NCBI GenBank assembly: GCA_014904985.1
Contig: MU128982.1
Span: 177,560 to 241,559, forward strand
DNA length: 64,000 nucleotides
DNA from: Hydnum rufescens UP504
Lineage: Eukaryota > Basidiomycota > Agaricomycetes > Cantharellales > Hydnaceae
Direction: 5' to 3'
Below, one piece after another: positions 1 through 64,000 of the stretch. The translations under genes and the position numbers were made by a program. Positions within the stretch are counted from its first letter, which is position 1. Each line of letters begins with the position of its first letter. The notes beneath the pieces are model-generated. The model made no database searches. It was not told the origin of the DNA and worked only from the letters and a program-made list of their open reading frames with translations.

Positions 1-7
1 GGAGATT

Positions 8-96
8 ATTATTCTCTCTACTAATGGGTACTTGGATACTAGGGTACAATGATCCTCAGGGAGCACCTTGAAGTACCCATTAGTAGAGAGAATAAT
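8..96. repeat. 26-bp perfect inverted repeat (hairpin)
   Basis: Positions 8-33 and 71-96 are exact reverse complements (arm starts ATTATTCTCTCTACTAATGG) separated by a 37-nt loop. A weaker complement extends the stem to about position 1. It lies just upstream of a TATA-like motif at about 120, so it may belong to the U3 part of an LTR-like element. Confidence 0.85.
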
Positions 97-220
97 AGTA
101 TCTCAAACAAGGAGAAGAGTATAAAAGGGAATAAGAGAATCAGTCTTGCTTAGTTGTGTGAAGTATAGTGGATAGTTGTAGAACCCTCAGAGTAGGAGTT
201 GCTAGACATCCATTCTTGAA

Positions 221-396
221 GTTGTGTGTTTGAATCCTGAGTCTTGCAGTTGTGTCTTGAAGTGTCTTGGAAGTGTCTTAAGGTCTTGTGTTTGAATCTT
301 GGTGTCTTGCTATCCACATTTTGGAGTATCTGAAGGTCCTGTGTTCAAATCTTGTGCTGAGCATATATCTTGGAGTCTTGTGTTCGAGTCCTGAGG
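221..396 (+). repeat. Four imperfect repeats resembling a Pol III B-box
   Basis: A motif close to GTCTTGTGTTYGAATCYTG recurs at 221-240, 282-300, 335-354 and 373-394. The core GTTCRARTCC resembles the tRNA T-arm/B-box, but no cloverleaf can be folded around any copy, so this is recorded only as a short degenerate repeat inside the LTR-like sequence. Confidence 0.5.
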
Positions 397-563
397 TCAA
401 ACCAACAACAAAACTAGTACAAAATAACAGTTGAGTGGCACATAACCCATCAAAACTGATCTGTCCTCATCTGATACATTCTAAACAAAACACCTTATAA
501 CATTTCAACTGATCAAAACAAATAAAGCCCATTAGGTCTCTTCTATACTGGTCGAAATCAACA

Positions 564-767
564 GTGAACTCAAATATCGAAATTGCAGAAATCATTGACA
601 GCAAAATCAATTGTCACCCCTGTGGTAATGGCTTAGTCTATCACATACAATGGTCCAGCTATGAGCATACCAATGATGAGTTCAGCTGGCTCCCAGCTGC
701 AGAACTTGCAAATGCTCAAGAAGCAATACCGGACTTTCATCATTCACACCCTGAAAAACCAGGATGA
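564..767 (+). pseudogene. Chromodomain tail of a Ty3/gypsy integrase
   Basis: The 67-residue open frame ends with the chromodomain pattern found at the C-terminus of chromovirus integrases: a basic/aromatic strand (YHIQWSSY), a Trp-containing turn (FSWLPAAEL) and the closing helix NAQEAIPDFHHSHP followed by a stop. Family knowledge: this domain steers integration to particular chromatin. No protease, reverse transcriptase or integrase core precedes it in the window, so it is a 3' remnant of an element entering from the left, or a solitary decayed piece. Its first methionine is not a real start; the domain would be read through from upstream. Confidence 0.7.
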
Positions 768-823
768 GAAGTATTCAACTTGGCAGTATAAAACTAGTGA
801 CAATCATGACATCGCACTTTCAT

Positions 824-1000
824 GACCATTTCTCTCTCTCTTCACATCTCTCTCTTCCTCTCTCCACACATCTCTCTATCTCTCTTCCTCTCTCCACATT
901 TCCCTCTCTCTCGCTGTTCCTCTCTTCACATGTCTCTCTCACCTTCAGCATTTCTCTTCTTTTCTTTCTTTTTCCCTTTTTCTTCCTTCTTAACCTCTGA
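824..1000 (+). repeat. CT-rich low-complexity tract
   Basis: Polypyrimidine sequence built from TCTCTCT runs and a loosely repeated TCCTCTCTCCACAT unit. The overlapping Ser/Leu/Phe-rich open frames here follow from the repeat and are not genes. Confidence 0.85.
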
Positions 1001-1062
1001 ACTCCAGTTTACTCTCAGACATCAGAAGATAAAATGAATATTTTATTATTTTATTCATCATC

Positions 1063-2167
1063 CTTTAAATCTTGCTGCTCCCTTGTGATCTCCCGCCCCA
1101 CCTCAGCATAAGCTGTGACATCCTCCCATTGCTGTTGCACACTGTGTGACACTCGCCCATGACTTCACCACAGCTAACCCCCACTCCAACTCCCACACCC
1201 TCACCTCCTCTATCTCCACCACCATGGATGCCTCCGCAGCTGTCCATCATGTGAGAACCATGCATTGCGCCAACTCAGGTGTTGGGTCATCAGCCCATGT
1301 CTCCTCCATATGTTTCAGGAGTGCCTTGACCTGCTGGATCAAGTCGCCCACAGAAAGCCCAGGTGCAACCCCAGGCACCCCCCCAGGCACCCCCCCAGGC
1401 ACCTCCTCCTCACCCTCACCCCCATCTGCATGAGAGGGCAAACCCTTCGACTCAGGTGATGCAACGCATCATTTCCTGGAAGCCCACAAAGGCTCCTCAT
1501 CACCCTCAGCACCCCACTTCAAGTGCCGATGGTTCACCAGCACCAGGGAGCACTTCTTGTTCTGCTTGGTGCACGCCTGACAGCAGAATTGGGGACTGGA
1601 CACACACAGAGGCTCTTCCCCCTTCTTACCACCTGCCACCCACTGAGCATGCACAGATGTGCACCAATCACACTAAACACCCATGTTAGTGACACTGTGA
1701 CTTCAAAAAAAATTTTACTCACCATTGACAACCCCTCATCATCACTCAAAACCATAGGCGCATCTTTCAATCACCCCTGCACCTCCGCCTTGGCTGCATG
1801 CTGAGCAGCTTCCTCACACCTCACCTCAGCATCAAGACAATGCACCTCTTCCAACATGACCATCACCACCTCCTCTTGGGAACATCAAATGCCCACATCT
1901 GTTCTCGATCCATTCAACATGCAGACACCAACCCACAAGTTCCACCCCCATCTCAGGCACAAGAGGTGAAACCTCAGGCATCTGACCCTGCAGATGTACC
2001 TGCCACTTTACCACAAATCAGCACAACTCACAGAAAACAGAAAAGTTTTCCTCACTCACCTCCCACTTTGCCAACTTGACCTTTGTGGTCACAACTGCCT
2101 CCTCAGTCTGGAGGATCTCCATCACCACCTTCATCTTGATCAAAGCAAGGATGGCTTCATCAGCCAT
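1063..2167 (-). pseudogene. Decayed coiled-coil / Cys-motif gene of repeat origin
   Basis: Reading the minus strand from an ATG at 2167 gives MADEAILALIKMKVVMEIL and a helical segment ending at a plausible GTGAGT donor near 2060. Further down are a Glu/Ala-rich helical stretch (VVMVMLEEVHCLDAEV, about 1870-1780), a C-x2-C-x6-C motif (CCQACTKQNKKC, about 1590-1550) and a Pro/Gly-rich tail with a helix near 1247-1350. Stops and frame changes interrupt the pieces. The layout (coiled coil, then a half zinc-cluster motif) is common among uncharacterised repeat-associated proteins of mushrooms. I cannot assign a function, and the surrounding DNA is all repeats. Confidence 0.4.
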
Positions 2168-2194
2168 ATCAATGATGATGGTACGGTGTGGAAG

Positions 2195-2866
2195 ATAAAA
2201 ACATCCAGTATCAGAAAATACAAATATCCATTGATCCCAGCCATTGGAATGATCATGTGACCTATTACGAAATTAATTACAGCTATGCATGAAAACAGAG
2301 TTTGTTGATTACTCCATCAGTTTTGATCGGAGAGGTACTCCATATAACTCTCAGAAAGCCACGATTCACACCTTTCGAATGGTACCAAACACAAGTCGAA
2401 CAGACCAAAAATGCACTCTCCAGACCAATATTACTGTCAAAATCCGGAATTTCCAGTAAAAAAACGAATTCCTCCATCAGTTCACATCCAATCCTCTTAA
2501 ATAACCTCGCCTAGAAAGATATAAAAAATCCGCATCCAATGGTACTAAGCGCGCGAAGAACAGATCAAAACTGAACTCTACAGAACAATATTACTATCAG
2601 AATCAACACCCATCAGTAAAAAACAATTTCTCTGTCAGTTTACACCGGATCTGCTCATAACCACCACGCCCAGAAAGCTGTTAAAAATACACATCTGAAT
2701 GATACCAAGAACGTCTATTACAGATGCAAACTGTTGTTTCTGCATCGAAATCCCATCCCATGCACTTGTCCCCATTATCAACCAGCAACAAAAACATCTT
2801 AACCACTGGACTACAAACAAATTAATCTCCAAGAACTCGGAAATATCCTTTGATTTCATCTCCCAT
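2195..2866 (+). repeat. Flank shared in inverted orientation with 6170-6860
   Basis: From about 2195 (GGAAGATAAAAACATCCAGTA) to the LTR-like copy at 2867 this stretch is the diverged reverse complement of about 6170-6860. It includes three loosely tandem units of about 159 nt, starting near 2354, 2512 and 2671, each with AGAAAGC/AT, ATGGTACCAA, GAACAGATCAAAA and CAATATTACT motifs. No coding sequence is convincing. The shared flank means that copies A and C were duplicated together with neighbouring DNA, or that this is internal sequence of the same element. Confidence 0.75.
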
Positions 2867-3766
2867 TGCCACAAATAACTTCTAGAACCTCACAGATAAG
2901 AAAGATAACACCTCCTTGACTACCCTTTTGTTCTGTTTATGAATGACTCACTTATCCTGCAACCACTTATGAAAGATAACACCTTCTTAGCAACCCTTTA
3001 TTCTGTTTATGAATGACTCACCTCCTTACAACCACTTATGAATGACTCACTTATCATGCAACCACCTTATGAATGACTCACCCTCCTTGACAACCCTATT
3101 GTTCTCACATATGACTCACCTAGGAGTGAGTCATATTCTTTAAACACAGCCACCTTCAGAAAGGTATAAAAGCTGGTAGATTTTCCTGTATCCCCCCATC
3201 TTCTCACTACTGGAATATACTACTGTCTACAAATCTGCTTGCATCTGAAGAGAGTACTGATCTAAAGCCATCTGGAGCTAAGTCATATACAAGGACTAAG
3301 TCACTGGAAGCCCTCTACACGAAAATACTGAGCCAAGGATAGTTGCAGGACCTAAGGTTAGAGTTGCTGGACATCCAAGGAAAGGTGAGTGATAACAAAG
3401 TCTAAGTCAGAAGAAGAGAGAAACACATTGACATACTAAATCAAGCTTAAACTAGTCTAGAGCCCTCTTTAGAATCCGCATTTTGACCAGGAGGACACAA
3501 ATAGGTACACACAAATAGCAGTAAACAGTTCAATACAATACATATAAGCCTTTCACAAGCATCCCACGATATATCATTGACTATAGCTAGTCCATACCAT
3601 CACCTTACCATCACAGAATACCATACACAACTTGTTAGAGAGTGATCAACCATCAGAGCAAACCAGCCCATTGAATAAAAACAGAAATACAGTCTCCCAT
3701 CTACACACTGGCTGAACCAGAGTTTGATTTGACAGTCATCAGAGCTCCCAATCCTTCTTCTATAAT
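2867..3766 (+). mobile_element. LTR-like copy A (type 1, plus)
   Basis: It begins TGCCACAAATAAC and ends near CCTTCTTCTATAA, matching in reverse orientation the copy at 7596-8468, which has clean TG and CA ends. Internal landmarks in order are TGACTCA repeats (2944-3133), TATAAAA (3165-3171), GGATAGTTGCAGGACC, GTTGCTGGACATCCAAGG (about 3361), a TGACCAGGAGGA block (about 3484) and the shared end. No reading frame encodes transposon proteins. No target-site duplication is visible. Confidence 0.65.
2944..3133 (+). promoter_or_regulatory. Six TGACTCA (Gcn4/AP-1-type) sites upstream of a TATA box
   Basis: TGACTCA occurs at 2944, 3014, 3043, 3074 and 3112, and as TGAGTCA at 3127. The last two form a palindrome (TATGACTCAC, 6-nt spacer, GTGAGTCATA). 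The nearest TATAAAA is at 3165. TGACTCA is the known binding sequence of fungal Gcn4/CPC1-type bZIP activators, so this resembles a stress-responsive LTR promoter; binding itself is inferred. Confidence 0.6.
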
Positions 3767-3954
3767 GGCCAAATGAACCCCCCTCCACAAGCAACAGCCC
3801 ACTGAGCATGGCCCGCAAAAGACCCCATGCTGAACAAGAATGAATGGCCAAACGAACCCCCCTCTGCAAAGCAACAGCCCACTGAGCATGGCCCACTAAA
3901 GACCTTGCGCCGAATGAGACCCCACAAATAACGAAAACCAAACCCAATGAAGAC

Positions 3955-4440
3955 AAAACAACCTGGTGCCAAGAACCCACTGAGCCACACCTGCTTTGGT
4001 GGGTGTGGTGATTTGTAAGGTAAGTATTTCAACTTAGAAGTACAACTGCGCAAAAGGAGCAGCACAGGCTGCTCCTTTTGCATGCCTTTTCTTTTTTTTG
4101 CTAATGTATTGTTCATTATTCAAGGTCCCCATGGCCCACACCAATCCCCCTCCCCCCAGACTTGAATACTGTTAATGAAGACCTGCAAACAACCTCGTGC
4201 CAAACAAGTCCCCCGCACATGATGAAAACCACACCCAATGAAGCCATGAAATGACACAATGCTGAGAACCCACACAAGCCACACCTGCTTTGGTGGGTGT
4301 GGTGATTTTTTAAGGTAAGTATTTCATGCTAGAAGTACGATCATGCAAAAGGAGCAGCACGGGCTGCTCCTTTTGCATGACTTTTCTTGTCTTCACTAAC
4401 ATACTGTTTATTACTCTAGGTATTCTTCTGACCCCATGGC
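3955..4440 (+). repeat. Two direct repeats, each with a GC-rich hairpin
   Basis: About 3965-4115 and 4262-4415 share AGCCACACCTGCTTTGGTGG, AAGGTAAGTATTTCA, AGAAGTAC and a stem of GCAAAAGGAGCAGC with its complement. Exact stems are 4050-4063/4068-4081 (14 bp, ACAG loop) and 4341-4358/4363-4380 (18 bp, ACGG loop). T-rich sequence follows each hairpin. The open frames reading through here on both strands are by-products of the repeat. Confidence 0.8.
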
Positions 4441-5221
4441 CTGCACCTACCCCCAACCAATCCCCCTCCACCCAGTCCCAAAACCTGCATGAACACAAGC
4501 CACCATCTGCAAATCCACTGACCAAAAACCCACGACCCCACTGAATAAAAACCTGCGACCCCACCAAATATAAACATACAACCCCATTGAATACCAGAAG
4601 AGGGAGGGGGGGATAAGCTGTATAATAGTATAATAATAATAAATGAATAATTATGTGTTGTAATCTGGGGGGCAGGGGGATCAATCTGTATAATAGTATA
4701 ATTATTATTATGTGTAATAATGAGAACAAACAATAATAAATAAACAATCCCAATTGCTGATAAGCCTGTATAGCCCACTCACCCATTCAGGGACATTCCC
4801 AGGCCTGCTGGAGCCCACCCCCATGATTTTATTTCCCAGTTCCCTTGCTGCAGTCTAAGGTGGGAGGAAGGGGCCCCTGGGGGCCCCTGCCTGAACCACA
4901 GAAATCAGGTTAGCTGGCCCCAGGGCCCCAGCATCAAAACCTCTAGTTAGACTATATAAATGCAAGGCTCGTAATATCTAACTAGACCTACATTTGTGGC
5001 TGACTGAGTTGGGAAGATGAGGAATAGTGAGGCAAGAAGTTATCATAAAACCCTGGAAGTGGGTGTGTTGAAAAGCTGTGATTTGGGTGCACAGAATGCA
5101 CCCACACACAGCCTGAACAACAACACCTAGCCCCCAGGGGGGGGCACATGAACCCAAAAGGGAAGATTGAGGATAGTGCAATGGAAAGTGGTTGGTTCGT
5201 GGTGTGAATGTGCTTGACGGT
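4441..5221. other. Intergenic repeat DNA, no gene seen
   Basis: It contains an AT-rich stretch (4617-4745) with two copies of CTGTATAATAGTATAAT flanking purine-rich GGGG-containing segments, then GGCCCC-rich sequence at 4875-4930. No coding or RNA gene is supported. Confidence 0.6.
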
Positions 5222-6165
5222 ATAGAAGAAGGGTTGGGAGCTCCAATGACTGTCAAATCAAAATCTGGCTCAGCCAGTGTGTAGATGGGAGACTGTGTTT
5301 CTGTTTATTCAAATGGGTTGGTTCACTTCAATGGTTGATCACTCTCTGCAAGATATGTATGTGTTTATTGGAGAATGGAATGTGATATGGACTAGCAATA
5401 GTCAATGATATATCATAGATGCTTATAGGAAGGCTTATATGTCATATGGAATGCTTATAGAAAGGCTTATATGTGGAGGATGCTTATGGAAAGGCTTATA
5501 TGTGTTTGTGTTGTGTTTGTTCATTTACTGATATTTGTGTGTCCTTGTTTACATCCTCCTGGTCAAAATGCGGATATCTGTGGGCTATAGAATGGTCAGT
5601 GCTTGGTTAGTTTGGTTAGTATGCTTCAATCTTCTTTCCTGACTTGTATTTCATTATGCTTACTTTTTCCTTGGATGTCCAGCAACTCTAACCTTAGGTT
5701 CTGCAACTATCCTTGGCTTCAGTATTTCATGTAGATAGCTTCCAGTAGCTTGGCCTCGACAACCTTGAAGATGACTTAGCTCCAGATGGCTTTAGATAGA
5801 CAGTTCTCTAGATTATAAGCAGAATGGTAGACAGTAGTTGACAGTGGTTGATTTCCAGAGTGAGGAGATGGGGGGGAACAAGAAAATCTGCTAGCTTATA
5901 TACCTATCTGAAGGTGGCTGTGCATGGAGCAAGAACAAAAGAGTAATAAAGCTATGAGATCATAGTGATGTCATGGGGGAGTCATAGTGGAGTAGAACAA
6001 AAAAGCAATAAAGAAATGATGTCATAATGCGGTCATAGCTGAGTCATCCATAGAGTGTGATGTCATAGTGATGTCATTCATAAAGAGAACAAAAGGATTC
6101 ATAAAGGAAATGATGTCACTAGTTTGCTGAGCTTGTGGAGTAGTTGGAGTATAATGTCACTGACC
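5222..6165 (-). mobile_element. LTR-like copy C (type 2, minus)
   Basis: Reverse-complement relative of copy A: it starts TATAGAAGAAGGGTTGGGAG and contains, in reverse order, the TGGTCAAAATGCGGAT block (5570), CCTTGGATGTCCAGCAAC (5672) and the cap-proximal region. Upstream of its TATA it carries GTCATAGTGATGTCAT-type repeats instead of the TGACTCA array, which defines type 2. The matching plus-strand copy is at 8880-9712. Confidence 0.65.
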
Positions 6166-6169
6166 ATGT

Positions 6170-6860
6170 GGGGCATTCTGGGAGGCGAAATGAAGGGATA
6201 TCTCTGGGTTCTGGAGATTAATTTGAGCATAGTCCAATGGTTAAGGTCTTTTGTTGCTGGTTGAGAATGGGGACAAGTGCATGGGATGGGATTTGATGCA
6301 GAAACAGCAGTTTGCATCCGCAATAGACGTTCTTGGTATCATTCGATGCGGATTTCTAACAGCTTTCTGGGCGCGGTGGTTCCGAGAAGATTGGATGCAA
6401 ACTGACAGAGGAATTCGTTTTTTACTGATGGGTATTGATTTTAATAGTAATATTGTTCTATAGAGTTCAGTTTTGATCTGTTCTTCAAGCACTTGGTACC
6501 GTTGGATGCGGATTTTGTATATCTTTCCAGGCATGGTTGTTTCGAGAGGATTGAATGCAGACTGATGGAGATATTCGTTTTTTACTGGAAATCTCGGATT
6601 TTGATAGTAAAATTGGCCTGGAGAGTGCAGTTTTGGTCTGTTTGACTTGTGTTTGGTACTGTTAGAAAGCTGTGAATTGTAGCTCTCTAAGCATTATATG
6701 GGCGTACCTCTCCGATCAAAACTGACAGAGTTATAGAATGAATTTGGTTTCTGTGCGTAGCTGTAATTAATTTCATAATTGGTCATGTGATCATCCAATG
6801 GCTGGAAGTAGTGTAATTTTGCATTTTCTGATACTGGATGTTTTTATCTTCCACAATAAA
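6170..6860 (-). repeat. Inverted copy of the 2195-2866 flank
   Basis: Reverse-complement match to 2195-2866, including the three ~159-nt sub-units and the terminal TACTGGATGTTTTTATCTTCC. Open frames here (for example 6251-6463) mirror frames in the other copy and contain no recognisable domain. Confidence 0.75.
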
Positions 6861-6871
6861 TAAGTTTTTTC

Positions 6872-6946
6872 AGGTTATGGTTCAGGTTTTGCCCAAATGG
6901 GGCAAAACCTGACCTGAACCTGACTTTGGCAACCATAGGTGTATTG
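6872..6946. repeat. Small palindrome with (A)GGTTCAGGTT ends
   Basis: GGTTCAGGTTTTGCCC is followed after four bases by GGGGCAAAACCTGACCTGAACC, a compact hairpin. The right side continues GACTTTGGCAACCATAG, which also ends the large foldback at 8470-8880 (GACTTCAGCAACCATAG). It therefore looks like a small member of the same foldback family. Confidence 0.7.
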
Positions 6947-7595
6947 AGTTTCAGGATAATGAGTAATTGAGATCAAGAATACTGTTAAGGGTCATTCATA
7001 GTTCAGGGAGGTGTTAAGGGTTGTACTCAAGATGAGAGGTACAATTACATAATCGAGTCAAATGCAAGGAAATGCCTTAAGGTGATTGACGAGAGGATTG
7101 CAAAGCAGGAATTACATAAGGTCATGAGAGATGAGTATGTACAAGGAAGACCGGCTTCTTGAGAGTTAATATGTGAAGGTTTAAAGATGAGAGTCATGAA
7201 TGATAACTGAGATTGTGAAAGGACAATTCAATTGGTTGACAATATATTCTTGATGTTCTAAAGAGTGAGTGTACATCAAGTAACTACTTATACTTCTAGA
7301 GATCAAAAGGGTTTATGAATAAAGGGATGTTGAATAAAGGAGGGATGTATATAATAGGAAATGCTGAAAGAGGAAGGCACAATGGTGGTGAGGGGGAAGG
7401 TCACATGATGATGCAATAGGCTTGGTTATTCATACATAAGTGAGGTTATGAGTATGACTCGTAACAGTACCCCCTTTGAGCGTGAAGCCCTCAAAGCACA
7501 TAACTTGAGTTTTACAAGGTGGATGTTTTGGTGGTTTTGGTGGTTGCCATGATGGTTACTATAAAGGATGGGTTTGTTGCAATTGTTTCTGATTC
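6947..7595. other. No gene seen
   Basis: AT-rich sequence without a sustained reading frame or an RNA gene. A GTAACAGTACCCCC motif lies at about 7461. Nothing else can be supported. Confidence 0.5.
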
Positions 7596-8468
7596 TGTTA
7601 TAGAAGAAGGATTGGGAGCTCTGATGACTGTCAAATCAAACTCTGGTTCAGCCAGTGTGTAGATGGGAGACTGTATTTCTGTTTTTATTCAATGGGCTGG
7701 TTCGCTCTGATGGTTGATCACTCTCTAACAAGTTGTGTATGGTATTCAGTGGAGGATAAGATTGTGGTATGGACTAGCTATAGTCAATGATATATCAAGG
7801 GATGCTTGTGGAAGGCTTATATGTGTGTATTGAACTGTTTACTGCTATTTGTGTGTACCTATTTGTGTCCTCCTGGTCAAAATGCAGATTCTAAAGAGGG
7901 CTCTAGACTAGTTTAAGCTTGATTTAGTATGTCAATGTGTTTCTCTCTTCTTCTGACTTACTGTAACTTGTTATCACTCACCTTTCCTTGGATGTCCAGC
8001 AACTCTAACCTTAGGTCCTGCAACTATCCTTGGCTCAGTATTTCATGTAGAGGGCTTCCAGTGACTTAGTCCTTGTATATGACTTAGCTCAGATGGCTTT
8101 AGATCAGTACTCTCTTCAGATGCAAGCAGATTTTGTAGACAGTAGTATATTCCAGTAGTGAGAAGATGGGGGGATACAGGAAAATCTACCAGCTTTTATA
8201 CCTTTCTGAAGGTGGCTGTGTTTAAAGAATATGACTCACTCCAGGTGAGTCATATGTGAGAACAATAGGGTTGTCAAGGAGGGTGAGTCATTCATAAGGT
8301 GGTTGCATGATAGGTGAGTCATTCATAAACAGAACAAAAGGTTGCTAAGAAGGTGTTATCTTTCATAAAGTGGTTGCAAGGAAGTGAGTCATTCATAAAC
8401 AGAACAAAAGGGTAGTCAAGGAGGTGTTATCTTTCTTATCTGTGAGGTTCTAGAAGTTATTTGTGGCA
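7596..8468 (-). mobile_element. LTR-like copy B (type 1, minus)
   Basis: It starts TGTTATAGAAGAAGG and ends GTTATTTGTGGCA, giving the TG...CA termini expected of an LTR with short inverted ends. It is the reverse complement of copy A throughout, with TGACTCA/TGAGTCA sites at 8230-8400 and TTTTATACC at about 8196 (its TATA on the minus strand). It abuts the large foldback. No target duplication is apparent. Confidence 0.7.
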
Positions 8469-8469
8469 A

Positions 8470-8880
8470 GTTAGGTTCAGGTCAGGTTCAGGTTTAACCC
8501 AGGTTCAAACCTGAAATCATGAGCCCCTTCAGACATGAGAAATATCTGAGCTGAACACTGATTTTAACCATAATCCAGAATGAGTCATCAATTCTGGCAA
8601 GTTCCAGAGTTATGTAAGGAGGTTCCTTGGTGGAGAAATAGGTAACTTCAGTTCAAAGTAACCTATTTCTCCACCAAGGAACCTGCTTACATAACTCTGG
8701 AACTTGCCAAAATTGATGACTCATTCTGGATTATGGTTAAAATCAGTGTTCAGCTCAGATATTTCTCATGTCTGAAGGGGCTCATGATTTCAGGTTTGAA
8801 CCTGGTTAAACTGAACTGACAGGTCAGGTTCAGGTTTGAACTCAGGTTTCCAGGGTTTGTAACCTGACTTCAGCAACCAT
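8470..8880. mobile_element. Large foldback element
   Basis: Two arms of about 165 nt (roughly 8475-8640 and 8655-8820) are near-perfect reverse complements around a short loop (CTTCAGTTCAAA). Landmarks are CCTATTTCTCCACCAAGGAAC in the right arm and its complement in the left. The outer parts carry CAGGTTCAGGTT repeats. There is no coding capacity. This fits a non-autonomous foldback/MITE element; the mobilising enzyme is unknown. Confidence 0.75.
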
Positions 8881-9712
8881 AGCTCCTACCACTCCACAAG
8901 CTCAGCAAATTGGTGACATCACTATGACCTCACACTTTATGGATGACTCAGCTATGACTGCATTATGACATCATTTTTTTGTTACACTTTTGTTCTACTC
9001 CACTATGACCTCATAGCTTTATTACTCTTTTGTTCTTGCTCCATGCACAGCCACCTTCAGAAAGGTATATAAGCTAGTAGATTTTCTTGTATCCCCCCAT
9101 CTCCTCACTGTAGAAATCAACCACTGTCAACCACTGTCAACTTTTCTGCTTATATCTAAAGAACAGTCTATCTAAAGCCATCTGGAGCTAAGTCATCTTC
9201 AAGGTTGTTGAGACCAAGCTACTGGAGGCCCTCTACATGAAATACTAAAGCCAAGGATAGTTGCAGGACCTAAGGTTAGAGTTGCTGGACATCCAAGGAA
9301 AAGTAAGCATAACAAAATACAAGTCAAGTTCTGAAGAAAGAAGAAGAGAAACATACTAGCAAGACTAACCAAGCACTGACCAGTTTAGAATTTACAGATA
9401 TCTGCATTTTGACCAGGAAGATGTAAACAAGAACACACAAATTTCAGTAAACAAGTCAACACAACATGTACAACATATAAGCCTTTCTACAAGCCTTCCA
9501 TAAGCATCCCACAATATATCATTGACCACAGCTAGTCCATATCACATCTCTATTCTCCACTGAACACCATACACATCTTGCAGAGAGTGATCAACCATTG
9601 AAGCAAACCAACTCATTGAGTAACACCAGAAATACAGTCTCCTATCCACACACTGGCTGAACCAGATTTTGATTTGACAGTCATCAGAGCCCCCAAACCT
9701 TCTTCTATAACA
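8880..9712 (+). mobile_element. LTR-like copy D (type 2, plus)
   Basis: It opens with CCACTCCACAAGCTCAGCAAA and TGACATCACTATGACCTCAC, has TATATAA near 9065, the conserved GGATAGTTGCAGGACC and GTTGCTGGACATCCAAGG blocks (9256-9300), and ends CCTTCTTCTATAACA at about 9712. It pairs with copy C in opposite orientation. The 3' end of a minus-strand frame (9542-10081) runs into it. Confidence 0.65.
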
Positions 9713-10570
9713 GCTGACACAGGTGAGGGGATATTTGGCTCTGGAATTCAAACATGCCCATGAATTATACTGTAGATATGATAATGTGTACAAATAATGA
9801 ACAGTTCTCCACTTCTGATCATGTTGACAATAAGCAGACAATTCTGTTAGTTTGGTCATATCCAAACTAAGGAGTTGGGAGGAACTGGAAGGTGGAGGAG
9901 GCTCCAGGTCCAATGGATTAGCCCAGTCTGTAGGACTAAGGCCATTTTGTATAGCCTGACAAGTTAGTAGTTCTTGAAGGGAAAGAGTTTCTATGCCAAC
10001 AAGGGCAAAGTAGGTGGGCTTAGTCATTAAGACTGGGGTTTTACAGTGTGTAGTGTGTAATCTGTAAGTCCATGACTCCATGAGATGGACAGATGATAGT
10101 GGTAGAAAAGATACATTACCCAGGCATTGCCACAGCTCTTTCCATACAGGCTATATGACTAAGGAAGACTATGTAAAAAAGGGGCAATTCCTGGGGCAGC
10201 ACCAAACTCCTCTGTGAGGAGAAGCTTTCCACCAGTTTGGGTTTAGAAAGCTATAGTAAATCTACTTAAAAGAATGAAGTCACCTCATGGCTTAAGGGAT
10301 CTATAACACCACTAACAAATTCCATGTCAACAAGACATATTGAAAACCCCAGTCTCATTGAATATGGGCAGGGAGCTTCTTGTCACATGCTGACATAGCA
10401 GACATCCAGTTAGTTGTGCATGTCTCAGGCAGATTGTCAAGGGTACTGGCACCCCTGACTGGAATAGGGGCAGCTTTGTGGGATTTCCAACACATTGGAT
10501 GCTCTCCATGACAGGCCCTCACCACTTTTGAGCCACCATCACACAGTCCTTGGAGGGATACCATAGGCAT
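9542..10570 (-). pseudogene. Minus-strand coding remnants of a repeat, unidentified
   Basis: A 179-residue open frame (10081-9542) has a plausible first 120 residues (Leu/Thr/Ser-rich, with TDWANPLDLEPPPP); its last 60 residues are translated LTR sequence. Upstream, 10570-10355 encodes another fragment (AHPM-like HPMCWKSHKAAPIPVRG followed by ETCTTNWMSAM). Neither fragment matches a family I can name. The context of LTR-like and foldback DNA suggests remains of a transposon-carried gene. Confidence 0.3.
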
Positions 10571-10628
10571 TGGCAGGAGTGGTAGGATTTTGATATTTTC
10601 CAGCCTTGAATGTTATTTCTGAAAATTA

Positions 10629-10701
10629 TGGTGGAACCAGGGTTTGAACCTGGGACCTCCTGCCTTCTAGTCAGGTGCTCTACCAACTGAGCTATCCCTC
10701 C
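10629..10701 (-). tRNA. tRNA-like gene, anticodon loop CTAGAAG (AGA)
   Basis: On the minus strand a 73-nt sequence folds as a class I tRNA: acceptor GGAGGGA against TTCCACC (one mismatch), D arm GCTCAGTTGGTAGAGC, anticodon stem CCTGA/GCAGG (last pair A-G), T arm CCAGG TTCAAAC CCTGG. A run of four T follows at 10625-10622, as expected of a Pol III terminator. The loop centre reads AGA (Ser), yet the variable loop is short, unlike real tRNA-Ser. It may be a tRNA pseudogene, an altered tRNA or the head of a tRNA-derived SINE. Confidence 0.6.
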
Positions 10702-12051
10702 AGTTCTGGAGCTGGAACTTATTATCCAACATTGAAGTCAGCAATAGCATTTTGCATGTCTTCCTCAGTCCAGTGCTGAGATTTTGGACAGTGTCCCTTG
10801 CCCATAGTGAAAGCAGGGAGGGAGAGGAAGTTTGTTTACTTGTTGTGGCTTGCTTACCTTACATGGATCAAAATGCCCATCAATCTGATGGCCTTCATCA
10901 CTGAGCCTTGACACAAGAGATGCCCATATTCCACCCAGAGATAGTCAAGAACCTTCCTCATGTCAAACAAACAGTTTTATCACTGTGAGGGGGCCCCAGG
11001 CCTGGTGAATCCATTTATGGGCATTCAAAATGAGTGAATTTTAATATATTTCAGGACTGATTCACTTCATGAGCAAGCAATTTTGCAGTTTCTACACATT
11101 TTTTTGCTCAGGGTCCTAGACACCTTCCATGTGCATCTACAGTATGAATTTGGAGAGCAACGGAATAGAATTGGGGGCTCTAGGAGGGCAATGGCAATTA
11201 GTAGGGTCTGGCAACGGCAGTGATATGTAATAGTACTTCCGCTGCAAACCCAAGTTACCCAATAGTACGAGGCAGCTTCTGCCACTTTCCCACCCTCATA
11301 CTAGATTCAATTCTCGCCCTTCGAGTAATGCCAGGTCTTCCTGCCGAGCATCCCGACCCTCTTGCGGACAAATTGTTTCCGACATACAAATCTTTCCGCT
11401 ATCCTGCACCTCTTCCTGCTCTAGGACCCAATCCCGAGAGTACTTCCATGGACAATGAAGCCTACTGACAGGGAGGCGCTTTTTTCGCAGTGCTCGGGTC
11501 GCATTTGCATTGAGTGGTGACCTTGCAGATTTGTGGGCTGATCCAGGACCCCAGGTCAGCAGGTGTCATGTGTAATCATTCTAGGAGGACTGGTGATCCG
11601 GAAGCGCTCATCTCCGACGTGCTCCTGAGGAATCTTTATTCTGCCAGTGACAGCGGCACAATACAGGAGATGAAAGCCGTATGATCTGCAGGTGATAAAA
11701 CTATTGCCAGAGAAAAGACGGAGCGCCCCAATTATATTCGTCTAAGAGGTCCGCCCTAGGCACCTAGCCATTACCTTGTAGGTACCACCCAACGTGGTAG
11801 ATAAGAGAGATGTCTACCACCGGCGTAATCACTATGTTCAATTCAATTCAGGGTCCTTCCAGTATAGTAAGCTCTGTGAGGGTAATTTTTTGACATTTTC
11901 CCCACTGAACGATCCACAGTGCCAGTAGTACAATTTAGCACCCCGGACATTCCCATCCGCAAGCTGTCAACTATGGACACATACCTCAAATAAAAACACC
12001 AAAAATGCGACGTTCTCACCCCATTTCGCCTTCGCCTTCTCTTCGACCTAG
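10702..12051. other. Intergenic, transition from repeats to gene space
   Basis: No gene is supported. Composition changes near 11,050-11,300 from AT-rich repeat sequence to the more GC-balanced sequence of the rest of the window. The last 150 bases, including the TC-rich tract CGCCTTCGCCTTCTC near 12,030, are a typical fungal core promoter/leader for the following gene. Confidence 0.5.
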
Positions 12052-14166
12052 GTGGATGCAGTGATGGGCCCTAACGGTCTCCAACGCAAAACTACACCTC
12101 CCAAGGACCCAAAGGTCTTCGGGGTGCCGATGCCTCCCGCACCGGCGTCGGAAAACGGCCGCACCCTTGTCCTCTGTTTTGACGGAACATCAAATGAATT
12201 TGATGGCACAAATACCAATGTTGTTAAGCTCTTTTCCTTTCTCGAGAAGGAGAGCCCCAAGCAGCATGTCTACTATCAGGTCTGTCTCCTTTACCGTACC
12301 AATGCTAATGCCTCCCCAACACTCACGGCTCCCCAGACTGGCGTTGGAACTTACATTGGCCCCGGTTTCATGAACCCTGTCGGAAAGTGGATCGCAAAGA
12401 CTGCCGACTTGGGGGTTGCGTGGTATCTCGATGCGCACATTATGGGTGGCTACAGATTCCTCCAGACTGTTTGGCAACCAGGCGACAGAATCTGTGTGTC
12501 GACTCTTGTATCTCGTCGAGGCCCCTTACTCAGCATTCACCCAAATTGCCAGGCCTGTTTGGATTCTCTCGTGGTGCATACACTGCCCGTGCTCTTGCAG
12601 GCATGCTGTATAGAGTATGACATCTCCCATCCCGCCGTCGCCTTCCGTTATTGCCAATGTTGAAGCATATCTGATTGCAGGTTGGCCTTCTACCTCCCGA
12701 AATGCCTGAGCAGGTCGATTTCGCGTACTCGATCTTTAAAGCGGGGTAAGGGTATCCTTTATGATCATATGGTTTTCTGTTCTTATAATTTCTATATGAA
12801 GGACGCAAAGGTGACATCGTCGAGTAATATCAATCAGGGAGAATTCGGAATAACCCTCTCCTTTCACAGTGCCGCGTATAAACGTGCCTTCTCTCGCACG
12901 GTCACGATCGAATTCCTTGGAGTGTGGGATACTGTCTCCTCCGTCGGAGGTGTTATTCCTCGGGTCCTACCGTTCTCTGCCGACAATCACATCACCAAGA
13001 CCTTCCGACATGCGCTCGCCTTGGATGAGCACCGTGCGAAATTCCGTTCCAACACTTGGCATCTTACTATCGATCCTGAGACCGAACACCACCCCGCAGA
13101 CGGGCCACAGCCCGGTATAATACGTGCTGTGTGGCATAAGTTCTCCCATATGAATCATCGGAGCGTTGTGAAGCATGAAGCGGCACTTGACGAGGAACGC
13201 TTGGAACTGGATATCGAGGGAGGTCTCATAGACCGACCCCCTACGGACGTCAAAGAAGTTTGGTTCCCTGGATGCCACTGTGGTAAGTGTCGACTGTATT
13301 CATGATTTTCCCCGCTTAGGGCCCTTATCTTGATCACTGTTCTCAGATGTTGGGGGAGGCAATGCACCTGACAAGGACAAGTATGCACTTGGCGAACGTT
13401 CCCTTGCGCTGGATGATCAAAGAGATCCTCGTTGCGGACCCCGGGATCATCTTCCGGCCATCCGAAATGGCCCGCCACGGTATCAACTATGACCACCTCG
13501 TCGCCTTCGCTGACGCCCAGAAAGCCCAATGCGAGCCGCAAAGATCGAATCTGATTCGATCGAAGCCCTCAAACGCGCAGAAGCCGAGGCGATCCTGCAG
13601 CACCAGAGGGATGCCACAGCACGCACCGTGGTGGATGGCGGGCAAGAGTGCGAAGCGGAAAAGCCTGAAGTGAATGGACATGACACAGCTCCAACCGCCC
13701 AGCCAGACAAGCAGAAAACGAGGTGGTTTAAGGATGCCGTCAGCCCTATCACTGACGCGTTAGTTACAACGCCAGGCTGGTGGCTCCTGGAGATCCTTCC
13801 GTTTATTGATTCGAAGCAAGATCAGCACGGCCACTGGACGAGCTATGTTCGGTATGCGTGACTGTTATCTTTCTTTGTGCATAGTATCTTGATCACTTTC
13901 ACTGATCACTTCAGCATGTAACCGCGGTCGACCCCGAGATATTCCTAAACCACCGGACCACTCGAATCCCAATTCGAAACATAACGACAGTAACAAGGGT
14001 GTCAATATCTCCTGATGCGCCTGCGCTTTTCCACCTTTCTGTCAAGCAACGTATGCAGTCGCCAGAATGCAACGTTGCGACCTGGCGCTCCCTTTGGCGG
14101 AAGAAGAACAAGCCATACAAGCCCAGAGCTTGGCCTAAGACTGGCGATCCCGTCTATGTGGAGTGA
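12052..14166 (+). CDS. DUF2235 alpha/beta-hydrolase family protein (frame-disrupted)
   Basis: Family of predicted alpha/beta hydrolases related to bacterial Tle1-type phospholipases; the role of the fungal members is unknown. The start (12052) leads into RTLVLCFDGTSNEFDGTNTN, a hallmark of the family. Exons 12052-12279, 12337-12493 and 12553-12614 join cleanly and give DRICLFGFSRGAYTAR, the GxSxG nucleophile elbow. Later exons give VEFLGVWDTV-like VTIEFLGVWDTVSS, EVWFPGCHCDVGGG and, at the end, WPKTGDPVYVE then stop. The junction near 12,740-12,870 is unresolved. The 3' half needs three single-base corrections: one extra G near 13,391, one missing G near 13,533 and one extra T near 13,920, which creates MSTOP before NRGR. 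Either a recent pseudogene or sequence errors. Confidence 0.75.
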
Positions 14167-14626
14167 TTCGATTCTTGCGGAAGGGGTGTGTTTGAATACT
14201 TTGATTTCGTCCTTTCTCTCTCCATTGTGCATCTTAATATTTATCTGTCCCTTCGTTCATTATACCGACGATCTGATCTCCAAACCTCGTATTCATTCCA
14301 ATATCTTTAATGGCCTTCCCTGGACCCCTGGTCTACAACTTGGCCCGCTACCCACCCTCCTTATTTTACTACCGCACTCGTTGGATCGAGCTATTGACCA
14401 TCGTGCCCACGAAGTTAAGCGATGATTTTCTTGACTCCTTACGTGTAGATACGTGTGTATGCATGACCCTGCCAGGTCAATGACTTTACGAATTGATTCA
14501 AACATCGTACTTTCAGTCGGACTCTTTCTCCAATCAGTTGAGCAGGGGGTGGCTATATATATCTCGTGCTCAGGCCCGATGGACAAGCAAGTCCGGAAGG
14601 TTTGGTGCATGGCGAGCTGGAACATA

Positions 14627-14875
14627 CGGTTTTCGGGGTCTCCCTGTCTTCAGGGGCTCTAAATAAACGAAAATATATCCCCAGCTCTGCGAGGACGAAG
14701 CTGGTTCCATAATTGCATTCCTCATCGGACATCTTGCATGTGCCCACGGCAGCATTCGGGAGCCATACGATTTTCGGGAGTCTCCTCATCTTCATTCAGG
14801 GGCTCCACGTGGCCCCCAGCTCTCCGAGGACGCTGAGCTGGTTCCATAACGCATCCCTCATCGGACGTCCTGCAG
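14627..14875. repeat. Two ~110-nt direct repeats, period ~142
   Basis: 14,627-14,740 and 14,768-14,873 share TTTTCGGG, TCTTCAGGGGCTC, CCCAGCTCT, CGAGGACG, GAGCTGGTTCCATAA and CCTCATCGGAC. They lie in a gene-free stretch downstream of the DUF2235 gene. Origin unknown. Confidence 0.75.
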
Positions 14876-14943
14876 ATCTTCCCGACCATAGGTCCTCTAG
14901 AGCATATTATACTTTCATCTAAATATTCCTCCCGCTTCGATTA

Positions 14944-15408
14944 TCAGTTGATGCGAAGCACATGGTAGGCCATTGCCATTGGCATCCCAGTCACTTGCAA
15001 TGACCCGGGTGAGTTAGTTCCTCCAAAGTGTTGAACGGTATGAATGGGATACAAGTACACTGTCTTCCACGGAATCATGCCCCGATGAGCCTCATCGGCG
15101 GACTCTAATGAGAGTTTAGGCGCCGAACCCGTCGACCAAGATTGATGATATCTTTCCGTAATGTGGGCGCACGCATCTTGAGTACATGCGAAATGCGGCG
15201 GCATCACTTTCAATTTCTCGGGGTGAGAAACGATCGACCGACGGTGTCCTTTTACCCCCGGATCGAGTTTGCACACAGGTACATGTTTTTTGGCCAGATT
15301 CAGTGACCTGGGATACCGGCTAGGGGTGTGAGAATTACGCTCGTATCGGTAGACGGGGGTATAATCTAACGGGGGGCATACACGATGAATGTAAATATAT
15401 GAGGACAA
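14944..15408 (-). CDS. Possible hypothetical protein
   Basis: A 154-residue open frame without introns containing CKLDPGVKGHRRS and HFACTQDACAHITERYHQ. It resembles no family I know, and the start has no supporting context. Its length in a region without other coding signal is the only argument, so a random open frame is quite possible. Confidence 0.2.
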   Translation of the reverse strand: MSSYIYIHRVCPPLDYTPVYRYERNSHTPSRYPRSLNLAKKHVPVCKLDPGVKGHRRSIVSHPEKLKVMPPHFACTQDACAHITERYHQSWSTGSAPKLSLESADEAHRGMIPWKTVYLYPIHTVQHFGGTNSPGSLQVTGMPMAMAYHVLRIN

Positions 15409-15652
15409 TGGGGAGAGAGAGAGAGAATCTGATTTGTATACCGCGTATGCGCGGGAGGCGCCGAGAGCGATTTACTGTACCTAACTACATGTGGTGACAG
15501 TAAGGGGGCTGCAAGCGGAAGAGGAGAGTGGAGCCGGGGTGAATTGATGTCACATCACGTCACAAAATTTTGTCTCTTCCCTTTGGATCCGAGGGCTCGC
15601 TCACGTAGTCTTGTATGAGGAAACGCTGTTTCCAAACATCACCACACACCCG

Positions 15653-16826
15653 ATGTCGCAGCCACTTCCCCAAAACCCAGGAAATTTCCCGAGTACTCAT
15701 TTCAGGTATCCAGCTTGGCAACGGCTCTTGATCCATGAAAGGGATGTCAATGCGATGAACGCGAGAGTGCTCGGTTATCTCCTTATGTATATGCCCTCCA
15801 GCGCCCCCAGCGGAGCCGCCAAGCTTGCAGGAGAGATAATGGATTGCGAAGATGAGGCTGCTCTGGATACTCTCGCCAAGCATATAATTGATAATTTTGT
15901 GCGTGTCTGTGAGTCGACTGAAGCCAAGATGCAACACGCAAATGTTCTGATCCTCCCTCCCTTTCTAGTCAGGACTGGACGCATGGGACGGACACCCGTC
16001 CATTCCGACCATCCTTCGAGACCCTCATTTGACAGGGATTGGGCAAACAATCTTGCCGAGGTTAGGGAAGCGCCTGTAGATCACGCAGACGCAAAGCGGA
16101 AGGTATGTTCCCTTGTTGCTGCTTGATCAATCTGAAACATCTTCAAGGCTCTTGTTCGGGATAATTACCGATGCATGGTTAGCGGCAGGGTTGACCTAAA
16201 CTGTGCGATCCTTGGATTGACAGAGACGGACGACAATACCGCTGCGGCTCACACGCACGTAGCACACATCTTCCCTCAAACGCTCGGTACAGGGCATGAA
16301 AAAATAGCCAAGGTATATTAAACAGGTTCTGCCCCTTGGAAGACTCTTATCTCGGCGTCCGCTTGCCTAGAAAGAATGGGTAGTAACAGTTTGGACCGTA
16401 ATGGAGCGATTTGGCAATATCTCCCCCGCGTTTCAACGAGATCTGCACGGACCCAAAATCCACGCCCTTGACGAATGTCCTTACCTTAGATTCGAATGTT
16501 CACGAGGCGTTCGACAGTCTAAGGATATACCTTGATCCCATTAGTGAGGTTAGTGTCCTTCTTCCCTCCACCTACATGCTGCTTCTAGTAGTCCACTTTC
16601 AATTCGCATCTAGATTCCGAACGGATATCGTTTGGGCGCTTTCCCTGAGCGCGTCCTTACATTGCTTGGCCTCCCAAATAGCATCGTGTTCAAATCCTCT
16701 GATCCACACCTTCCACTCCCGAACCCACGTTATCTCGAGCTACACGCGGCCGCCGCGAAAGTAGCCCATCTCTCGGGTACCGCTGACTACATCGAGAAGA
16801 CTCTTCGCGATCTTGGAGACAGTTAG
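15653..16826 (+). CDS. HNH endonuclease-domain protein
   Basis: Mushroom genomes carry many such single-domain proteins; their targets are unknown. I start at the first in-frame ATG (15653, MSQPLPQNPGNF). Exon 1 ends at 16102. Exon 2 (16148-16312) encodes ALVRDNYRCMVSGRVD and AHTHVAHIFPQTLG, the conserved Cys/His region of the HNH domain. Exon 3 (16371-16548) reads EWVVTVWTVMERFGNISP then, after removing one G near 16,473, NVLTLDSNVHEAFDSL with the catalytic-type N/H pair. Exon 4 (16614-16826) encodes the C-terminus, including AAAAKVAHLSGTADYIEK. Introns are 45-65 nt. Without the correction the protein would end shortly after the shift. Confidence 0.8.
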
Positions 16827-19568
16827 AGTCCTGTCGGAAGATGGATCATCAGCAGAGCTGTTGAAGTCGGCTACTGCAGATATCTGTGTATTAAACTTTG
16901 GAAATGTGCCTCTCGACATTCGAATGTGTCGAGTACATTTTTCTCTATGAAGTCTCGCAGTGAAAGGGTCGAGATTAGGCTGCAGCCAACTGAGGGATCT
17001 AATGTGGTCGCTATGTGCCCATGGATGTGACAACGAGGATAGTGAGTTCAAATTTATAACACAATGATGCTAAGCACGATGGGCCCGTGAATGAAAACAA
17101 TCAGTGGATGGCTCCCAAGAGAACCAAGACACTTCCCAAATGCTCACAATTAGGCCTTCACAATACATCACCGCTCCTGCATATACTTTTGCAATTTTAA
17201 GCGTATGGACTGTCTGACACCCTTCCAATCAGCGCGTGCGTCCTCGAACCTCTCGATCCGCAGGTTGAGAGGCCACGAATCTTGTGCTCTTATCCGGCGT
17301 TCGTCAAGTGTCTGAGAAGTGACGGAGGAGGCGGGGAATTTATCGAGGCAGGCCGATCGATCGTCCTTGCTTTTGGAACGGCAGTTCGGGGGAGTCACTC
17401 GTACCAGGGATACGCGCGTGTAGTCGCATTTTTTCGGTTGGCTGTTGGCTCTAGGGCCCCGGCAATTGCCGATGTACCGCCACTTCCGCGAGGTGCTGCA
17501 CCTCTCAGAACCCAGCAGAACCCGAATGCTAACAAGGAGCATCCAACCGACAGACTGATGTCTCTGGAGAATGGAATGGTGTGTGGGGACTCAACTAAAG
17601 GCTCACAGACTGACATCGCCGGTTGCCCACGCGAATAATAGGAAAGTCGCCTGTAATTCCGAGTCTTCATGGACTCGTTTTTGGAGCCCGTCGTGGCCAG
17701 GCGCGAGCGTTTACGCTATCAGGCCCCGGTCTTTTGGCTCGGAAATGCTAGAAACCATCGCCCTCGGCGGACCCAACGTGAAGCTGGGGACTGAAAAGGG
17801 GTTTCTTCTCACTGCATAAGCCATGGTTCTCCTCTGTAGCTCGTCTATTTCCGTGGCATTATGGCAATGATGTAGATTGCCCATCTACACGAAAGCTAAT
17901 CGAATTTTTCCGCGACCCTTGTACCTATCCAATGCCCTTGGAGATCTGGAAATCGTCTCTTCACCAAACGAAGGATGATCCGAGCTCCATGGGCATCGTC
18001 ATGCTCTCCGTCCATGGGGTCTTCTCTTTCCCTTGAAGTCTTGGACCCACCCTCAATTTGGTGCCAGGGGATATTCGTCCTCATTTAAGTCGTAGTCTGT
18101 ACTGGCCCGCTCTCCACGGTCCACATTCCCTAAGAAGGGGCTGTCGCGATTCCGCTCCCGAATCTGGACCCCGTCCATTTCGATTGCCTCGAGCATTCAC
18201 ATTTCATTGTTCGCCGCATCTTGTCGCACCTGAAAATAACATTACTCTTGCTGGAACCTACAGCGCCTCCAATCTTGCACAGCACTCATGCAGGCCAAAT
18301 ACATTGCTTCCGTCGAGAGCGTTATAAATTGCTCCTATGTTCACCAAACACTGTCTTCTTTCTTTGTTTGAAGTCCATCCGAAGACGCAAACATAGCCCC
18401 CATCGTCATGCAGGAGCCTCCGGTCCTTTCACGACTCCTCGGACCAGGCGATGACTATCTTTCTGGGTACGGGAGTGGAGGTTAGGCGAGATTTCGAAGT
18501 TTCTTGTCCTTCGTGAGTGTGAGGGCCCAGGCAGCCTGGAAATGCGCTATGCCCCCGCTGAAGGCCTTCTGCAGAGATTCCATGTTCCGGGTCACCAGCG
18601 ACAACCTCTGCCCCAAGGGCTTTAAGATTGCGACGAGTGTTAATGTGGAGCTCGATGTACATTTGCCAACCTTATGCTTTCTTAGCGTTGGTATCCCTAC
18701 TGAGTGCTCGAGCGGCGAATCGTTCAAATTTGAACCGGGGTGCGGAGACATGTCCAACCGAGTTGCCCGCTCCTCCTGTCTGCGATTATTATTATCTTTG
18801 TTCCGAACTGTGCCTGGGCTTCTCGGTGCGTGCCCATTGTGGTGTTCGGATCTCAGTTTCCTTCGCTGAGAGACATGAGACTTTCTTGACCTCGTATACT
18901 GTAAGCACGGATTGCTCGCATCCTCTCGCCCTTCCTTAGGGCATTAGGATGCTTCGCCAGAAGTACCCTAAGTCGGACATCAGGGTAGGGCCACTAAGAG
19001 TTTTGGAAAAGAAACCGAAGACAAGGTGGCAAAGATAGAGTGAACGCAAGGCTCAGAGGCATAGTCAGAACAGAACCGGGCGTCAGACGTGATAACCACG
19101 CAACATGTATGACGGATGGAGACATGCTGCTATACTTTTGCTACTTCGCTAGTACCTTAGTGGGATCTGGGTGAAGAATACGAACGACTCGCATCTGCTC
19201 TGCTCTTCCGATTACAGTACTCCAATCGACTTAATGGCCTCTTTAAATCCATGGGTATATAGAGTCCTTATTGTGGATGTGTAATTTGAGATAAATCTTT
19301 ACAAACCGCCGCTGGATGTAGACCAGCTTTTCTCGCATAGGCTTTATTTAGGATATTTCTTTGTTCTCCAAGCGGAGTTATTGTGGAACGAGGATTCACG
19401 GTAACTGCCGGCGGTGAGTATTTTTTCCTTTTGTGGGCCACCTTGCTTTACCCTCGTGTTTGTTGAAGGTCTCCCCACAAAAAGAGCGGTCAGCTCGTTT
19501 TTCCTACCCGCTCCTGCTTCTCGATATCTTTTGCTCATAGCTTTGCATTTCCTCACTTCTTTCTCAAA
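16827..19568. other. Long gap without a confident gene
   Basis: Several mid-length frames occur on both strands. The one most like coding is on the minus strand, 17542-17168, whose last 35 residues (WPLNLRIERFEDARADWKGV and a basic helix) look protein-like. Others (18662-18429 and 18757-18482, minus) lack family features. No introns or conserved motifs join them, and I cannot support a gene model. Confidence 0.35.
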
Positions 19569-21255
19569 GTGGCGTCTATCCAGTTCAAGGCGACCTCAGA
19601 TATTCCTCCCCGACCTTCCGCACCCCCTCCAGTTTCTATTCCATCTTCCTCTAGCTCTTCATCCCCTAGCACACTCAGAAGCGTAACGGCAACCCCTGGC
19701 CCAAGGACAGTTCCATTACACATGGCTAATCCATCGTCAGGTCGTGAGGGGAGAGATCGGGAGGGCCGAGAAGTGCGTACCTCGTCGTCATCTAATCGAC
19801 ATAATCGCACAATCAGGTTCGCATCAGTGGAACTCCCAGGCATCCTTGGACTCATTTTTTTTGCCTGAATATTTAGCTCGACAACGCTCTTGTTGATCTT
19901 GTCTCTTGTGTTGGCAGTCCTGGCAGTATTGCTCTCTTTACCTTCTCGCGCGGCGGCGCCTTTGGACCAGCCGTCGGGTCTCCTATCCTACTTCTCCCCA
20001 AAGCGAAGTAAAGAACTCATCGCCCGAGAGTCAAGTGTTGCCCAGCGCGAGTCCGAAGTCGCACGTCGTGAGGCCGAGTTGCTCGGTGGATCCCCTGCCG
20101 GTCTGGTCATCCCCTCCTGTGCTCCCTGTGCACCACCATCTACCTCTATCTCCATCCTTACTTTCACTGCTCAGCCCATCGAGACTACCATCTTCCCCCC
20201 ACCTGCGGTTACTTCCACCGTTGTGCAAGAGGTAGTTCGTGAGGTAGAGACCGTCCCGAGCGTCCCAGATTATCGCCTGGAAGATCTCTATCAACGGGAA
20301 CATCGTGTATCCGATCGTGAAAAGGACGTTGGAAGACGCGAGGAGCTCGTTGGTCATAGGGAGTTGGATGCTGCTCGTCGAGAGAACTGGATCATGGAAC
20401 AGTTGCTGTAGGTGATAGCGCTTTCTGTCGTGGTGCTATCCTTACATTCATTTTTCAGGAATCTGGAGGATCGGGCTCCCATCGTCGAAGAGGAATACGT
20501 TTATGACGAGCCGCCATCGAGGCGCAAACCCAAGGTAGCCCCTCCTCCAAGCCTCTATGACTAAATCTTCTGCCTGTGGGGAGGGGAAGCGACAAGAGGA
20601 CAAGGGCTTGGAAACAAATCATTTCATCTTTATTCCCATAATACAAACATCCATGACCAAATATCGCGGCCTCTATTTATCTGCACGTGTCGGTTTTATG
20701 TATTTGATTCGTTCGTATGCCCTTCCCTCGCGTCCTCCCCGAACTGCTAAGCAGAACTTTTTTCTTCTCGTCTGGTTTGCGTCATCGTACTAAAGCTGTC
20801 CCTGGTTTTCTTAGGAACTTCCACCTCTACCACCCCCACCACCCCCAGAACCCGTTACGGTCGTAGAAACCGTAACATCCATCTCTACCCTGCTTTCGAT
20901 CTCATCCCAGCGTGTTACCGTCACTGTCCCTGAGCCTGCCGCAACACGCATGGCTGCTCGACCGGCGCCCGCTGATTCTTCTTCCACCGGTACTGGGCCA
21001 ACCCCCGGTCGCACCGCAGGTCCAAGGGCCGAAACAGTCTTCCAAGTTGTCGACGATGCCCCACCTCCGCCTCCACCTCCGCCCCCACCAGCCCCCAAGC
21101 GCCCGCAAGTTGTGGAAGTGTACGAAGACGAAGATGAAGACGACGATGACGAGGTGCGGACTGTTACGATTAAGAGGGGTCGCTCTGCAGCTACTGCCTC
21201 CACTCGCCCGCCTCCGCGAGCTTCACCTAAACGATGGTTCGGTGGGCGATTCTGA
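19569..21255 (+). CDS. Single-pass membrane protein with RE-rich coiled coils
   Basis: Four exons (19569-19816, 19877-20407, 20459-20534, 20815-21255) join in frame to about 431 residues. Order: a Pro/Ser-rich N-terminus; a hydrophobic helix LLLILSLVLAVLAVLLSL at about residues 86-103; a charged coiled coil (RESSVAQRESEVARREAEL); a Pro/Thr-rich linker; a second coiled coil (REHRVSDREKDVGRREEL); a polyproline tract, an acidic run (EDEDEDDDDE) and a basic end (KRWFGGRF). The first codon of the frame is GTG; either the ATG is split by an upstream intron (CAAAG/TGGCG at 19567) or the start is ATG 19722. Intron 3 is unusually long (280 nt). Function unknown; the topology suggests an ER, nuclear-envelope or plasma-membrane anchor. 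Confidence 0.7.
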
Positions 21256-21625
21256 TGGACGTTTCCCTTAATATCAACTTCTGACACTTGCTGGATCGGT
21301 GTGCGTTGTGATATTAATTAACGTTGTGCTTGCTCTAGCTACTTATGTGTTACGACACACCGTACACGAACTGCTTCTTTCACGCTCGCTTTTTTATGTA
21401 TACCTCTTAGGTAGTTGACGAATATCGAATGACAAAGCTGCTACATATATATCACTGTGACATACAGCGTTATGGATGGGTGGGGACCATTATAGTGCCT
21501 ATGTGCACCTGTCCACTGACCTCTACAGTTAACACATTAATAATGGGACAAAGAATTAGGCATCACATCTATAAGCTGGTCAAGCGCGGGAGAATTCTCT
21601 GCGTGCTCCATTTTCATCTGCATGA

Positions 21626-24077
21626 CTATCTCGGGTCGGGAACTACCACATCCTCGTCCTCACGTACCCCATCCACCTCGTTGCCACTTCCATTCGTTTT
21701 GTGGGATGGGTCCTTATCGGATGCCGTTCCACCGGCGCCCAGACCACTTTTAGATTGCCAATATGCTCTCCGGACTTCAGAAGCTGTCTTCCTGGCCGAG
21801 CTCGAGTTCGATGTCCTTCCAGACGGTTCTGTGGCGTCGTCATTGTCGTCCTCGGTGGGGTGAACTATCGGGTTGTCGATTACCGCACCGTTGGGTTTTA
21901 TTGTTGTGTACGAATCGGGATTTGCCTTGCCCGCGTACTCTTCGTCGTTACTATTACTACTGTCGTCAGTATCATGCGCACGAGGAAGGTGGGGGACGGG
22001 AATTAAGGCATCCTTTTGGGAGTTGGAGTTTGCATGCGAGGAGGACTTTGAACGAGTTTGATTTATCAATAGGGAAGAACCGTCGTTTCTGCGCCTCTTG
22101 GCATGAGGCGCAAGGATCGCGTATCGTCCCGTTCCTAATTCGTCTTCACCATCTTTATCATCATCATCAGAAGCAGCAATATACGTCCCGATGGGGCCAT
22201 CTTCTGCTTCATTGTCGGACGACGATGAAGTAGAAGCATGGGTGTGGATCAAGAGGGTCTCTTGGGCACCTCGATATGCTTCGGCCCAAGCATCATCGTC
22301 CTCTTCATCTCCGTAGTCATTGTATCGTCTGCGCTTGGCGGATTTGCGCGGAGAGGGGGACGATGAACGATCTCGGCGATATGTGGGGCTCCTTCGTCGT
22401 TGCGACGGTGTCCCTGCGATCGATCATCATAGCGAGGCGGAGACCGAGAATGTCTATGGCGAGAATGTGATTTTCCGGACGCATGGGTAATGTGGTTGGA
22501 GGAAGAAGGCGCGGGAGGGGGAGGATTGACGCCTACCAACTTATGAAGGGTACCACTGGAATAGAGATCACCCAGAACGCGTCTCCTAGTGATTGTCTAA
22601 AGGAAATGGAAATAACCCGTAGATCAGAAGGCTGAGTGCGAATGGTCTGAGTATGGGTGCTGACCTCTTGCGTGATGCCCATGATACTTCCAAGAAGGCT
22701 CATCTGATCGGTCGTCCGTTTCGCACCAGAAGCATTTTCCCCTTCACTGATAGAGCGATACGAGCCGGAATGTTTCGAAAGAAGCTCGGTCCCTCTCAAA
22801 CAGAGCGTTGCTGACAGGATTTCATACGCCCCGAGCAATGTCTGCCTCACCCTATGGATTGCGAAGCTCCCGCTACTGACATCGTTTGTAAGATCTTGGG
22901 GATCCTCGATGGAGAGAAGACCTGGCGAACCGCGGTTGACCCAGCCGCGATGGTGTTTGTTGAAGTAATGACCGCCAGAACGCAAAGAAATTCCAACAGT
23001 GTCGTACTGAAAGAATCGCCCGTAGGTCTCGAAGAACTCTACAAGTAATACCCGAGGTTGTCGTAGGCATTGATATTGGAGCGACGGATCTTGGGATGCA
23101 TCTAAATATTATCGATTGTCAGGATCAGGCTGTGGGGTGTGGGTCACTTTCAAGATGTGTACCTGCAAGAAACTCGTGACCATGCACACAACACTATAGC
23201 TCCCCAGACCGCCCGAGAATACTTCGTTCATACTTCGCTGGCTCAAGAATGATTTTATAACGAGTATGAGAGGTCGCAGAGCAGGGATCTCTTTCATAAA
23301 TTGATGAACGATAAGTCCCGCAGTGAGACCATTAGTCTGGTTGATACTGATATCGATGGGAATGCGACCATGGGAAGTGATAAATTTGATGATAGGCACT
23401 TTGGCCTTCGCAATAATCTCGACATTATCAGTGATATTGGCACGCCGAAGCAGAGAGGCTAGTTTGGAGAGGACAGAGAATTTGTCCCTATCACGTTGGC
23501 CCTTGATGTTATCTGACTTGATGACTAAATCGATATCTCTGCAAGATACATTTTAACAGGTGAGTTGGAGCCAGGGAAATTGTATAGCTCACCCGAGGGG
23601 AAGGTACAATTTGGTCTCAAAACTTCCAAAAGGCAATACTTCGGCATCTGGGTATTCTGAAATAATCACATTTCGTATCCACTGAATCATCAATCGTCTA
23701 GTCTCATGCTCTTGAGGCGTTGGTGATACATAGTCAACGAAGGCCTTCACTTCTTCGTTAAGCCTTGAGAAGCAGATTGAACAGGTCAGAAAGGTTGAAG
23801 CAATGTCGTGGAACCGATCGTACATCTGAGCAACGTTACTACATCGGTCCCACTGAACAGCAGTCGCCCAGGGTGTGTGGCGAGACTCTGCCGCGATTTG
23901 CTGCTTCTTGGTATATGGTGAGTCCCTTTGCATTTCATCCGCCGATCTTTTGCGACCTCTGGTTGCAGATTGGGCTTCCGCTGCGGCCACAAGTACTGAT
24001 GTCGACGCCTTGGGTTCATCTTCTTCCACCTCGAATGGGATGAAGTCATGATCCAAGATCGAGTCACCAGGAGACAT
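21626..24077 (-). CDS. TRF4: Trf4/5-type non-canonical poly(A) polymerase
   Basis: By family, a nuclear nucleotidyltransferase that adds short oligo(A) tails to aberrant RNAs for exosome decay as part of TRAMP (Cid14 in fission yeast). Start ATG 24077 (MSPGDSILDHDF). Catalytic core: PFGSFETKLYLPLG, then across an intron DIDLVIKS (the G-S...D-x-D site), then IPIDISIN with the third Asp, followed by GGLGSYSVVCMV and EFFETYGRFFQYDT of the central domain. The C-terminus is low-complexity: RS/Pro-rich (SRHRHSRSPPRYDD), a basic KSAKRRR and long acidic Ser-rich segments, ending PDPR. Frame corrections are needed near 23,046 (after NLGYY) and near 22,410 (after GHRRN). It converges on the membrane-protein gene; 21,256-21,625 is the shared 3' region. 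Confidence 0.85.
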
Positions 24078-24294
24078 GGAGGTGCGTGAAACGGCGGACA
24101 AAGGATAATTTATCCGTGGAAGACTTCTCAAGCCTCGAGGTCGCAAGTTTGAAGTCGCGGCGGGTGTGCATCTGTAGTATCGGTAATCTCCGAGTGCAAA
24201 CCAGGCTGAATGCACCCACATCTGTCAATCCCACAGCACCTCTCCGTGAGGACTTGATTGATTGTCGTTATTCGTTCCCATCCTCATACCATTT

Positions 24295-24549
24295 CTAGCT
24301 TGTAAGGAAATTGTCGAAGAGCTCGAGAAATGTCGAGAGGCTGGTTTTATCAATAGGTACTTTGGGGGCTGCAATGATGTGAAGCGGAAGCTCAATCTGT
24401 GTCTTCGGGCGGAGGTATATGACGAGCAGATTGTGCTGTGAGCCCTACTCACACAGTTGCACTCGAATTAGCGAGCCGAAAGAACTGCGCGCCATATCGA
24501 GAAGAGCCGAAGAGAAAACAAGTCTCCCGAGGAGGCGTGGCGTAGACAT
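24295..24549 (-). CDS. Small basic protein, possibly mitochondrial
   Basis: Two exons (24549-24453 and 24368-24295, GTGAGT...TTGCAG intron) join to 56 residues: an Arg/Ser-rich amphipathic N-terminus (MSTPRLLGRLVFSSALLDMA) like a mitochondrial presequence, then SPKVPIDKTSLSTFLELFDN and a stop. It lies 218 nt upstream of TRF4 on the same strand and divergent from GPD1. No family is recognised, and the second part could continue into further exons. Confidence 0.35.
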
Positions 24550-25179
24550 ATTGAAAAGGAGGGTACAAACGACCCATGACTCCCTCATAGTCCTGTCGAG
24601 TCCAGCAGGGCCAGCACCTTGGATAACAATCTTAAGTGCGACCTGACGTGAGGGAGGTTAATTATGATCGCTGGATTTATGTACCCTAATGCCACGATGC
24701 AGACATTACCGTGGTTGATTCACTAGTGATACACCTTTGCACAAATATGTGGCTCGCTGGTGGGCTACCCCGTTATTAGATGAAGGTCCACTTCTCCTAG
24801 CTGGCAGGATATCGATGCGCGTACTGGGCTGCCTCATGTCGCCTCCGCGATATTCACTCATGTCGTCCGCGATATTCAGGATAATGGGAAAAATCCCTCA
24901 GACTGGGGTACGGTAAGAATAAAAGTACAATATTGATATTGGCGTTGAGTTGATTTGTTGGGCCGTGTTGATCTCAGACTGCGACGTGCGGGTCACCAGA
25001 CTGGGTGACCCATGACCTTGAGATCTTTGGAAATCCTCGGTCCTCTCTTCGTGCGGCTAACTTCCCCGAAGCCTTTCCTCGGGTCTATCAGCAGATTGAG
25101 TAGATTCAGATCTCCTTGTTCTAGTCCTTACTCTACCACCCCACCCACTTCCCTCACTCAAACAATAGCTGCACTCAGA
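24550..25179. promoter_or_regulatory. Intergenic region between divergent genes
   Basis: About 630 bases between the small minus-strand gene and GPD1. An imperfect tandem repeat (TCATGTCGCCTCCGCGATATTCA then CTCATGTCGTCCGCGATATTCA) lies at about 24,834-24,878. A CT-rich leader precedes the GPD1 start. No reading frame is supported. Confidence 0.5.
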
Positions 25180-26902
25180 ATGTCTTCCCGATCCCCCACG
25201 CCCGTCAAAGTCTGGTTCTAGGCTCTGGAAACTTTGGTTCCTGTTTGGCCGACCACCTTGGTCTGTTTCCCATGTGGTGTCCTCTCCGCCTCATTGCGAC
25301 TTCTCTGATAACATCTCTGTATTCTCTGACTCCTTTTCACGCCTGCTTATTGCAGCTGATTCGGAACACGAAGTAATGCTATGGAGTCGTTCTCAGGACG
25401 GTGGTAGAATCTCTTAACACGACAAATAGAGTTCGTCAAAATTAAGCTTTGTGACCCTGAGAAGGACCAAGACACTGTTTTTAATGTTTTGACTCCTTTC
25501 ACCTCGCCGAACAGCACCCTCATTACCTCAAAGAACATGTATTCCCCGACACTATCAAAGCCGTCGGCCCCGAATTGCCTGATGCCGAGGTCATACGAAG
25601 CGTAGACGTGCTGTTGTTTGCGATCCCCACCGAAGGATTGAGGTACGTGCACCGTAATCAGGCTGGAGCTCTTGACACATTTCCCGTATAAATAGAGACT
25701 TGTTGACAATGATGCGGTTGAGATGGGATGTACAGAACCTTCCGCTGGTCATCTTCGTCAATAAGGGGATTGAATCGGGCACTCGAGCGCTTTCGCTCGA
25801 GATCATTGTGGATACATGCGGCCAGGAGGTAGCCAAGGCATCTACTTTCATCGTAAGTGGATTTTTGATCATACCGATGTTTGGTCTCATGGTCGTGTGC
25901 GATGCAGTCCGGGCCATCTTTCGCAAAGGAAAGTCAGTAATAATAGCTTATCTACTCGTCGATATATTGTCTGACGCCTATGCAGTTATCAAACGGCAGC
26001 CGACACAAGTTTCCGTTGTCTCGTTGTCGCTACAGCACGCTCAACGAGCAGCAGCAGTGTTCCACCAGCCTTGGTTCAGATGTTATACAGGGACAGATCC
26101 AATCGGCGTCGAGCTAGCTGGGGCACTGAAGAATGTGTATGCCATCGGTGAGTAACTGGGTTCTTGGTTTTAGGGGGACATGTCTGATGCTGGAGCAGCG
26201 GCCGGGGCGGCTGCCGGGCTGGGGTTCGGGGACAATACGCGGGCTGGACTGATTACAAGATCGCTGGCTGAAATGACGAGATTGGGTGCGCGTATGGGGC
26301 TTCCCCGTTGACATTTTTGTCGCTTGCTGGTGAGTCGATGAATCATATTTCATGGAGGGGGCTAACACATTCAATAGGTGTGGGTGATCTCTTCCTTACG
26401 TGTAGTTCCCCAACGTCTCGGGTGAGTTCGGAGGACAGATGCGGGTGTCTGATTTTTTTTTAAAGATGAAATTGACAGAATTATACCGTCGGATTTCGCC
26501 TTGGGAAAGGGGAAACGCTGGAAGCCATCATCAGCACCTTGGGAAGTGTAGCCGAAGGCAGGTTATTCGATGTATTGCCGATGAGCCGGCACTGAGGACA
26601 CTCAAATAGGTGTAACGACAACCAAGGGACTGCACGAAATAGTCAAAGATCTTGGCGTATACGCTCCGGTACGTAGTATCGAAAATCACAAGGACGCAAT
26701 TCTGAATATGGGGAGTCAGATTGCTGAAGCGGTGTACGAGGTGCTGTATAAGGGTGTATCCGCAGCAGATATGTCACGGCAACTGATGGCTGAGCCTGCG
26801 GCTGACTCGGAGGTAGACCTACCTGAACGTGCAGGAGGGCCTGTTGAGGAACTGCTGCGAAAGTTGGGGATTTCGCCGGGGCCCGAGAAAGCGGCCCATT
26901 GA
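25180..26902 (+). CDS. GPD1: NAD-dependent glycerol-3-phosphate dehydrogenase
   Basis: Cytosolic enzyme reducing dihydroxyacetone phosphate to glycerol-3-phosphate, for glycerol synthesis and redox or osmotic balance. Start ATG 25180. The Rossmann motif [15 protein letters not shown] spans exon 1; later come [29 protein letters not shown], the catalytic-Lys region [28 protein letters not shown] and GVGDLFLTC. About ten exons with 45-90 nt introns. Frame corrections are needed near 25,213 (missing base before VLGSG), 25,400 (extra G), 26,175 (exon 7 start) and 26,295 (GGGG for expected GGGGG). The intron at 26,558-26,609 appears to use a GC-AG pair. The C-terminal tail ([16 protein letters not shown]) is longer than in yeast Gpd1. 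Confidence 0.9.
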
Positions 26903-27137
26903 GCTCTGACCTGTTCAAGTCCCTTCTCCTCGTCCCCCTTTCTTGTTCCCTACCCCTCCCCCTGTCCCTTTGCCCTGCTCTTCCAACGAGTGGGGGGTGG
27001 GAAATAATATTGTCTCGTTGAGCCGCGTGAATTTTTTGTGTCCGGTAGTAGCCTTTACAATTTTTACACATCTGCTGCTGTTTAGTGCTTGCGTGTTTTC
27101 TTCCTCATCTTGCTCTACCCATACCTTGCTGTGCTCA

Positions 27138-29323
27138 ATGGTGTCCCCGATCTGGAAAGTGGCGTCGGAAGGTGACCTCGAAAAAGTGAAGGAACTCTTG
27201 AACGAGCCCTCTTCCATCGATATCGAGATCAAGGGTAAGTCAGACAGATTCTCACTCTTTCCCGGGTCCAATCCGACCCGTGCATCCCCCTCAGACCACA
27301 CAGGCGCAACTCCTCTTATCCAGGCCGTCCGAAACGGACATCGCGATGTAGTCAAGGAACTGTTGCAAACCGGTGGTACGCGCAAACTACTGCTCTCTGA
27401 TCGGCTGCGTCAGTGATAATTTGTTCCAGGTGCCAATCCGTTCAACCCATCGAGCCAAGGAAGGCCTGAGACCTACACGACTGACCAGGACATTCTTTCC
27501 CTCCTCGCCGACGCCCGAAGTGTCTATGCTAGCACCCACCCAGAACATGTTCCTTCTGAGCAGCAGCCCCAGTCTGACGCTCCCCAGCCCTACCATGAGC
27601 CACCGTATGGGCCTCCACAAGGTTACTATCGCCCTGTAGGACCCCCGGGTCCGGACGCGCCTTACCAGGGTTACTACCTGCCAGAAGGTGCCTATTACGT
27701 GCCCCCGCCACCTGTAACTTCAGAGTATGTACCGCCGGTGCCCTTCAGTGGCCAGGGAATGCCCCCACCAGAGATTACCAAAACAATACCTTGCCGGTGC
27801 GTCGATGACCTTGCCATTCACATTTGTTTCTCGCCCATTGAGTTGTGGAAAAATTCCTGACAACAGATATTTTCCTGCTTGCCGCTATGGCGCCTCCTGT
27901 GCATTCGCCCATCCACAGCCGGCGTATTACTCTGGGTCCCTGCCACCTCATCAGTATCCTCCCTACGATCCCAATTCGCCAGTTCACTACCCTCCTCCAT
28001 ACTACCAAGGGGCTCCCAACTTTCCACCCCAGCATGTGCTATCACAACCTCCTTCGTCTCTTCATCATGACGGGAGTCCGCCGCCTCAGGGTTCAGCCCC
28101 TGACCATAATGGTCCTTTTTCACCACCACCCTCTGGCTACGTCATGGCCCCTGTATCCCCCACATTTATCCCTACAAATGCCCCTCCCAACGGTGCCCAG
28201 CCACACTCATTCTTCCCTGGGACAACGGGCGCATACCCTCATCCTCCGTATCCACCGACGTCTCCGACCCACCAACGACGAGAATCTTTCAGCGCGTATC
28301 CTTATCCACCTTATCATCCGCAACAACGCCTTCCTTCCCCATCGCATGATGAAATAGAATTTCGTAAGCCTCCTCGCGACGAGACTAATGGACATCATCC
28401 ACGGGATCCGTCTTATTCATCGCGGCGGGAGGTCATAGGTCTTCCTTCAGTGGCTCTGGCCAACGTAAACCTCCGCCACCTTGCATGTTTTTCCCTCGGG
28501 AAAATGTCGCAATGGGTAAATCCAGTCCCTTCATTTTATGCGTTCAGGACTCTGACCCATTCATTACGGAGCAGTGATGACTGTCGCTTCCAGCATATTG
28601 TCTTAGAAGATGGCCAACAGCCGTTTCCAAGAGCGGCCTACCCTTTCGCCTCTCGCTCTTATCGAGGCCGTGGTTTCCCGCCGGGCGCTTCGGAGGACAA
28701 GAAAGGGGACTTTGAAGTCAAATACGTGCGCTCCTTCGGACCACTTCACCCTGACTCTTAGTGCTGATGATTGTCTCAAATCCATAGCCTCATTATTCTG
28801 GAGTACACCCTGATAAGGCGGCAATTGCTCAGCAGTTGGCATCATTACCGTCAAACATTCGATCCTTGAATTTGTCCAATAGCCATCGTAATACTGAAAA
28901 GGGTCCCAAAAGTAATGGGACAGGGACGCCCTCGAAACAACGTATCCCGAACGCAGATGACTTCCCGTCGCTGAATGGTTCTATACGGTCCACCACTGGA
29001 TCTGTCCACTCGGTATCAAGCGGGAAAACTGCAGCCCAAATTTTAAAATCATCACCGCCTACTGCTAAGGCTCGGACTGCAAAGGAAGCGCCAAGGTCAG
29101 AAGGGACCTCGACATCGGGGAAAACAACAGATCTCGACTCTACCGGTTCGTCGAGTAGCGCGACTGGTACTGGCGGGCAGGTACATCAGATAGTGTGACC
29201 TTCCGTACCGCCTATACTAATCATCCTTGAGTGACCCAGGTATCTCGGCCGACATCCCCTGAAGAAGTCTCTACCACCAAAACTCAAAATACATCGATCG
29301 AGGTACCACCCGTAGTGATGTAA
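27138..29323 (+). CDS. Ankyrin and CCCH zinc-finger protein
   Basis: Start ATG 27138. The first two exons encode one to two ankyrin repeats (VASEGDLEKVKELLNEP, then GATPLIQAVRNGHRDVVKEL and GANPFNPSS). A Pro/Tyr/Gln-rich region follows. Finger 1 is CRYFPACRYGASCAFAH (C-x5-C-x5-C-x3-H), completed across the intron 27,797-27,866. A second Pro-rich region leads to finger 2, CMFFP-GKCRNGDDCRFQH (C-x7-C-x5-C-x3-H), split by an intron and needing one base restored near 28,497. The end is Ser/Thr-rich, with a final exon VSRPTSPEEVSTT...PPVVM and stop at 29,323. CCCH fingers of this spacing bind RNA, so an mRNA-binding regulator is likely; the partner and target are unknown. One further frame change is required near 28,760-28,840. 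Confidence 0.75.
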
Positions 29324-29887
29324 ATGCCCCGGTCGGCATTCGTTTTTGAATGTCTCTTCTCATCTCGATTCATTTGATGTCTCTCACCCATTCGTGTCAC
29401 TGTTCGACTTTGTTATCAACCACACCACTCATCATTGTCAGTCAAGCCTTTTCAGCATCTGGTTTATCCTTTCCTTTTCTTCTCATCTTGTTCGCGGCTT
29501 GGGAATGGAAATTGATTGCTGTCACATATTCGGGACTCTTCTTCTAGACCTTGCTTCTGCAACCCCCTACTCCCTATTCTTCCTTCTGTCTTCTATCTGT
29601 GCTACAAGTCGCCCGACATTCTCATACCGGCCGCCCTCATCTGTTCCTGCAACATCTATGCCTTCTCGCTTCATCTCCAGTCTTCCACTTCTACACGATT
29701 TCCCGTTTATCTTGTTCTGGATTGTTCACAAGCCCTCCCTTTCCTCATCTTTTTTTTCTATGCCCCCAACCATGTCATGCTTCGTGCGCAATGCCCTCCT
29801 GACTCCATTATCATCTGTCTACGTTCACTGTTTCCGCAGAAAAATAAACATTATATAGTTGTATTTATATTCGGCCTTGCGTGCCAG
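29324..29887. other. 3' intergenic region between convergent genes
   Basis: T/C-rich sequence between the ankyrin-CCCH gene and ADE5,7. The overlapping Ser/Phe-rich plus-strand frames (29,346-29,908) show pyrimidine bias rather than coding features. An AATAAA-like AAAATAAACATTATA occurs near 29,840. Confidence 0.6.
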
Positions 29888-32769
29888 CTAGCCTGCAGCC
29901 AGCCATGAATCTAGGCCCAACAGTTCCACGCCTGGAATCTCCGTGACCCGACCAATGTGGTTGAAAATACCTTCCGCGAACTCACTCTTGAGCAATCCAG
30001 AAACGAGGTGTGCATCCTCGGGAGCCACTATCAGCACCATCCCAATACCATTATTGAACGTGCGAGCCATCTCAGCAGGCGCCACGTTCCCCGCCCGCCT
30101 GAGGAACTTGAACACTTCCGGCACGGTCCATTTCTTCACGTCCAAGGAAGCGCCCAGACCACGCGGGAGCACGCGCGGGATGTTCTCAGTGAATCCGCCC
30201 CCCGTGATGTGTGACATGCCCTTTATCAGTCCGCGGCGTACTATGGGGAGCAGCGCTTGAACGTATATGCGCGTAGGTTCGAGGAGAGCCTGGCCGATGG
30301 TGCGTTGCTCGTCCCACGGACAGCGCGACGAGTAGCTGTGACCAGACGACTCGATTATTTTGCGCACGAGTGAGAATCCATTCGAGTGCAGGCCCGACGA
30401 TGGCAGGCCAATCAAGACATCTCCAGCAACTATCGTAGGCTGCGGTAACAGGAGTGTGCGCTCCACCGCGCCGACAGCGAATCCCGCTAGATCGTAATCA
30501 CCTAACAATGCCAAGGAGTATCAGTATCATACGCGTTCTGTCTTCCTTTCTTTGCCCGGAACAATGACAAGGAATTTCTTACCCGAGCTGATACATTGCC
30601 GGCATTTCAGCAGTTTCTCCTCCAATGAGGGCACAACCAGCTTGCAGGCATCCCGCGGCGATACCCCTGATAACCTGTTTAGCAACTGATACGTCCAGTG
30701 CCCCGCACCCGTAATAGTCCAGGAAGTATAGCTGGCTCGGCACCCTGGACAATGAGATCGTTCACTGACATGGCGACCAGGTCGATACCTTGGTAGAAGA
30801 GGTCCCGCTGTGAAAAAACATCATCATGGAAGTGTAGCCAGGTTGGCCTTACCAACGGTATCATGGATCCCCACTTCAATTGCGACTCGGAGCTTAGTAC
30901 CGACACCATCTGTCCCACTGACGAGCACAGGGTCCGAGAAATTAGCAGCCTTGATGTCGAACACGCCTCCAAATCCTCCGATCTCCCCATCCGCACCGGG
31001 GCGACGTGTGGAGCGAACAAGAGGTTTGATGGCTTCAACAAGTTCATTCCCGGCATCCACGGAGACACCTGCTTGCGCATACGTCAATCCAGCGACGGGG
31101 ATATTTGATTCAGAAGATGGCGCCAATGCCCTGTCGATATCAATCAGACTAATATTTCAAGAGCCAGATTGAATACCTCGTGCCGGTGGCCGATATCCCG
31201 CCTGAACGTCTTTCCCTCGAAATCGATGGCATCTACGCCTTTGTAGGCTGCGGCAAGCGCCTCATTCAACGTAGGGGCAAACGCGGATACAACAAGAACG
31301 CGACCGCCAGAAGTCACAACTGTCCCATTGGTGTTTTTGGTAGTTCCAGCATGGAAGATTTGCACTCCTACGGCAAATAAAATGTGTAACCCATAGGGCC
31401 ACCAAGATTAGGGAGGCGCACGCACCTGAGGGCACCTGACCAAAGGTTATCGTTTTATCTTTAGAGAATGGGCCCGGATAACCCGATGACGCCAAGACCA
31501 CGGAAACGGCAGATCCATTGCGTACCGCAATCTTGACAGAGTCTAGTCGATGCTCTACTGAAGCCTGGATAAAGTGAAAATACATTAGACAATCGATAAA
31601 GTCAGAACATAGGGGCGGAGTGTGCATACCATCATGACTTCTGCCAAGTCGGTCTCCTCTGAAAGAAGCATCATGAGTGCCTCTGTTTCTGGGTCGCCAA
31701 ACCTAACATTGTATTCCAAAACCTTGGTCCAGTTGAAGTTAACATGAAACCAGTGAATAATAGTCCGACAAAGGGGAATCCTAGGTCAAAACGATCAGGA
31801 AAGTATCATCATAAATTGCACAGGTCAAGAATATTAGACTCACCCTCTCTTCGCATTCCGTCCACGGTTGGTTGAAGTGGTTCCTTTTGTATTCGTGCAA
31901 TCAAATCTGGAGTAGCAATGGGGGCAGGGGCATAAGCCCCCATACCCCCTGTATTTGGACCAGTGTCGCCTTCGCCAATCCGTTTATGATCCTGAGCCGC
32001 TGGGAGGGGGACAATAGTATAACCATCGGAAAATGCCAAAATCGAGAGTTCCGGCCCCTCCAAACGTTCCTCGATGACCACTTCTGAGCCTGCATGGGGG
32101 TGGGGTGTATTAAGAAACTATGTACACATGATAAAATGAAAGCCCTCACCTGCCTCTCCAAATACTCGATCGAGCAGGATACTTTTCAAACCCTCAAGGG
32201 CAGCTTCCTGGGTGTCGGGGAGAAGAACACCCTTCCCAGCGGCAAGACCACTAGCTTTTAGGACAATTTTATGGTTGCAGTCCTTGATATACCTTGCGGC
32301 CTCGGCGTACTGCGACGCTGTAAATATGCGGTACTGGGCCGTAGGAATATCATTCCTCCGCATAAACTCCTTCGAGAATGCTTTTGATCCTTCCATGCGA
32401 GCCGCACGAGAACTTGGACCAAAAACAGGAATGCCCACTGCCCGCACGCATAGCTTGAGCTTAAAAAAAATCCTAGCTACCAAATAAATCGAATTACCTA
32501 CCGGATCGAAACGATGCTTCTATCCCATCAACAAGAGGCTGCTCCGGTCCAGGAATAACCAGATTGATTTTATTCCGCACGGCAAAATCGACGAGCTTGG
32601 GAAAATCGGATGCGGAAAGATTGACGTTCGTCGACTTGGGACTGAATGCGGTGCCCCCATTCCCTGGGGCGACATAGATCTTCTCAACAATAGAGGATTG
32701 GGCCAGGCGCCACGCCAACGCGTGTTCCCTGCCACCTCCACCTACGATGAGAACATGCAGTTGGTTCAT
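29888..32769 (-). CDS. ADE5,7: Bifunctional GAR synthetase / AIR synthetase
   Basis: Cytosolic purine synthesis: the N-terminal half (PurD) makes glycinamide ribonucleotide and the C-terminal half (PurM) makes aminoimidazole ribonucleotide. ATG 32769 opens [20 protein letters not shown]. Then come [68 protein letters not shown] and [11 protein letters not shown] of PurD. PurM follows with [84 protein letters not shown] and [17 protein letters not shown], ending at 29,888. About nine exons; the first are 32769-32502, 32437-32150 and 32089-31849. Two frame corrections: near 31,724 (AA for AAA before GTTTTGG) and near 30,727 (extra base before [12 protein letters not shown]). Length and domain order are normal for fungi. 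Confidence 0.93.
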
Positions 32770-33035
32770 GCTCGTTTGAATTCGTTTCCACGTGATTACC
32801 TAACATCGCCTTTTCGGGAAACTCCGAAACTCTTTTCCTAGTGAGAGCCTCTTGGCCAGTTCTCATCAAAGAAACAAAGTAGTTGCGTTACCCGCGGACT
32901 CTCATATGGGCCTTTTTTTCGCGGCGACGACCGGGTAACAGGCTCATCCTGACCAACTCCACTCAGAGCATATGTCAATGCTGGTTCCCCCGTCGTATTT
33001 TTCTCAACCAATCGTTTTCACGGCCATGATCCCTA

Positions 33036-33518
33036 ATGGCAATTGACAGCATTCATTGGGAAAACATATCACACCCCTCAAATATGATAGGCTGGGGTGT
33101 TCTTTACTACTTGGACGGCAGCAAAAACGCAGTTCAAGAACCCCTGCCAAAGATGTCACTTTTGGAGCTTAAAAAGTACTCTGGGCTTATGCGCAAGCAA
33201 TGTCGAGTCCTTGGCCCCAACATCAACGTCGATACGAGTGATTTGGATGATGACAAAAACTAGCTTTGCGCAGGGTGTGATGCTCCAGACAACTCCAGTC
33301 TCACCAAGGAAGACACTTTACTGGAGGTGTTGGAATTTAACACAGAGCATGATAGTGTCGATATCCATATCCTCTATTTCAGGGCTGAGTCAGGCCTGCA
33401 AATATCGAAAGGACATCAGGTTCGGCAGTCGTGGTCTGCCAGCGGTCCAACGTCTTTAGCGTCGGCAAAGGTATTATATCTTAAACCAAACTTCCTTCTC
33501 AAAGTCACCTCCGAATAA
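33036..33518 (+). pseudogene. Open frame interrupted by one TAG, unidentified
   Basis: One frame runs from ATG 33036 to 33518 with a single TAG at 33,261, giving two halves of 75 and about 85 residues (SLLELKKYSGLMRKQCRVLG before; LCAGCDAPDNSSLTKEDTLL and VDIHILYFRAESGLQISKG after). The stop could fall in a short intron ending AACTAG. The second half has a C-x2-C pair. It overlaps the last bases of the aldolase gene in antisense. No family is recognised. Confidence 0.35.
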
Positions 33519-35041
33519 TTGATGCCCAAACGCCCCAGAGCCATCGGGACCTTCCGGACCGCACCCTGCTCGAATCCTTGTATGAATCTCCTAGCTCAGC
33601 CTCGACGGCCTGGAAATAGGGCTACCACGGGAAACCGCGCAAGAGAGGAAAGAGGGGGAAGAAAAGAAACAATCAGTCCCAAAATATTGCGGCGAGAGAG
33701 CAAGCGAACGGCCACGCACTGAAGCTGAGAAGTACCCAACATCCTCGCCTCCTGTAGCCCGGTACGTGAATTCTGCGGCCTCGTCTGAGATCTTCACAGT
33801 GTCTCGCCCCCGTCCGGCCGCTGCGGCGTCCGCAAGCAGCTGCACTTGGCATTGTTTCTCGAGCCTACAGGTTGGGGGGCAAGGAGGACATCATTGAGCG
33901 AGAATGGCAAGCGGCATGGCACAAGGCAAGATCCCAAGTCCTTACAAGATGAACCAAACCACCGCAGACTCAATGTACTTGCCGACAGTTCTTTGGTCGG
34001 CAGTAATAGGCAACTTATCAATAAAAGCACGGGGACGAATGGAGACAGACAGACTAACAAAAGACCATGATTCTGCAGGATAGCGGCTTTGCTTTTCCCC
34101 AGTGCGGCAGCGATCCTGGTGCCTTCTGATTCTTCGATCGCAATTCCGCCAAAATCCGAATAAACCGCGATATCATTATAGAAGGAGCAGGCGTCTAGCG
34201 TGATCATATCCAACTGTTGCAAATTAACGCGTCAATGCAGAAGATATACCACCAATGCTGAGGCGATACCAACACTCTTTCCCAGGCTTGAAAAAGCCTT
34301 TCCATACGTGGAATGAGAATGGCAGACTGGAAGGGGCGAATGTAAGCGGGTATAATTGGGCCAGACAGCGGTTGGGCCAGTACTTGCCCACAAGAACATC
34401 CTTTCGAAAGTGAAGAATCCTGTAAGAACATCATTCTGGGTACAAATGACACCGGAAAGCACGAACTGGACGAGCAATGTGTATGGCCGAATGTATCTGA
34501 TAGAAACATTCATTGTTTGGGGATGAGTCCTTCATTGCGGAATAATAAGCATGACTATTGCACATACCTCGAATCCAGCTTGATTAACAATACGACGCCC
34601 TGGTTTACCTCCCCCAATAACAGCTCCGGAATTATCCACAAGAACAAGGTCAGGGACAGTCACGACTGCAACAATGGTGTACATCAACGGAGGATGCGCA
34701 ATGCATCATTACCTGGGCTCACGCACGGGAAAAGGCCAATCCAAAAGGATTAATCCAGAATGTCCTAGGGTCGCCAGGATCTCGTACAGATATATGGCCT
34801 GTCTTTTGGACACATCGGCGAGTGAGCCGTCTCCGTGATACAAGCAAATAAAAATAACACTTACCACGATAAGATCGAAATTATGTTTGGCGAAAATTCG
34901 AAGGGCAATAACGAGACGTTCTTTAAGATGCGTGCGGTGTTGTTCTATATCCGAAAACGTTGGTGGCGTCAACATTCTTCTGAGTTGGCCTTCATGGTCC
35001 CCTTTCATAAGCGCATGTTCATCTGATAACGAGTCTGCCAT
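33505..35041 (-). CDS. Class II aldolase/adducin-domain protein
   Basis: Zinc-dependent fold of fuculose-phosphate-type aldolases and adducin heads; in fungi the substrate is mostly unknown. ATG 35041 (MADSLSDEHALMKGDHEGQL). Exons on the minus strand give GHISVRDPGDPRTFWINP, LVLVDNSGAVIGGGKPGRR, IHSAIHIARPV, CHSHSTYGKAFSSLGKSV (two metal-binding His), LDACSFYNDIAVYSDFGG, AAILQNHGLL (third His), TVGKYIESAVVWFILLEKQC and QVQLLADAAAAGR, ending AELGDSYKDSSR and stop at 33,505. Introns are short; the large one near 34,060-33,880 separates WFIL from LEKQC. The first intron does not close in frame as read, so one base may be wrong. It follows ADE5,7 on the same strand without an obvious functional link. 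Confidence 0.8.
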
Positions 35042-35059
35042 TGTTCCCTGTATCGTGCA

Positions 35060-36192
35060 AGTCGAAGTAAGTGCAATGATCGGTGGGGGGTGTCTGGGGG
35101 GGGTGGGCCATCCTTATAATCTGTACCTCCTGGACCGGGCCGTAGTCGCATCTCATTGAATTGATGTTCAGCTGAGGGCGCAGAGTTTCAGGGGGCTACC
35201 ACCTGCAACGGCCGCATTACCTCATCGGTGCCTGCAATGCATCACCATATTTCAGGATACCATGAGGTACTCGATTGAATGGGAGAGATTGTCATCACGG
35301 TCAGCAGTCCGAGTCACGCTCCTCAGCTGAGGGCCACTTTAAGTATTGAATATTCCCGGGCACTTTTTCTCCCTAGTTCGAAATCTCCAAGCCTACAGCC
35401 AAGGTAGGGCATCGTTGCGCAGTTCCCTCAACGCCCTGAGTAAATTTCTGTCTAGACCACCGGTTTCGACGCTTGCCGTAATTCGGCCAATCCCGAAAAA
35501 TGTTTAGGCGCGCGTCTTCTGTGGCACCCCTTGGCAACTTTTAATTCAAATACAATTGTAGCATTTTCTTAGTTATGTCGCATTGCCTCCACCGTCAAGT
35601 ACATCATAAACACTTGCTATGATTCAGGAGACGATCCTGAGCCCTCTTGCCCGCCATCGAAAATACACGTAAAAATTCCCCCACTGCTGTATTAATTGGC
35701 CACATAACGAGATTCTATCCCGACTGAAACATCACGCCTTGCTCCTTATCTTAGCCGAGTTTGAAAAGAAATGCCTCATCCTTTCGGCAGAGCGTGGTGA
35801 TTTAATTCGACTATGGCGGGATTGTTCTGGCCAAAGGTTCCGTCTTGGTTCACAGTAACCGGAAATATGCTCCCGAACGTCTCGGGGTTCCGATCTAGAG
35901 AGGGAGAGGGGCGAATGTCTTATCGATCAAGTTTTGATCGAAATAGGTAGGTAATCATGTTTCATGGCCAGAGAGCCTCTCATCTCAGATGCGAGTAACA
36001 ATAGCCTTGACGCGCGCACGCTGCATAATTATTTGTTCCAACGAATCAGGGAGGGGAGGGCATGAGAATAACAGAGCCACGAAGAGTAAATATTAGCAGG
36101 GGGTGAAAGAGGTGAGAAACTGCATGACTTGGGTGCGCGAGGAGAATCCCGATACGTTACGTCTTCTTCCCTTGACTGGACTCTGGAAACCA
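35060..36192. other. Gene-free stretch
   Basis: About 1.1 kb upstream of the aldolase and downstream of the permease. No frame longer than about 60 codons has coding features. G-rich GTGGGGGGTGTCTGGGGGGG lies at 35,080. A palindromic CATTACGTAACGTATCGG / CGATACGTTACGTC pair lies at 36,149-36,209, inside or beside the permease 3' end. Confidence 0.5.
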
Positions 36193-38683
36193 TTACGTAA
36201 CGTATCGGAAATGCACCCAATCGGCACCAGCACCCGCATCGTTGAGCATCTCTTCGTCGAGGTAGTCGTGTCCATCCGCACTTGTTTTATAGAATGGCGA
36301 ATCTCCTGTCTTATATAATATGCTAGGACCGTGAATCGCGTCTTTCCGGGTATTAAGATATCTAAAATAAAAGGATAGGCTAAAACGCAAGGAGGCTCCC
36401 GAGGAAGAGGAGACCTGCTCCGACGGACATCCTGTAACAGGGGCCGGGTCGGTTTTCATTTTGGTATGACATCAAAAATATCAAAGTGAGACTGACCCTC
36501 GGACGTAATAGGGTTTCTCGCTTGCAGGATAAAGGCGGACGCCGAGAATGGGACTATGAGAAGTGTCGTTAGCGTAACAAGGGGGGTCCGTTTCCGATGC
36601 CACACGACTTACCCGCATTGGCCAATCACGCCAAAAAGAGCCAAACCAGCACCCCGTTGAGACTCTTTAACTTGGTTATTAGACAACCAAGCTATTGCAC
36701 ATTGAATGCCGCATCAGTGATATGTTCAGACTCTGGCTCCATCACAGAGCTCCAATACGAACCGAAGAGCACTGACAATAAATGCCACAAAATCAGGTTA
36801 ACACTTCAGTGAAAAGTGGTACAGGACACCCACTTGGAATGGCAGTGAAGCAACCGATCTATATGTGTGTCAGACACAAGTACCCATTAGATATCGTCCT
36901 TTTGTGTTGGGGATGCGAACTTACAGCTACAAGAAATATGGCTCCATAGCGCACCCAAGGCCCACGACAGGTAGCAAGTACGACGTAGCCGGTTCCGCCC
37001 ATGGCACTGAAAAAGGATACGAACAGTCCTCGATGCCTCAGTCGGTCGGACAGGAACATAAATCCAATGGCAGACATCCATGCCGCGAGATATGGAGGAG
37101 CCGAAAGACCTTGGAGGCAATTAACAGGTGCTCAAAGAATTCACAAAGACACCTGCCTTGAGCATTGATCGAAGAGAAGCCAGCGTCATTAAGGATTGTT
37201 GGTAGATACACCTTGTTCGGCAAAATGGGAGAATTGTAACGGAAATACAAACACATAGCATCTTCGCTCACCGGTAGCGAACCATATGTAACGTTCATGA
37301 TAAAGAATATAGCAGCGGACAGATAATTGATCGGGTCGCAAAGCGAAAGTAGGACCTGACTCCATTCGATACCCCCTGATCCGCCTTCGTCCTTTCGTTG
37401 TTTGTCGCCTTCCGTGCTGTTAGAGCTCCGCAGGCGCAATTGAGCAAGATCTCGTTCGCGCGGGGTGAGGAAACCGCAACCCTGCGCAAGGAAATCATAA
37501 GTGCATCAAAACACTAAAAATCGATTCACATGCCCGTACCTTGATAGAGTTGGGTAAAAGCAAGTATACCACAGGTACCAACAAGACCGTAGGCAACCCC
37601 TCTATTATAGAAAATAGCGAATATGTCAGGCATAACAAACATCGCATTATAGGGTCTATCAATCTTACCAACGATGAAAAGTAATCGCCTGAGCAAAACT
37701 GTCAAGTGCTCATTTCAAGAGACCAGAAAATGCACCATCATACCAGGGTGCGATTTTAGAACTAGTGCATGTACAATACCATAAGCTAACGCCCCAGCAA
37801 AAGACGAAGCCAGGGCCGCCGCAGAGACGTATATGCCAAAGCGAAGACCATATTGATATCGCGGGTAGAAATACGAAAGGAACAGCGCAATTCCTGGAAT
37901 AAACGATGCCTCGAACACACCAAGGAAAAATCGTGCGACCATAAGACCTTGCCAATTGAAAGCGGCTGCCTGAAGCCTGTGAACTTGGTAAGACTCCAAT
38001 TTAGGCTCCGGAGGACATTCTGACATTGAGGTGAGGCCCCACGCTAAAGGCATCGTAGTACCTAGAACTTTCGGTGACAGGACTGCATATGATGAGCGTG
38101 TGTCAACTAATCTCAAGATAGATATTCACTTTTCCAAGATAGGACCATCTGTCATTATGAAGCAAGTTTAGTCCTTAGTGTGGAAAACGAGGGATGTTAC
38201 GAACTGTTTGGAAAAGCTGGAGGAGGAGCGTAAGCAACGCTCACATCGAACAACTAGAGCCACGAACCAGATAAGTGATGTAATATATCGTCAAAAGCCA
38301 CTGATATTGGCTCGAGCTGATTCGAAGTTCCGTCTTCATCCCTGCGGTGTACGCATTTCCTATGTTTGATCTACAGTACTTATATTAGGGACGCGCATCC
38401 TATGATCAATACGAATGCCGGACCTATCGAGGAATGCCACAGCATATAGCAGAAATATTCTAATACTACGGGTATCAGCATCTGCCAGGCATCAATAGGT
38501 CAAATTGATTCTGCACATTGGGAGGATGTGAAGATCCAATTTTCGCGTCAGGACACGTTCCTCTTGGCGGGTATATCCGCCTGTGAGGGCAACCGTTTCC
38601 GAGGCATCATACCCATCGTCGCCAGTGAGATAGCTGGAGTGTCCCGGGCTCGGCGGGTCTGGAACTAACTGCGCCTTTGACAT
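36193..38683 (-). CDS. MFS permease, anion:cation symporter (Dal5-like) family
   Basis: Twelve-helix plasma-membrane importer of small organic anions; this family includes allantoate, nicotinate and vitamin permeases, so the substrate is not predictable. ATG 38683 (MSKAQLVPDPPSPGHS). Diagnostic pieces in order: EERVLTRKLDLHILP, then FLLYAVAFLDRSGIRI, IGNAYTAGMKTELRIS, QYQWLLTIYYITYL, QAAAFNWQGLMVARFFLGVF (motif between helices 4 and 5), FIPGIALFLSYFYPRYQYGL, YLPTILNDAGFSSINAQGLS, APPYLAAWMSAIGF, PILGVRLYPASEKPYYVR and a cytosolic tail ending ADWVHFRYVT. Many short introns. A frame correction (TTTT for TTT) is needed near 36,383, just before the last exon region. Confidence 0.85.
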
Positions 38684-38928
38684 GGGCGCGGCTGCGTGAA
38701 TTTTAGTGAAGGGCGAGGGAGAAAATGCCCGCTAAGTTTTTTTCACGCCTTTGGATTTCGGATTATCCCTAACATGTCAAAAGGTGACAGGTTCACTGCC
38801 ACAATCGTCGCGTGGGAATACTTTAATTTATTATGGTTTACTGTAAACTTTACGTACTACATGCTCGTCGTCGAGAGTAGCACGGAGCTACATCTACACG
38901 CAATGTATCTGGGCGCTCTCACTGGAGC
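38684..38928. promoter_or_regulatory. Permease promoter / array boundary
   Basis: About 245 bases between the permease start and the first array unit. AT-rich with TTTACTGTAAACTTTACG near 38,837. No gene seen. Confidence 0.4.
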
Positions 38929-40040
38929 CTAATCCTTACTCACAATTCTGGCGGAAAGTCCGCAGAAACCGCGCGAGGACCAGGGGCGAGCATCACCTTT
39001 TTCGGTTGTCCTTCTCGCAACCGTAAAATTAGTGGCGGAGGCTGCAGATAGCATCGCCCCAATTTCGATGGGCGCACCGTTTCCCTTAATCGTCATAGAG
39101 ACTTGACAGGAGCCGCCGGACGAACACAGTACCCCTTTCACCATGTCCATGAATTTGTCGGTGGGATAACCCTTCTGGGTTTATACTGCCGTCTGCACAT
39201 TGAAATAGTTCAACGGGCATGGGAAGTGATAGTTGACCTACATATTTGGCTCCAACTCCCTTAGGGTCCTAGTTCGTCTGGCCTGGAAATGAGCTCATAA
39301 TACCTCACCGCGTATTGTATCATCCGTGACGTCCCAAGAAGGTCAGACAGATGCTTCCTCATGCTGATTTAGGGTGTAGAGTTGGGATGTCATAGGGTCT
39401 ACGATCTGCCGACCGTAGGTCCCAAGTACGCCATAAACCGTATCTAAAGAAAACGGTAGAACTGTGGCATCGGGTCACAGACTGAGCCAGTATAGGAAGA
39501 AAACTCACCAGATCGCTGTTATGCGGATCAACTGGAATCTGTTCGATCTGCATCGCCACCTCCACTAATGATAGAGCTTCTTCCATAATTAGCACAGCGC
39601 CGGATGAGGCGGCGCCGTCGACCAGGAGTTCGCCCGTCACCGCAATATTCACAGTCCCTCGCACTTAAACCCAGCACTTGCAATCAGTATCGATGGAAAA
39701 TCGAAGAAAAGTGTGGTCAGGAATATGTACGCAACTGCTCGTTCTTGCCAATTCTATTTCTAGCCAACTCTGAATCCCCGGAGGATATAGTATGCGCGCT
39801 TTGAACGATCGATCGAAGGGTTTGAAGTATGGTCACGATGCCGTGCCTTTCCGACTCTGTAACTCCTGTAGCAAAGCCAGAAGGTACGGACCAAACTGGA
39901 ACGGTAATCTATACCCTGCCCCGATTGTACCCACCCTATGAAGGGAAGTAGGCCACACGATTAGTTGGATACGATGCCCAAGGGGCGTATCGCTGATTCC
40001 ATGGCGCTGACCGTATACATCGGGAGTGCAATTAACTCCC
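38929..40040 (-). pseudogene. Array unit 1, subtype I, lacking its N-terminal module
   Basis: Contains only the middle and C-terminal modules of the family: a diverged central module (DTPLGHRIQLI frame, 40,030-39,833), GELLVDGAASSGAVLIMEEA (39,640-39,570), PVDPHNSDL at an exon end (39,515) and the later KGYPTDKFMDMVKGVLCSSG with VSMTIKGNGAPIEIGAMLSA (39,170-39,030). The sequence ends near 38,929. At about 40,040 it joins directly to the C-terminal module of unit 2, so its 5' part was lost in a recombination. Not expected to be functional. Confidence 0.6.
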
Positions 40041-40044
40041 TTCG

Positions 40045-42293
40045 ATACTTCACTCAAATCCATCCATCCCCACGTCCAAATTTGTTGTCTATTATCGATC
40101 CAATCAGCCCCCCTTCCCACACTCGAACTCCTTGCGAGCAATAATGAGAGATCTACCTAGTTGGTCACACGGATTGAATGGCCACATTGACACTTACAGT
40201 GCATGCCTAAAACGTGACACAACAACTGGGTGAATCAGCCGCAGGAAGAATATCTCAAGTGTGGGCCAGCAATGCGACTGTTTCCGTTCCTAAGATAACT
40301 GTGAGTGTGGCTGGCAAAGATCTCCCCAAACAATTAGATAAAAATCAGAGGAACTATATGATCGTGGTGCAATTGTGAAAAAGAATAGCACGAAGTTACA
40401 TGTATCTACATGTTCTCACGGGATCCGAGAGCCTAATGGCCTACTCACAATTCTGGCGGGATGTCCAGCAGGAACGCTTGTGCTTGTTCCAGACTGGCCC
40501 GAGGACGAGAGGCGAGCATTGCCTTTTTCAATTGCGGTTCGTGCAGCCGAAAAATGACTAGCGGAGGCTGCAGATAACATCGATGGGTGCACCGTTTCCC
40601 TTAATCGTCATAGAGACTGGCATGAGCCGCCGGACGAACACAGTGCCCTTTTCAGAGTGTCCATGAATTTGTAGGTGCGATATCCCTTCCGGGTTCACAG
40701 CGACGTCTGCACATTATAATGTGACGGGTATGGGAAGTGAAAGTTGACCCACATATTTGCCTCCAACTCCCTTCAGGGTCCCAGTGTGTCTGGGCTAGAA
40801 ATGAGTTCACAATATCTCATGGCGTATTGTGTCATCCGTGACATCCCAAGAAGAGAAGGCAGATGTTTCCTCCTCCTGATTTACAGTGTAGACTTGGGCG
40901 GTCATAGGGTCCACGACCTGTCGACCGTAGGTCCCAAGTATCTCATAGATCATATCTAAGGAAAACTGTAGAACTGTGGCATCGGGTCATAGGCTGAGCT
41001 AACACGGGAAGAAAGCTCACCAGATCGCTGTTGTGCGGATCAACGGGAATCTGTTCGATCTGCATCACCAACTCGACCAGTGATAGAGCTTCTTCTATAA
41101 TTAGCACGGCGCCGGATGAGATGGCGCCGTCCACCAGGAGTTCGCTCGTCGCTGCAAAAGTCACAGTCCCTCGCGCTTTAGATCCAAGCACTTGCAATCA
41201 GTATCGATGCAAAACCGAAGAAAAGTGTGGCCGGGAATATGTACGCAACTGCTAGTTCTTGCCAATTCTATTTCTAGCCAATTCTGAATTCCCCGTTCAT
41301 TCAACAAGCCAATGTGGAGGATATAGTATGCGCGCTTTGATCGATCGATCGAAGGGTTTGAGGTATGGTCACGATGTCGCGCCCTTCCGACTCTGTAGTT
41401 CCTATAGCAAAGCCGGATGGTACGGACCAAACCGAAACGGTAATCTATACCCCGCCCCGATCGTATCCAATCTATGAAGGGAAGCAGGCCACACGACGAG
41501 TTTGATACGATGCCCAAGGGGCGTATCGCTGCTTCCATCGTGCTGATGGTATACATCGGGAGTGCAATCAACTGCGGAATGATAAAAATCGGAAACTCGT
41601 GAGCAACATCCAATATTACTGTAGAGGGATACTCACTTGAAAACGATCCAGAACCAAACTGAACTCATTTGCGGATGCCACCACATCTCCACCAGTATTC
41701 TTAGTTCGATTAGAGAAGAAACGACGCCCCTTTGCAACGCCTAACGGTGACGGTCTCATTTTCTGTGAAATGGTGCCCAACTCCCTGTATCCCATGGGTC
41801 CCGACGAGTCCCTCAGTGTCCAATGAGCCCGGTACAGTGCTTTTATGCTCACCTGCTCAGTCTACGAAGCTGATGTTGAAGATCGGCAGGGAACAGGTGC
41901 TGCTCTAGATAAACTAAGGGCTCGAGGAGTTCTGCAAGGAGTTGAACATGTGTCTCGAGGCGCACCAACGTGCTGTTATCAAGCGCGGTAGTCTAAAGAT
42001 ATTGGACAAAGGGACAAGCGGAGTAAGTGGTGATATCGAACACTGAACCATAGCATCAAACTGACCAGATGGATTTCCTTCATGACATTCAAGAAAGCGC
42101 CGATCTCATCCCTAGCGCCGTCGACTAGAATCCTCCTGAGTGCATTCTCTGCGGACAGTATTGCATTCACGGATATCCCTCTGGAGGGGATTTCGGGAGG
42201 CCCATGGTTGTTCGTGTTCTGTAGCTTTCGGAATGTAAAGACGGCGCGTAACCGCTCAGTCCACTTCTCCTTTTGTCGGGTTGCGGGTTCCAT
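40045..42293 (-). CDS. Array unit 2, subtype I, MLKL-NTD-like family protein
   Basis: Start ATG 42293 (MEPATRQKEKWTERLRAVF). Exon 1 encodes SVNAILSAENALRRILVDGA and IGAFLNVMKEIHL; exon 2 (42,000-41,860) ALDNSTLVRLETHVQLLAEL and YLEQHLFPADLQHQLRRLSR; exon 3 SANEFSLVLDRFQ. These helices resemble the N-terminal adaptor domain of mushroom NLR-like proteins. Then come the family-specific parts: TISTMEAAIRPLGIVSNSSC (41,540), LLVDGAISSGAVLIIEEALS (41,140), FSLDMIYEILGTYGRQVVDP and WDVTDDTIRHEIL (40,830), CSSGGSC (40,650, one A missing). The C-terminal module near 40,045-40,140 is cut at the joint with unit 1. Function unknown. Confidence 0.55.
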
Positions 42294-42839
42294 TGGTGTA
42301 GGTGCTGGAAAACAGAGAGACCGCGGAATGAGGGGGGGAAAGGACGGCTCGTTGAAGGGGACGTTGGTGCCACGATTTCATAATTATTCTTTGAAATGGA
42401 AAATGGGAATACTGTAATGGGAGCAGAACGCGCGCGGCGGGTTACCACTTCAATTTCTGGCACAGCCACGGCTCTATACAGAACGCACGGTACTGGGCAC
42501 CCCTCCCAAAGCCTTACTTGTTCTCGCGAATCCCGCGAGCCGCCTCCAGCAGGACCGCTCAAGAGGGTTCTGTTTCTGATGGGCATTCCTGTGGCAGCAT
42601 AATCACCAGTCTAACCTCCAGATGCAATCCACCCAATGTCAACGGTTTCTCCGCTCCTCTTGGACCTAGAAAATCAGCGGCAACGATTAAGCGAGTACCC
42701 TCCACCGCGTCAAATTAATTTCTCTGTGCAATAGTCTTCTTTGCTTACAGCATCATATGCACGCAAAAATGCCGTGATCAGTCGAGGGAGGCACAGACCT
42801 TGGCTCACAGTTTGTCTTGCCTGGAAACGAGCTCACACT

Positions 42840-44305
42840 TCACGACGGATTATGTCATCTGTGATCTCCCAAGCAGACCAAATAGTAATGCCGGGTTCCT
42901 TATAGTCTTAGAGTTGGTCCGTGGGGACGGCCTGTGACGACTCGACCATGGGACCATAGCCTTTGATAAATCAGGGATAAAAGAATTGCACAGCTATCTC
43001 ATCAGTCGTGGATTGAAGAAACATATCGGAAAAAACTCACCTGATCGCTTCGGGTGACTTAAGCTTCAACTCGCATTGTCAGGTCCACCAGAGAGTATGC
43101 TTGTTCCATGACCAGAACGATGGAGGAGTTCATGGCGCCGCGAACCAGAGCCTCGCATGTCGGGGAAAAACTACCTATCCCTCCTGCTTTTGAGTGCTGG
43201 TAATCAGTGACGATCCCAAACTGAAGAAAATGTGGACCAAAGACATCCACGCAACTGGGAGTTCCTGATATTTCAATTTCTAGCCAATTCTCGATACGCC
43301 GTTCATTCAACAACCCTATATGAAGGAAATCGCACATGCCCATCCGATCATTGAAGGAAGTGGCATACGTCTGGCGGCGATACCGTGGTTCTTCCGCTCT
43401 GTATTTTCTGTAGCACAGCCGGATACTTTTGATGAGACCGAATCGGTAATCTACATCCCGCGCAGTTCGTATCCAATTTATAAAGGGGAGGAGGCCGCAT
43501 GAAGAGGTTGATGCAATGCCTAAGGGACGTATCGCTGCTTCCATTGTGCTGATCGTATACATCGGGAGTGCAATTAACTACAGCCAGACGGATAGAAAGA
43601 TGAAAACCGGAAATATGGAACCGACACCTGAGGTGAGATCGACACTCACACGAAAACGATCGAGAACCAAACTGAAGTCCTTTAAAACACAATCGCATCA
43701 CCAGTATCCACATTTTGACGGGATGAGTAGGGCCTAGTTGTAGCAGATGCCGTAGCTTGCGTCATAGTCTGCGAAACAGTGTGTAATTCTCTGTATGCGA
43801 TGGATTCCAACGACCTCGTCAATCAACAGGCCCCAAGAAATCCCGCGCAGTAGTTCGACACTCGCCTGCTGAGCCTACGATGCTGATGTTCAAGATCCGC
43901 AGGGAGGAGCTGTCGCTCCACGTAAACTAATGGTTCTAAGAGTTCTACGAGTCGGAGATTTCTCTTGAGGCCCCGCAGTGTTTCTTTATTAAGCGCCACG
44001 ATCTAAGATCGCGGAGACAAGAGTGCAGTGAGTGTGATGAGCGATGATACACGAAAAATGAGTCATATCATGAAACAGACAAGATGGATTTCCTTGATCA
44101 CATTCAGAAAAGCGCCGATCCCTGCTCTAGCGCCGCTCACAGGAATCGCATTGATGACGTTCTCTGCGGACACTACTGCAGCCACAGAGATGCCTTGGAG
44201 GAGGATTTTGGTGGGCACGTCGCTCTTCGCGTTCTGTAGTTTCGGGGTGTGAAGAATACAAGAATCCGGGGAATTCATTTTGCCTTTCGTTTAGCTGTGC
44301 CATCC
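42840..44305 (-). CDS. Array unit 3, subtype II, MLKL-NTD-like family protein
   Basis: Subtype II differs from I in exon 1: AAVVSAENVINAIPVSGARA then GIGAFLNVIKEIHLV (44,200-44,065). The start MDGTAKRKAKW seen in unit 5 is here displaced by a frame change near 44,250, so the printed 5' end is approximate. The second helical exon (43,990-43,870) is close to that of the other units; the central module reads TISTMEAAIRPLGIASTSSC, INWIRTARDVDYRFGLIKSI and IENWLEIEISGTPSCVDVF. The 3' module is CEALVRGAMNSSIVLVMEQA. It ends near 42,840 in sequence matching the CDxxDDTIRREV-type terminus. Confidence 0.5.
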
Positions 44306-44475
44306 ATTTCTGGTATGCGTTGGGAACTAGCAAGACTGTGGAATTCAAGCTATAAAGGAAAACCAACGTTGAGAGACAGGACTGGTGAAGGCGACCGGTC
44401 GAACTTCGGCTACGGTTTGCCTCAAGGATTTCATTCCTCACTCAGGTATTGAAATGGAATTTGCGTGAGCGGCAG

Positions 44476-45140
44476 TCACCGGAAATTCAATTTGCCAACA
44501 CGCTTCTCCCCATACGCGGAGGCTGCAAGGTCTTCCCGTGCAATAGCAATAGTACTTTCTATTGTCCGCAGCCGAGTCTGTTCGGCTCCAGTTTCAGAGG
44601 TACCGAGTTCCGGAGGCACCGACGGAGTGTCGGAGGTAGCAGCTGACTCGGACGTCAACTGACAATGCAGCGCCTTATCGGCGCTTCCAGTTGTCCCCGC
44701 ATTGTCCTCCTTGGCGACCGAGAGCCCCGGCGGCTTGCTACACAATCCGCTTTTTTTCGCTCTCTGCATGGACATACCTTTCTTCCAGCACACTCACTAT
44801 ATATACAATAGACATTCGCATAGTGTGACAACCTTTCCTCGGTTTGTTGCACTATAGGCAAGTCTGCCTGTACCCCCTCCTCTCGTAGACTGATAAGAAC
44901 CTTTCTTAGTTCGTCATACTATCGCTCTGACACCGCCACGCAGGATGCCAGGCGCAGCCCTGGGTTGTACTTCCCAATTTGGTGTGTAGGTCAGGTTAAT
45001 TTTGCCCTGTTTCCTGTTTCCTGGGCACTTGGTACTTGATCTTCTTTGCATAGCTGGGGTATAATGTCACGATCAAAAGAAAAATAGCAAAAAAAGATGT
45101 CTCCAGGGGTCAAAAATAGCACAGAATGTGTGTAAAGTCC
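44476..45140. other. Spacer between array units 3 and 4
   Basis: 44,476-44,793 (minus) has a 105-residue Ala/Ser/Thr-rich open frame upstream of unit 3; it may be leader sequence rather than a gene. 44,978-45,140 is similar to 52,865-53,045 beyond unit 7 (shared CCAATTTGGT, TGTAGGTC, GGTT and CACGATCAAAAGAAAAA-like stretches), so this spacer marks the edge of a duplicated block. Confidence 0.5.
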
Positions 45141-47134
45141 TCAACGAATAGAAAGGATCTCTTCCAGGTCCACCCCCACGATTGGATCTCCCTTCAACAC
45201 TTCACTCAAATCCATCCCCACGTTCAAAATCGCCGTCGTATTATCAATCCACTTAGGCCCCTTTCCACATTCAAACTCCTTGCTAGCAACAATGAGAGTT
45301 CTACCTCGACGGCCGAGCATCGGCAAACCTTAGTGCATGCTTAAAAATCCACACAATTGGGTGAATCAGCGGCAGGAAGGATATACTAGTGGAGGCTGGA
45401 GATAACGTCGATGGGTTCACCGTTTCCCTTAATCGTCATAGAGACTTGGCACGAGCCGCCGGACGAACATAGTACCCTTTTCAGAATGTCCATGAATTTG
45501 TAGGTGCCATATCCCTTCTGGGCTCACAGTGACGTCTGCACATTATAATGTAACGGGTATGGGAAGTGAAAGTTGACCTACATATTTGCCTCCAACTCCC
45601 TTCAGAGCCCCAGTTTGTCTGGGCTAGAAATGAGTTCACAATATCTCATGGCGTATTGTGTCATCCGTGACGTCCCAAGAAGAGACGACAGATGTTTCCT
45701 CCTCCTGATTTACGGTGTGGGTGGTCATAGGGTCCACGACCTGTCGACCGTAGGTCCCAAGTACGTCATAGATCATATCTAAGGAAAACTGTAGAACTGT
45801 GGCATCGGGTCATAGGCTGAGCTAACGTGGGAAGAAAACTCACCAGATGGCTGTTGTGCCGATCAACGGGAATCTGTTCGATCTGCATCACCAACTCGAC
45901 CAGTGATAGAGCTTCTTCTATAATTAGCACGGCGCCGGATGAGATGGCACCGTCAACCAGGAGCTCGCTCGTCGCCGCAAAAGTCACAGTCCCTCGCGCT
46001 TTCAACCGAGCATTTCGAATCAGCATCGATGAAAAACCGAAGAAACGTGTGGCCAGGAATATACACTCAACTGCTAGTTCTTGCCAATTCTATTTCTAGC
46101 CAATTCTGAATCCCCCGTCCATTCAACAACCCGATGTGGAGGATATAGTATGCGCGCTTTGAACGATCGATCGAAGGGTTTGAAGTATGGTCACGATGCC
46201 GTGCCTTCCCGACTCTGTAGCTCCTGTAGCAAAGCCGGACGGTACGGATCAAACCGAAACGGTAATCTATACCCCGCCCCAATCGTATCCAATCTATGAA
46301 GGGAAGCAAGCCACAGGACGAGTTCGATACGATGCCCAAGGGGCGTATCGCTGCCTCCATGGTGCTGACGGTATACATCGGGAGTGCAATCACCTACGAA
46401 ATGATAAAAATCGGAAACTATAAGTGACATCCAATATCAGAGGGATACTCACTTGAAAACGATCCAGAACCAAACTGAACTCATTCGCGGATGCCACCAC
46501 ATCACCACTAGTATTATCAGTTTGATTAGAAAAGACAAGACGCCCCTTTGAAGTGCCTAACAGCGACGGCCTCATTTTCTGTGAAATGACGCGCAGCTCC
46601 CTATATCACATGGCCATGGGCCCCAACGAGTCCCTCAGTGTCCAACGAGTCCCTCAGTGTCCAATGAGCCCCGCACAGTGCTTTTGTGCTCACCTGCTTA
46701 GCCTACGAACCTCATGTTGAAGATCTGCAGGAAACAGATGCGGCTCGAGATAAACCAAGGGCTCCAGGAGTTCTGCAAGCAGTCGAACATTTATCTCGAG
46801 GCGCAGCAGTGTTTTGTTATCAAGCGCGGTAGTCTAAAGATATGGGACAAAGGAATAAACGGAGTAAGTGACAATAATCCGACGCCAAGCCATACCATCA
46901 AACTAACCAGATGGATTTCTTCACGACACTCAAGAAGGCGCCGATCCCATCTCTAGCGCCGCCAACTGGAATCCACCTGAGGGCATTCTCTGCGGCCACT
47001 ATTGCATTCAGAGATATCCCTTTGGAGGGGATTTCGGCAGGCCGATGGTTGTTTGTGTTCTGTCGTTTCCGGAATGTGAAGACCGCACGCAACCGCTCAG
47101 TCCACTTCGCCTTTTGTCGGGTTGTGGTGTCCAT
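45141..47134 (-). CDS. Array unit 4, subtype I, most complete family member
   Basis: Best model of the family. ATG 47134 (MDTTTRQKAKWTERLRAVFT), with a CTATATAG box about 185 bases upstream. Exon 1 ends GARDGIGAFLSVVKEIHL (one G missing near 46,920). Exon 2 (about 46,846-46,703) gives LRLEINVRLLAELLEPLVYL and HLFPADLQHEVRRLSR. Exon 3 gives VISQKMRPS and SANEFSLVLDRFQ. Then MYTVSTMEAAIRPLGIVSNS (46,375), LLVDGAISSGAVLIIEEALS (45,970), IYDVLGTYGRQVVDP, WDVTDDTIRHEI (45,650), FMDILKRVLCSSGGSCQVSM then TIKGNGEPIDVI (45,400) and the end module RTLIVASKEFECGKGPKWID...EEILSIR with stop at 45,141. The first three exons fit an MLKL-NTD-like helical domain; the rest matches no domain I know. Confidence 0.6.
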
Positions 47135-47689
47135 TGTTGTACACGTTGGAAAGGAGGGAGAGCACGGGAAGAGAGGAGGAAAGGGACGGGTCGTTGAGGG
47201 CGACCACTTGAACTTTGGCGCCTCGATTTCATAATTACTCTTTGAAATGGAAAACGGGAATAGGAGCCGAACACGGCGGTGAGTTACCGCCAATTCAATT
47301 TCTGGCACAGCCATGCCCCTATATAGAACGTATTGGGCATCTTCTGGAAGCCTCGCGACCCCGTGAGCCACCTCCAGCAGGACCGCTCGGGAGGACTCTC
47401 GTGCGTTCCTGCAGCTTCTCCCGAGCGTTCCTGCGGCCGCATCATCACCAGTCCAACCTCCAGATACAATCCACTCAATGTCGACTCTTTCTCGGCTCCT
47501 CTTAGACCGAGAAGGTTGGTGGCAGCGATTAAGCGAGTGCCCTAGTACCCTTCACCATGTCAAATCAGTTTCTTTGGGCAATACTCTTCCTTGTTTGCAG
47601 CGCCATATCCACATAAAAACACCATAATTAACACACGGAGGCTGGGGTGACCCTGGTTTTAAGCCACCTATGATCACAATTTGTCTTTC

Positions 47690-49197
47690 CTGGAAACGAG
47701 CTCACATTTCACGACGGGTTGTATCATCTGTGATATCCCAAGAAGACCAAATATGTTGTCCCTCATAGCGGCCTGAGTAGAGTTGGTCTGTGGGGTGGCT
47801 TGCGATGAGTCCACCCAAGGACCTAAGCTCGTCATAAATAGTGAGTAAAGGATGCTGTGCAGTTGTCACATCAGTCGTGAACGGAAGAAACATATCAGAA
47901 AAACACTTACGATATTGCCTGGGGTGACTGGAGCATCCTCGACTCGTATTGCCAGCTCCGCCAGAGAGTGTGCTTGCTCTATGACTAGAACGAGGAAGGA
48001 CCTGAGGCGCCGCGAACCAGAGCCTCGCACGTCGGGGAAAAAACTACGGTCCCTTTTGCTTTTGAGTGTTGGTAATCAGTGTCAATCCAGAACTGAAGAA
48101 AGAAATTGTGACCAAAGATATGCACGCAACTGGAAGTTCCTGATATTTCGATTTCTAGCCAATTCTCGACTACCCCGTTCATTCAACAACCCTACATGAA
48201 GGAATTGCGCAGGCCCATTGACTCATCATAGAAGAAGCGCATATATGTAGTGGCGATACCGTGGCTTTCCACTCTGTATTTTCTAGAGCACAGCCGGACA
48301 GTCTGGACGAGACCAAATCGGTAATCTATATCCGGCGCAGTTCGTATCCAATTTATAAAGGGGAGGAGGCCACACGAAGAGCTTGATACGATGCCTAAGG
48401 GGCGTATCGCTGCCTCCATTGTGCTGATCGTATACATCGGCAATGCAATCAACTACAGTCGAATGGATGGGACAATGGAAACCGTAAAAATGTAACTGAT
48501 ACCCAAGGTGAGATGGAAACTCACACGGAAACGGTCGAGAACCAAACTGAAGTCCTTCGCAAATACAATCGCATCACCACTGGTATCCACATTTTGACCA
48601 GAGAAGCGATGCCTAGTTCTAGCAGATGATATAGTCTGCGTCACGGTCTGAGAAATAGTGCGTAATTCTCTGTATACGATAGATTCCAACGACCTCGTCA
48701 ATCAACAGTCCCGAGAAACCGAGAAATTCCATGCACTAGTTCGACACTTGCCTGCTGAGCCTACGAAGCTGATGTTCAAGATCCGCAGGGAATAGCTGTC
48801 GCTCCATGTAAACTAATGGTTCTAAGAGTTCTATGAAGAGTCGAACATTTCTCTCGAGGCCCCGCAGTGTTTCTTTATTAAGCGCCGCGGTCTAAGATCG
48901 CGGAGACAAGAGTGCAGTGAGTGTGATGAGCGATGATACACGAAAAATGAGCCATATCATGAAACAGACAAGATGGATTCCCTTGATCACATTCAGAAAA
49001 GCGCCGATCCCTGCTCTAGCGCCGCTGACAGGAATCGCATTGACGACTTTCTCTGCAGACACTACTGCAGCCACAGAGATGCCTTGGAGGAGGATTTTGG
49101 TGGGCACATCGCTCTTCGTGTTCTGCAGTTTTCGGGGTGTGAAGAATACAAGAATCCGGGGAATCCATTTTGCCTTTCGTTTAGCTGTGCCATCCAT
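47690..49197 (-). CDS. Array unit 5, subtype II, MLKL-NTD-like family protein
   Basis: ATG 49197 (MDGTAKRKAKWIPRILVFFT). Exon 1 carries GISVAAVVSAEKVVNAIPVS and GIGAFLNVIKGIHLV. Exon 2 (about 48,880-48,760) encodes the ELLEPLVYMERQLFPADLEH helix pair; exon 3 (48,700-48,530) RELRTISQTVTQTISSAR and FAKDFSLVLDRFR. Central module TISTMEAAIRPLGIVSSSSC and INWIRTAPDIDYRFGLVQTV; then CEALVRGAS; the end exon is IYDELRSLGGLIASHPTDQL with WDITDDTTRREM and stop near 47,702. DNA identity with unit 3 is very high in exon 1, indicating a recent duplication. Confidence 0.55.
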
Positions 49198-49480
49198 TTC
49201 TGGTACGCGTTGGGGACGAGCAAGACTGTGGAATTCAGGCTATAAAGGACAACCAACGTTGGGAGGGAGGATTGGTGAAGGCGCGACCAGTCGAACTTCG
49301 GCTACGGCTGGCCACTCTTTACCCAGACATTGAAATGGAATTGCACGAGTGGCAGTCACCGTCAATTCAACTTCCGATTCGCTTCTCCCCGCCATGCCTG
49401 TTGAGTTTCGGTTGCTCCAAGTCCTCGGCATTCACTGCCATTTGAGAGCCCCTGATGACTTACCACATGATACACCTTTT

Positions 49481-50563
49481 TTAGCTTGTACCTCTAGCTA
49501 GATCTCTTCCGCCCCAAGTATGTCGTAAATCGCGTCCAAAAAAAACTGTAGAACTGTGGCATTGGATCAAAGACTGGGCCAACTTTGGAAGAAAACCCAC
49601 CAGATGGCTATTGTGCGGATCAACTGGGCTCTGTTCAATCTGCATCGCCAACTCGACCAATGATAGAGCTTCTTCTATAATTAGCACGGTGCTGTCAAAC
49701 AGGAGCTCGTTCCTCGCAGCAAAAGTTACAGTTCCTCACGCTTTAGACCCGGCATTTGCAAAGGGTAATCTATACCCCGCGCCGATTGTATCCAATCTAT
49801 GAAGGGAAGTACGCCACACGACGAGTTTGATACGATCCCCCAGGGGCGTATTGCTGCTTCAAGTTCCGTCGTGCTGACGATATACATTGGGGAGCAAGTG
49901 ATATCCAATATTAGAGCGATACTCACTTGACAACGATCCAGAACCAAACTCAACTCGTTCGCGGATGCGGCCGCATCCCCACTAGTATCCTCAGTTGTAT
50001 TGGAGAAGAAATGAGGCCTCTGTGCAGTAGATAACACTGATGGCACCATTTCTGTGAAATGGCTCGCAAATCCCTGTATCCGATGGGCCCCGACGAGTCA
50101 CTCAGTGTCGAATGAGCCCCGTACAGTACTTTTATGCCTACCCACTCAACCTATGAAGCTAATGTTGAAGATCGGCAGGGAACAGGTGTCGCTCCAGATA
50201 AACCGAGGGTTCCAGGAGTTCTGCAAGGAGTCGAACATTTATCTCGGGGCGCAGCAGCGTTTCGTTATCAAGTACGGTAGTCTGGACATATTGGACACAG
50301 AGGAAGCGATGCCCCAAGCCATATCGTCGACCTGACCAGATGGATTTCCTTCGTGGCGTTCAAGAACTGGCCGATCCCATCTCTACTGCCCCCGACTGGA
50401 ATCCCCCTGAATGCCTTCTCTGCACACACTATTGCGCTCACGGATATGCCTTTGGAGGGGATTTCGGCAGGGCCATGGTTCTTTCTATCCCGTAGTTTTC
50501 AGAATGTGAAGCCGGACATAACCGCTCAAACCACTTCACCTTTTCTTGGATTGTGGTGTCCAT
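49481..50563 (-). pseudogene. Array unit 6, subtype I, shortened
   Basis: ATG 50563 (MDTTIQEKVKWFERL), then a frame change near 50,515 before the recognisable SAIVCAEKAF and GIGQFL sequence (50,440-50,345). Exon 2 (50,290-50,150) and exon 3 (SANELSLVLDRCQ, 49,960) are present. The central module is abridged (RPWGIVSNSSCGVLPFIDWI) and jumps at about 49,755 to NEL-like and IIEEALSLVELAMQIEQSPV; the end exon (49,540) is incomplete. The VSMTIKGNG and C-terminal modules are absent. Probably a decayed copy. Confidence 0.5.
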
Positions 50564-51039
50564 TGCGTAAATGGGGAGTGCATAGGAGAAGGAAGGACCG
50601 CCAATGATGAGAAAAGGGCACGTTGACGGTGTCCGCTTAACTTTGACCACAATTGCATAATTGTTCTTTGACATGGAAAATGCTTGTACCACCTGCAGAA
50701 TACATCTGGCGCAGCCTTAGTCCACGCCTCTATATATACATAACCTATCTGGGCACTTCGTAGTCTCGGAGGCCTCATTCGTACTCGCGACACCCCCAGC
50801 ACGACTGACTTTTCATACAATCAGGCCTAGGGTCTCGTTCGATGGATGTTCCTGCGGCGGCATCCAGACACAATCCATCCAGTCTCGACGCTTTCTCCGC
50901 TCCTCTTAGGCCTAGAAAGTCGGCGGCAGTAATTGAGCGAATGCCCTCCACCGTGCCAAATCAATCTCCCTGTACAACACTCTCCCTTTTCTACAACATT
51001 AAAATAGATAGGGAGGCTGACGTTGGTTTCATACCCACC

Positions 51040-52549
51040 TATGATCTCAGTTTGTCTTGCCTGGAAACGAGCTCACACTTCACGGCGGATTGTGTCATCT
51101 GCGATATGCCAAGCAGCCCAAACATTGTGGCCCTCATAGTCTGCATAGAGTTGGTCCGTGGGATGGCCTGCGGCAAGTCGACCATAGGACCAAAGCCTAT
51201 CATAAATCCGGAATAAAGGATACTGCATAGTTGCCTCATCAGTCATGGATTGAAGAAACATATAGGGAAAAAATTCACCAGATCGCTTCGAGCGACTTGA
51301 GCATCTTCAATTCGCATTACGAGATCCACCAGGGAGTGTGCTTGTTGTATGACTAGAATGCGGTGGGATTTGGCGGCGCCGCGAACCAGAGCCTCGCATG
51401 TCGGGGCAAAAACTACTGTCCCTTGGTCTTTTGAGTGTTGGTAATCAGTGTCAATCCAAAAGTGATGAAACTATGAGCAAAGATATCCACGCAACTGGAA
51501 GTTCCTATCACTTCGATTTCTAGCCAATTCTCGATACCCCGTCCATTCAACAACCCCACATGAAGGAATTGACACACACCCACAGGATCATCGCAGGAAG
51601 GGGCATATATATGGTGGCGATGCTGTGGTTTGACCACTTTGTATTTTCTGTAGCAAATCCGGACAGTCTGGATGAGACCGAATCGGTAATCTATGTCCCG
51701 CGCAGTTCTTATCCAATTTATAAAGGAGAGGAGACCACATGAAGAGTTGGATACGATGCCTAAGGGGCGCATCGCTGCTTCCATTGTGCTGATCGTATAC
51801 ATCGGCAGTGCAATCAACTACAGTCGGATGGATGGGGGGGGGGGGTGAAAACCGGAAATATGTAACTGATACCCAAGGTGAGACGGAAACTCACACGAAA
51901 ACGATCCAGAAACAGACTGAAGTCCCTTGCAAATATGACTACATTACCACCAGTATTCTCGTTGCGATTGGAACGACGCCTGGCTGCAGCAGATGATATA
52001 GACTGTATCATGGTCTGAGAAATAGTGCGTAATTCTCTGTATACGATGGATTCCAACGACTTCGTCAGTCGACAGTTGCCAAGAAACTCCATGCAGTAGT
52101 TCGACACTCGCCTGCTGAGCCTACGAAGCTGATGTTCAAGATCCGCAGGGAATAGGTGCCGCTCTATATAAGCCAAGGGTTCCAAGAGTTCTACAAGGAG
52201 TCGAACATTTCGCTCGAGGGCCTTCAGTGTTTCTTTCTTAAGCGCCGGAGTCTAAGGGTTCGTCAAAAACAGTGAGTGGTGATGCCCGCACAATATTCAT
52301 GAACCATATCATGAAACTGACAAAATGGATTTCCTTGATGACACTCAGAAAAGCGCCGATCCCTTCTCTCGCGCCACTCAGGGGAATCGCCTCGAGAACT
52401 TTCTCCGCTGACCCTATTGCATTCATAGAGATGCCCTGCGAGGGCGTTTCGGCGAGCACATTGTTCTTCGCCTTTTGGGGTTTCCGGGCCGTGAAGACGA
52501 CAAGAAACTGGTAGATCCATCTCGCCTTTCGTTTAGCTGCGCCCTCCAT
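51040..52549 (-). CDS. Array unit 7, subtype II, MLKL-NTD-like family protein
   Basis: ATG 52549 (MEGAAKRKARWIYQFLVVFT). Exon 1: SMNAIGSAEKVLEAIPLSGA and GIGAFLSVIKEIHFV. Exon 2 and 3 are open together over 52,185-51,895: MEPLAYIERHLFPADLEHQL, RRLSRRVSNYCMEFLGNCRL and FARDFSLFLDRFR, followed by an intron containing a run of eleven C (minus strand). Central module TISTMEAAMRPLGIVSNSSC, INWIRTARDIDYRFGLIQTV and IENWLEIEVIGTSSCVDIF. The last exon contains IYDRLWSYGRLAAGHPTDQL and WHIADDTIRREV ending near 51,058. This is the outermost unit; DNA beyond 53,060 is single copy. Confidence 0.55.
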
Positions 52550-52799
52550 ACCTGGTACGCGTTCGCAACTGGCAAGACTACGGACTTCAAGCTGGAAAGG
52601 ACAACCAACGTTGGCCCGGGGAGGTAGGTTGGTCAAAGCGACCAGTCGAAGTTCGGCTACCGTTCGCCTCAAGGGCTTTCATTCTCCAGTCGCGTCCTGT
52701 GCACGAGCGGCAGCCACCGTCAATTCAAATTTCCGACCCATACCCGGAAGCTGCAAGGTCTTCGCGCCCACTTTCGGCCGTGGTTTTGAGGCATCGATC

Positions 52800-53600
52800 G
52801 TTAATCGTTGCTGTGGCTACGCATGGATTCCGGATACGATCCTGGTCAGTTTCCATCACGCCTCCCCCAATTTGGTATGTAGGTCGGGTTCATTTTGCTG
52901 TTTCTTCAAAGTTTCCTTGATACTTGGGTCGAATATTTGATTCTTCTTTTCGAATAACTTGTGAGACAACGCCACGATCGAAAGAAGAGGCACAAGACGG
53001 CCCCTAGGGGTCGAAAATAGGGAGGGAGTGTATAAAGTTCTTAACGAATACAATGGACATGAATGAATTAGGATGAAGGCCAAGATACGTCCAGTCTTAG
53101 ATAAAGATAAGGAGGGGAAAGGAATTGCGAACGCTCACGGAAAGACCGCTAAAGAGCCCAGAAAGGCGACAGGAATACAACTCAACAGCCTGATGGGTGG
53201 CCGATACATGGAAAGGGTCGGAAGATGAACGGAACCACACGAGACGAGAATTGAAGCATTCCGACTTAGAAATACAGCACCATCGGCGGTAGATGTGGTA
53301 GTCATTGCAACGTACGAAAACTTTGGTGCATCGCTCGGCATTACAGCCTGCTCTGATGCTGTGGGGGCGACTTTCAGGGAGTGTGCTGCAGTCAGTGCAA
53401 ACTAGGTGGGCCGAGGAGCAAATATTGAGCGCATGGTACATGGCCAGGGATATTACAAGCACAATACATGTTACTCGGTAGCCTCATGGGATCCATTTGC
53501 CGATATTATTACAATTGGATCCCTTCCTCGTCTTGATTGTCATTCACAATTGCAGGATGGGAGCTCAGACGCAACCACAGCCCGCCCTGCACAGAATTTA
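52800..53600. other. Array edge and intergenic DNA
   Basis: 52,865-53,045 repeats the spacer at 44,978-45,140. A Cys-containing open frame at 53,462-53,097 (minus, 121 residues, NAERCTKVFVRCNDYHIY) has no known family and no supporting context. No gene is claimed. Confidence 0.4.
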
Positions 53601-53604
53601 AACG

Positions 53605-55804
53605 TCAAAAACATATTGCACCGGACACCAAGAACAGGCTTGCCTCCACATATAGTGTCAACGAAGATTTGACGCGCACTTTCTCCAAGGCCTGTCTTCC
53701 CACCATGCTCTTCCACTCCTCAGGCGGCAATGAATCCTCAGGTTGCGCGTCGGGAGCGAATGAAAAGGCATTGAAGTGTTGCAGTAGCCGGATGAGAAGG
53801 TACGAACATTTATGGTAAGCAAAAGTCTGGCCCAGGCTTCGAAAATTCAACAAAGAAACAGAAAAAGTAGGAAAAATAAAAATATTAGCATGATCTCGAA
53901 GCCCCTGAAACGAGGAGAATTTCACAACTCACCAAGTTCGAGGGCCAGCGTTGAATGGCATAAACCTGATCCCGTGCTCCAGCGATTTATCTTTATCCTC
54001 CATGTCGTCAACAAGCCATCGCTCAGGTCTGAACTCTTCAGCATCTGCTCCCCAGATATCTTTCGTCTTTGCATTAGCAAAAACACGTAGGAAACACTGA
54101 CGCCCTCCTGCATAAACATAGGCCCCAGATTCGACAGTGGGGATGTTAAAATTGTTGGCTCGACTAGGAATAGTAAGTACCGCGTTAACACGAGATCAAG
54201 AATTTCCTCCAAAGACGGACAATATTACCTGCTCTTCGTATATTCATAGGTATTGGCGGGAACAAGCGGAGGGTCTCGTTCAAAACAGCTCGTACTGTCA
54301 CCATGAGTGAGGGGCTGTTACGACAGGATCAAGTGCACTCACGATACTTCATTCGTTTTATCCCGTCCAATGTCGGTGGGCTTTGGGTGCCCACCACTTC
54401 TTCGATTTCATTCTGTAATGTGGTCAGTACCTCGGGATAGAGGGCCAGAGCATACGCGGCGAAAGTGAGGAGGGAGGCAGTCTGGTGCACAAATCAGTTA
54501 ATCTATCGCGTGCAGGCACAAAAAGGAGCAATGGCGCACACTATCCCGGCCCGCAACCAAGAACGATATCAGGGAATCCCTCATGAATGTGGGATCTGAT
54601 GTCGGGTTAAGCATCATGCAACAATCATATGAAATAAGGGAGAGATACCCACCAGGATTCTCTTGTACGAGGTAATCAAGAAATGTGCCCTCGCTCTTAG
54701 CATTGAATAGGCTGTCTTTCCTCTCGATAGCCTTCTGCACGATCGGGAGCACGAATTCATTAATAATGCGAACAGGCTCTTTCGTTCTGTCCCCAGACCA
54801 CAATTCGAACAACCGCCAATTCGAACCTCTGCGAGGAGTTCAGGGACAATCTAAGCGGATGGAACAAAGAGGATGAAAATAGCTCATACCGGGGCCTCAC
54901 TCACATCCGAACCGTTGAACACTAATTTTCTGCAAGGTGTTGTATGCAAGGATAAACGCCGAGTAATCATCAGACGAGGAATTTGACTGTAGACTATTCA
55001 CACAATTTCCGAACAACATCTCGGTTATGGTGTCCATGGTGAACCGCGTGAATAAATCCTGAATATTGATGGCCTCGCCGCGGGAACACGTACTCCCCAG
55101 AATCTGCATAGGACCTTTTCCGTATGTCGCTCGAATAGATCCAAGTGGGAAGTCCGCTCATGGGCAAAGAAAGGGCGAGCGAGGGCACGGTGCTGTGGTC
55201 ATAAGACATCATTGACTGCAACATTTCTTCCCACAGATACATGAAGAGAATTAAAACTCACATATCTCCATGCATCGCCGTCTGTAGTGAAAATGGAGTC
55301 CCCTAGAAAGGCCTCCATCATATCATGAAACTTCTTGCTCTTTTGAAAGCTAGCAAACCGCGTGGTGAATATTTCGTGAATGTTAACAGGATCAGATGTA
55401 ACGATCTGGAAACTTCGTTAAGCTGGATTGGTGTGGGTTCCAGTCCTCATGCGTACTTGATGACCCCAAAGGATTCCCATATCGAACGTTGGGCCATATT
55501 CTTTCTCCCATTGACGCAAGGTATCCCCGCAATATTCCGTACTCTCGAGAGCCACGAGTCTCCATAGTATGTCGATGTTCCCAGGAAGTCTCCCGCGTAC
55601 TTTTGGGATGGTAGAAGCCCCCAGGCGTGCGCGATCACGAGCCAACTCTCGACCGGCATACAAGGAACGCCGCGCCTTAAACAAAAGGACAGTGGCTAGA
55701 CATAGCGCAGCTTGCACCGCCCACGAGAGATCGAGTCTGTTGTACGCGTACAGCAGCGGAAACACTACAATCGCAAGCGAGACGGTGGTTGGGAGTCGTG
55801 ACAT
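53605..55804 (-). CDS. Cytochrome P450 (CYP63-like, clan 52 type)
   Basis: ER-anchored heme monooxygenase; CYP63-type enzymes of mushrooms oxidise alkanes, fatty acids and aromatics. ATG 55804 starts a membrane anchor ([15 protein letters not shown] and [11 protein letters not shown]). Then [86 protein letters not shown] (I-helix), [20 protein letters not shown] (ExxR), FRPERW (PERF) and [15 protein letters not shown], with the heme Cys codon split by the last intron (TG/C). Ends at 53,605. A frame correction is needed near 55,115 between EKVL and [11 protein letters not shown]. All key residues are present. Confidence 0.88.
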
Positions 55805-56764
55805 GTCATGGTCACAGTGACCGGCACCACAGTGTTGTGCGCTTAGGTGATGGGATGAAAGCGGCGAGGTGTTATACTTGCGGGTGACCTAGGAAAGGCA
55901 TGTATTCCACCTGCAGGAGGCCCAAGTGATGGAGAAAATCCGAAAACAATTATTGAGGCTATCCCCTTCGGCGCTTGCAGCGCCCCCAGGTTCAATTGTG
56001 TGGGCCTGCGGTCAGCAGATTCTGCATGGAGGATGTATCACGGTCCAGTTCTCGAGTATATCGTGGATTTCCTTCAACGTAACCTCATCAACTGTTCAAG
56101 GAGGACCGGTTCCAAAACCTTAAGATCTGGACTACTGACTCGAGGTCCCAATAAGGTTATTTATCATGACATGAGGAGGGACGTCAGCTTTCGAGCGGTC
56201 TACGTCCAGGGCTCCGAGGTTGAATTTAAAAGGCGGGTTTTGTTCCCGGAGGCGGATTCTGCATAGGCTTCCATATGAGTAATATAGGCAGAACCATGGA
56301 GCTAAAACTTTACACCTCCATAAGGAAAAGTCCTGTATTTCTGACCTTTCCAGAGAGCCTCTTGCCATACCCTTTCTCTGCAGAAGGCAGAAGGAATTTA
56401 CAGGCTCGATCACGATCGGTATGGAATGTCTGGTGTACGACAGCCTATGACAAGACCCACATCCATGTAGCGCTGTCTTCGAAATACCTGAAGAAACGGG
56501 GCCGGAATTTAGTCCACCTCATGGGGAGTCCTCAATAATACTGTAGGCATTCCCAGCCGGGCCAATGCTGAGAGCATTTGTGTGTCTTTGTACCGTGATT
56601 GGGCACAAGGCAGCGAGTGGAATTTTTGCTACCGGTGGTGTTTTCGATGCGACCAGCTGCAGAACTAGGCAGATGAAAAAGGTGGGACATCCTAAAGCGA
56701 TGACACCGTGACCCGTGAGCGTAACGTGGGTCACGCGACGGAATCAATTTGCATTCACCACTTG
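55805..56764. promoter_or_regulatory. Divergent intergenic region P450 / PTC7
   Basis: About 960 bases serving both start sites. A GGTGACCTAGGAAAGG block lies near 55,883 and an imperfect palindrome GTGACCCGTGAGCGTAACGTGGGTCACG at 56,708-56,736, 30 bases before the PTC7 start. Short frames on both strands show no domain. Confidence 0.45.
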
Positions 56765-58617
56765 ATGCTGGTGTCATGGCGCGCACTTGGGCGTTCCACG
56801 GTCGTCCACTCCCGGCGCTTGGCCTTATCTGCATCGCAACCGCGTCCCTACGCCTTTCATGTTGGGGTCGGCTTCATGGGAAAGCCAGAGGGCGATGAGT
56901 TGCGGCATCCCTATATAAGCAGGCCGTTCCCACCGACGCACCCCGTCATTCCATTCAGGGAGAGGATGCTCGCGTGGAAGAAGGATTCCGTATCTGGCTC
57001 AGCAGGACAAGACTTTTTTTATGTCCAGGAGGTGTGTGGATTCGTGCCGTTTCCACTAGCGTGCATAATCCACCCCTTACATTATGTGTCGTGTGCAGAT
57101 GATCAACCATTCGGTGGAGCTATTCATCTTATGGGAGATTGTGCAGTACCTAAATTTTTATTTGAACTGCAGGGACTCTCGATTGGGATCGCTGATGGTG
57201 TCGGTGGTATAGTGTTTCTATTTCCCCATCTCCGCGCCCATTTCCAATCACGCAATGTGAAATATCAGGATGGGAGGAATTTCTAGATCCCTTCTCTATT
57301 TTCTCAAGCCCTCATGTGCTATGCCTCTCACGCGGCAAGCACAAATTGGCCAAGCGAGCCACATCGGGATCCACTTACCGACGAGGACACGCCACTTCTT
57401 GTGGGGATTGAGCTCTCACCAACAGATATCATGGGCCGTGCGTTTAAGGTGAGTGCTCCTCTTCCATATCTATCTCGCTGTGAAATAACGAATGAGGCGC
57501 CTGGCGTCTACTTCGTGTTCAGACCGTTCTACGAGATCCCGACGTTATAGGTGGTGAGTACTTCCCGTTATTAGTCCGGTTCCAATTGGGGCCACGAAGC
57601 CCACACCACTTGCAGGGGCGAGCACTGCGTGTATTATCAATCTCGATGCGACATCTGGCAGATTAAAAGCGGCCAAGTTAGTCGGCATGATTACTACTCT
57701 TCCCAATGACAATACCTTTAATCTCCTCTCTTACGACGCAGCATAGGAGATTCTGGTTTCTACGTGATTCGGGGATCAAACATTGTCCATGCTCAACCCC
57801 CACAAACGCACTACTTTAATTGTCCCTTGTGCGTTGCTTTGCCCGTAAGGCTTCCTTTCTCGGATTGTGCTGACGATAGGGCATCCCGCACCGTCCTGAT
57901 GTCCTGTCATAGTCAACTGACGAAACTCCCCCCTAATTTCTCCGAGAGCTGGGACACACAACCTGATCATGCAAGCACATATACGATGACTTTACGTCAT
58001 GGAGATATAATAATTGCATACGTGAGAAACATTTTCATGTCCATCTATTACAGTTGTCGAGCGATTATCCCAGACATTTCTTGCGCCTTCTACCTCCTTT
58101 TACCCCATGCTCACCTCCCGCTTGTGATAGACGGATGGTCTGTCGGATAATGTGTTACCGGCGGAAGTGACGGCATATACAGCCTCGATTATGCGGAGAT
58201 CGCAGTCGGATCAGCAGAAAGCACAATATCTGGCTGATTTTCTTACCCTATACGCACGGTGCGTTTCGTTCTTTATTTGAAATGACACTAGTCCTGAAAT
58301 CGTGGTTGGGTTGGCGTCTTGCTGAATAGACGATGCATGTATGATTTCGGACGACTTTCTCCATTTGGGTTAGACTGGGCCAAGCACTACCGAGAACGGG
58401 TGGCGTCTGGTGGTGTATGTGGTTCTTCACTTTGGAGCACAGAGTCTTTTGAACCCTGACACTTGTTTGTTTCTTGTTGGTAGAAGGTGGATGAGTAAGT
58501 TTTTTTTTTTTCCCCTTTCGAAGCTTGGGTCCAAATATTATGTTCCCACCTAGCGTCACGGTAGTCGTTGTTGTTGTTCAAGGTGAGGGCCATGATCCTC
58601 GGGTGACTTTTCCCTAA
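56765..58617 (+). CDS. PTC7: PTC7-type PP2C phosphatase
   Basis: Metal-dependent Ser/Thr phosphatase, known in yeast for mitochondrial regulation of coenzyme Q synthesis. ATG 56765; the Arg/Ser-rich start (MLVSWRALGRSTVVHSRRLA) fits a mitochondrial presequence. Exon 1 ends GQDFFYVQE; a 15-nt exon (57,099-57,113, MINHS) joins it to GLSIGIADGVGGW (metal-binding Asp). Then WPSEPHRDPL, STACIINLDATSGRLKAANI, GDSGFYVIRGSNIVHAQPPQ, THYFNCPL, TYTMTLRHGDIIIAYTDGLS (Asp-Gly), SPFGLDWAKHYRERV and KVDDVTVVVVVVQGEG (last Asp), stop at 58,615-58,617. One frame correction (CCC for CC) near 57,290. About ten exons. Confidence 0.88.
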
Positions 58618-58948
58618 CCTTCATGGAGGGTCTGACTTGCGCTGCGATAGAAGAGACATAGGCTACTACGGTCTCAAATCTCTTCCAGCGTATTTGTCTT
58701 GCACAGTTGTTTTCGGTGTTTTCATATCTTCGGACACGCTTTCTGGGCATTATCATCATTTACACACTCAGTATTGCTACTACATCCTTATCGTTCTTGC
58801 ATATTATAATCTCATTAATGGAGGTAGGGGATGTGATCTCCATTCCCGCACCCAGCATTGTATGCCTATTTATCAATATTAGTGTGAGGCAGATCAAGTG
58901 AATTTGTGCTCACCCTTGTTGTCATTTGTTTAATGGCCTGAGAACTCA

Positions 58949-59593
58949 TCATAACTTTAGTGAATCCGAGTCAAGTGGTGTCAGATACGTACAGTGGTGT
59001 GGTCCACCATCCTGTCGAAGCGATCTAGTATCCTCTGCACCGAGTGTTGAAGAGGTAGGAAGTGGTCGGCAATAAATGTCTCCATCCACGGAGGAGCGGC
59101 CACTGTAAGGATGAGATATGAACTTAGTTTCTTGAGCACTCGGAAAAGTAATACTCACTTGGTGGATGGACTGTCGACGCGATGGATATTTTGTATGCCT
59201 CAGCGCTGAGGATCTCGTCCGGGGTCGCCATTCCAGGATCGGCGAGTGGAACAGCTGGAAGATGGAGTAAGACATCAAGAGGGATACAGTTTGGCTATTG
59301 CGGAGGCGCACTTCATATTGGGCAGCAGTTGAAAAATGCTGGAGTGGGGTTTCAAATGGATCAAAAAGAGGGGGGGGGATCCCAGCAGAGTTTCCTGGAG
59401 CGGGGCCAATGTCCATCGTCAGTGGGGAGGATACGTGAAGAAACGATACCCTATATACGCGAAGGTCTGACCCTATTTGGATCCGGCTCCCGCCCATTCT
59501 TATTGGGATGTCTGATCCTCCCCGATCCCCCTTGCTTCTCAACTCGATCTTACTTGATTTTCGTATCACGAAACATGATTTTTCCTCACTCAT
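58949..59593 (-). CDS. Hypothetical mushroom protein, partly helical
   Basis: A likely start is the internal ATG near 59,417 (MDIGPAPGNSAGIPPPLFDP). The following frame contains FSTAAQYEVRLRNSQTVSLL, and near 59,240-59,165 another frame reads ATPDEILSAEAYKISIAS before a GTGAGT donor; the next exon (59,100-59,000) gives APPWMETFIADHFLPLQHSV and a helix with RILDRFDRMVDHTT. The last part resembles the PPW...L helical proteins common in mushrooms, whose role is unknown. The exon structure is uncertain. Confidence 0.35.
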   Translation of the reverse strand: MSEEKSCFVIRKSSKIELRSKGDRGGSDIPIRMGGSRIQIGSDLRVYRVSFLHVSSPLTMDIGPAPGNSAGIPPPLFDPFETPLQHFSTAAQYEVRLRNSQTVSLLMSYSIFQLFHSPILEWRPRTRSSALRHTKYPSRRQSIHQVSITFPSAQETKFISHPYSGRSSVDGDIYCRPLPTSSTLGAEDTRSLRQDGGPHHCTYLTPLDSDSLKL

Positions 59594-59637
59594 CCGTCTC
59601 CGTCAATTCTGTAGTGTATCAAAGGTACTGGAATAGA

Positions 59638-59768
59638 CTCAGTCTCGTGTAAGAGCACTGATATTATAAGTATCTACCTGGAATAGACTATATACAGATA
59701 AGTAAGGGATATGGCCCGGAATGGCGTCTAAACACTAGGCTTACCTCAGTCTCGTGTAAGAGCACTGA
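59638..59768. repeat. 24-nt direct repeat pair
   Basis: The same 24 bases (starting CTCAGTCTCGTGTAAGAG) occur at 59,638-59,661 and 59,745-59,768, 107 bases apart; the first is preceded by GGAATAGACT, which recurs at about 59,681. No coding sequence around it. Confidence 0.85.
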
Positions 59769-59929
59769 GGGAAGCCATTCGGGAACGCCCGAGGATCTAT
59801 ACAGCAGGAGCGGTCTGTACTAGAAAGGAAATACCATATATGGTAACCTCTATTCTTGATTACTAACATAGTGAACGTTGTCGTGATGGCGAGGGGAATT
59901 AACGCAAGCATACCAAACGAGCTGCTCAC

Positions 59930-61944
59930 TGCTTGTCAGCTCAGCTATAGGATGTTTCCTCCCAAAAGGGTGTGCAAATTCTATGCGACTCCGCTAACAG
60001 AAGAATCATCTGATCTGTGTATACATTCTACTTGAGAGTTGAAACTTCATTTACAGTACCCATCGGTTCTAATGAATTCGATTGCTCTGGCATCCATTCC
60101 TTTCCCAGTCCCCCCTCCTCTCTTTCCCCATCATGGAGATAATGAAGGGCCTCCTACTCAACGTCTCTGGTGACTCGTTCTTCGGCAGCCTTCTGACCAC
60201 TTTGCCACTCTCCTCTGGTCTTGAGGATGACCCCGAGTCAGTGCTTTCGTGGGCCCCTAGAGAGAAGAATGAATAGAGCCAATTCTCAGGGGAGAAAATC
60301 TTCCACACCAGGAAGTATGCGGGGGCTAATGGATTCAAATCAGACATTCTAAATTTGATTACTGTAATGGGGAAAGGAGACAGCCATAAACCGGGGCCGT
60401 CTTTTCCCCGGGGTTCCAAATGCCACGGCACTTTATACGGACCGGGGCGACATCCTCGGGCCTCGGCGACGTTCCAAATAACCAGACGCCATCATACCAC
60501 TAATTAGATTGGGTGTCACCTTGAACAGATTTCAGAGTGGATAGGTATGACACGAACCAAGCTGTGTTGGGCGGTTGATTTGGGAGGCTGCCGGGACGAG
60601 GGTGGTGGATCTGATATGTATTCGGAGATCAGTTTGGAGATCATAGATGCATGCCGTGCCGATGAGGAATTCCTACACATTCAATCATTGACTTGGCTGA
60701 AGGACACAGGCATAAACAAAGCAAACGATATGTACGTTTCGATAATCGAGATGACACCACCAAATACGCATGGATAGGTGTAACGCGGTGACAACTGAAG
60801 TCTGCTACCTACTCGCCCAGACCACAGGTAATCAGGATTCTGTGACGGACACATGACTTTTCACAGCAATCTTGCGTGCCCGGCCGGACAACCGGGTGAT
60901 GCCACTCGAGTTCGCACTTCTGTTGGATAGTTGCCATTTTCCGCGCCGCATGATCGACATGCCGCTTGACCATCGCATCATATGCTTTGCATAGAGCACC
61001 CCACCAATCGCATGACCGGACGTCGTCGGATGCGGCAGTGGCACGTCGTACGGGAAGAGGGATATTTCGAAGACAATGTTGTGGGAGAGCGACATTGCCC
61101 TTCATACCACAGGGATTTAAAAAGAAAACAGATGAAATGGGCTGCCGGGCACAAAAACAATTGAAGCAGGAGGTTCGAGCGAGGGACTCACGAACACCCA
61201 ACTTATCACTCATACGAGGATGCTTTCCACACTATCCTCTTCTTGGCGGGAGACAAGGCCCCATCCGCACCCTCCCGACTGCGAGAACAGGCAGTGGTCT
61301 CCGAGCAGTACCCTCAGTGCGGGTCCCACCATACAGTGGGCCGGGGTCAAATTATTCCGCGTGGGACCCCAGTTCGAGGGCACATTAGCGGAGGTACGGT
61401 ACCGATAATGAATCCAGGAGCTCATGTAAAGGGGCGGGAGCAATAGTGACCCACGGGGTTAGAGTCCTTAAAGTGTCACCAAGCAAGACTGGCCACAGAG
61501 AGTTCCTCGCTTCCCCAGCACCCAAGTGCCAACGGAACAGGTTCGAAAATTGGTGCAAAAACCCGTAACAAATGTTGATCCCTGTTCAGATTGACTAGAG
61601 TAAAATGACTGACCGAGCTTGTCCAGGACGGGCACCCTGTCATTACGTCAGCAGTTTTCCTAATAATGAAGATCGGTAGTCCACCTCATGGAGCATGGGA
61701 CTGACGGCTCCGAAAACGCATCTTTGGCATTTTCGAACTAGCCGACGGTGCCACTCGTTAATTTCTGAAAGAGCAGTACATAATAGCTGCCCGATTTTTG
61801 ATGGGTACCTGGAGCTTCTCAACAAGGCCTGCCCCGTGATCCCAACTTGATCTCCGCCTCCTCCCCACGTGCGTCCTAGTCGATCACACTACCGTCTATC
61901 ATCTTTAAACGTCTAAGCAATCCATCAGTTACAGCTCGTACATC
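59930..61944. other. Gene-poor region
   Basis: Small frames (60,547-60,777 plus, 76 residues, with MYSEISLEIIDACRADEEFL; 61,213-60,809 minus, 134 residues, Cys-rich) lack family features and splice support. A GTGGGTCACTATTG-like and CCCACGGGG sequence lies near 61,450. I see no gene I can defend. Confidence 0.4.
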
Positions 61945-64000
61945 ATGGCATCTAAAGACCCACCGAGCTCAGCGGACGTGCGCACAGTGTACATTTCAGG
62001 TATGCCGTCTACTTCCAGTCTAGCAATTCACATCTAACTAACCTGTTTGGCCCTCGCGATAGATGCCAAATGCAAAAGCCATCTTCTACATACGTCGAAA
62101 CGATATCGCCTTCACTTCACCATTGAGCCTCCCGATATCGTCACTGGACTTCGTTCGCCCAAGTCGGAGTACATCGAGGCAAAACAAGATGCCGTGATGT
62201 GGAAGGATCCCTTCGGGGATAAGTTGTAGGTCTCCTTCAGGCACTCATGCCTCGTTGCCCTTCATTCACATTCTCCTGACAGCACGCTGAATCTGACACC
62301 TATCAAAGGCAGAGTGGCTATAGAGTTGCGCATGCACCGGTTTGGACGTTCGGGGCGGATCGTTGCATCGTGTAGTTTGGATCTCTCCTCCGCGGGAGAT
62401 AAAGGTGAACCAGCTCATATTCGTGTGAAGAGAGGGCCGCGCTCACCTTTATCCCTGTAGAGATACACCTCGATTTGAAAGATGACGCGAACGACATATT
62501 CGGAGACTTGACAATATGTGTGGCATCCTCTCTCGTATCCACTAGTGAGGCTGCCGAGCAGCTAGGCCCTGGACTACCGGCTGTCAACGATCTCGTATCC
62601 ACTGGCGAGGCTGTTCAGAATGCCAGCCAGGCCGCCGAGCAGTTGGATCCCGCACTACCGACTGTCGACGATCTCGTATCCGCCGTTGAGTCTGTCCAGA
62701 ATGCCAGCCAGGCTGCCGAGCAGCTAGGTCCTGGACTACCGGCTGTCAAGGATGCCATTCAAGCGATTTCCCCGCTTACAACAGAAATCACAGCCCAGTT
62801 CAATGCCTGGCAGCCCTTGCTGAGTCGCCTCGGCGCACTTGTGAAAGTTGCCGATGCGGTCGCCGAGGCATGTTTCATTCTGGATTACCTGGGCTCTGCG
62901 ACCACTAAGAACTATTTGCAAAACAGGTTCACCCCTGGATCAAGTTAGCATGGGGTGTCGTCTCAGCAGCATATAAGGTACGACAAGATTCAAGTTTTGT
63001 GTGTGGATGCTCTGACTAGTGTTTCATTAGATCCCTGCCGTCCAGAGTGACCGAGATGCGAAAGTGATGGATTTAGTGCAGACTATGACGGATAGCTGTT
63101 CCTTTGCCGAAGAAGGCGAGGAATTGAAGAAACGCTCGAAAAGAGATCAAGAGATCATCAACCAAATACTGCACCAAGTAATGGAGTGCGCCAATTTCAT
63201 TCGGGACTATTGCAGGGACAAGTCCTTCGGTATGTAGGATCCTGCATGTTCTACATACTACAAGACTAATCTGTGTGAGCCCCAGTCAAACGCACTGTGA
63301 AGTACATGGTTTCTCTTGTGGACGCACAGATCGATGAATACAAGGGGACCCTTGAGACTCTCCGACGTAATCTGATTGATCATGCGAATATACAGTGCTC
63401 CGTGATTACGCATCGGGTCTTAGACGTCGTGACCGAAGTCCGTAAGTGCTTCTTGTATATGTCTTCGGTCGAAATCCGTGTTCTAAGATGGTCCACAGGG
63501 GATCTTCAGGTGCTCAGCGAAATAAAATACGCGCCGGAGGCCCATCACCCTCTGGATAAAGCGTGCTTACCAGGCACACGTACCCAGATCATCGATGCCG
63601 TTGTGCATTGGGCTGTTGGAGCGGATACACCGGCGGTTGATTCGAGCGGCTCAATTCCATTGAGCTCTAAGGAATCGTCTCGTGTCCTTTGGTTGTGTGG
63701 TCTGGCGGGTGCGGGGAAATCGTCGATCCTTCGCTCATGCGCGAAACGCGTTTCCAACCTTAAACGCATGGGGTCGTACTACGGCTTTGACAAAAATAAA
63801 CCCCTCGCGAACCTGACGAACCTGTTCAGTACGATCGCTCGAGATCTCGCTGACCTCGATAACTCCCGGAAGCAGCGCCTTGTCGATGCTGTCAAGAACG
63901 ACACTGCGATACGCACAACCCTTGACTGCACATTGCAGTTCGAACACTTTATCATTGGATCATTCGAGGATGATAGAGCTGTGGGGGAGACCGTTGTCTT
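61945..64000 (+). CDS. NACHT-domain NLR-like protein (5' part, cut by window)
   Basis: STAND-type NTPase of the fungal NLR class, thought to act in non-self recognition and cell death. ATG 61945. Exons 61945-61999, 62063-62225, 62283-62404 and 62461-62976 encode a beta-rich C2-like N-terminus (RYRLHFTIEPPDIV, GRVAIELRMHRFGRSGRIVA, EIHLDLKDD), three 27-residue repeats, then VHPWIKLAWGVVSAAYK after restoring one A near 62,922. Exons 63031-63229 and 63286-63441 are helical (IINQILHQVMECANFIRDYC, VSLVDAQIDEYKGTLETL). The exon from 63,499 has CLPGTRTQIIDAVVHWA and the Walker A VLWLCGLAGAGKSSILRSCA, then YYGFDKNKPLANLTNLFSTI. Walker B and the C-terminal repeats lie beyond 64,000. Confidence 0.88.
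62530..62756 (+). repeat. 81-nt tandem repeats inside the NLR gene
   Basis: Units with CTCGTATCC, GAGGCTGTTCAGAATGCCAG, GCCGAGCAG and CCCGGACTACC-like segments repeat two full times plus a partial first copy, encoding LVSTGEAVQNASQAAEQLDP-type 27-residue repeats. The near-identity of the copies suggests active length variation. Confidence 0.8.

Follow-up and report, generated by a model that had tools for sequence, protein, structure and literature searches.

What are the genes that stand in seven tandem copies in this region of the Hydnum rufescens UP504 genome, and how do they relate to the NLRs of mushrooms? We have analyzed a window of 64,000 nucleotides, meaning the whole stretch of DNA under study, and its minus strand carries between 52,549 and 39,298 seven head-to-tail copies with a single module order (Table 1), as an earlier sequence-only reading had described. 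The array is real, and long direct repeats connect its copies. The two-gene block at 40,557-44,511 is 84% identical to the one at 45,385-49,390 (4,075 nt, offset 4,828), and the region 47,645-49,305, which holds u3, matches that of u1 (51,015-52,660) with 80% identity over 1,681 nt. Two of the seven copies (u1 and u6) are lesion-free and u4 has a single frameshift, which may be a sequencing error; the four others are broken or truncated. The expansion had been called recent, and this holds only partly, because the window copies have dS values of 0.2-0.8 (8 pairs) and lesions are present in five of the seven.

Table 1. The seven gene copies of the array, with exons and domains where delimited (window positions).
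Feature	Position	Strand	Description
u1	51076..52549	-	subtype II, six exons, lesion-free, 376 aa, TGA stop
u1 exons	52549-52322, 52251-52112, 52036-51895, 51817-51496, 51427-51279, 51222-51076	-	
u1 exons 1-3	51895..52549	-	NLR-type (MLKL-like) helical N-terminal domain, residues ~36-170
u1 exons 4-6	51076..51817	-	conserved C-terminal domain, alpha/beta order predicted
u2	49510..50563	-	subtype I, broken: three frameshifts and two stops; lacks the end and part of exon 4
u3	47705..49197	-	subtype II, broken: exon 4-5 frameshifts (three or five, depending on the reference)
u4	45639..47134	-	subtype I, complete except for one exon 1 frameshift near 46,923
u5	43041..44307	-	subtype II, broken: stops and frameshifts; no confidently recognisable exon 6
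u6	40810..42293	-	subtype I, six exons, lesion-free, 383 aa, TGA stop
u6 exons	42293-42066, 41992-41853, 41784-41637, 41571-41250, 41175-41021, 40965-40810	-	
u7	39298..40175	-	subtype I, 5'-truncated (lacks exons 1-2), two stops, one frameshift

The gene of the array has six exons coding for 376-383 residues, with intron phases 0, 2, 0, 1 and 0; intron 2 of u1 is of the GC-AG type. Unbroken frames on short environmental contigs confirmed the exon joins. The closest of them, P0001, is identical to u1 at 337 of 376 residues without gaps (90%), and together with P0003 and P0008 these spliced frames represent three subfamilies. A lack of transcripts had been named beforehand as a point against the family, and such uninterrupted spliced frames are likely transcripts. 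In most copies the frame changes near residue 113 of exon 4 because a phase-1 intron is located there, 74 nt long in u6 and 62-74 nt in most other copies, so a programmed frameshift was rejected; P0001 and P0003 read across the site, and in the copy at C43:95161 the intron (72 nt) is stop-free. The sequence-only reading had also placed CSSGGSCQVSMTIKGNG and EEILSIR at the protein end of subtype I, and here it was mistaken, since both are found past the stop codon. The former is located downstream of the stop at u7, u4 and u6 only (3 places genome-wide), with its frame interrupted at u6. EEILSIR occurs a single time within 36,000-56,000, at 45,164, about 0.5 kb past the stop of u4. The motif CSSGG is likewise past the stop codon and outside the protein.

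The array of the window is one cluster among a genome-wide family. Searching the genome of H. rufescens UP504 gave 143 six-frame matches with E <= 0.001, and family sequence was found at about 90 places (93 in a count compiled by hand without the NLR rows and most of the overlapping ones; fragments and lone weak matches are counted, and allelic contigs may be). All database matches that carry an organism name come from H. rufescens. In the literature search BS47DRAFT was not found, nor was any title or abstract start describing the family.

Ten places of the genome match the N-terminal part of the family alone. Eight of them head NLR genes, and the other two are family members truncated by a contig end and by an assembly gap. 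When the N-terminal profile of the family was aligned with that of the NACHT-WD40 NLR domains of the same genome (built from 6 of the 8), hhalign gave 99.7% over 131 columns with 34% identity, while 40 shuffles and one reversal used as controls stayed at or below 0.2%. The gene structures agree as well: intron 2 is at the identical residue and phase in all eight NLRs and the family, intron 1 is of phase 0 and offset by one residue in seven of the eight, and all eight share with the family the motif at which exon 3 ends. The Pfam family MLKL_N (PF22215) matched five of six NLR domains weakly (best E 3.3e-4, the single displayed bit score being below the cut-off) and none of 10 family members, and Helo_like_N (PF17111) matched one of 10 (E 0.43). 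A genome search with PF17111 and LRAT gave no match, a result of little weight as the control genomes were prokaryotes. The proposal that the N-terminal third is of the mushroom NLR adaptor type is thus supported indirectly, through the NLRs of the same genome and their weak MLKL_N match. In u1 a basic stretch precedes the helical domain. An amphipathic N-terminal helix was considered and rejected: the net charge was positive in 33 of 33 rows (C202 being present twice), but only five of the 33 exceeded their own shuffles (P < 0.1).

What follows the helical domain is different from an NLR. We found no NACHT, NB-ARC, kinase or repeat Pfam domains in u1, u6 or 10 aligned family members, as had been anticipated, and no Pfam family reached the cut-off in any family protein or domain scanned; on contig C74 there was no NACHT among the matches listed. 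Instead, a conserved domain predicted to be of the alpha/beta type takes the place of NACHT-WD40. This C-terminal domain (exons 4-6) had no sequence match in Pfam or PDB. Structure prediction, suggested earlier as a check of the helical bundle, did give an N-terminal bundle, with low confidence (mean pLDDT of about 56 in both models). Foldseek returned no match below E 0.001 for either model, and MLKL was absent among the matches listed by VIA-align, an absence that carries no weight. The architecture of an NLR-type N-terminus joined to a second domain is well supported, while a function, an action at membranes and an interaction with NLRs are what we infer from it.

The family could be a decaying by-product, in which a fragment of an NLR was fused by chance, amplified by tandem and dispersed duplication and is now functionless. 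Lesions are indeed present in 15 of the 22 modelled copies. No transposon origin was found, the 10 window ORFs scanned giving no mobile-element Pfam match, but a divergent member is located in a dispersed repeat: three such members (C110, C111 and C151) are in repeats with 96-98% identity over 3.1-3.4 kb. Against this, seven of the 22 copies are lesion-free, relatives have unbroken spliced frames in three subfamilies, and purifying selection acts on exons 2 (dN/dS 0.18-0.20) and 4 (0.45-0.46). The pair u6-u4 has a dN/dS of 0.32. We regard functionless decay as improbable. Exons 1, 5 and 6 could not be distinguished from neutral evolution, and positive selection on exon 6 was rejected (the ratio of 1.39 was not significant, and a retest gave 0.78 and 1.14 with intervals spanning zero). 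That exons 5-6 change faster than exons 2 and 4 would suit a decoy or dominant regulator, a non-killing protein whose NLR-type domain binds and restrains NLRs or whose C-terminal domain serves as bait. The N-terminal domain common to the NLRs of the same genome, and a Pfam scan in which the nucleotide-binding switch was not found, also speak in favor of it. Pairing between the family and the NLRs is uncertain, however, because their N-terminal domains share only about one third of the residues, and we consider this role a serious but rather unlikely candidate.

Very improbable, in our opinion, is an enzyme with a papain-like C-terminal fold (NlpC/P60 or LRAT-type) for which the NLR-type domain would provide placement only. 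One weak structural match to a papain-like fold was found and the C-terminal Cys is invariant; an LRAT/NlpC-type query gave 24 weak matches in the genome (best E 0.002), to genes with a cysteine motif. Nevertheless, a profile of this cysteine-motif family of the same genome (7 of 8 fetched loci, segments joined by eye) matched the C-terminal domain no better than its shuffles did, 78 out of 100 scoring as high. Besides, the His of LHVGL is missing in the C155-type subfamily, and the absence of Pfam or PDB matches noted above also counts against an enzyme.

The genes most likely encode NLR-type proteins that stand alone and serve in signalling, as executioners or as decoys, under birth-and-death evolution. 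That the family was built from a part of an NLR and yields free-standing signalling proteins of NLR type is a reading to which we give about even chances. Exons 1-3 would code for a helical domain of MLKL/HeLo type, the one with which the NACHT-WD40 NLRs of this fungus begin, and exons 4-6 for an alpha/beta-type domain where those NLRs carry NACHT and WD40. The latter may sense or hold the protein in an inactive state. The helical domain may pair with like domains (those of NLRs or of its own kind) or work at membranes, and the proteins might take part in recognizing non-self or in regulated cell death. A more daring and doubtful proposal is that of 'NLRs without receptor', a fungal innate-immune class with a helical domain under an alpha/beta sensor of a kind new to science. 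It would have spread to about 90 places within a single ectomycorrhizal lineage and would serve in allorecognition or against viruses beside the NLRs. If true, this class would be one not previously described.

The closest known relatives are the MLKL-like domains of basidiomycete NACHT-WD40 NLRs (BaMLKL / MLKL_NTD, in passages of PMC9815663), which the family resembles along the full N-terminal domain, in exon borders and in intron phases (eight NLR genes of the same genome). It differs from those NLRs in lacking NACHT and WD40, in having another conserved domain and in about 38 extra N-terminal residues. Stand-alone fungal MLKL/HeLo-type proteins such as HET-S and HELLP (parts of PMC9815663 and PMC12881547) likewise carry a helical domain of the MLKL-like kind without being NLRs. 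Where those have a short amyloid motif, the Hydnum proteins have a second, conserved domain some 200 residues long, and their genes form tandem arrays. Animal and plant MLKL share the helical domain in first position, but the kinship is weak, one step removed through the NLR domains, and a Pfam scan found no kinase-like domain in the Hydnum family. Passages of PMC9815663 mention that mushroom MLKL-like domains are also found outside NLRs, possibly as cell-death proteins, and name 'putative singular pore-forming domains' that may include this family. Self/non-self recognition in mushrooms is described as poorly understood, with models based on ascomycetes (PMC8229728). Judged from their sequences, the Hydnum proteins are candidates for stand-alone self/non-self signalling, and a multigene family in which the front end of NLRs is joined to a different domain provides candidate executioners or regulators in basidiomycetes. 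Public annotation of this genome fragments the family: P0002, the sole named protein retrieved with u6 alone, is mis-spliced beyond residue 157.

The sequence-only reading had described seven head-to-tail copies of an unrecognised gene on one strand of the window (u1 to u7, of subtypes I and II). This array was confirmed, on the minus strand, but the gene borders had to be corrected. Models of each copy, built with a purpose-written protein-to-genome aligner that considers splice sites, showed six exons with intron phases 0, 2, 0, 1, 0, the product having 376 residues in u1 (subtype II) and 383 in u6 (subtype I). These two copies carry no lesions, u4 has a single frameshift, u2, u3 and u5 are broken and u7 is both truncated and broken. 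The subtypes alternate along the array (II-I-II-I-II-I-I), a two-gene block is present twice, 4,828 nt apart (84% identity over 4,075 nt), and a tree of 43 rows, of which 42 are different, places the window copies in two well-supported clades that follow the subtypes. In all three subtype II copies intron 2 begins with GC instead of GT. The CSSGG stretch, a tail motif previously placed inside the proteins, lies past the stops of u7, u6 and u4 only, frameshifted at u6; it may be a lost small gene or merely a duplicated flank.

The gene model is supported by three JGI database proteins, P0001 (376 aa, contig of 1,588 nt), P0003 (326 aa, 1,376 nt) and P0008 (292 aa, 1,534 nt). Their frames are uninterrupted across every intron that each one covers, and we infer that their contigs are transcripts. 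P0001 equals u1 at 337 of 376 residues without gaps, its frame crossing the GC-AG intron 2 join of u1; in the tree, the three proteins represent one subfamily each. P0002 (BS47DRAFT_426789), a deposited protein of strain UP504, has a run of 153 residues in common with the model of the gene at C20:397246-398726; it agrees in the first part only and is mis-spliced afterwards.

Hydnum rufescens (Cantharellales) is described as an ectomycorrhizal fungus (PMC7550596). Its 63 Mb assembly, in which the window is C74:177,560-241,559, gave 143 six-frame matches to a 293-residue query, and hand-pooling the rows of two genome searches left family sequence, fragments included, at 93 places on 31 contigs. 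The largest clusters were found on C155 (13), C43 (9), C268 (9), C74, the contig of the window (7), and C289 (7). Some matching contigs may be allelic (C43 against C268 or C446). However, the 12 longest matches of the C43 cluster to these two show 80-92% identity, which speaks for paralogues. Only seven of the 22 modelled copies (seven from the window and 15 of C43 type) are lesion-free. Of the protein database matches (25 in one search, 59 in another), all those with an organism name belonged to H. rufescens UP504 and the others were JGI or ENA entries; since the search requires shared 5-residue words, distant relatives in other organisms could escape it. Repeats of 3.1-3.4 kb on C110, C111 and C151 (L044 to L046), 96-98% identical and with additional short matches on C250 and C16, hold a divergent family member together with a fragment that, judged by eye, resembles ribosomal protein L36, possibly as a gene-capturing element.

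Selection was estimated in the C43 clade with two copy sets, five lesion-free copies and 12 with at most one lesion. Exons 2 (dN/dS 0.18-0.20) and 4 (0.45-0.46) were constrained, the bootstrap intervals of dN-dS lying below zero in both sets. Exon 3 showed constraint in the larger set only (0.51), and exons 1, 5 and 6 were indistinguishable from neutral. In the window, the values were 0.32 for u6-u4, 0.39 for u1-u6 and 0.81 for the broken pair u3-u5.

Ten places in the genome match the N-terminal part (exons 1-3) only. Two are interrupted family members (C49 by the contig end, C44:101,656 by a run of N), and the remaining eight directly precede NLR genes. Seven of these are followed on the same strand, within ~0.5 kb, by a sequence matching Pfam NACHT, and the eighth (C17, L049) shows by eye a P-loop and WD40 frames; among the three loci inspected downstream, C206 and C13 also have WD40-type frames by eye. 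The aligner, guided by family sequences, modelled the whole domain at all eight loci, the model at C44:182 kb requiring a frameshift; for one locus, 20 trials with shuffled DNA gave scores no higher than 30.5, compared with 178 for the real sequence. Intron 2 coincides with that of the family in residue and phase in 8/8 and intron 1, of phase 0, is displaced by one residue in 7/8, while exon 3 terminates at a DRFQ-type motif followed by GT (seven) or GC (one). A profile built from six of the eight NLR domains matched the family profile with a probability of 99.7% over 131 columns (maximum of 0.2% in 40 column shuffles and a reversal). The family has a basic stretch of ~38 extra residues in front, in which position 11 is occupied by Trp in 32 of 33 rows and by a stop codon in u5.

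No family member scanned reached the cut-off of Pfam. Five of six NLR domains matched MLKL_N (best E 3.3e-4), one with 16.3 bits against a cut-off of 27, and MLKL was absent among the listed matches of PDB profile searches with either query. The best matches there, 14-3-3 proteins for the NLR domain (E 0.005) and apolipoprotein E and others for the family (E at least 0.16), were taken for chance matches of helix-rich sequences. Considering the NLR loci, the shared introns, the profile match and the MLKL_N matches of the NLR domains, the N-terminus is of the NLR adaptor kind, as had been proposed, and MLKL-like at one remove, the latter likeness holding through the NLR domains and not for the family directly.

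Fungal MLKL/HeLo-type domains are reported to head NLRs and also to form stand-alone executioners switched on by them (PMC9815663, PMC12881547). The family shares its front end with the NACHT-WD40 NLRs but has a different conserved partner domain; it is an NLR front end on another partner, in agreement with the main points of the earlier interpretation. An MLKL/HeLo-type domain and a conserved partner domain without a nucleotide-binding switch would fit a downstream executioner, adaptor or decoy. The many copies, tandem duplication and frequent decay would fit a role in recognition or conflict.

Elsewhere in the genome, genes with ENCKWF, SCWWY or NCWW motifs form a multicopy set that is clustered on C12 and also present on C259, C108, C85 and C3 (L058-L065). 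Features of the window are listed below.

Features located in the window
Feature	Position	Strand	Remarks
tRNA-Ser gene	10628-10702	-	
Tle1-like phospholipase domain (PF09994)	12052-13305	+	Two frames jointly, E 4e-20 and 1.3e-23; probable intron-split gene
Transporter (MFS_1) fragment	37715-38125	-	Below curated cut-off; adjoins array
CSSGG stretch	38932-39180	-	Past u7
CSSGG stretch	40473-40694	-	Past u6
CSSGG stretch	45392-45520	-	Past u4
GC-start intron 2	52037-52111	-	u1; likewise in u3 and u5
Repetitive helical open frame	62409-62948	+	By eye resembles N-terminal domains of fungal NLRs; Pfam match absent at 0.01
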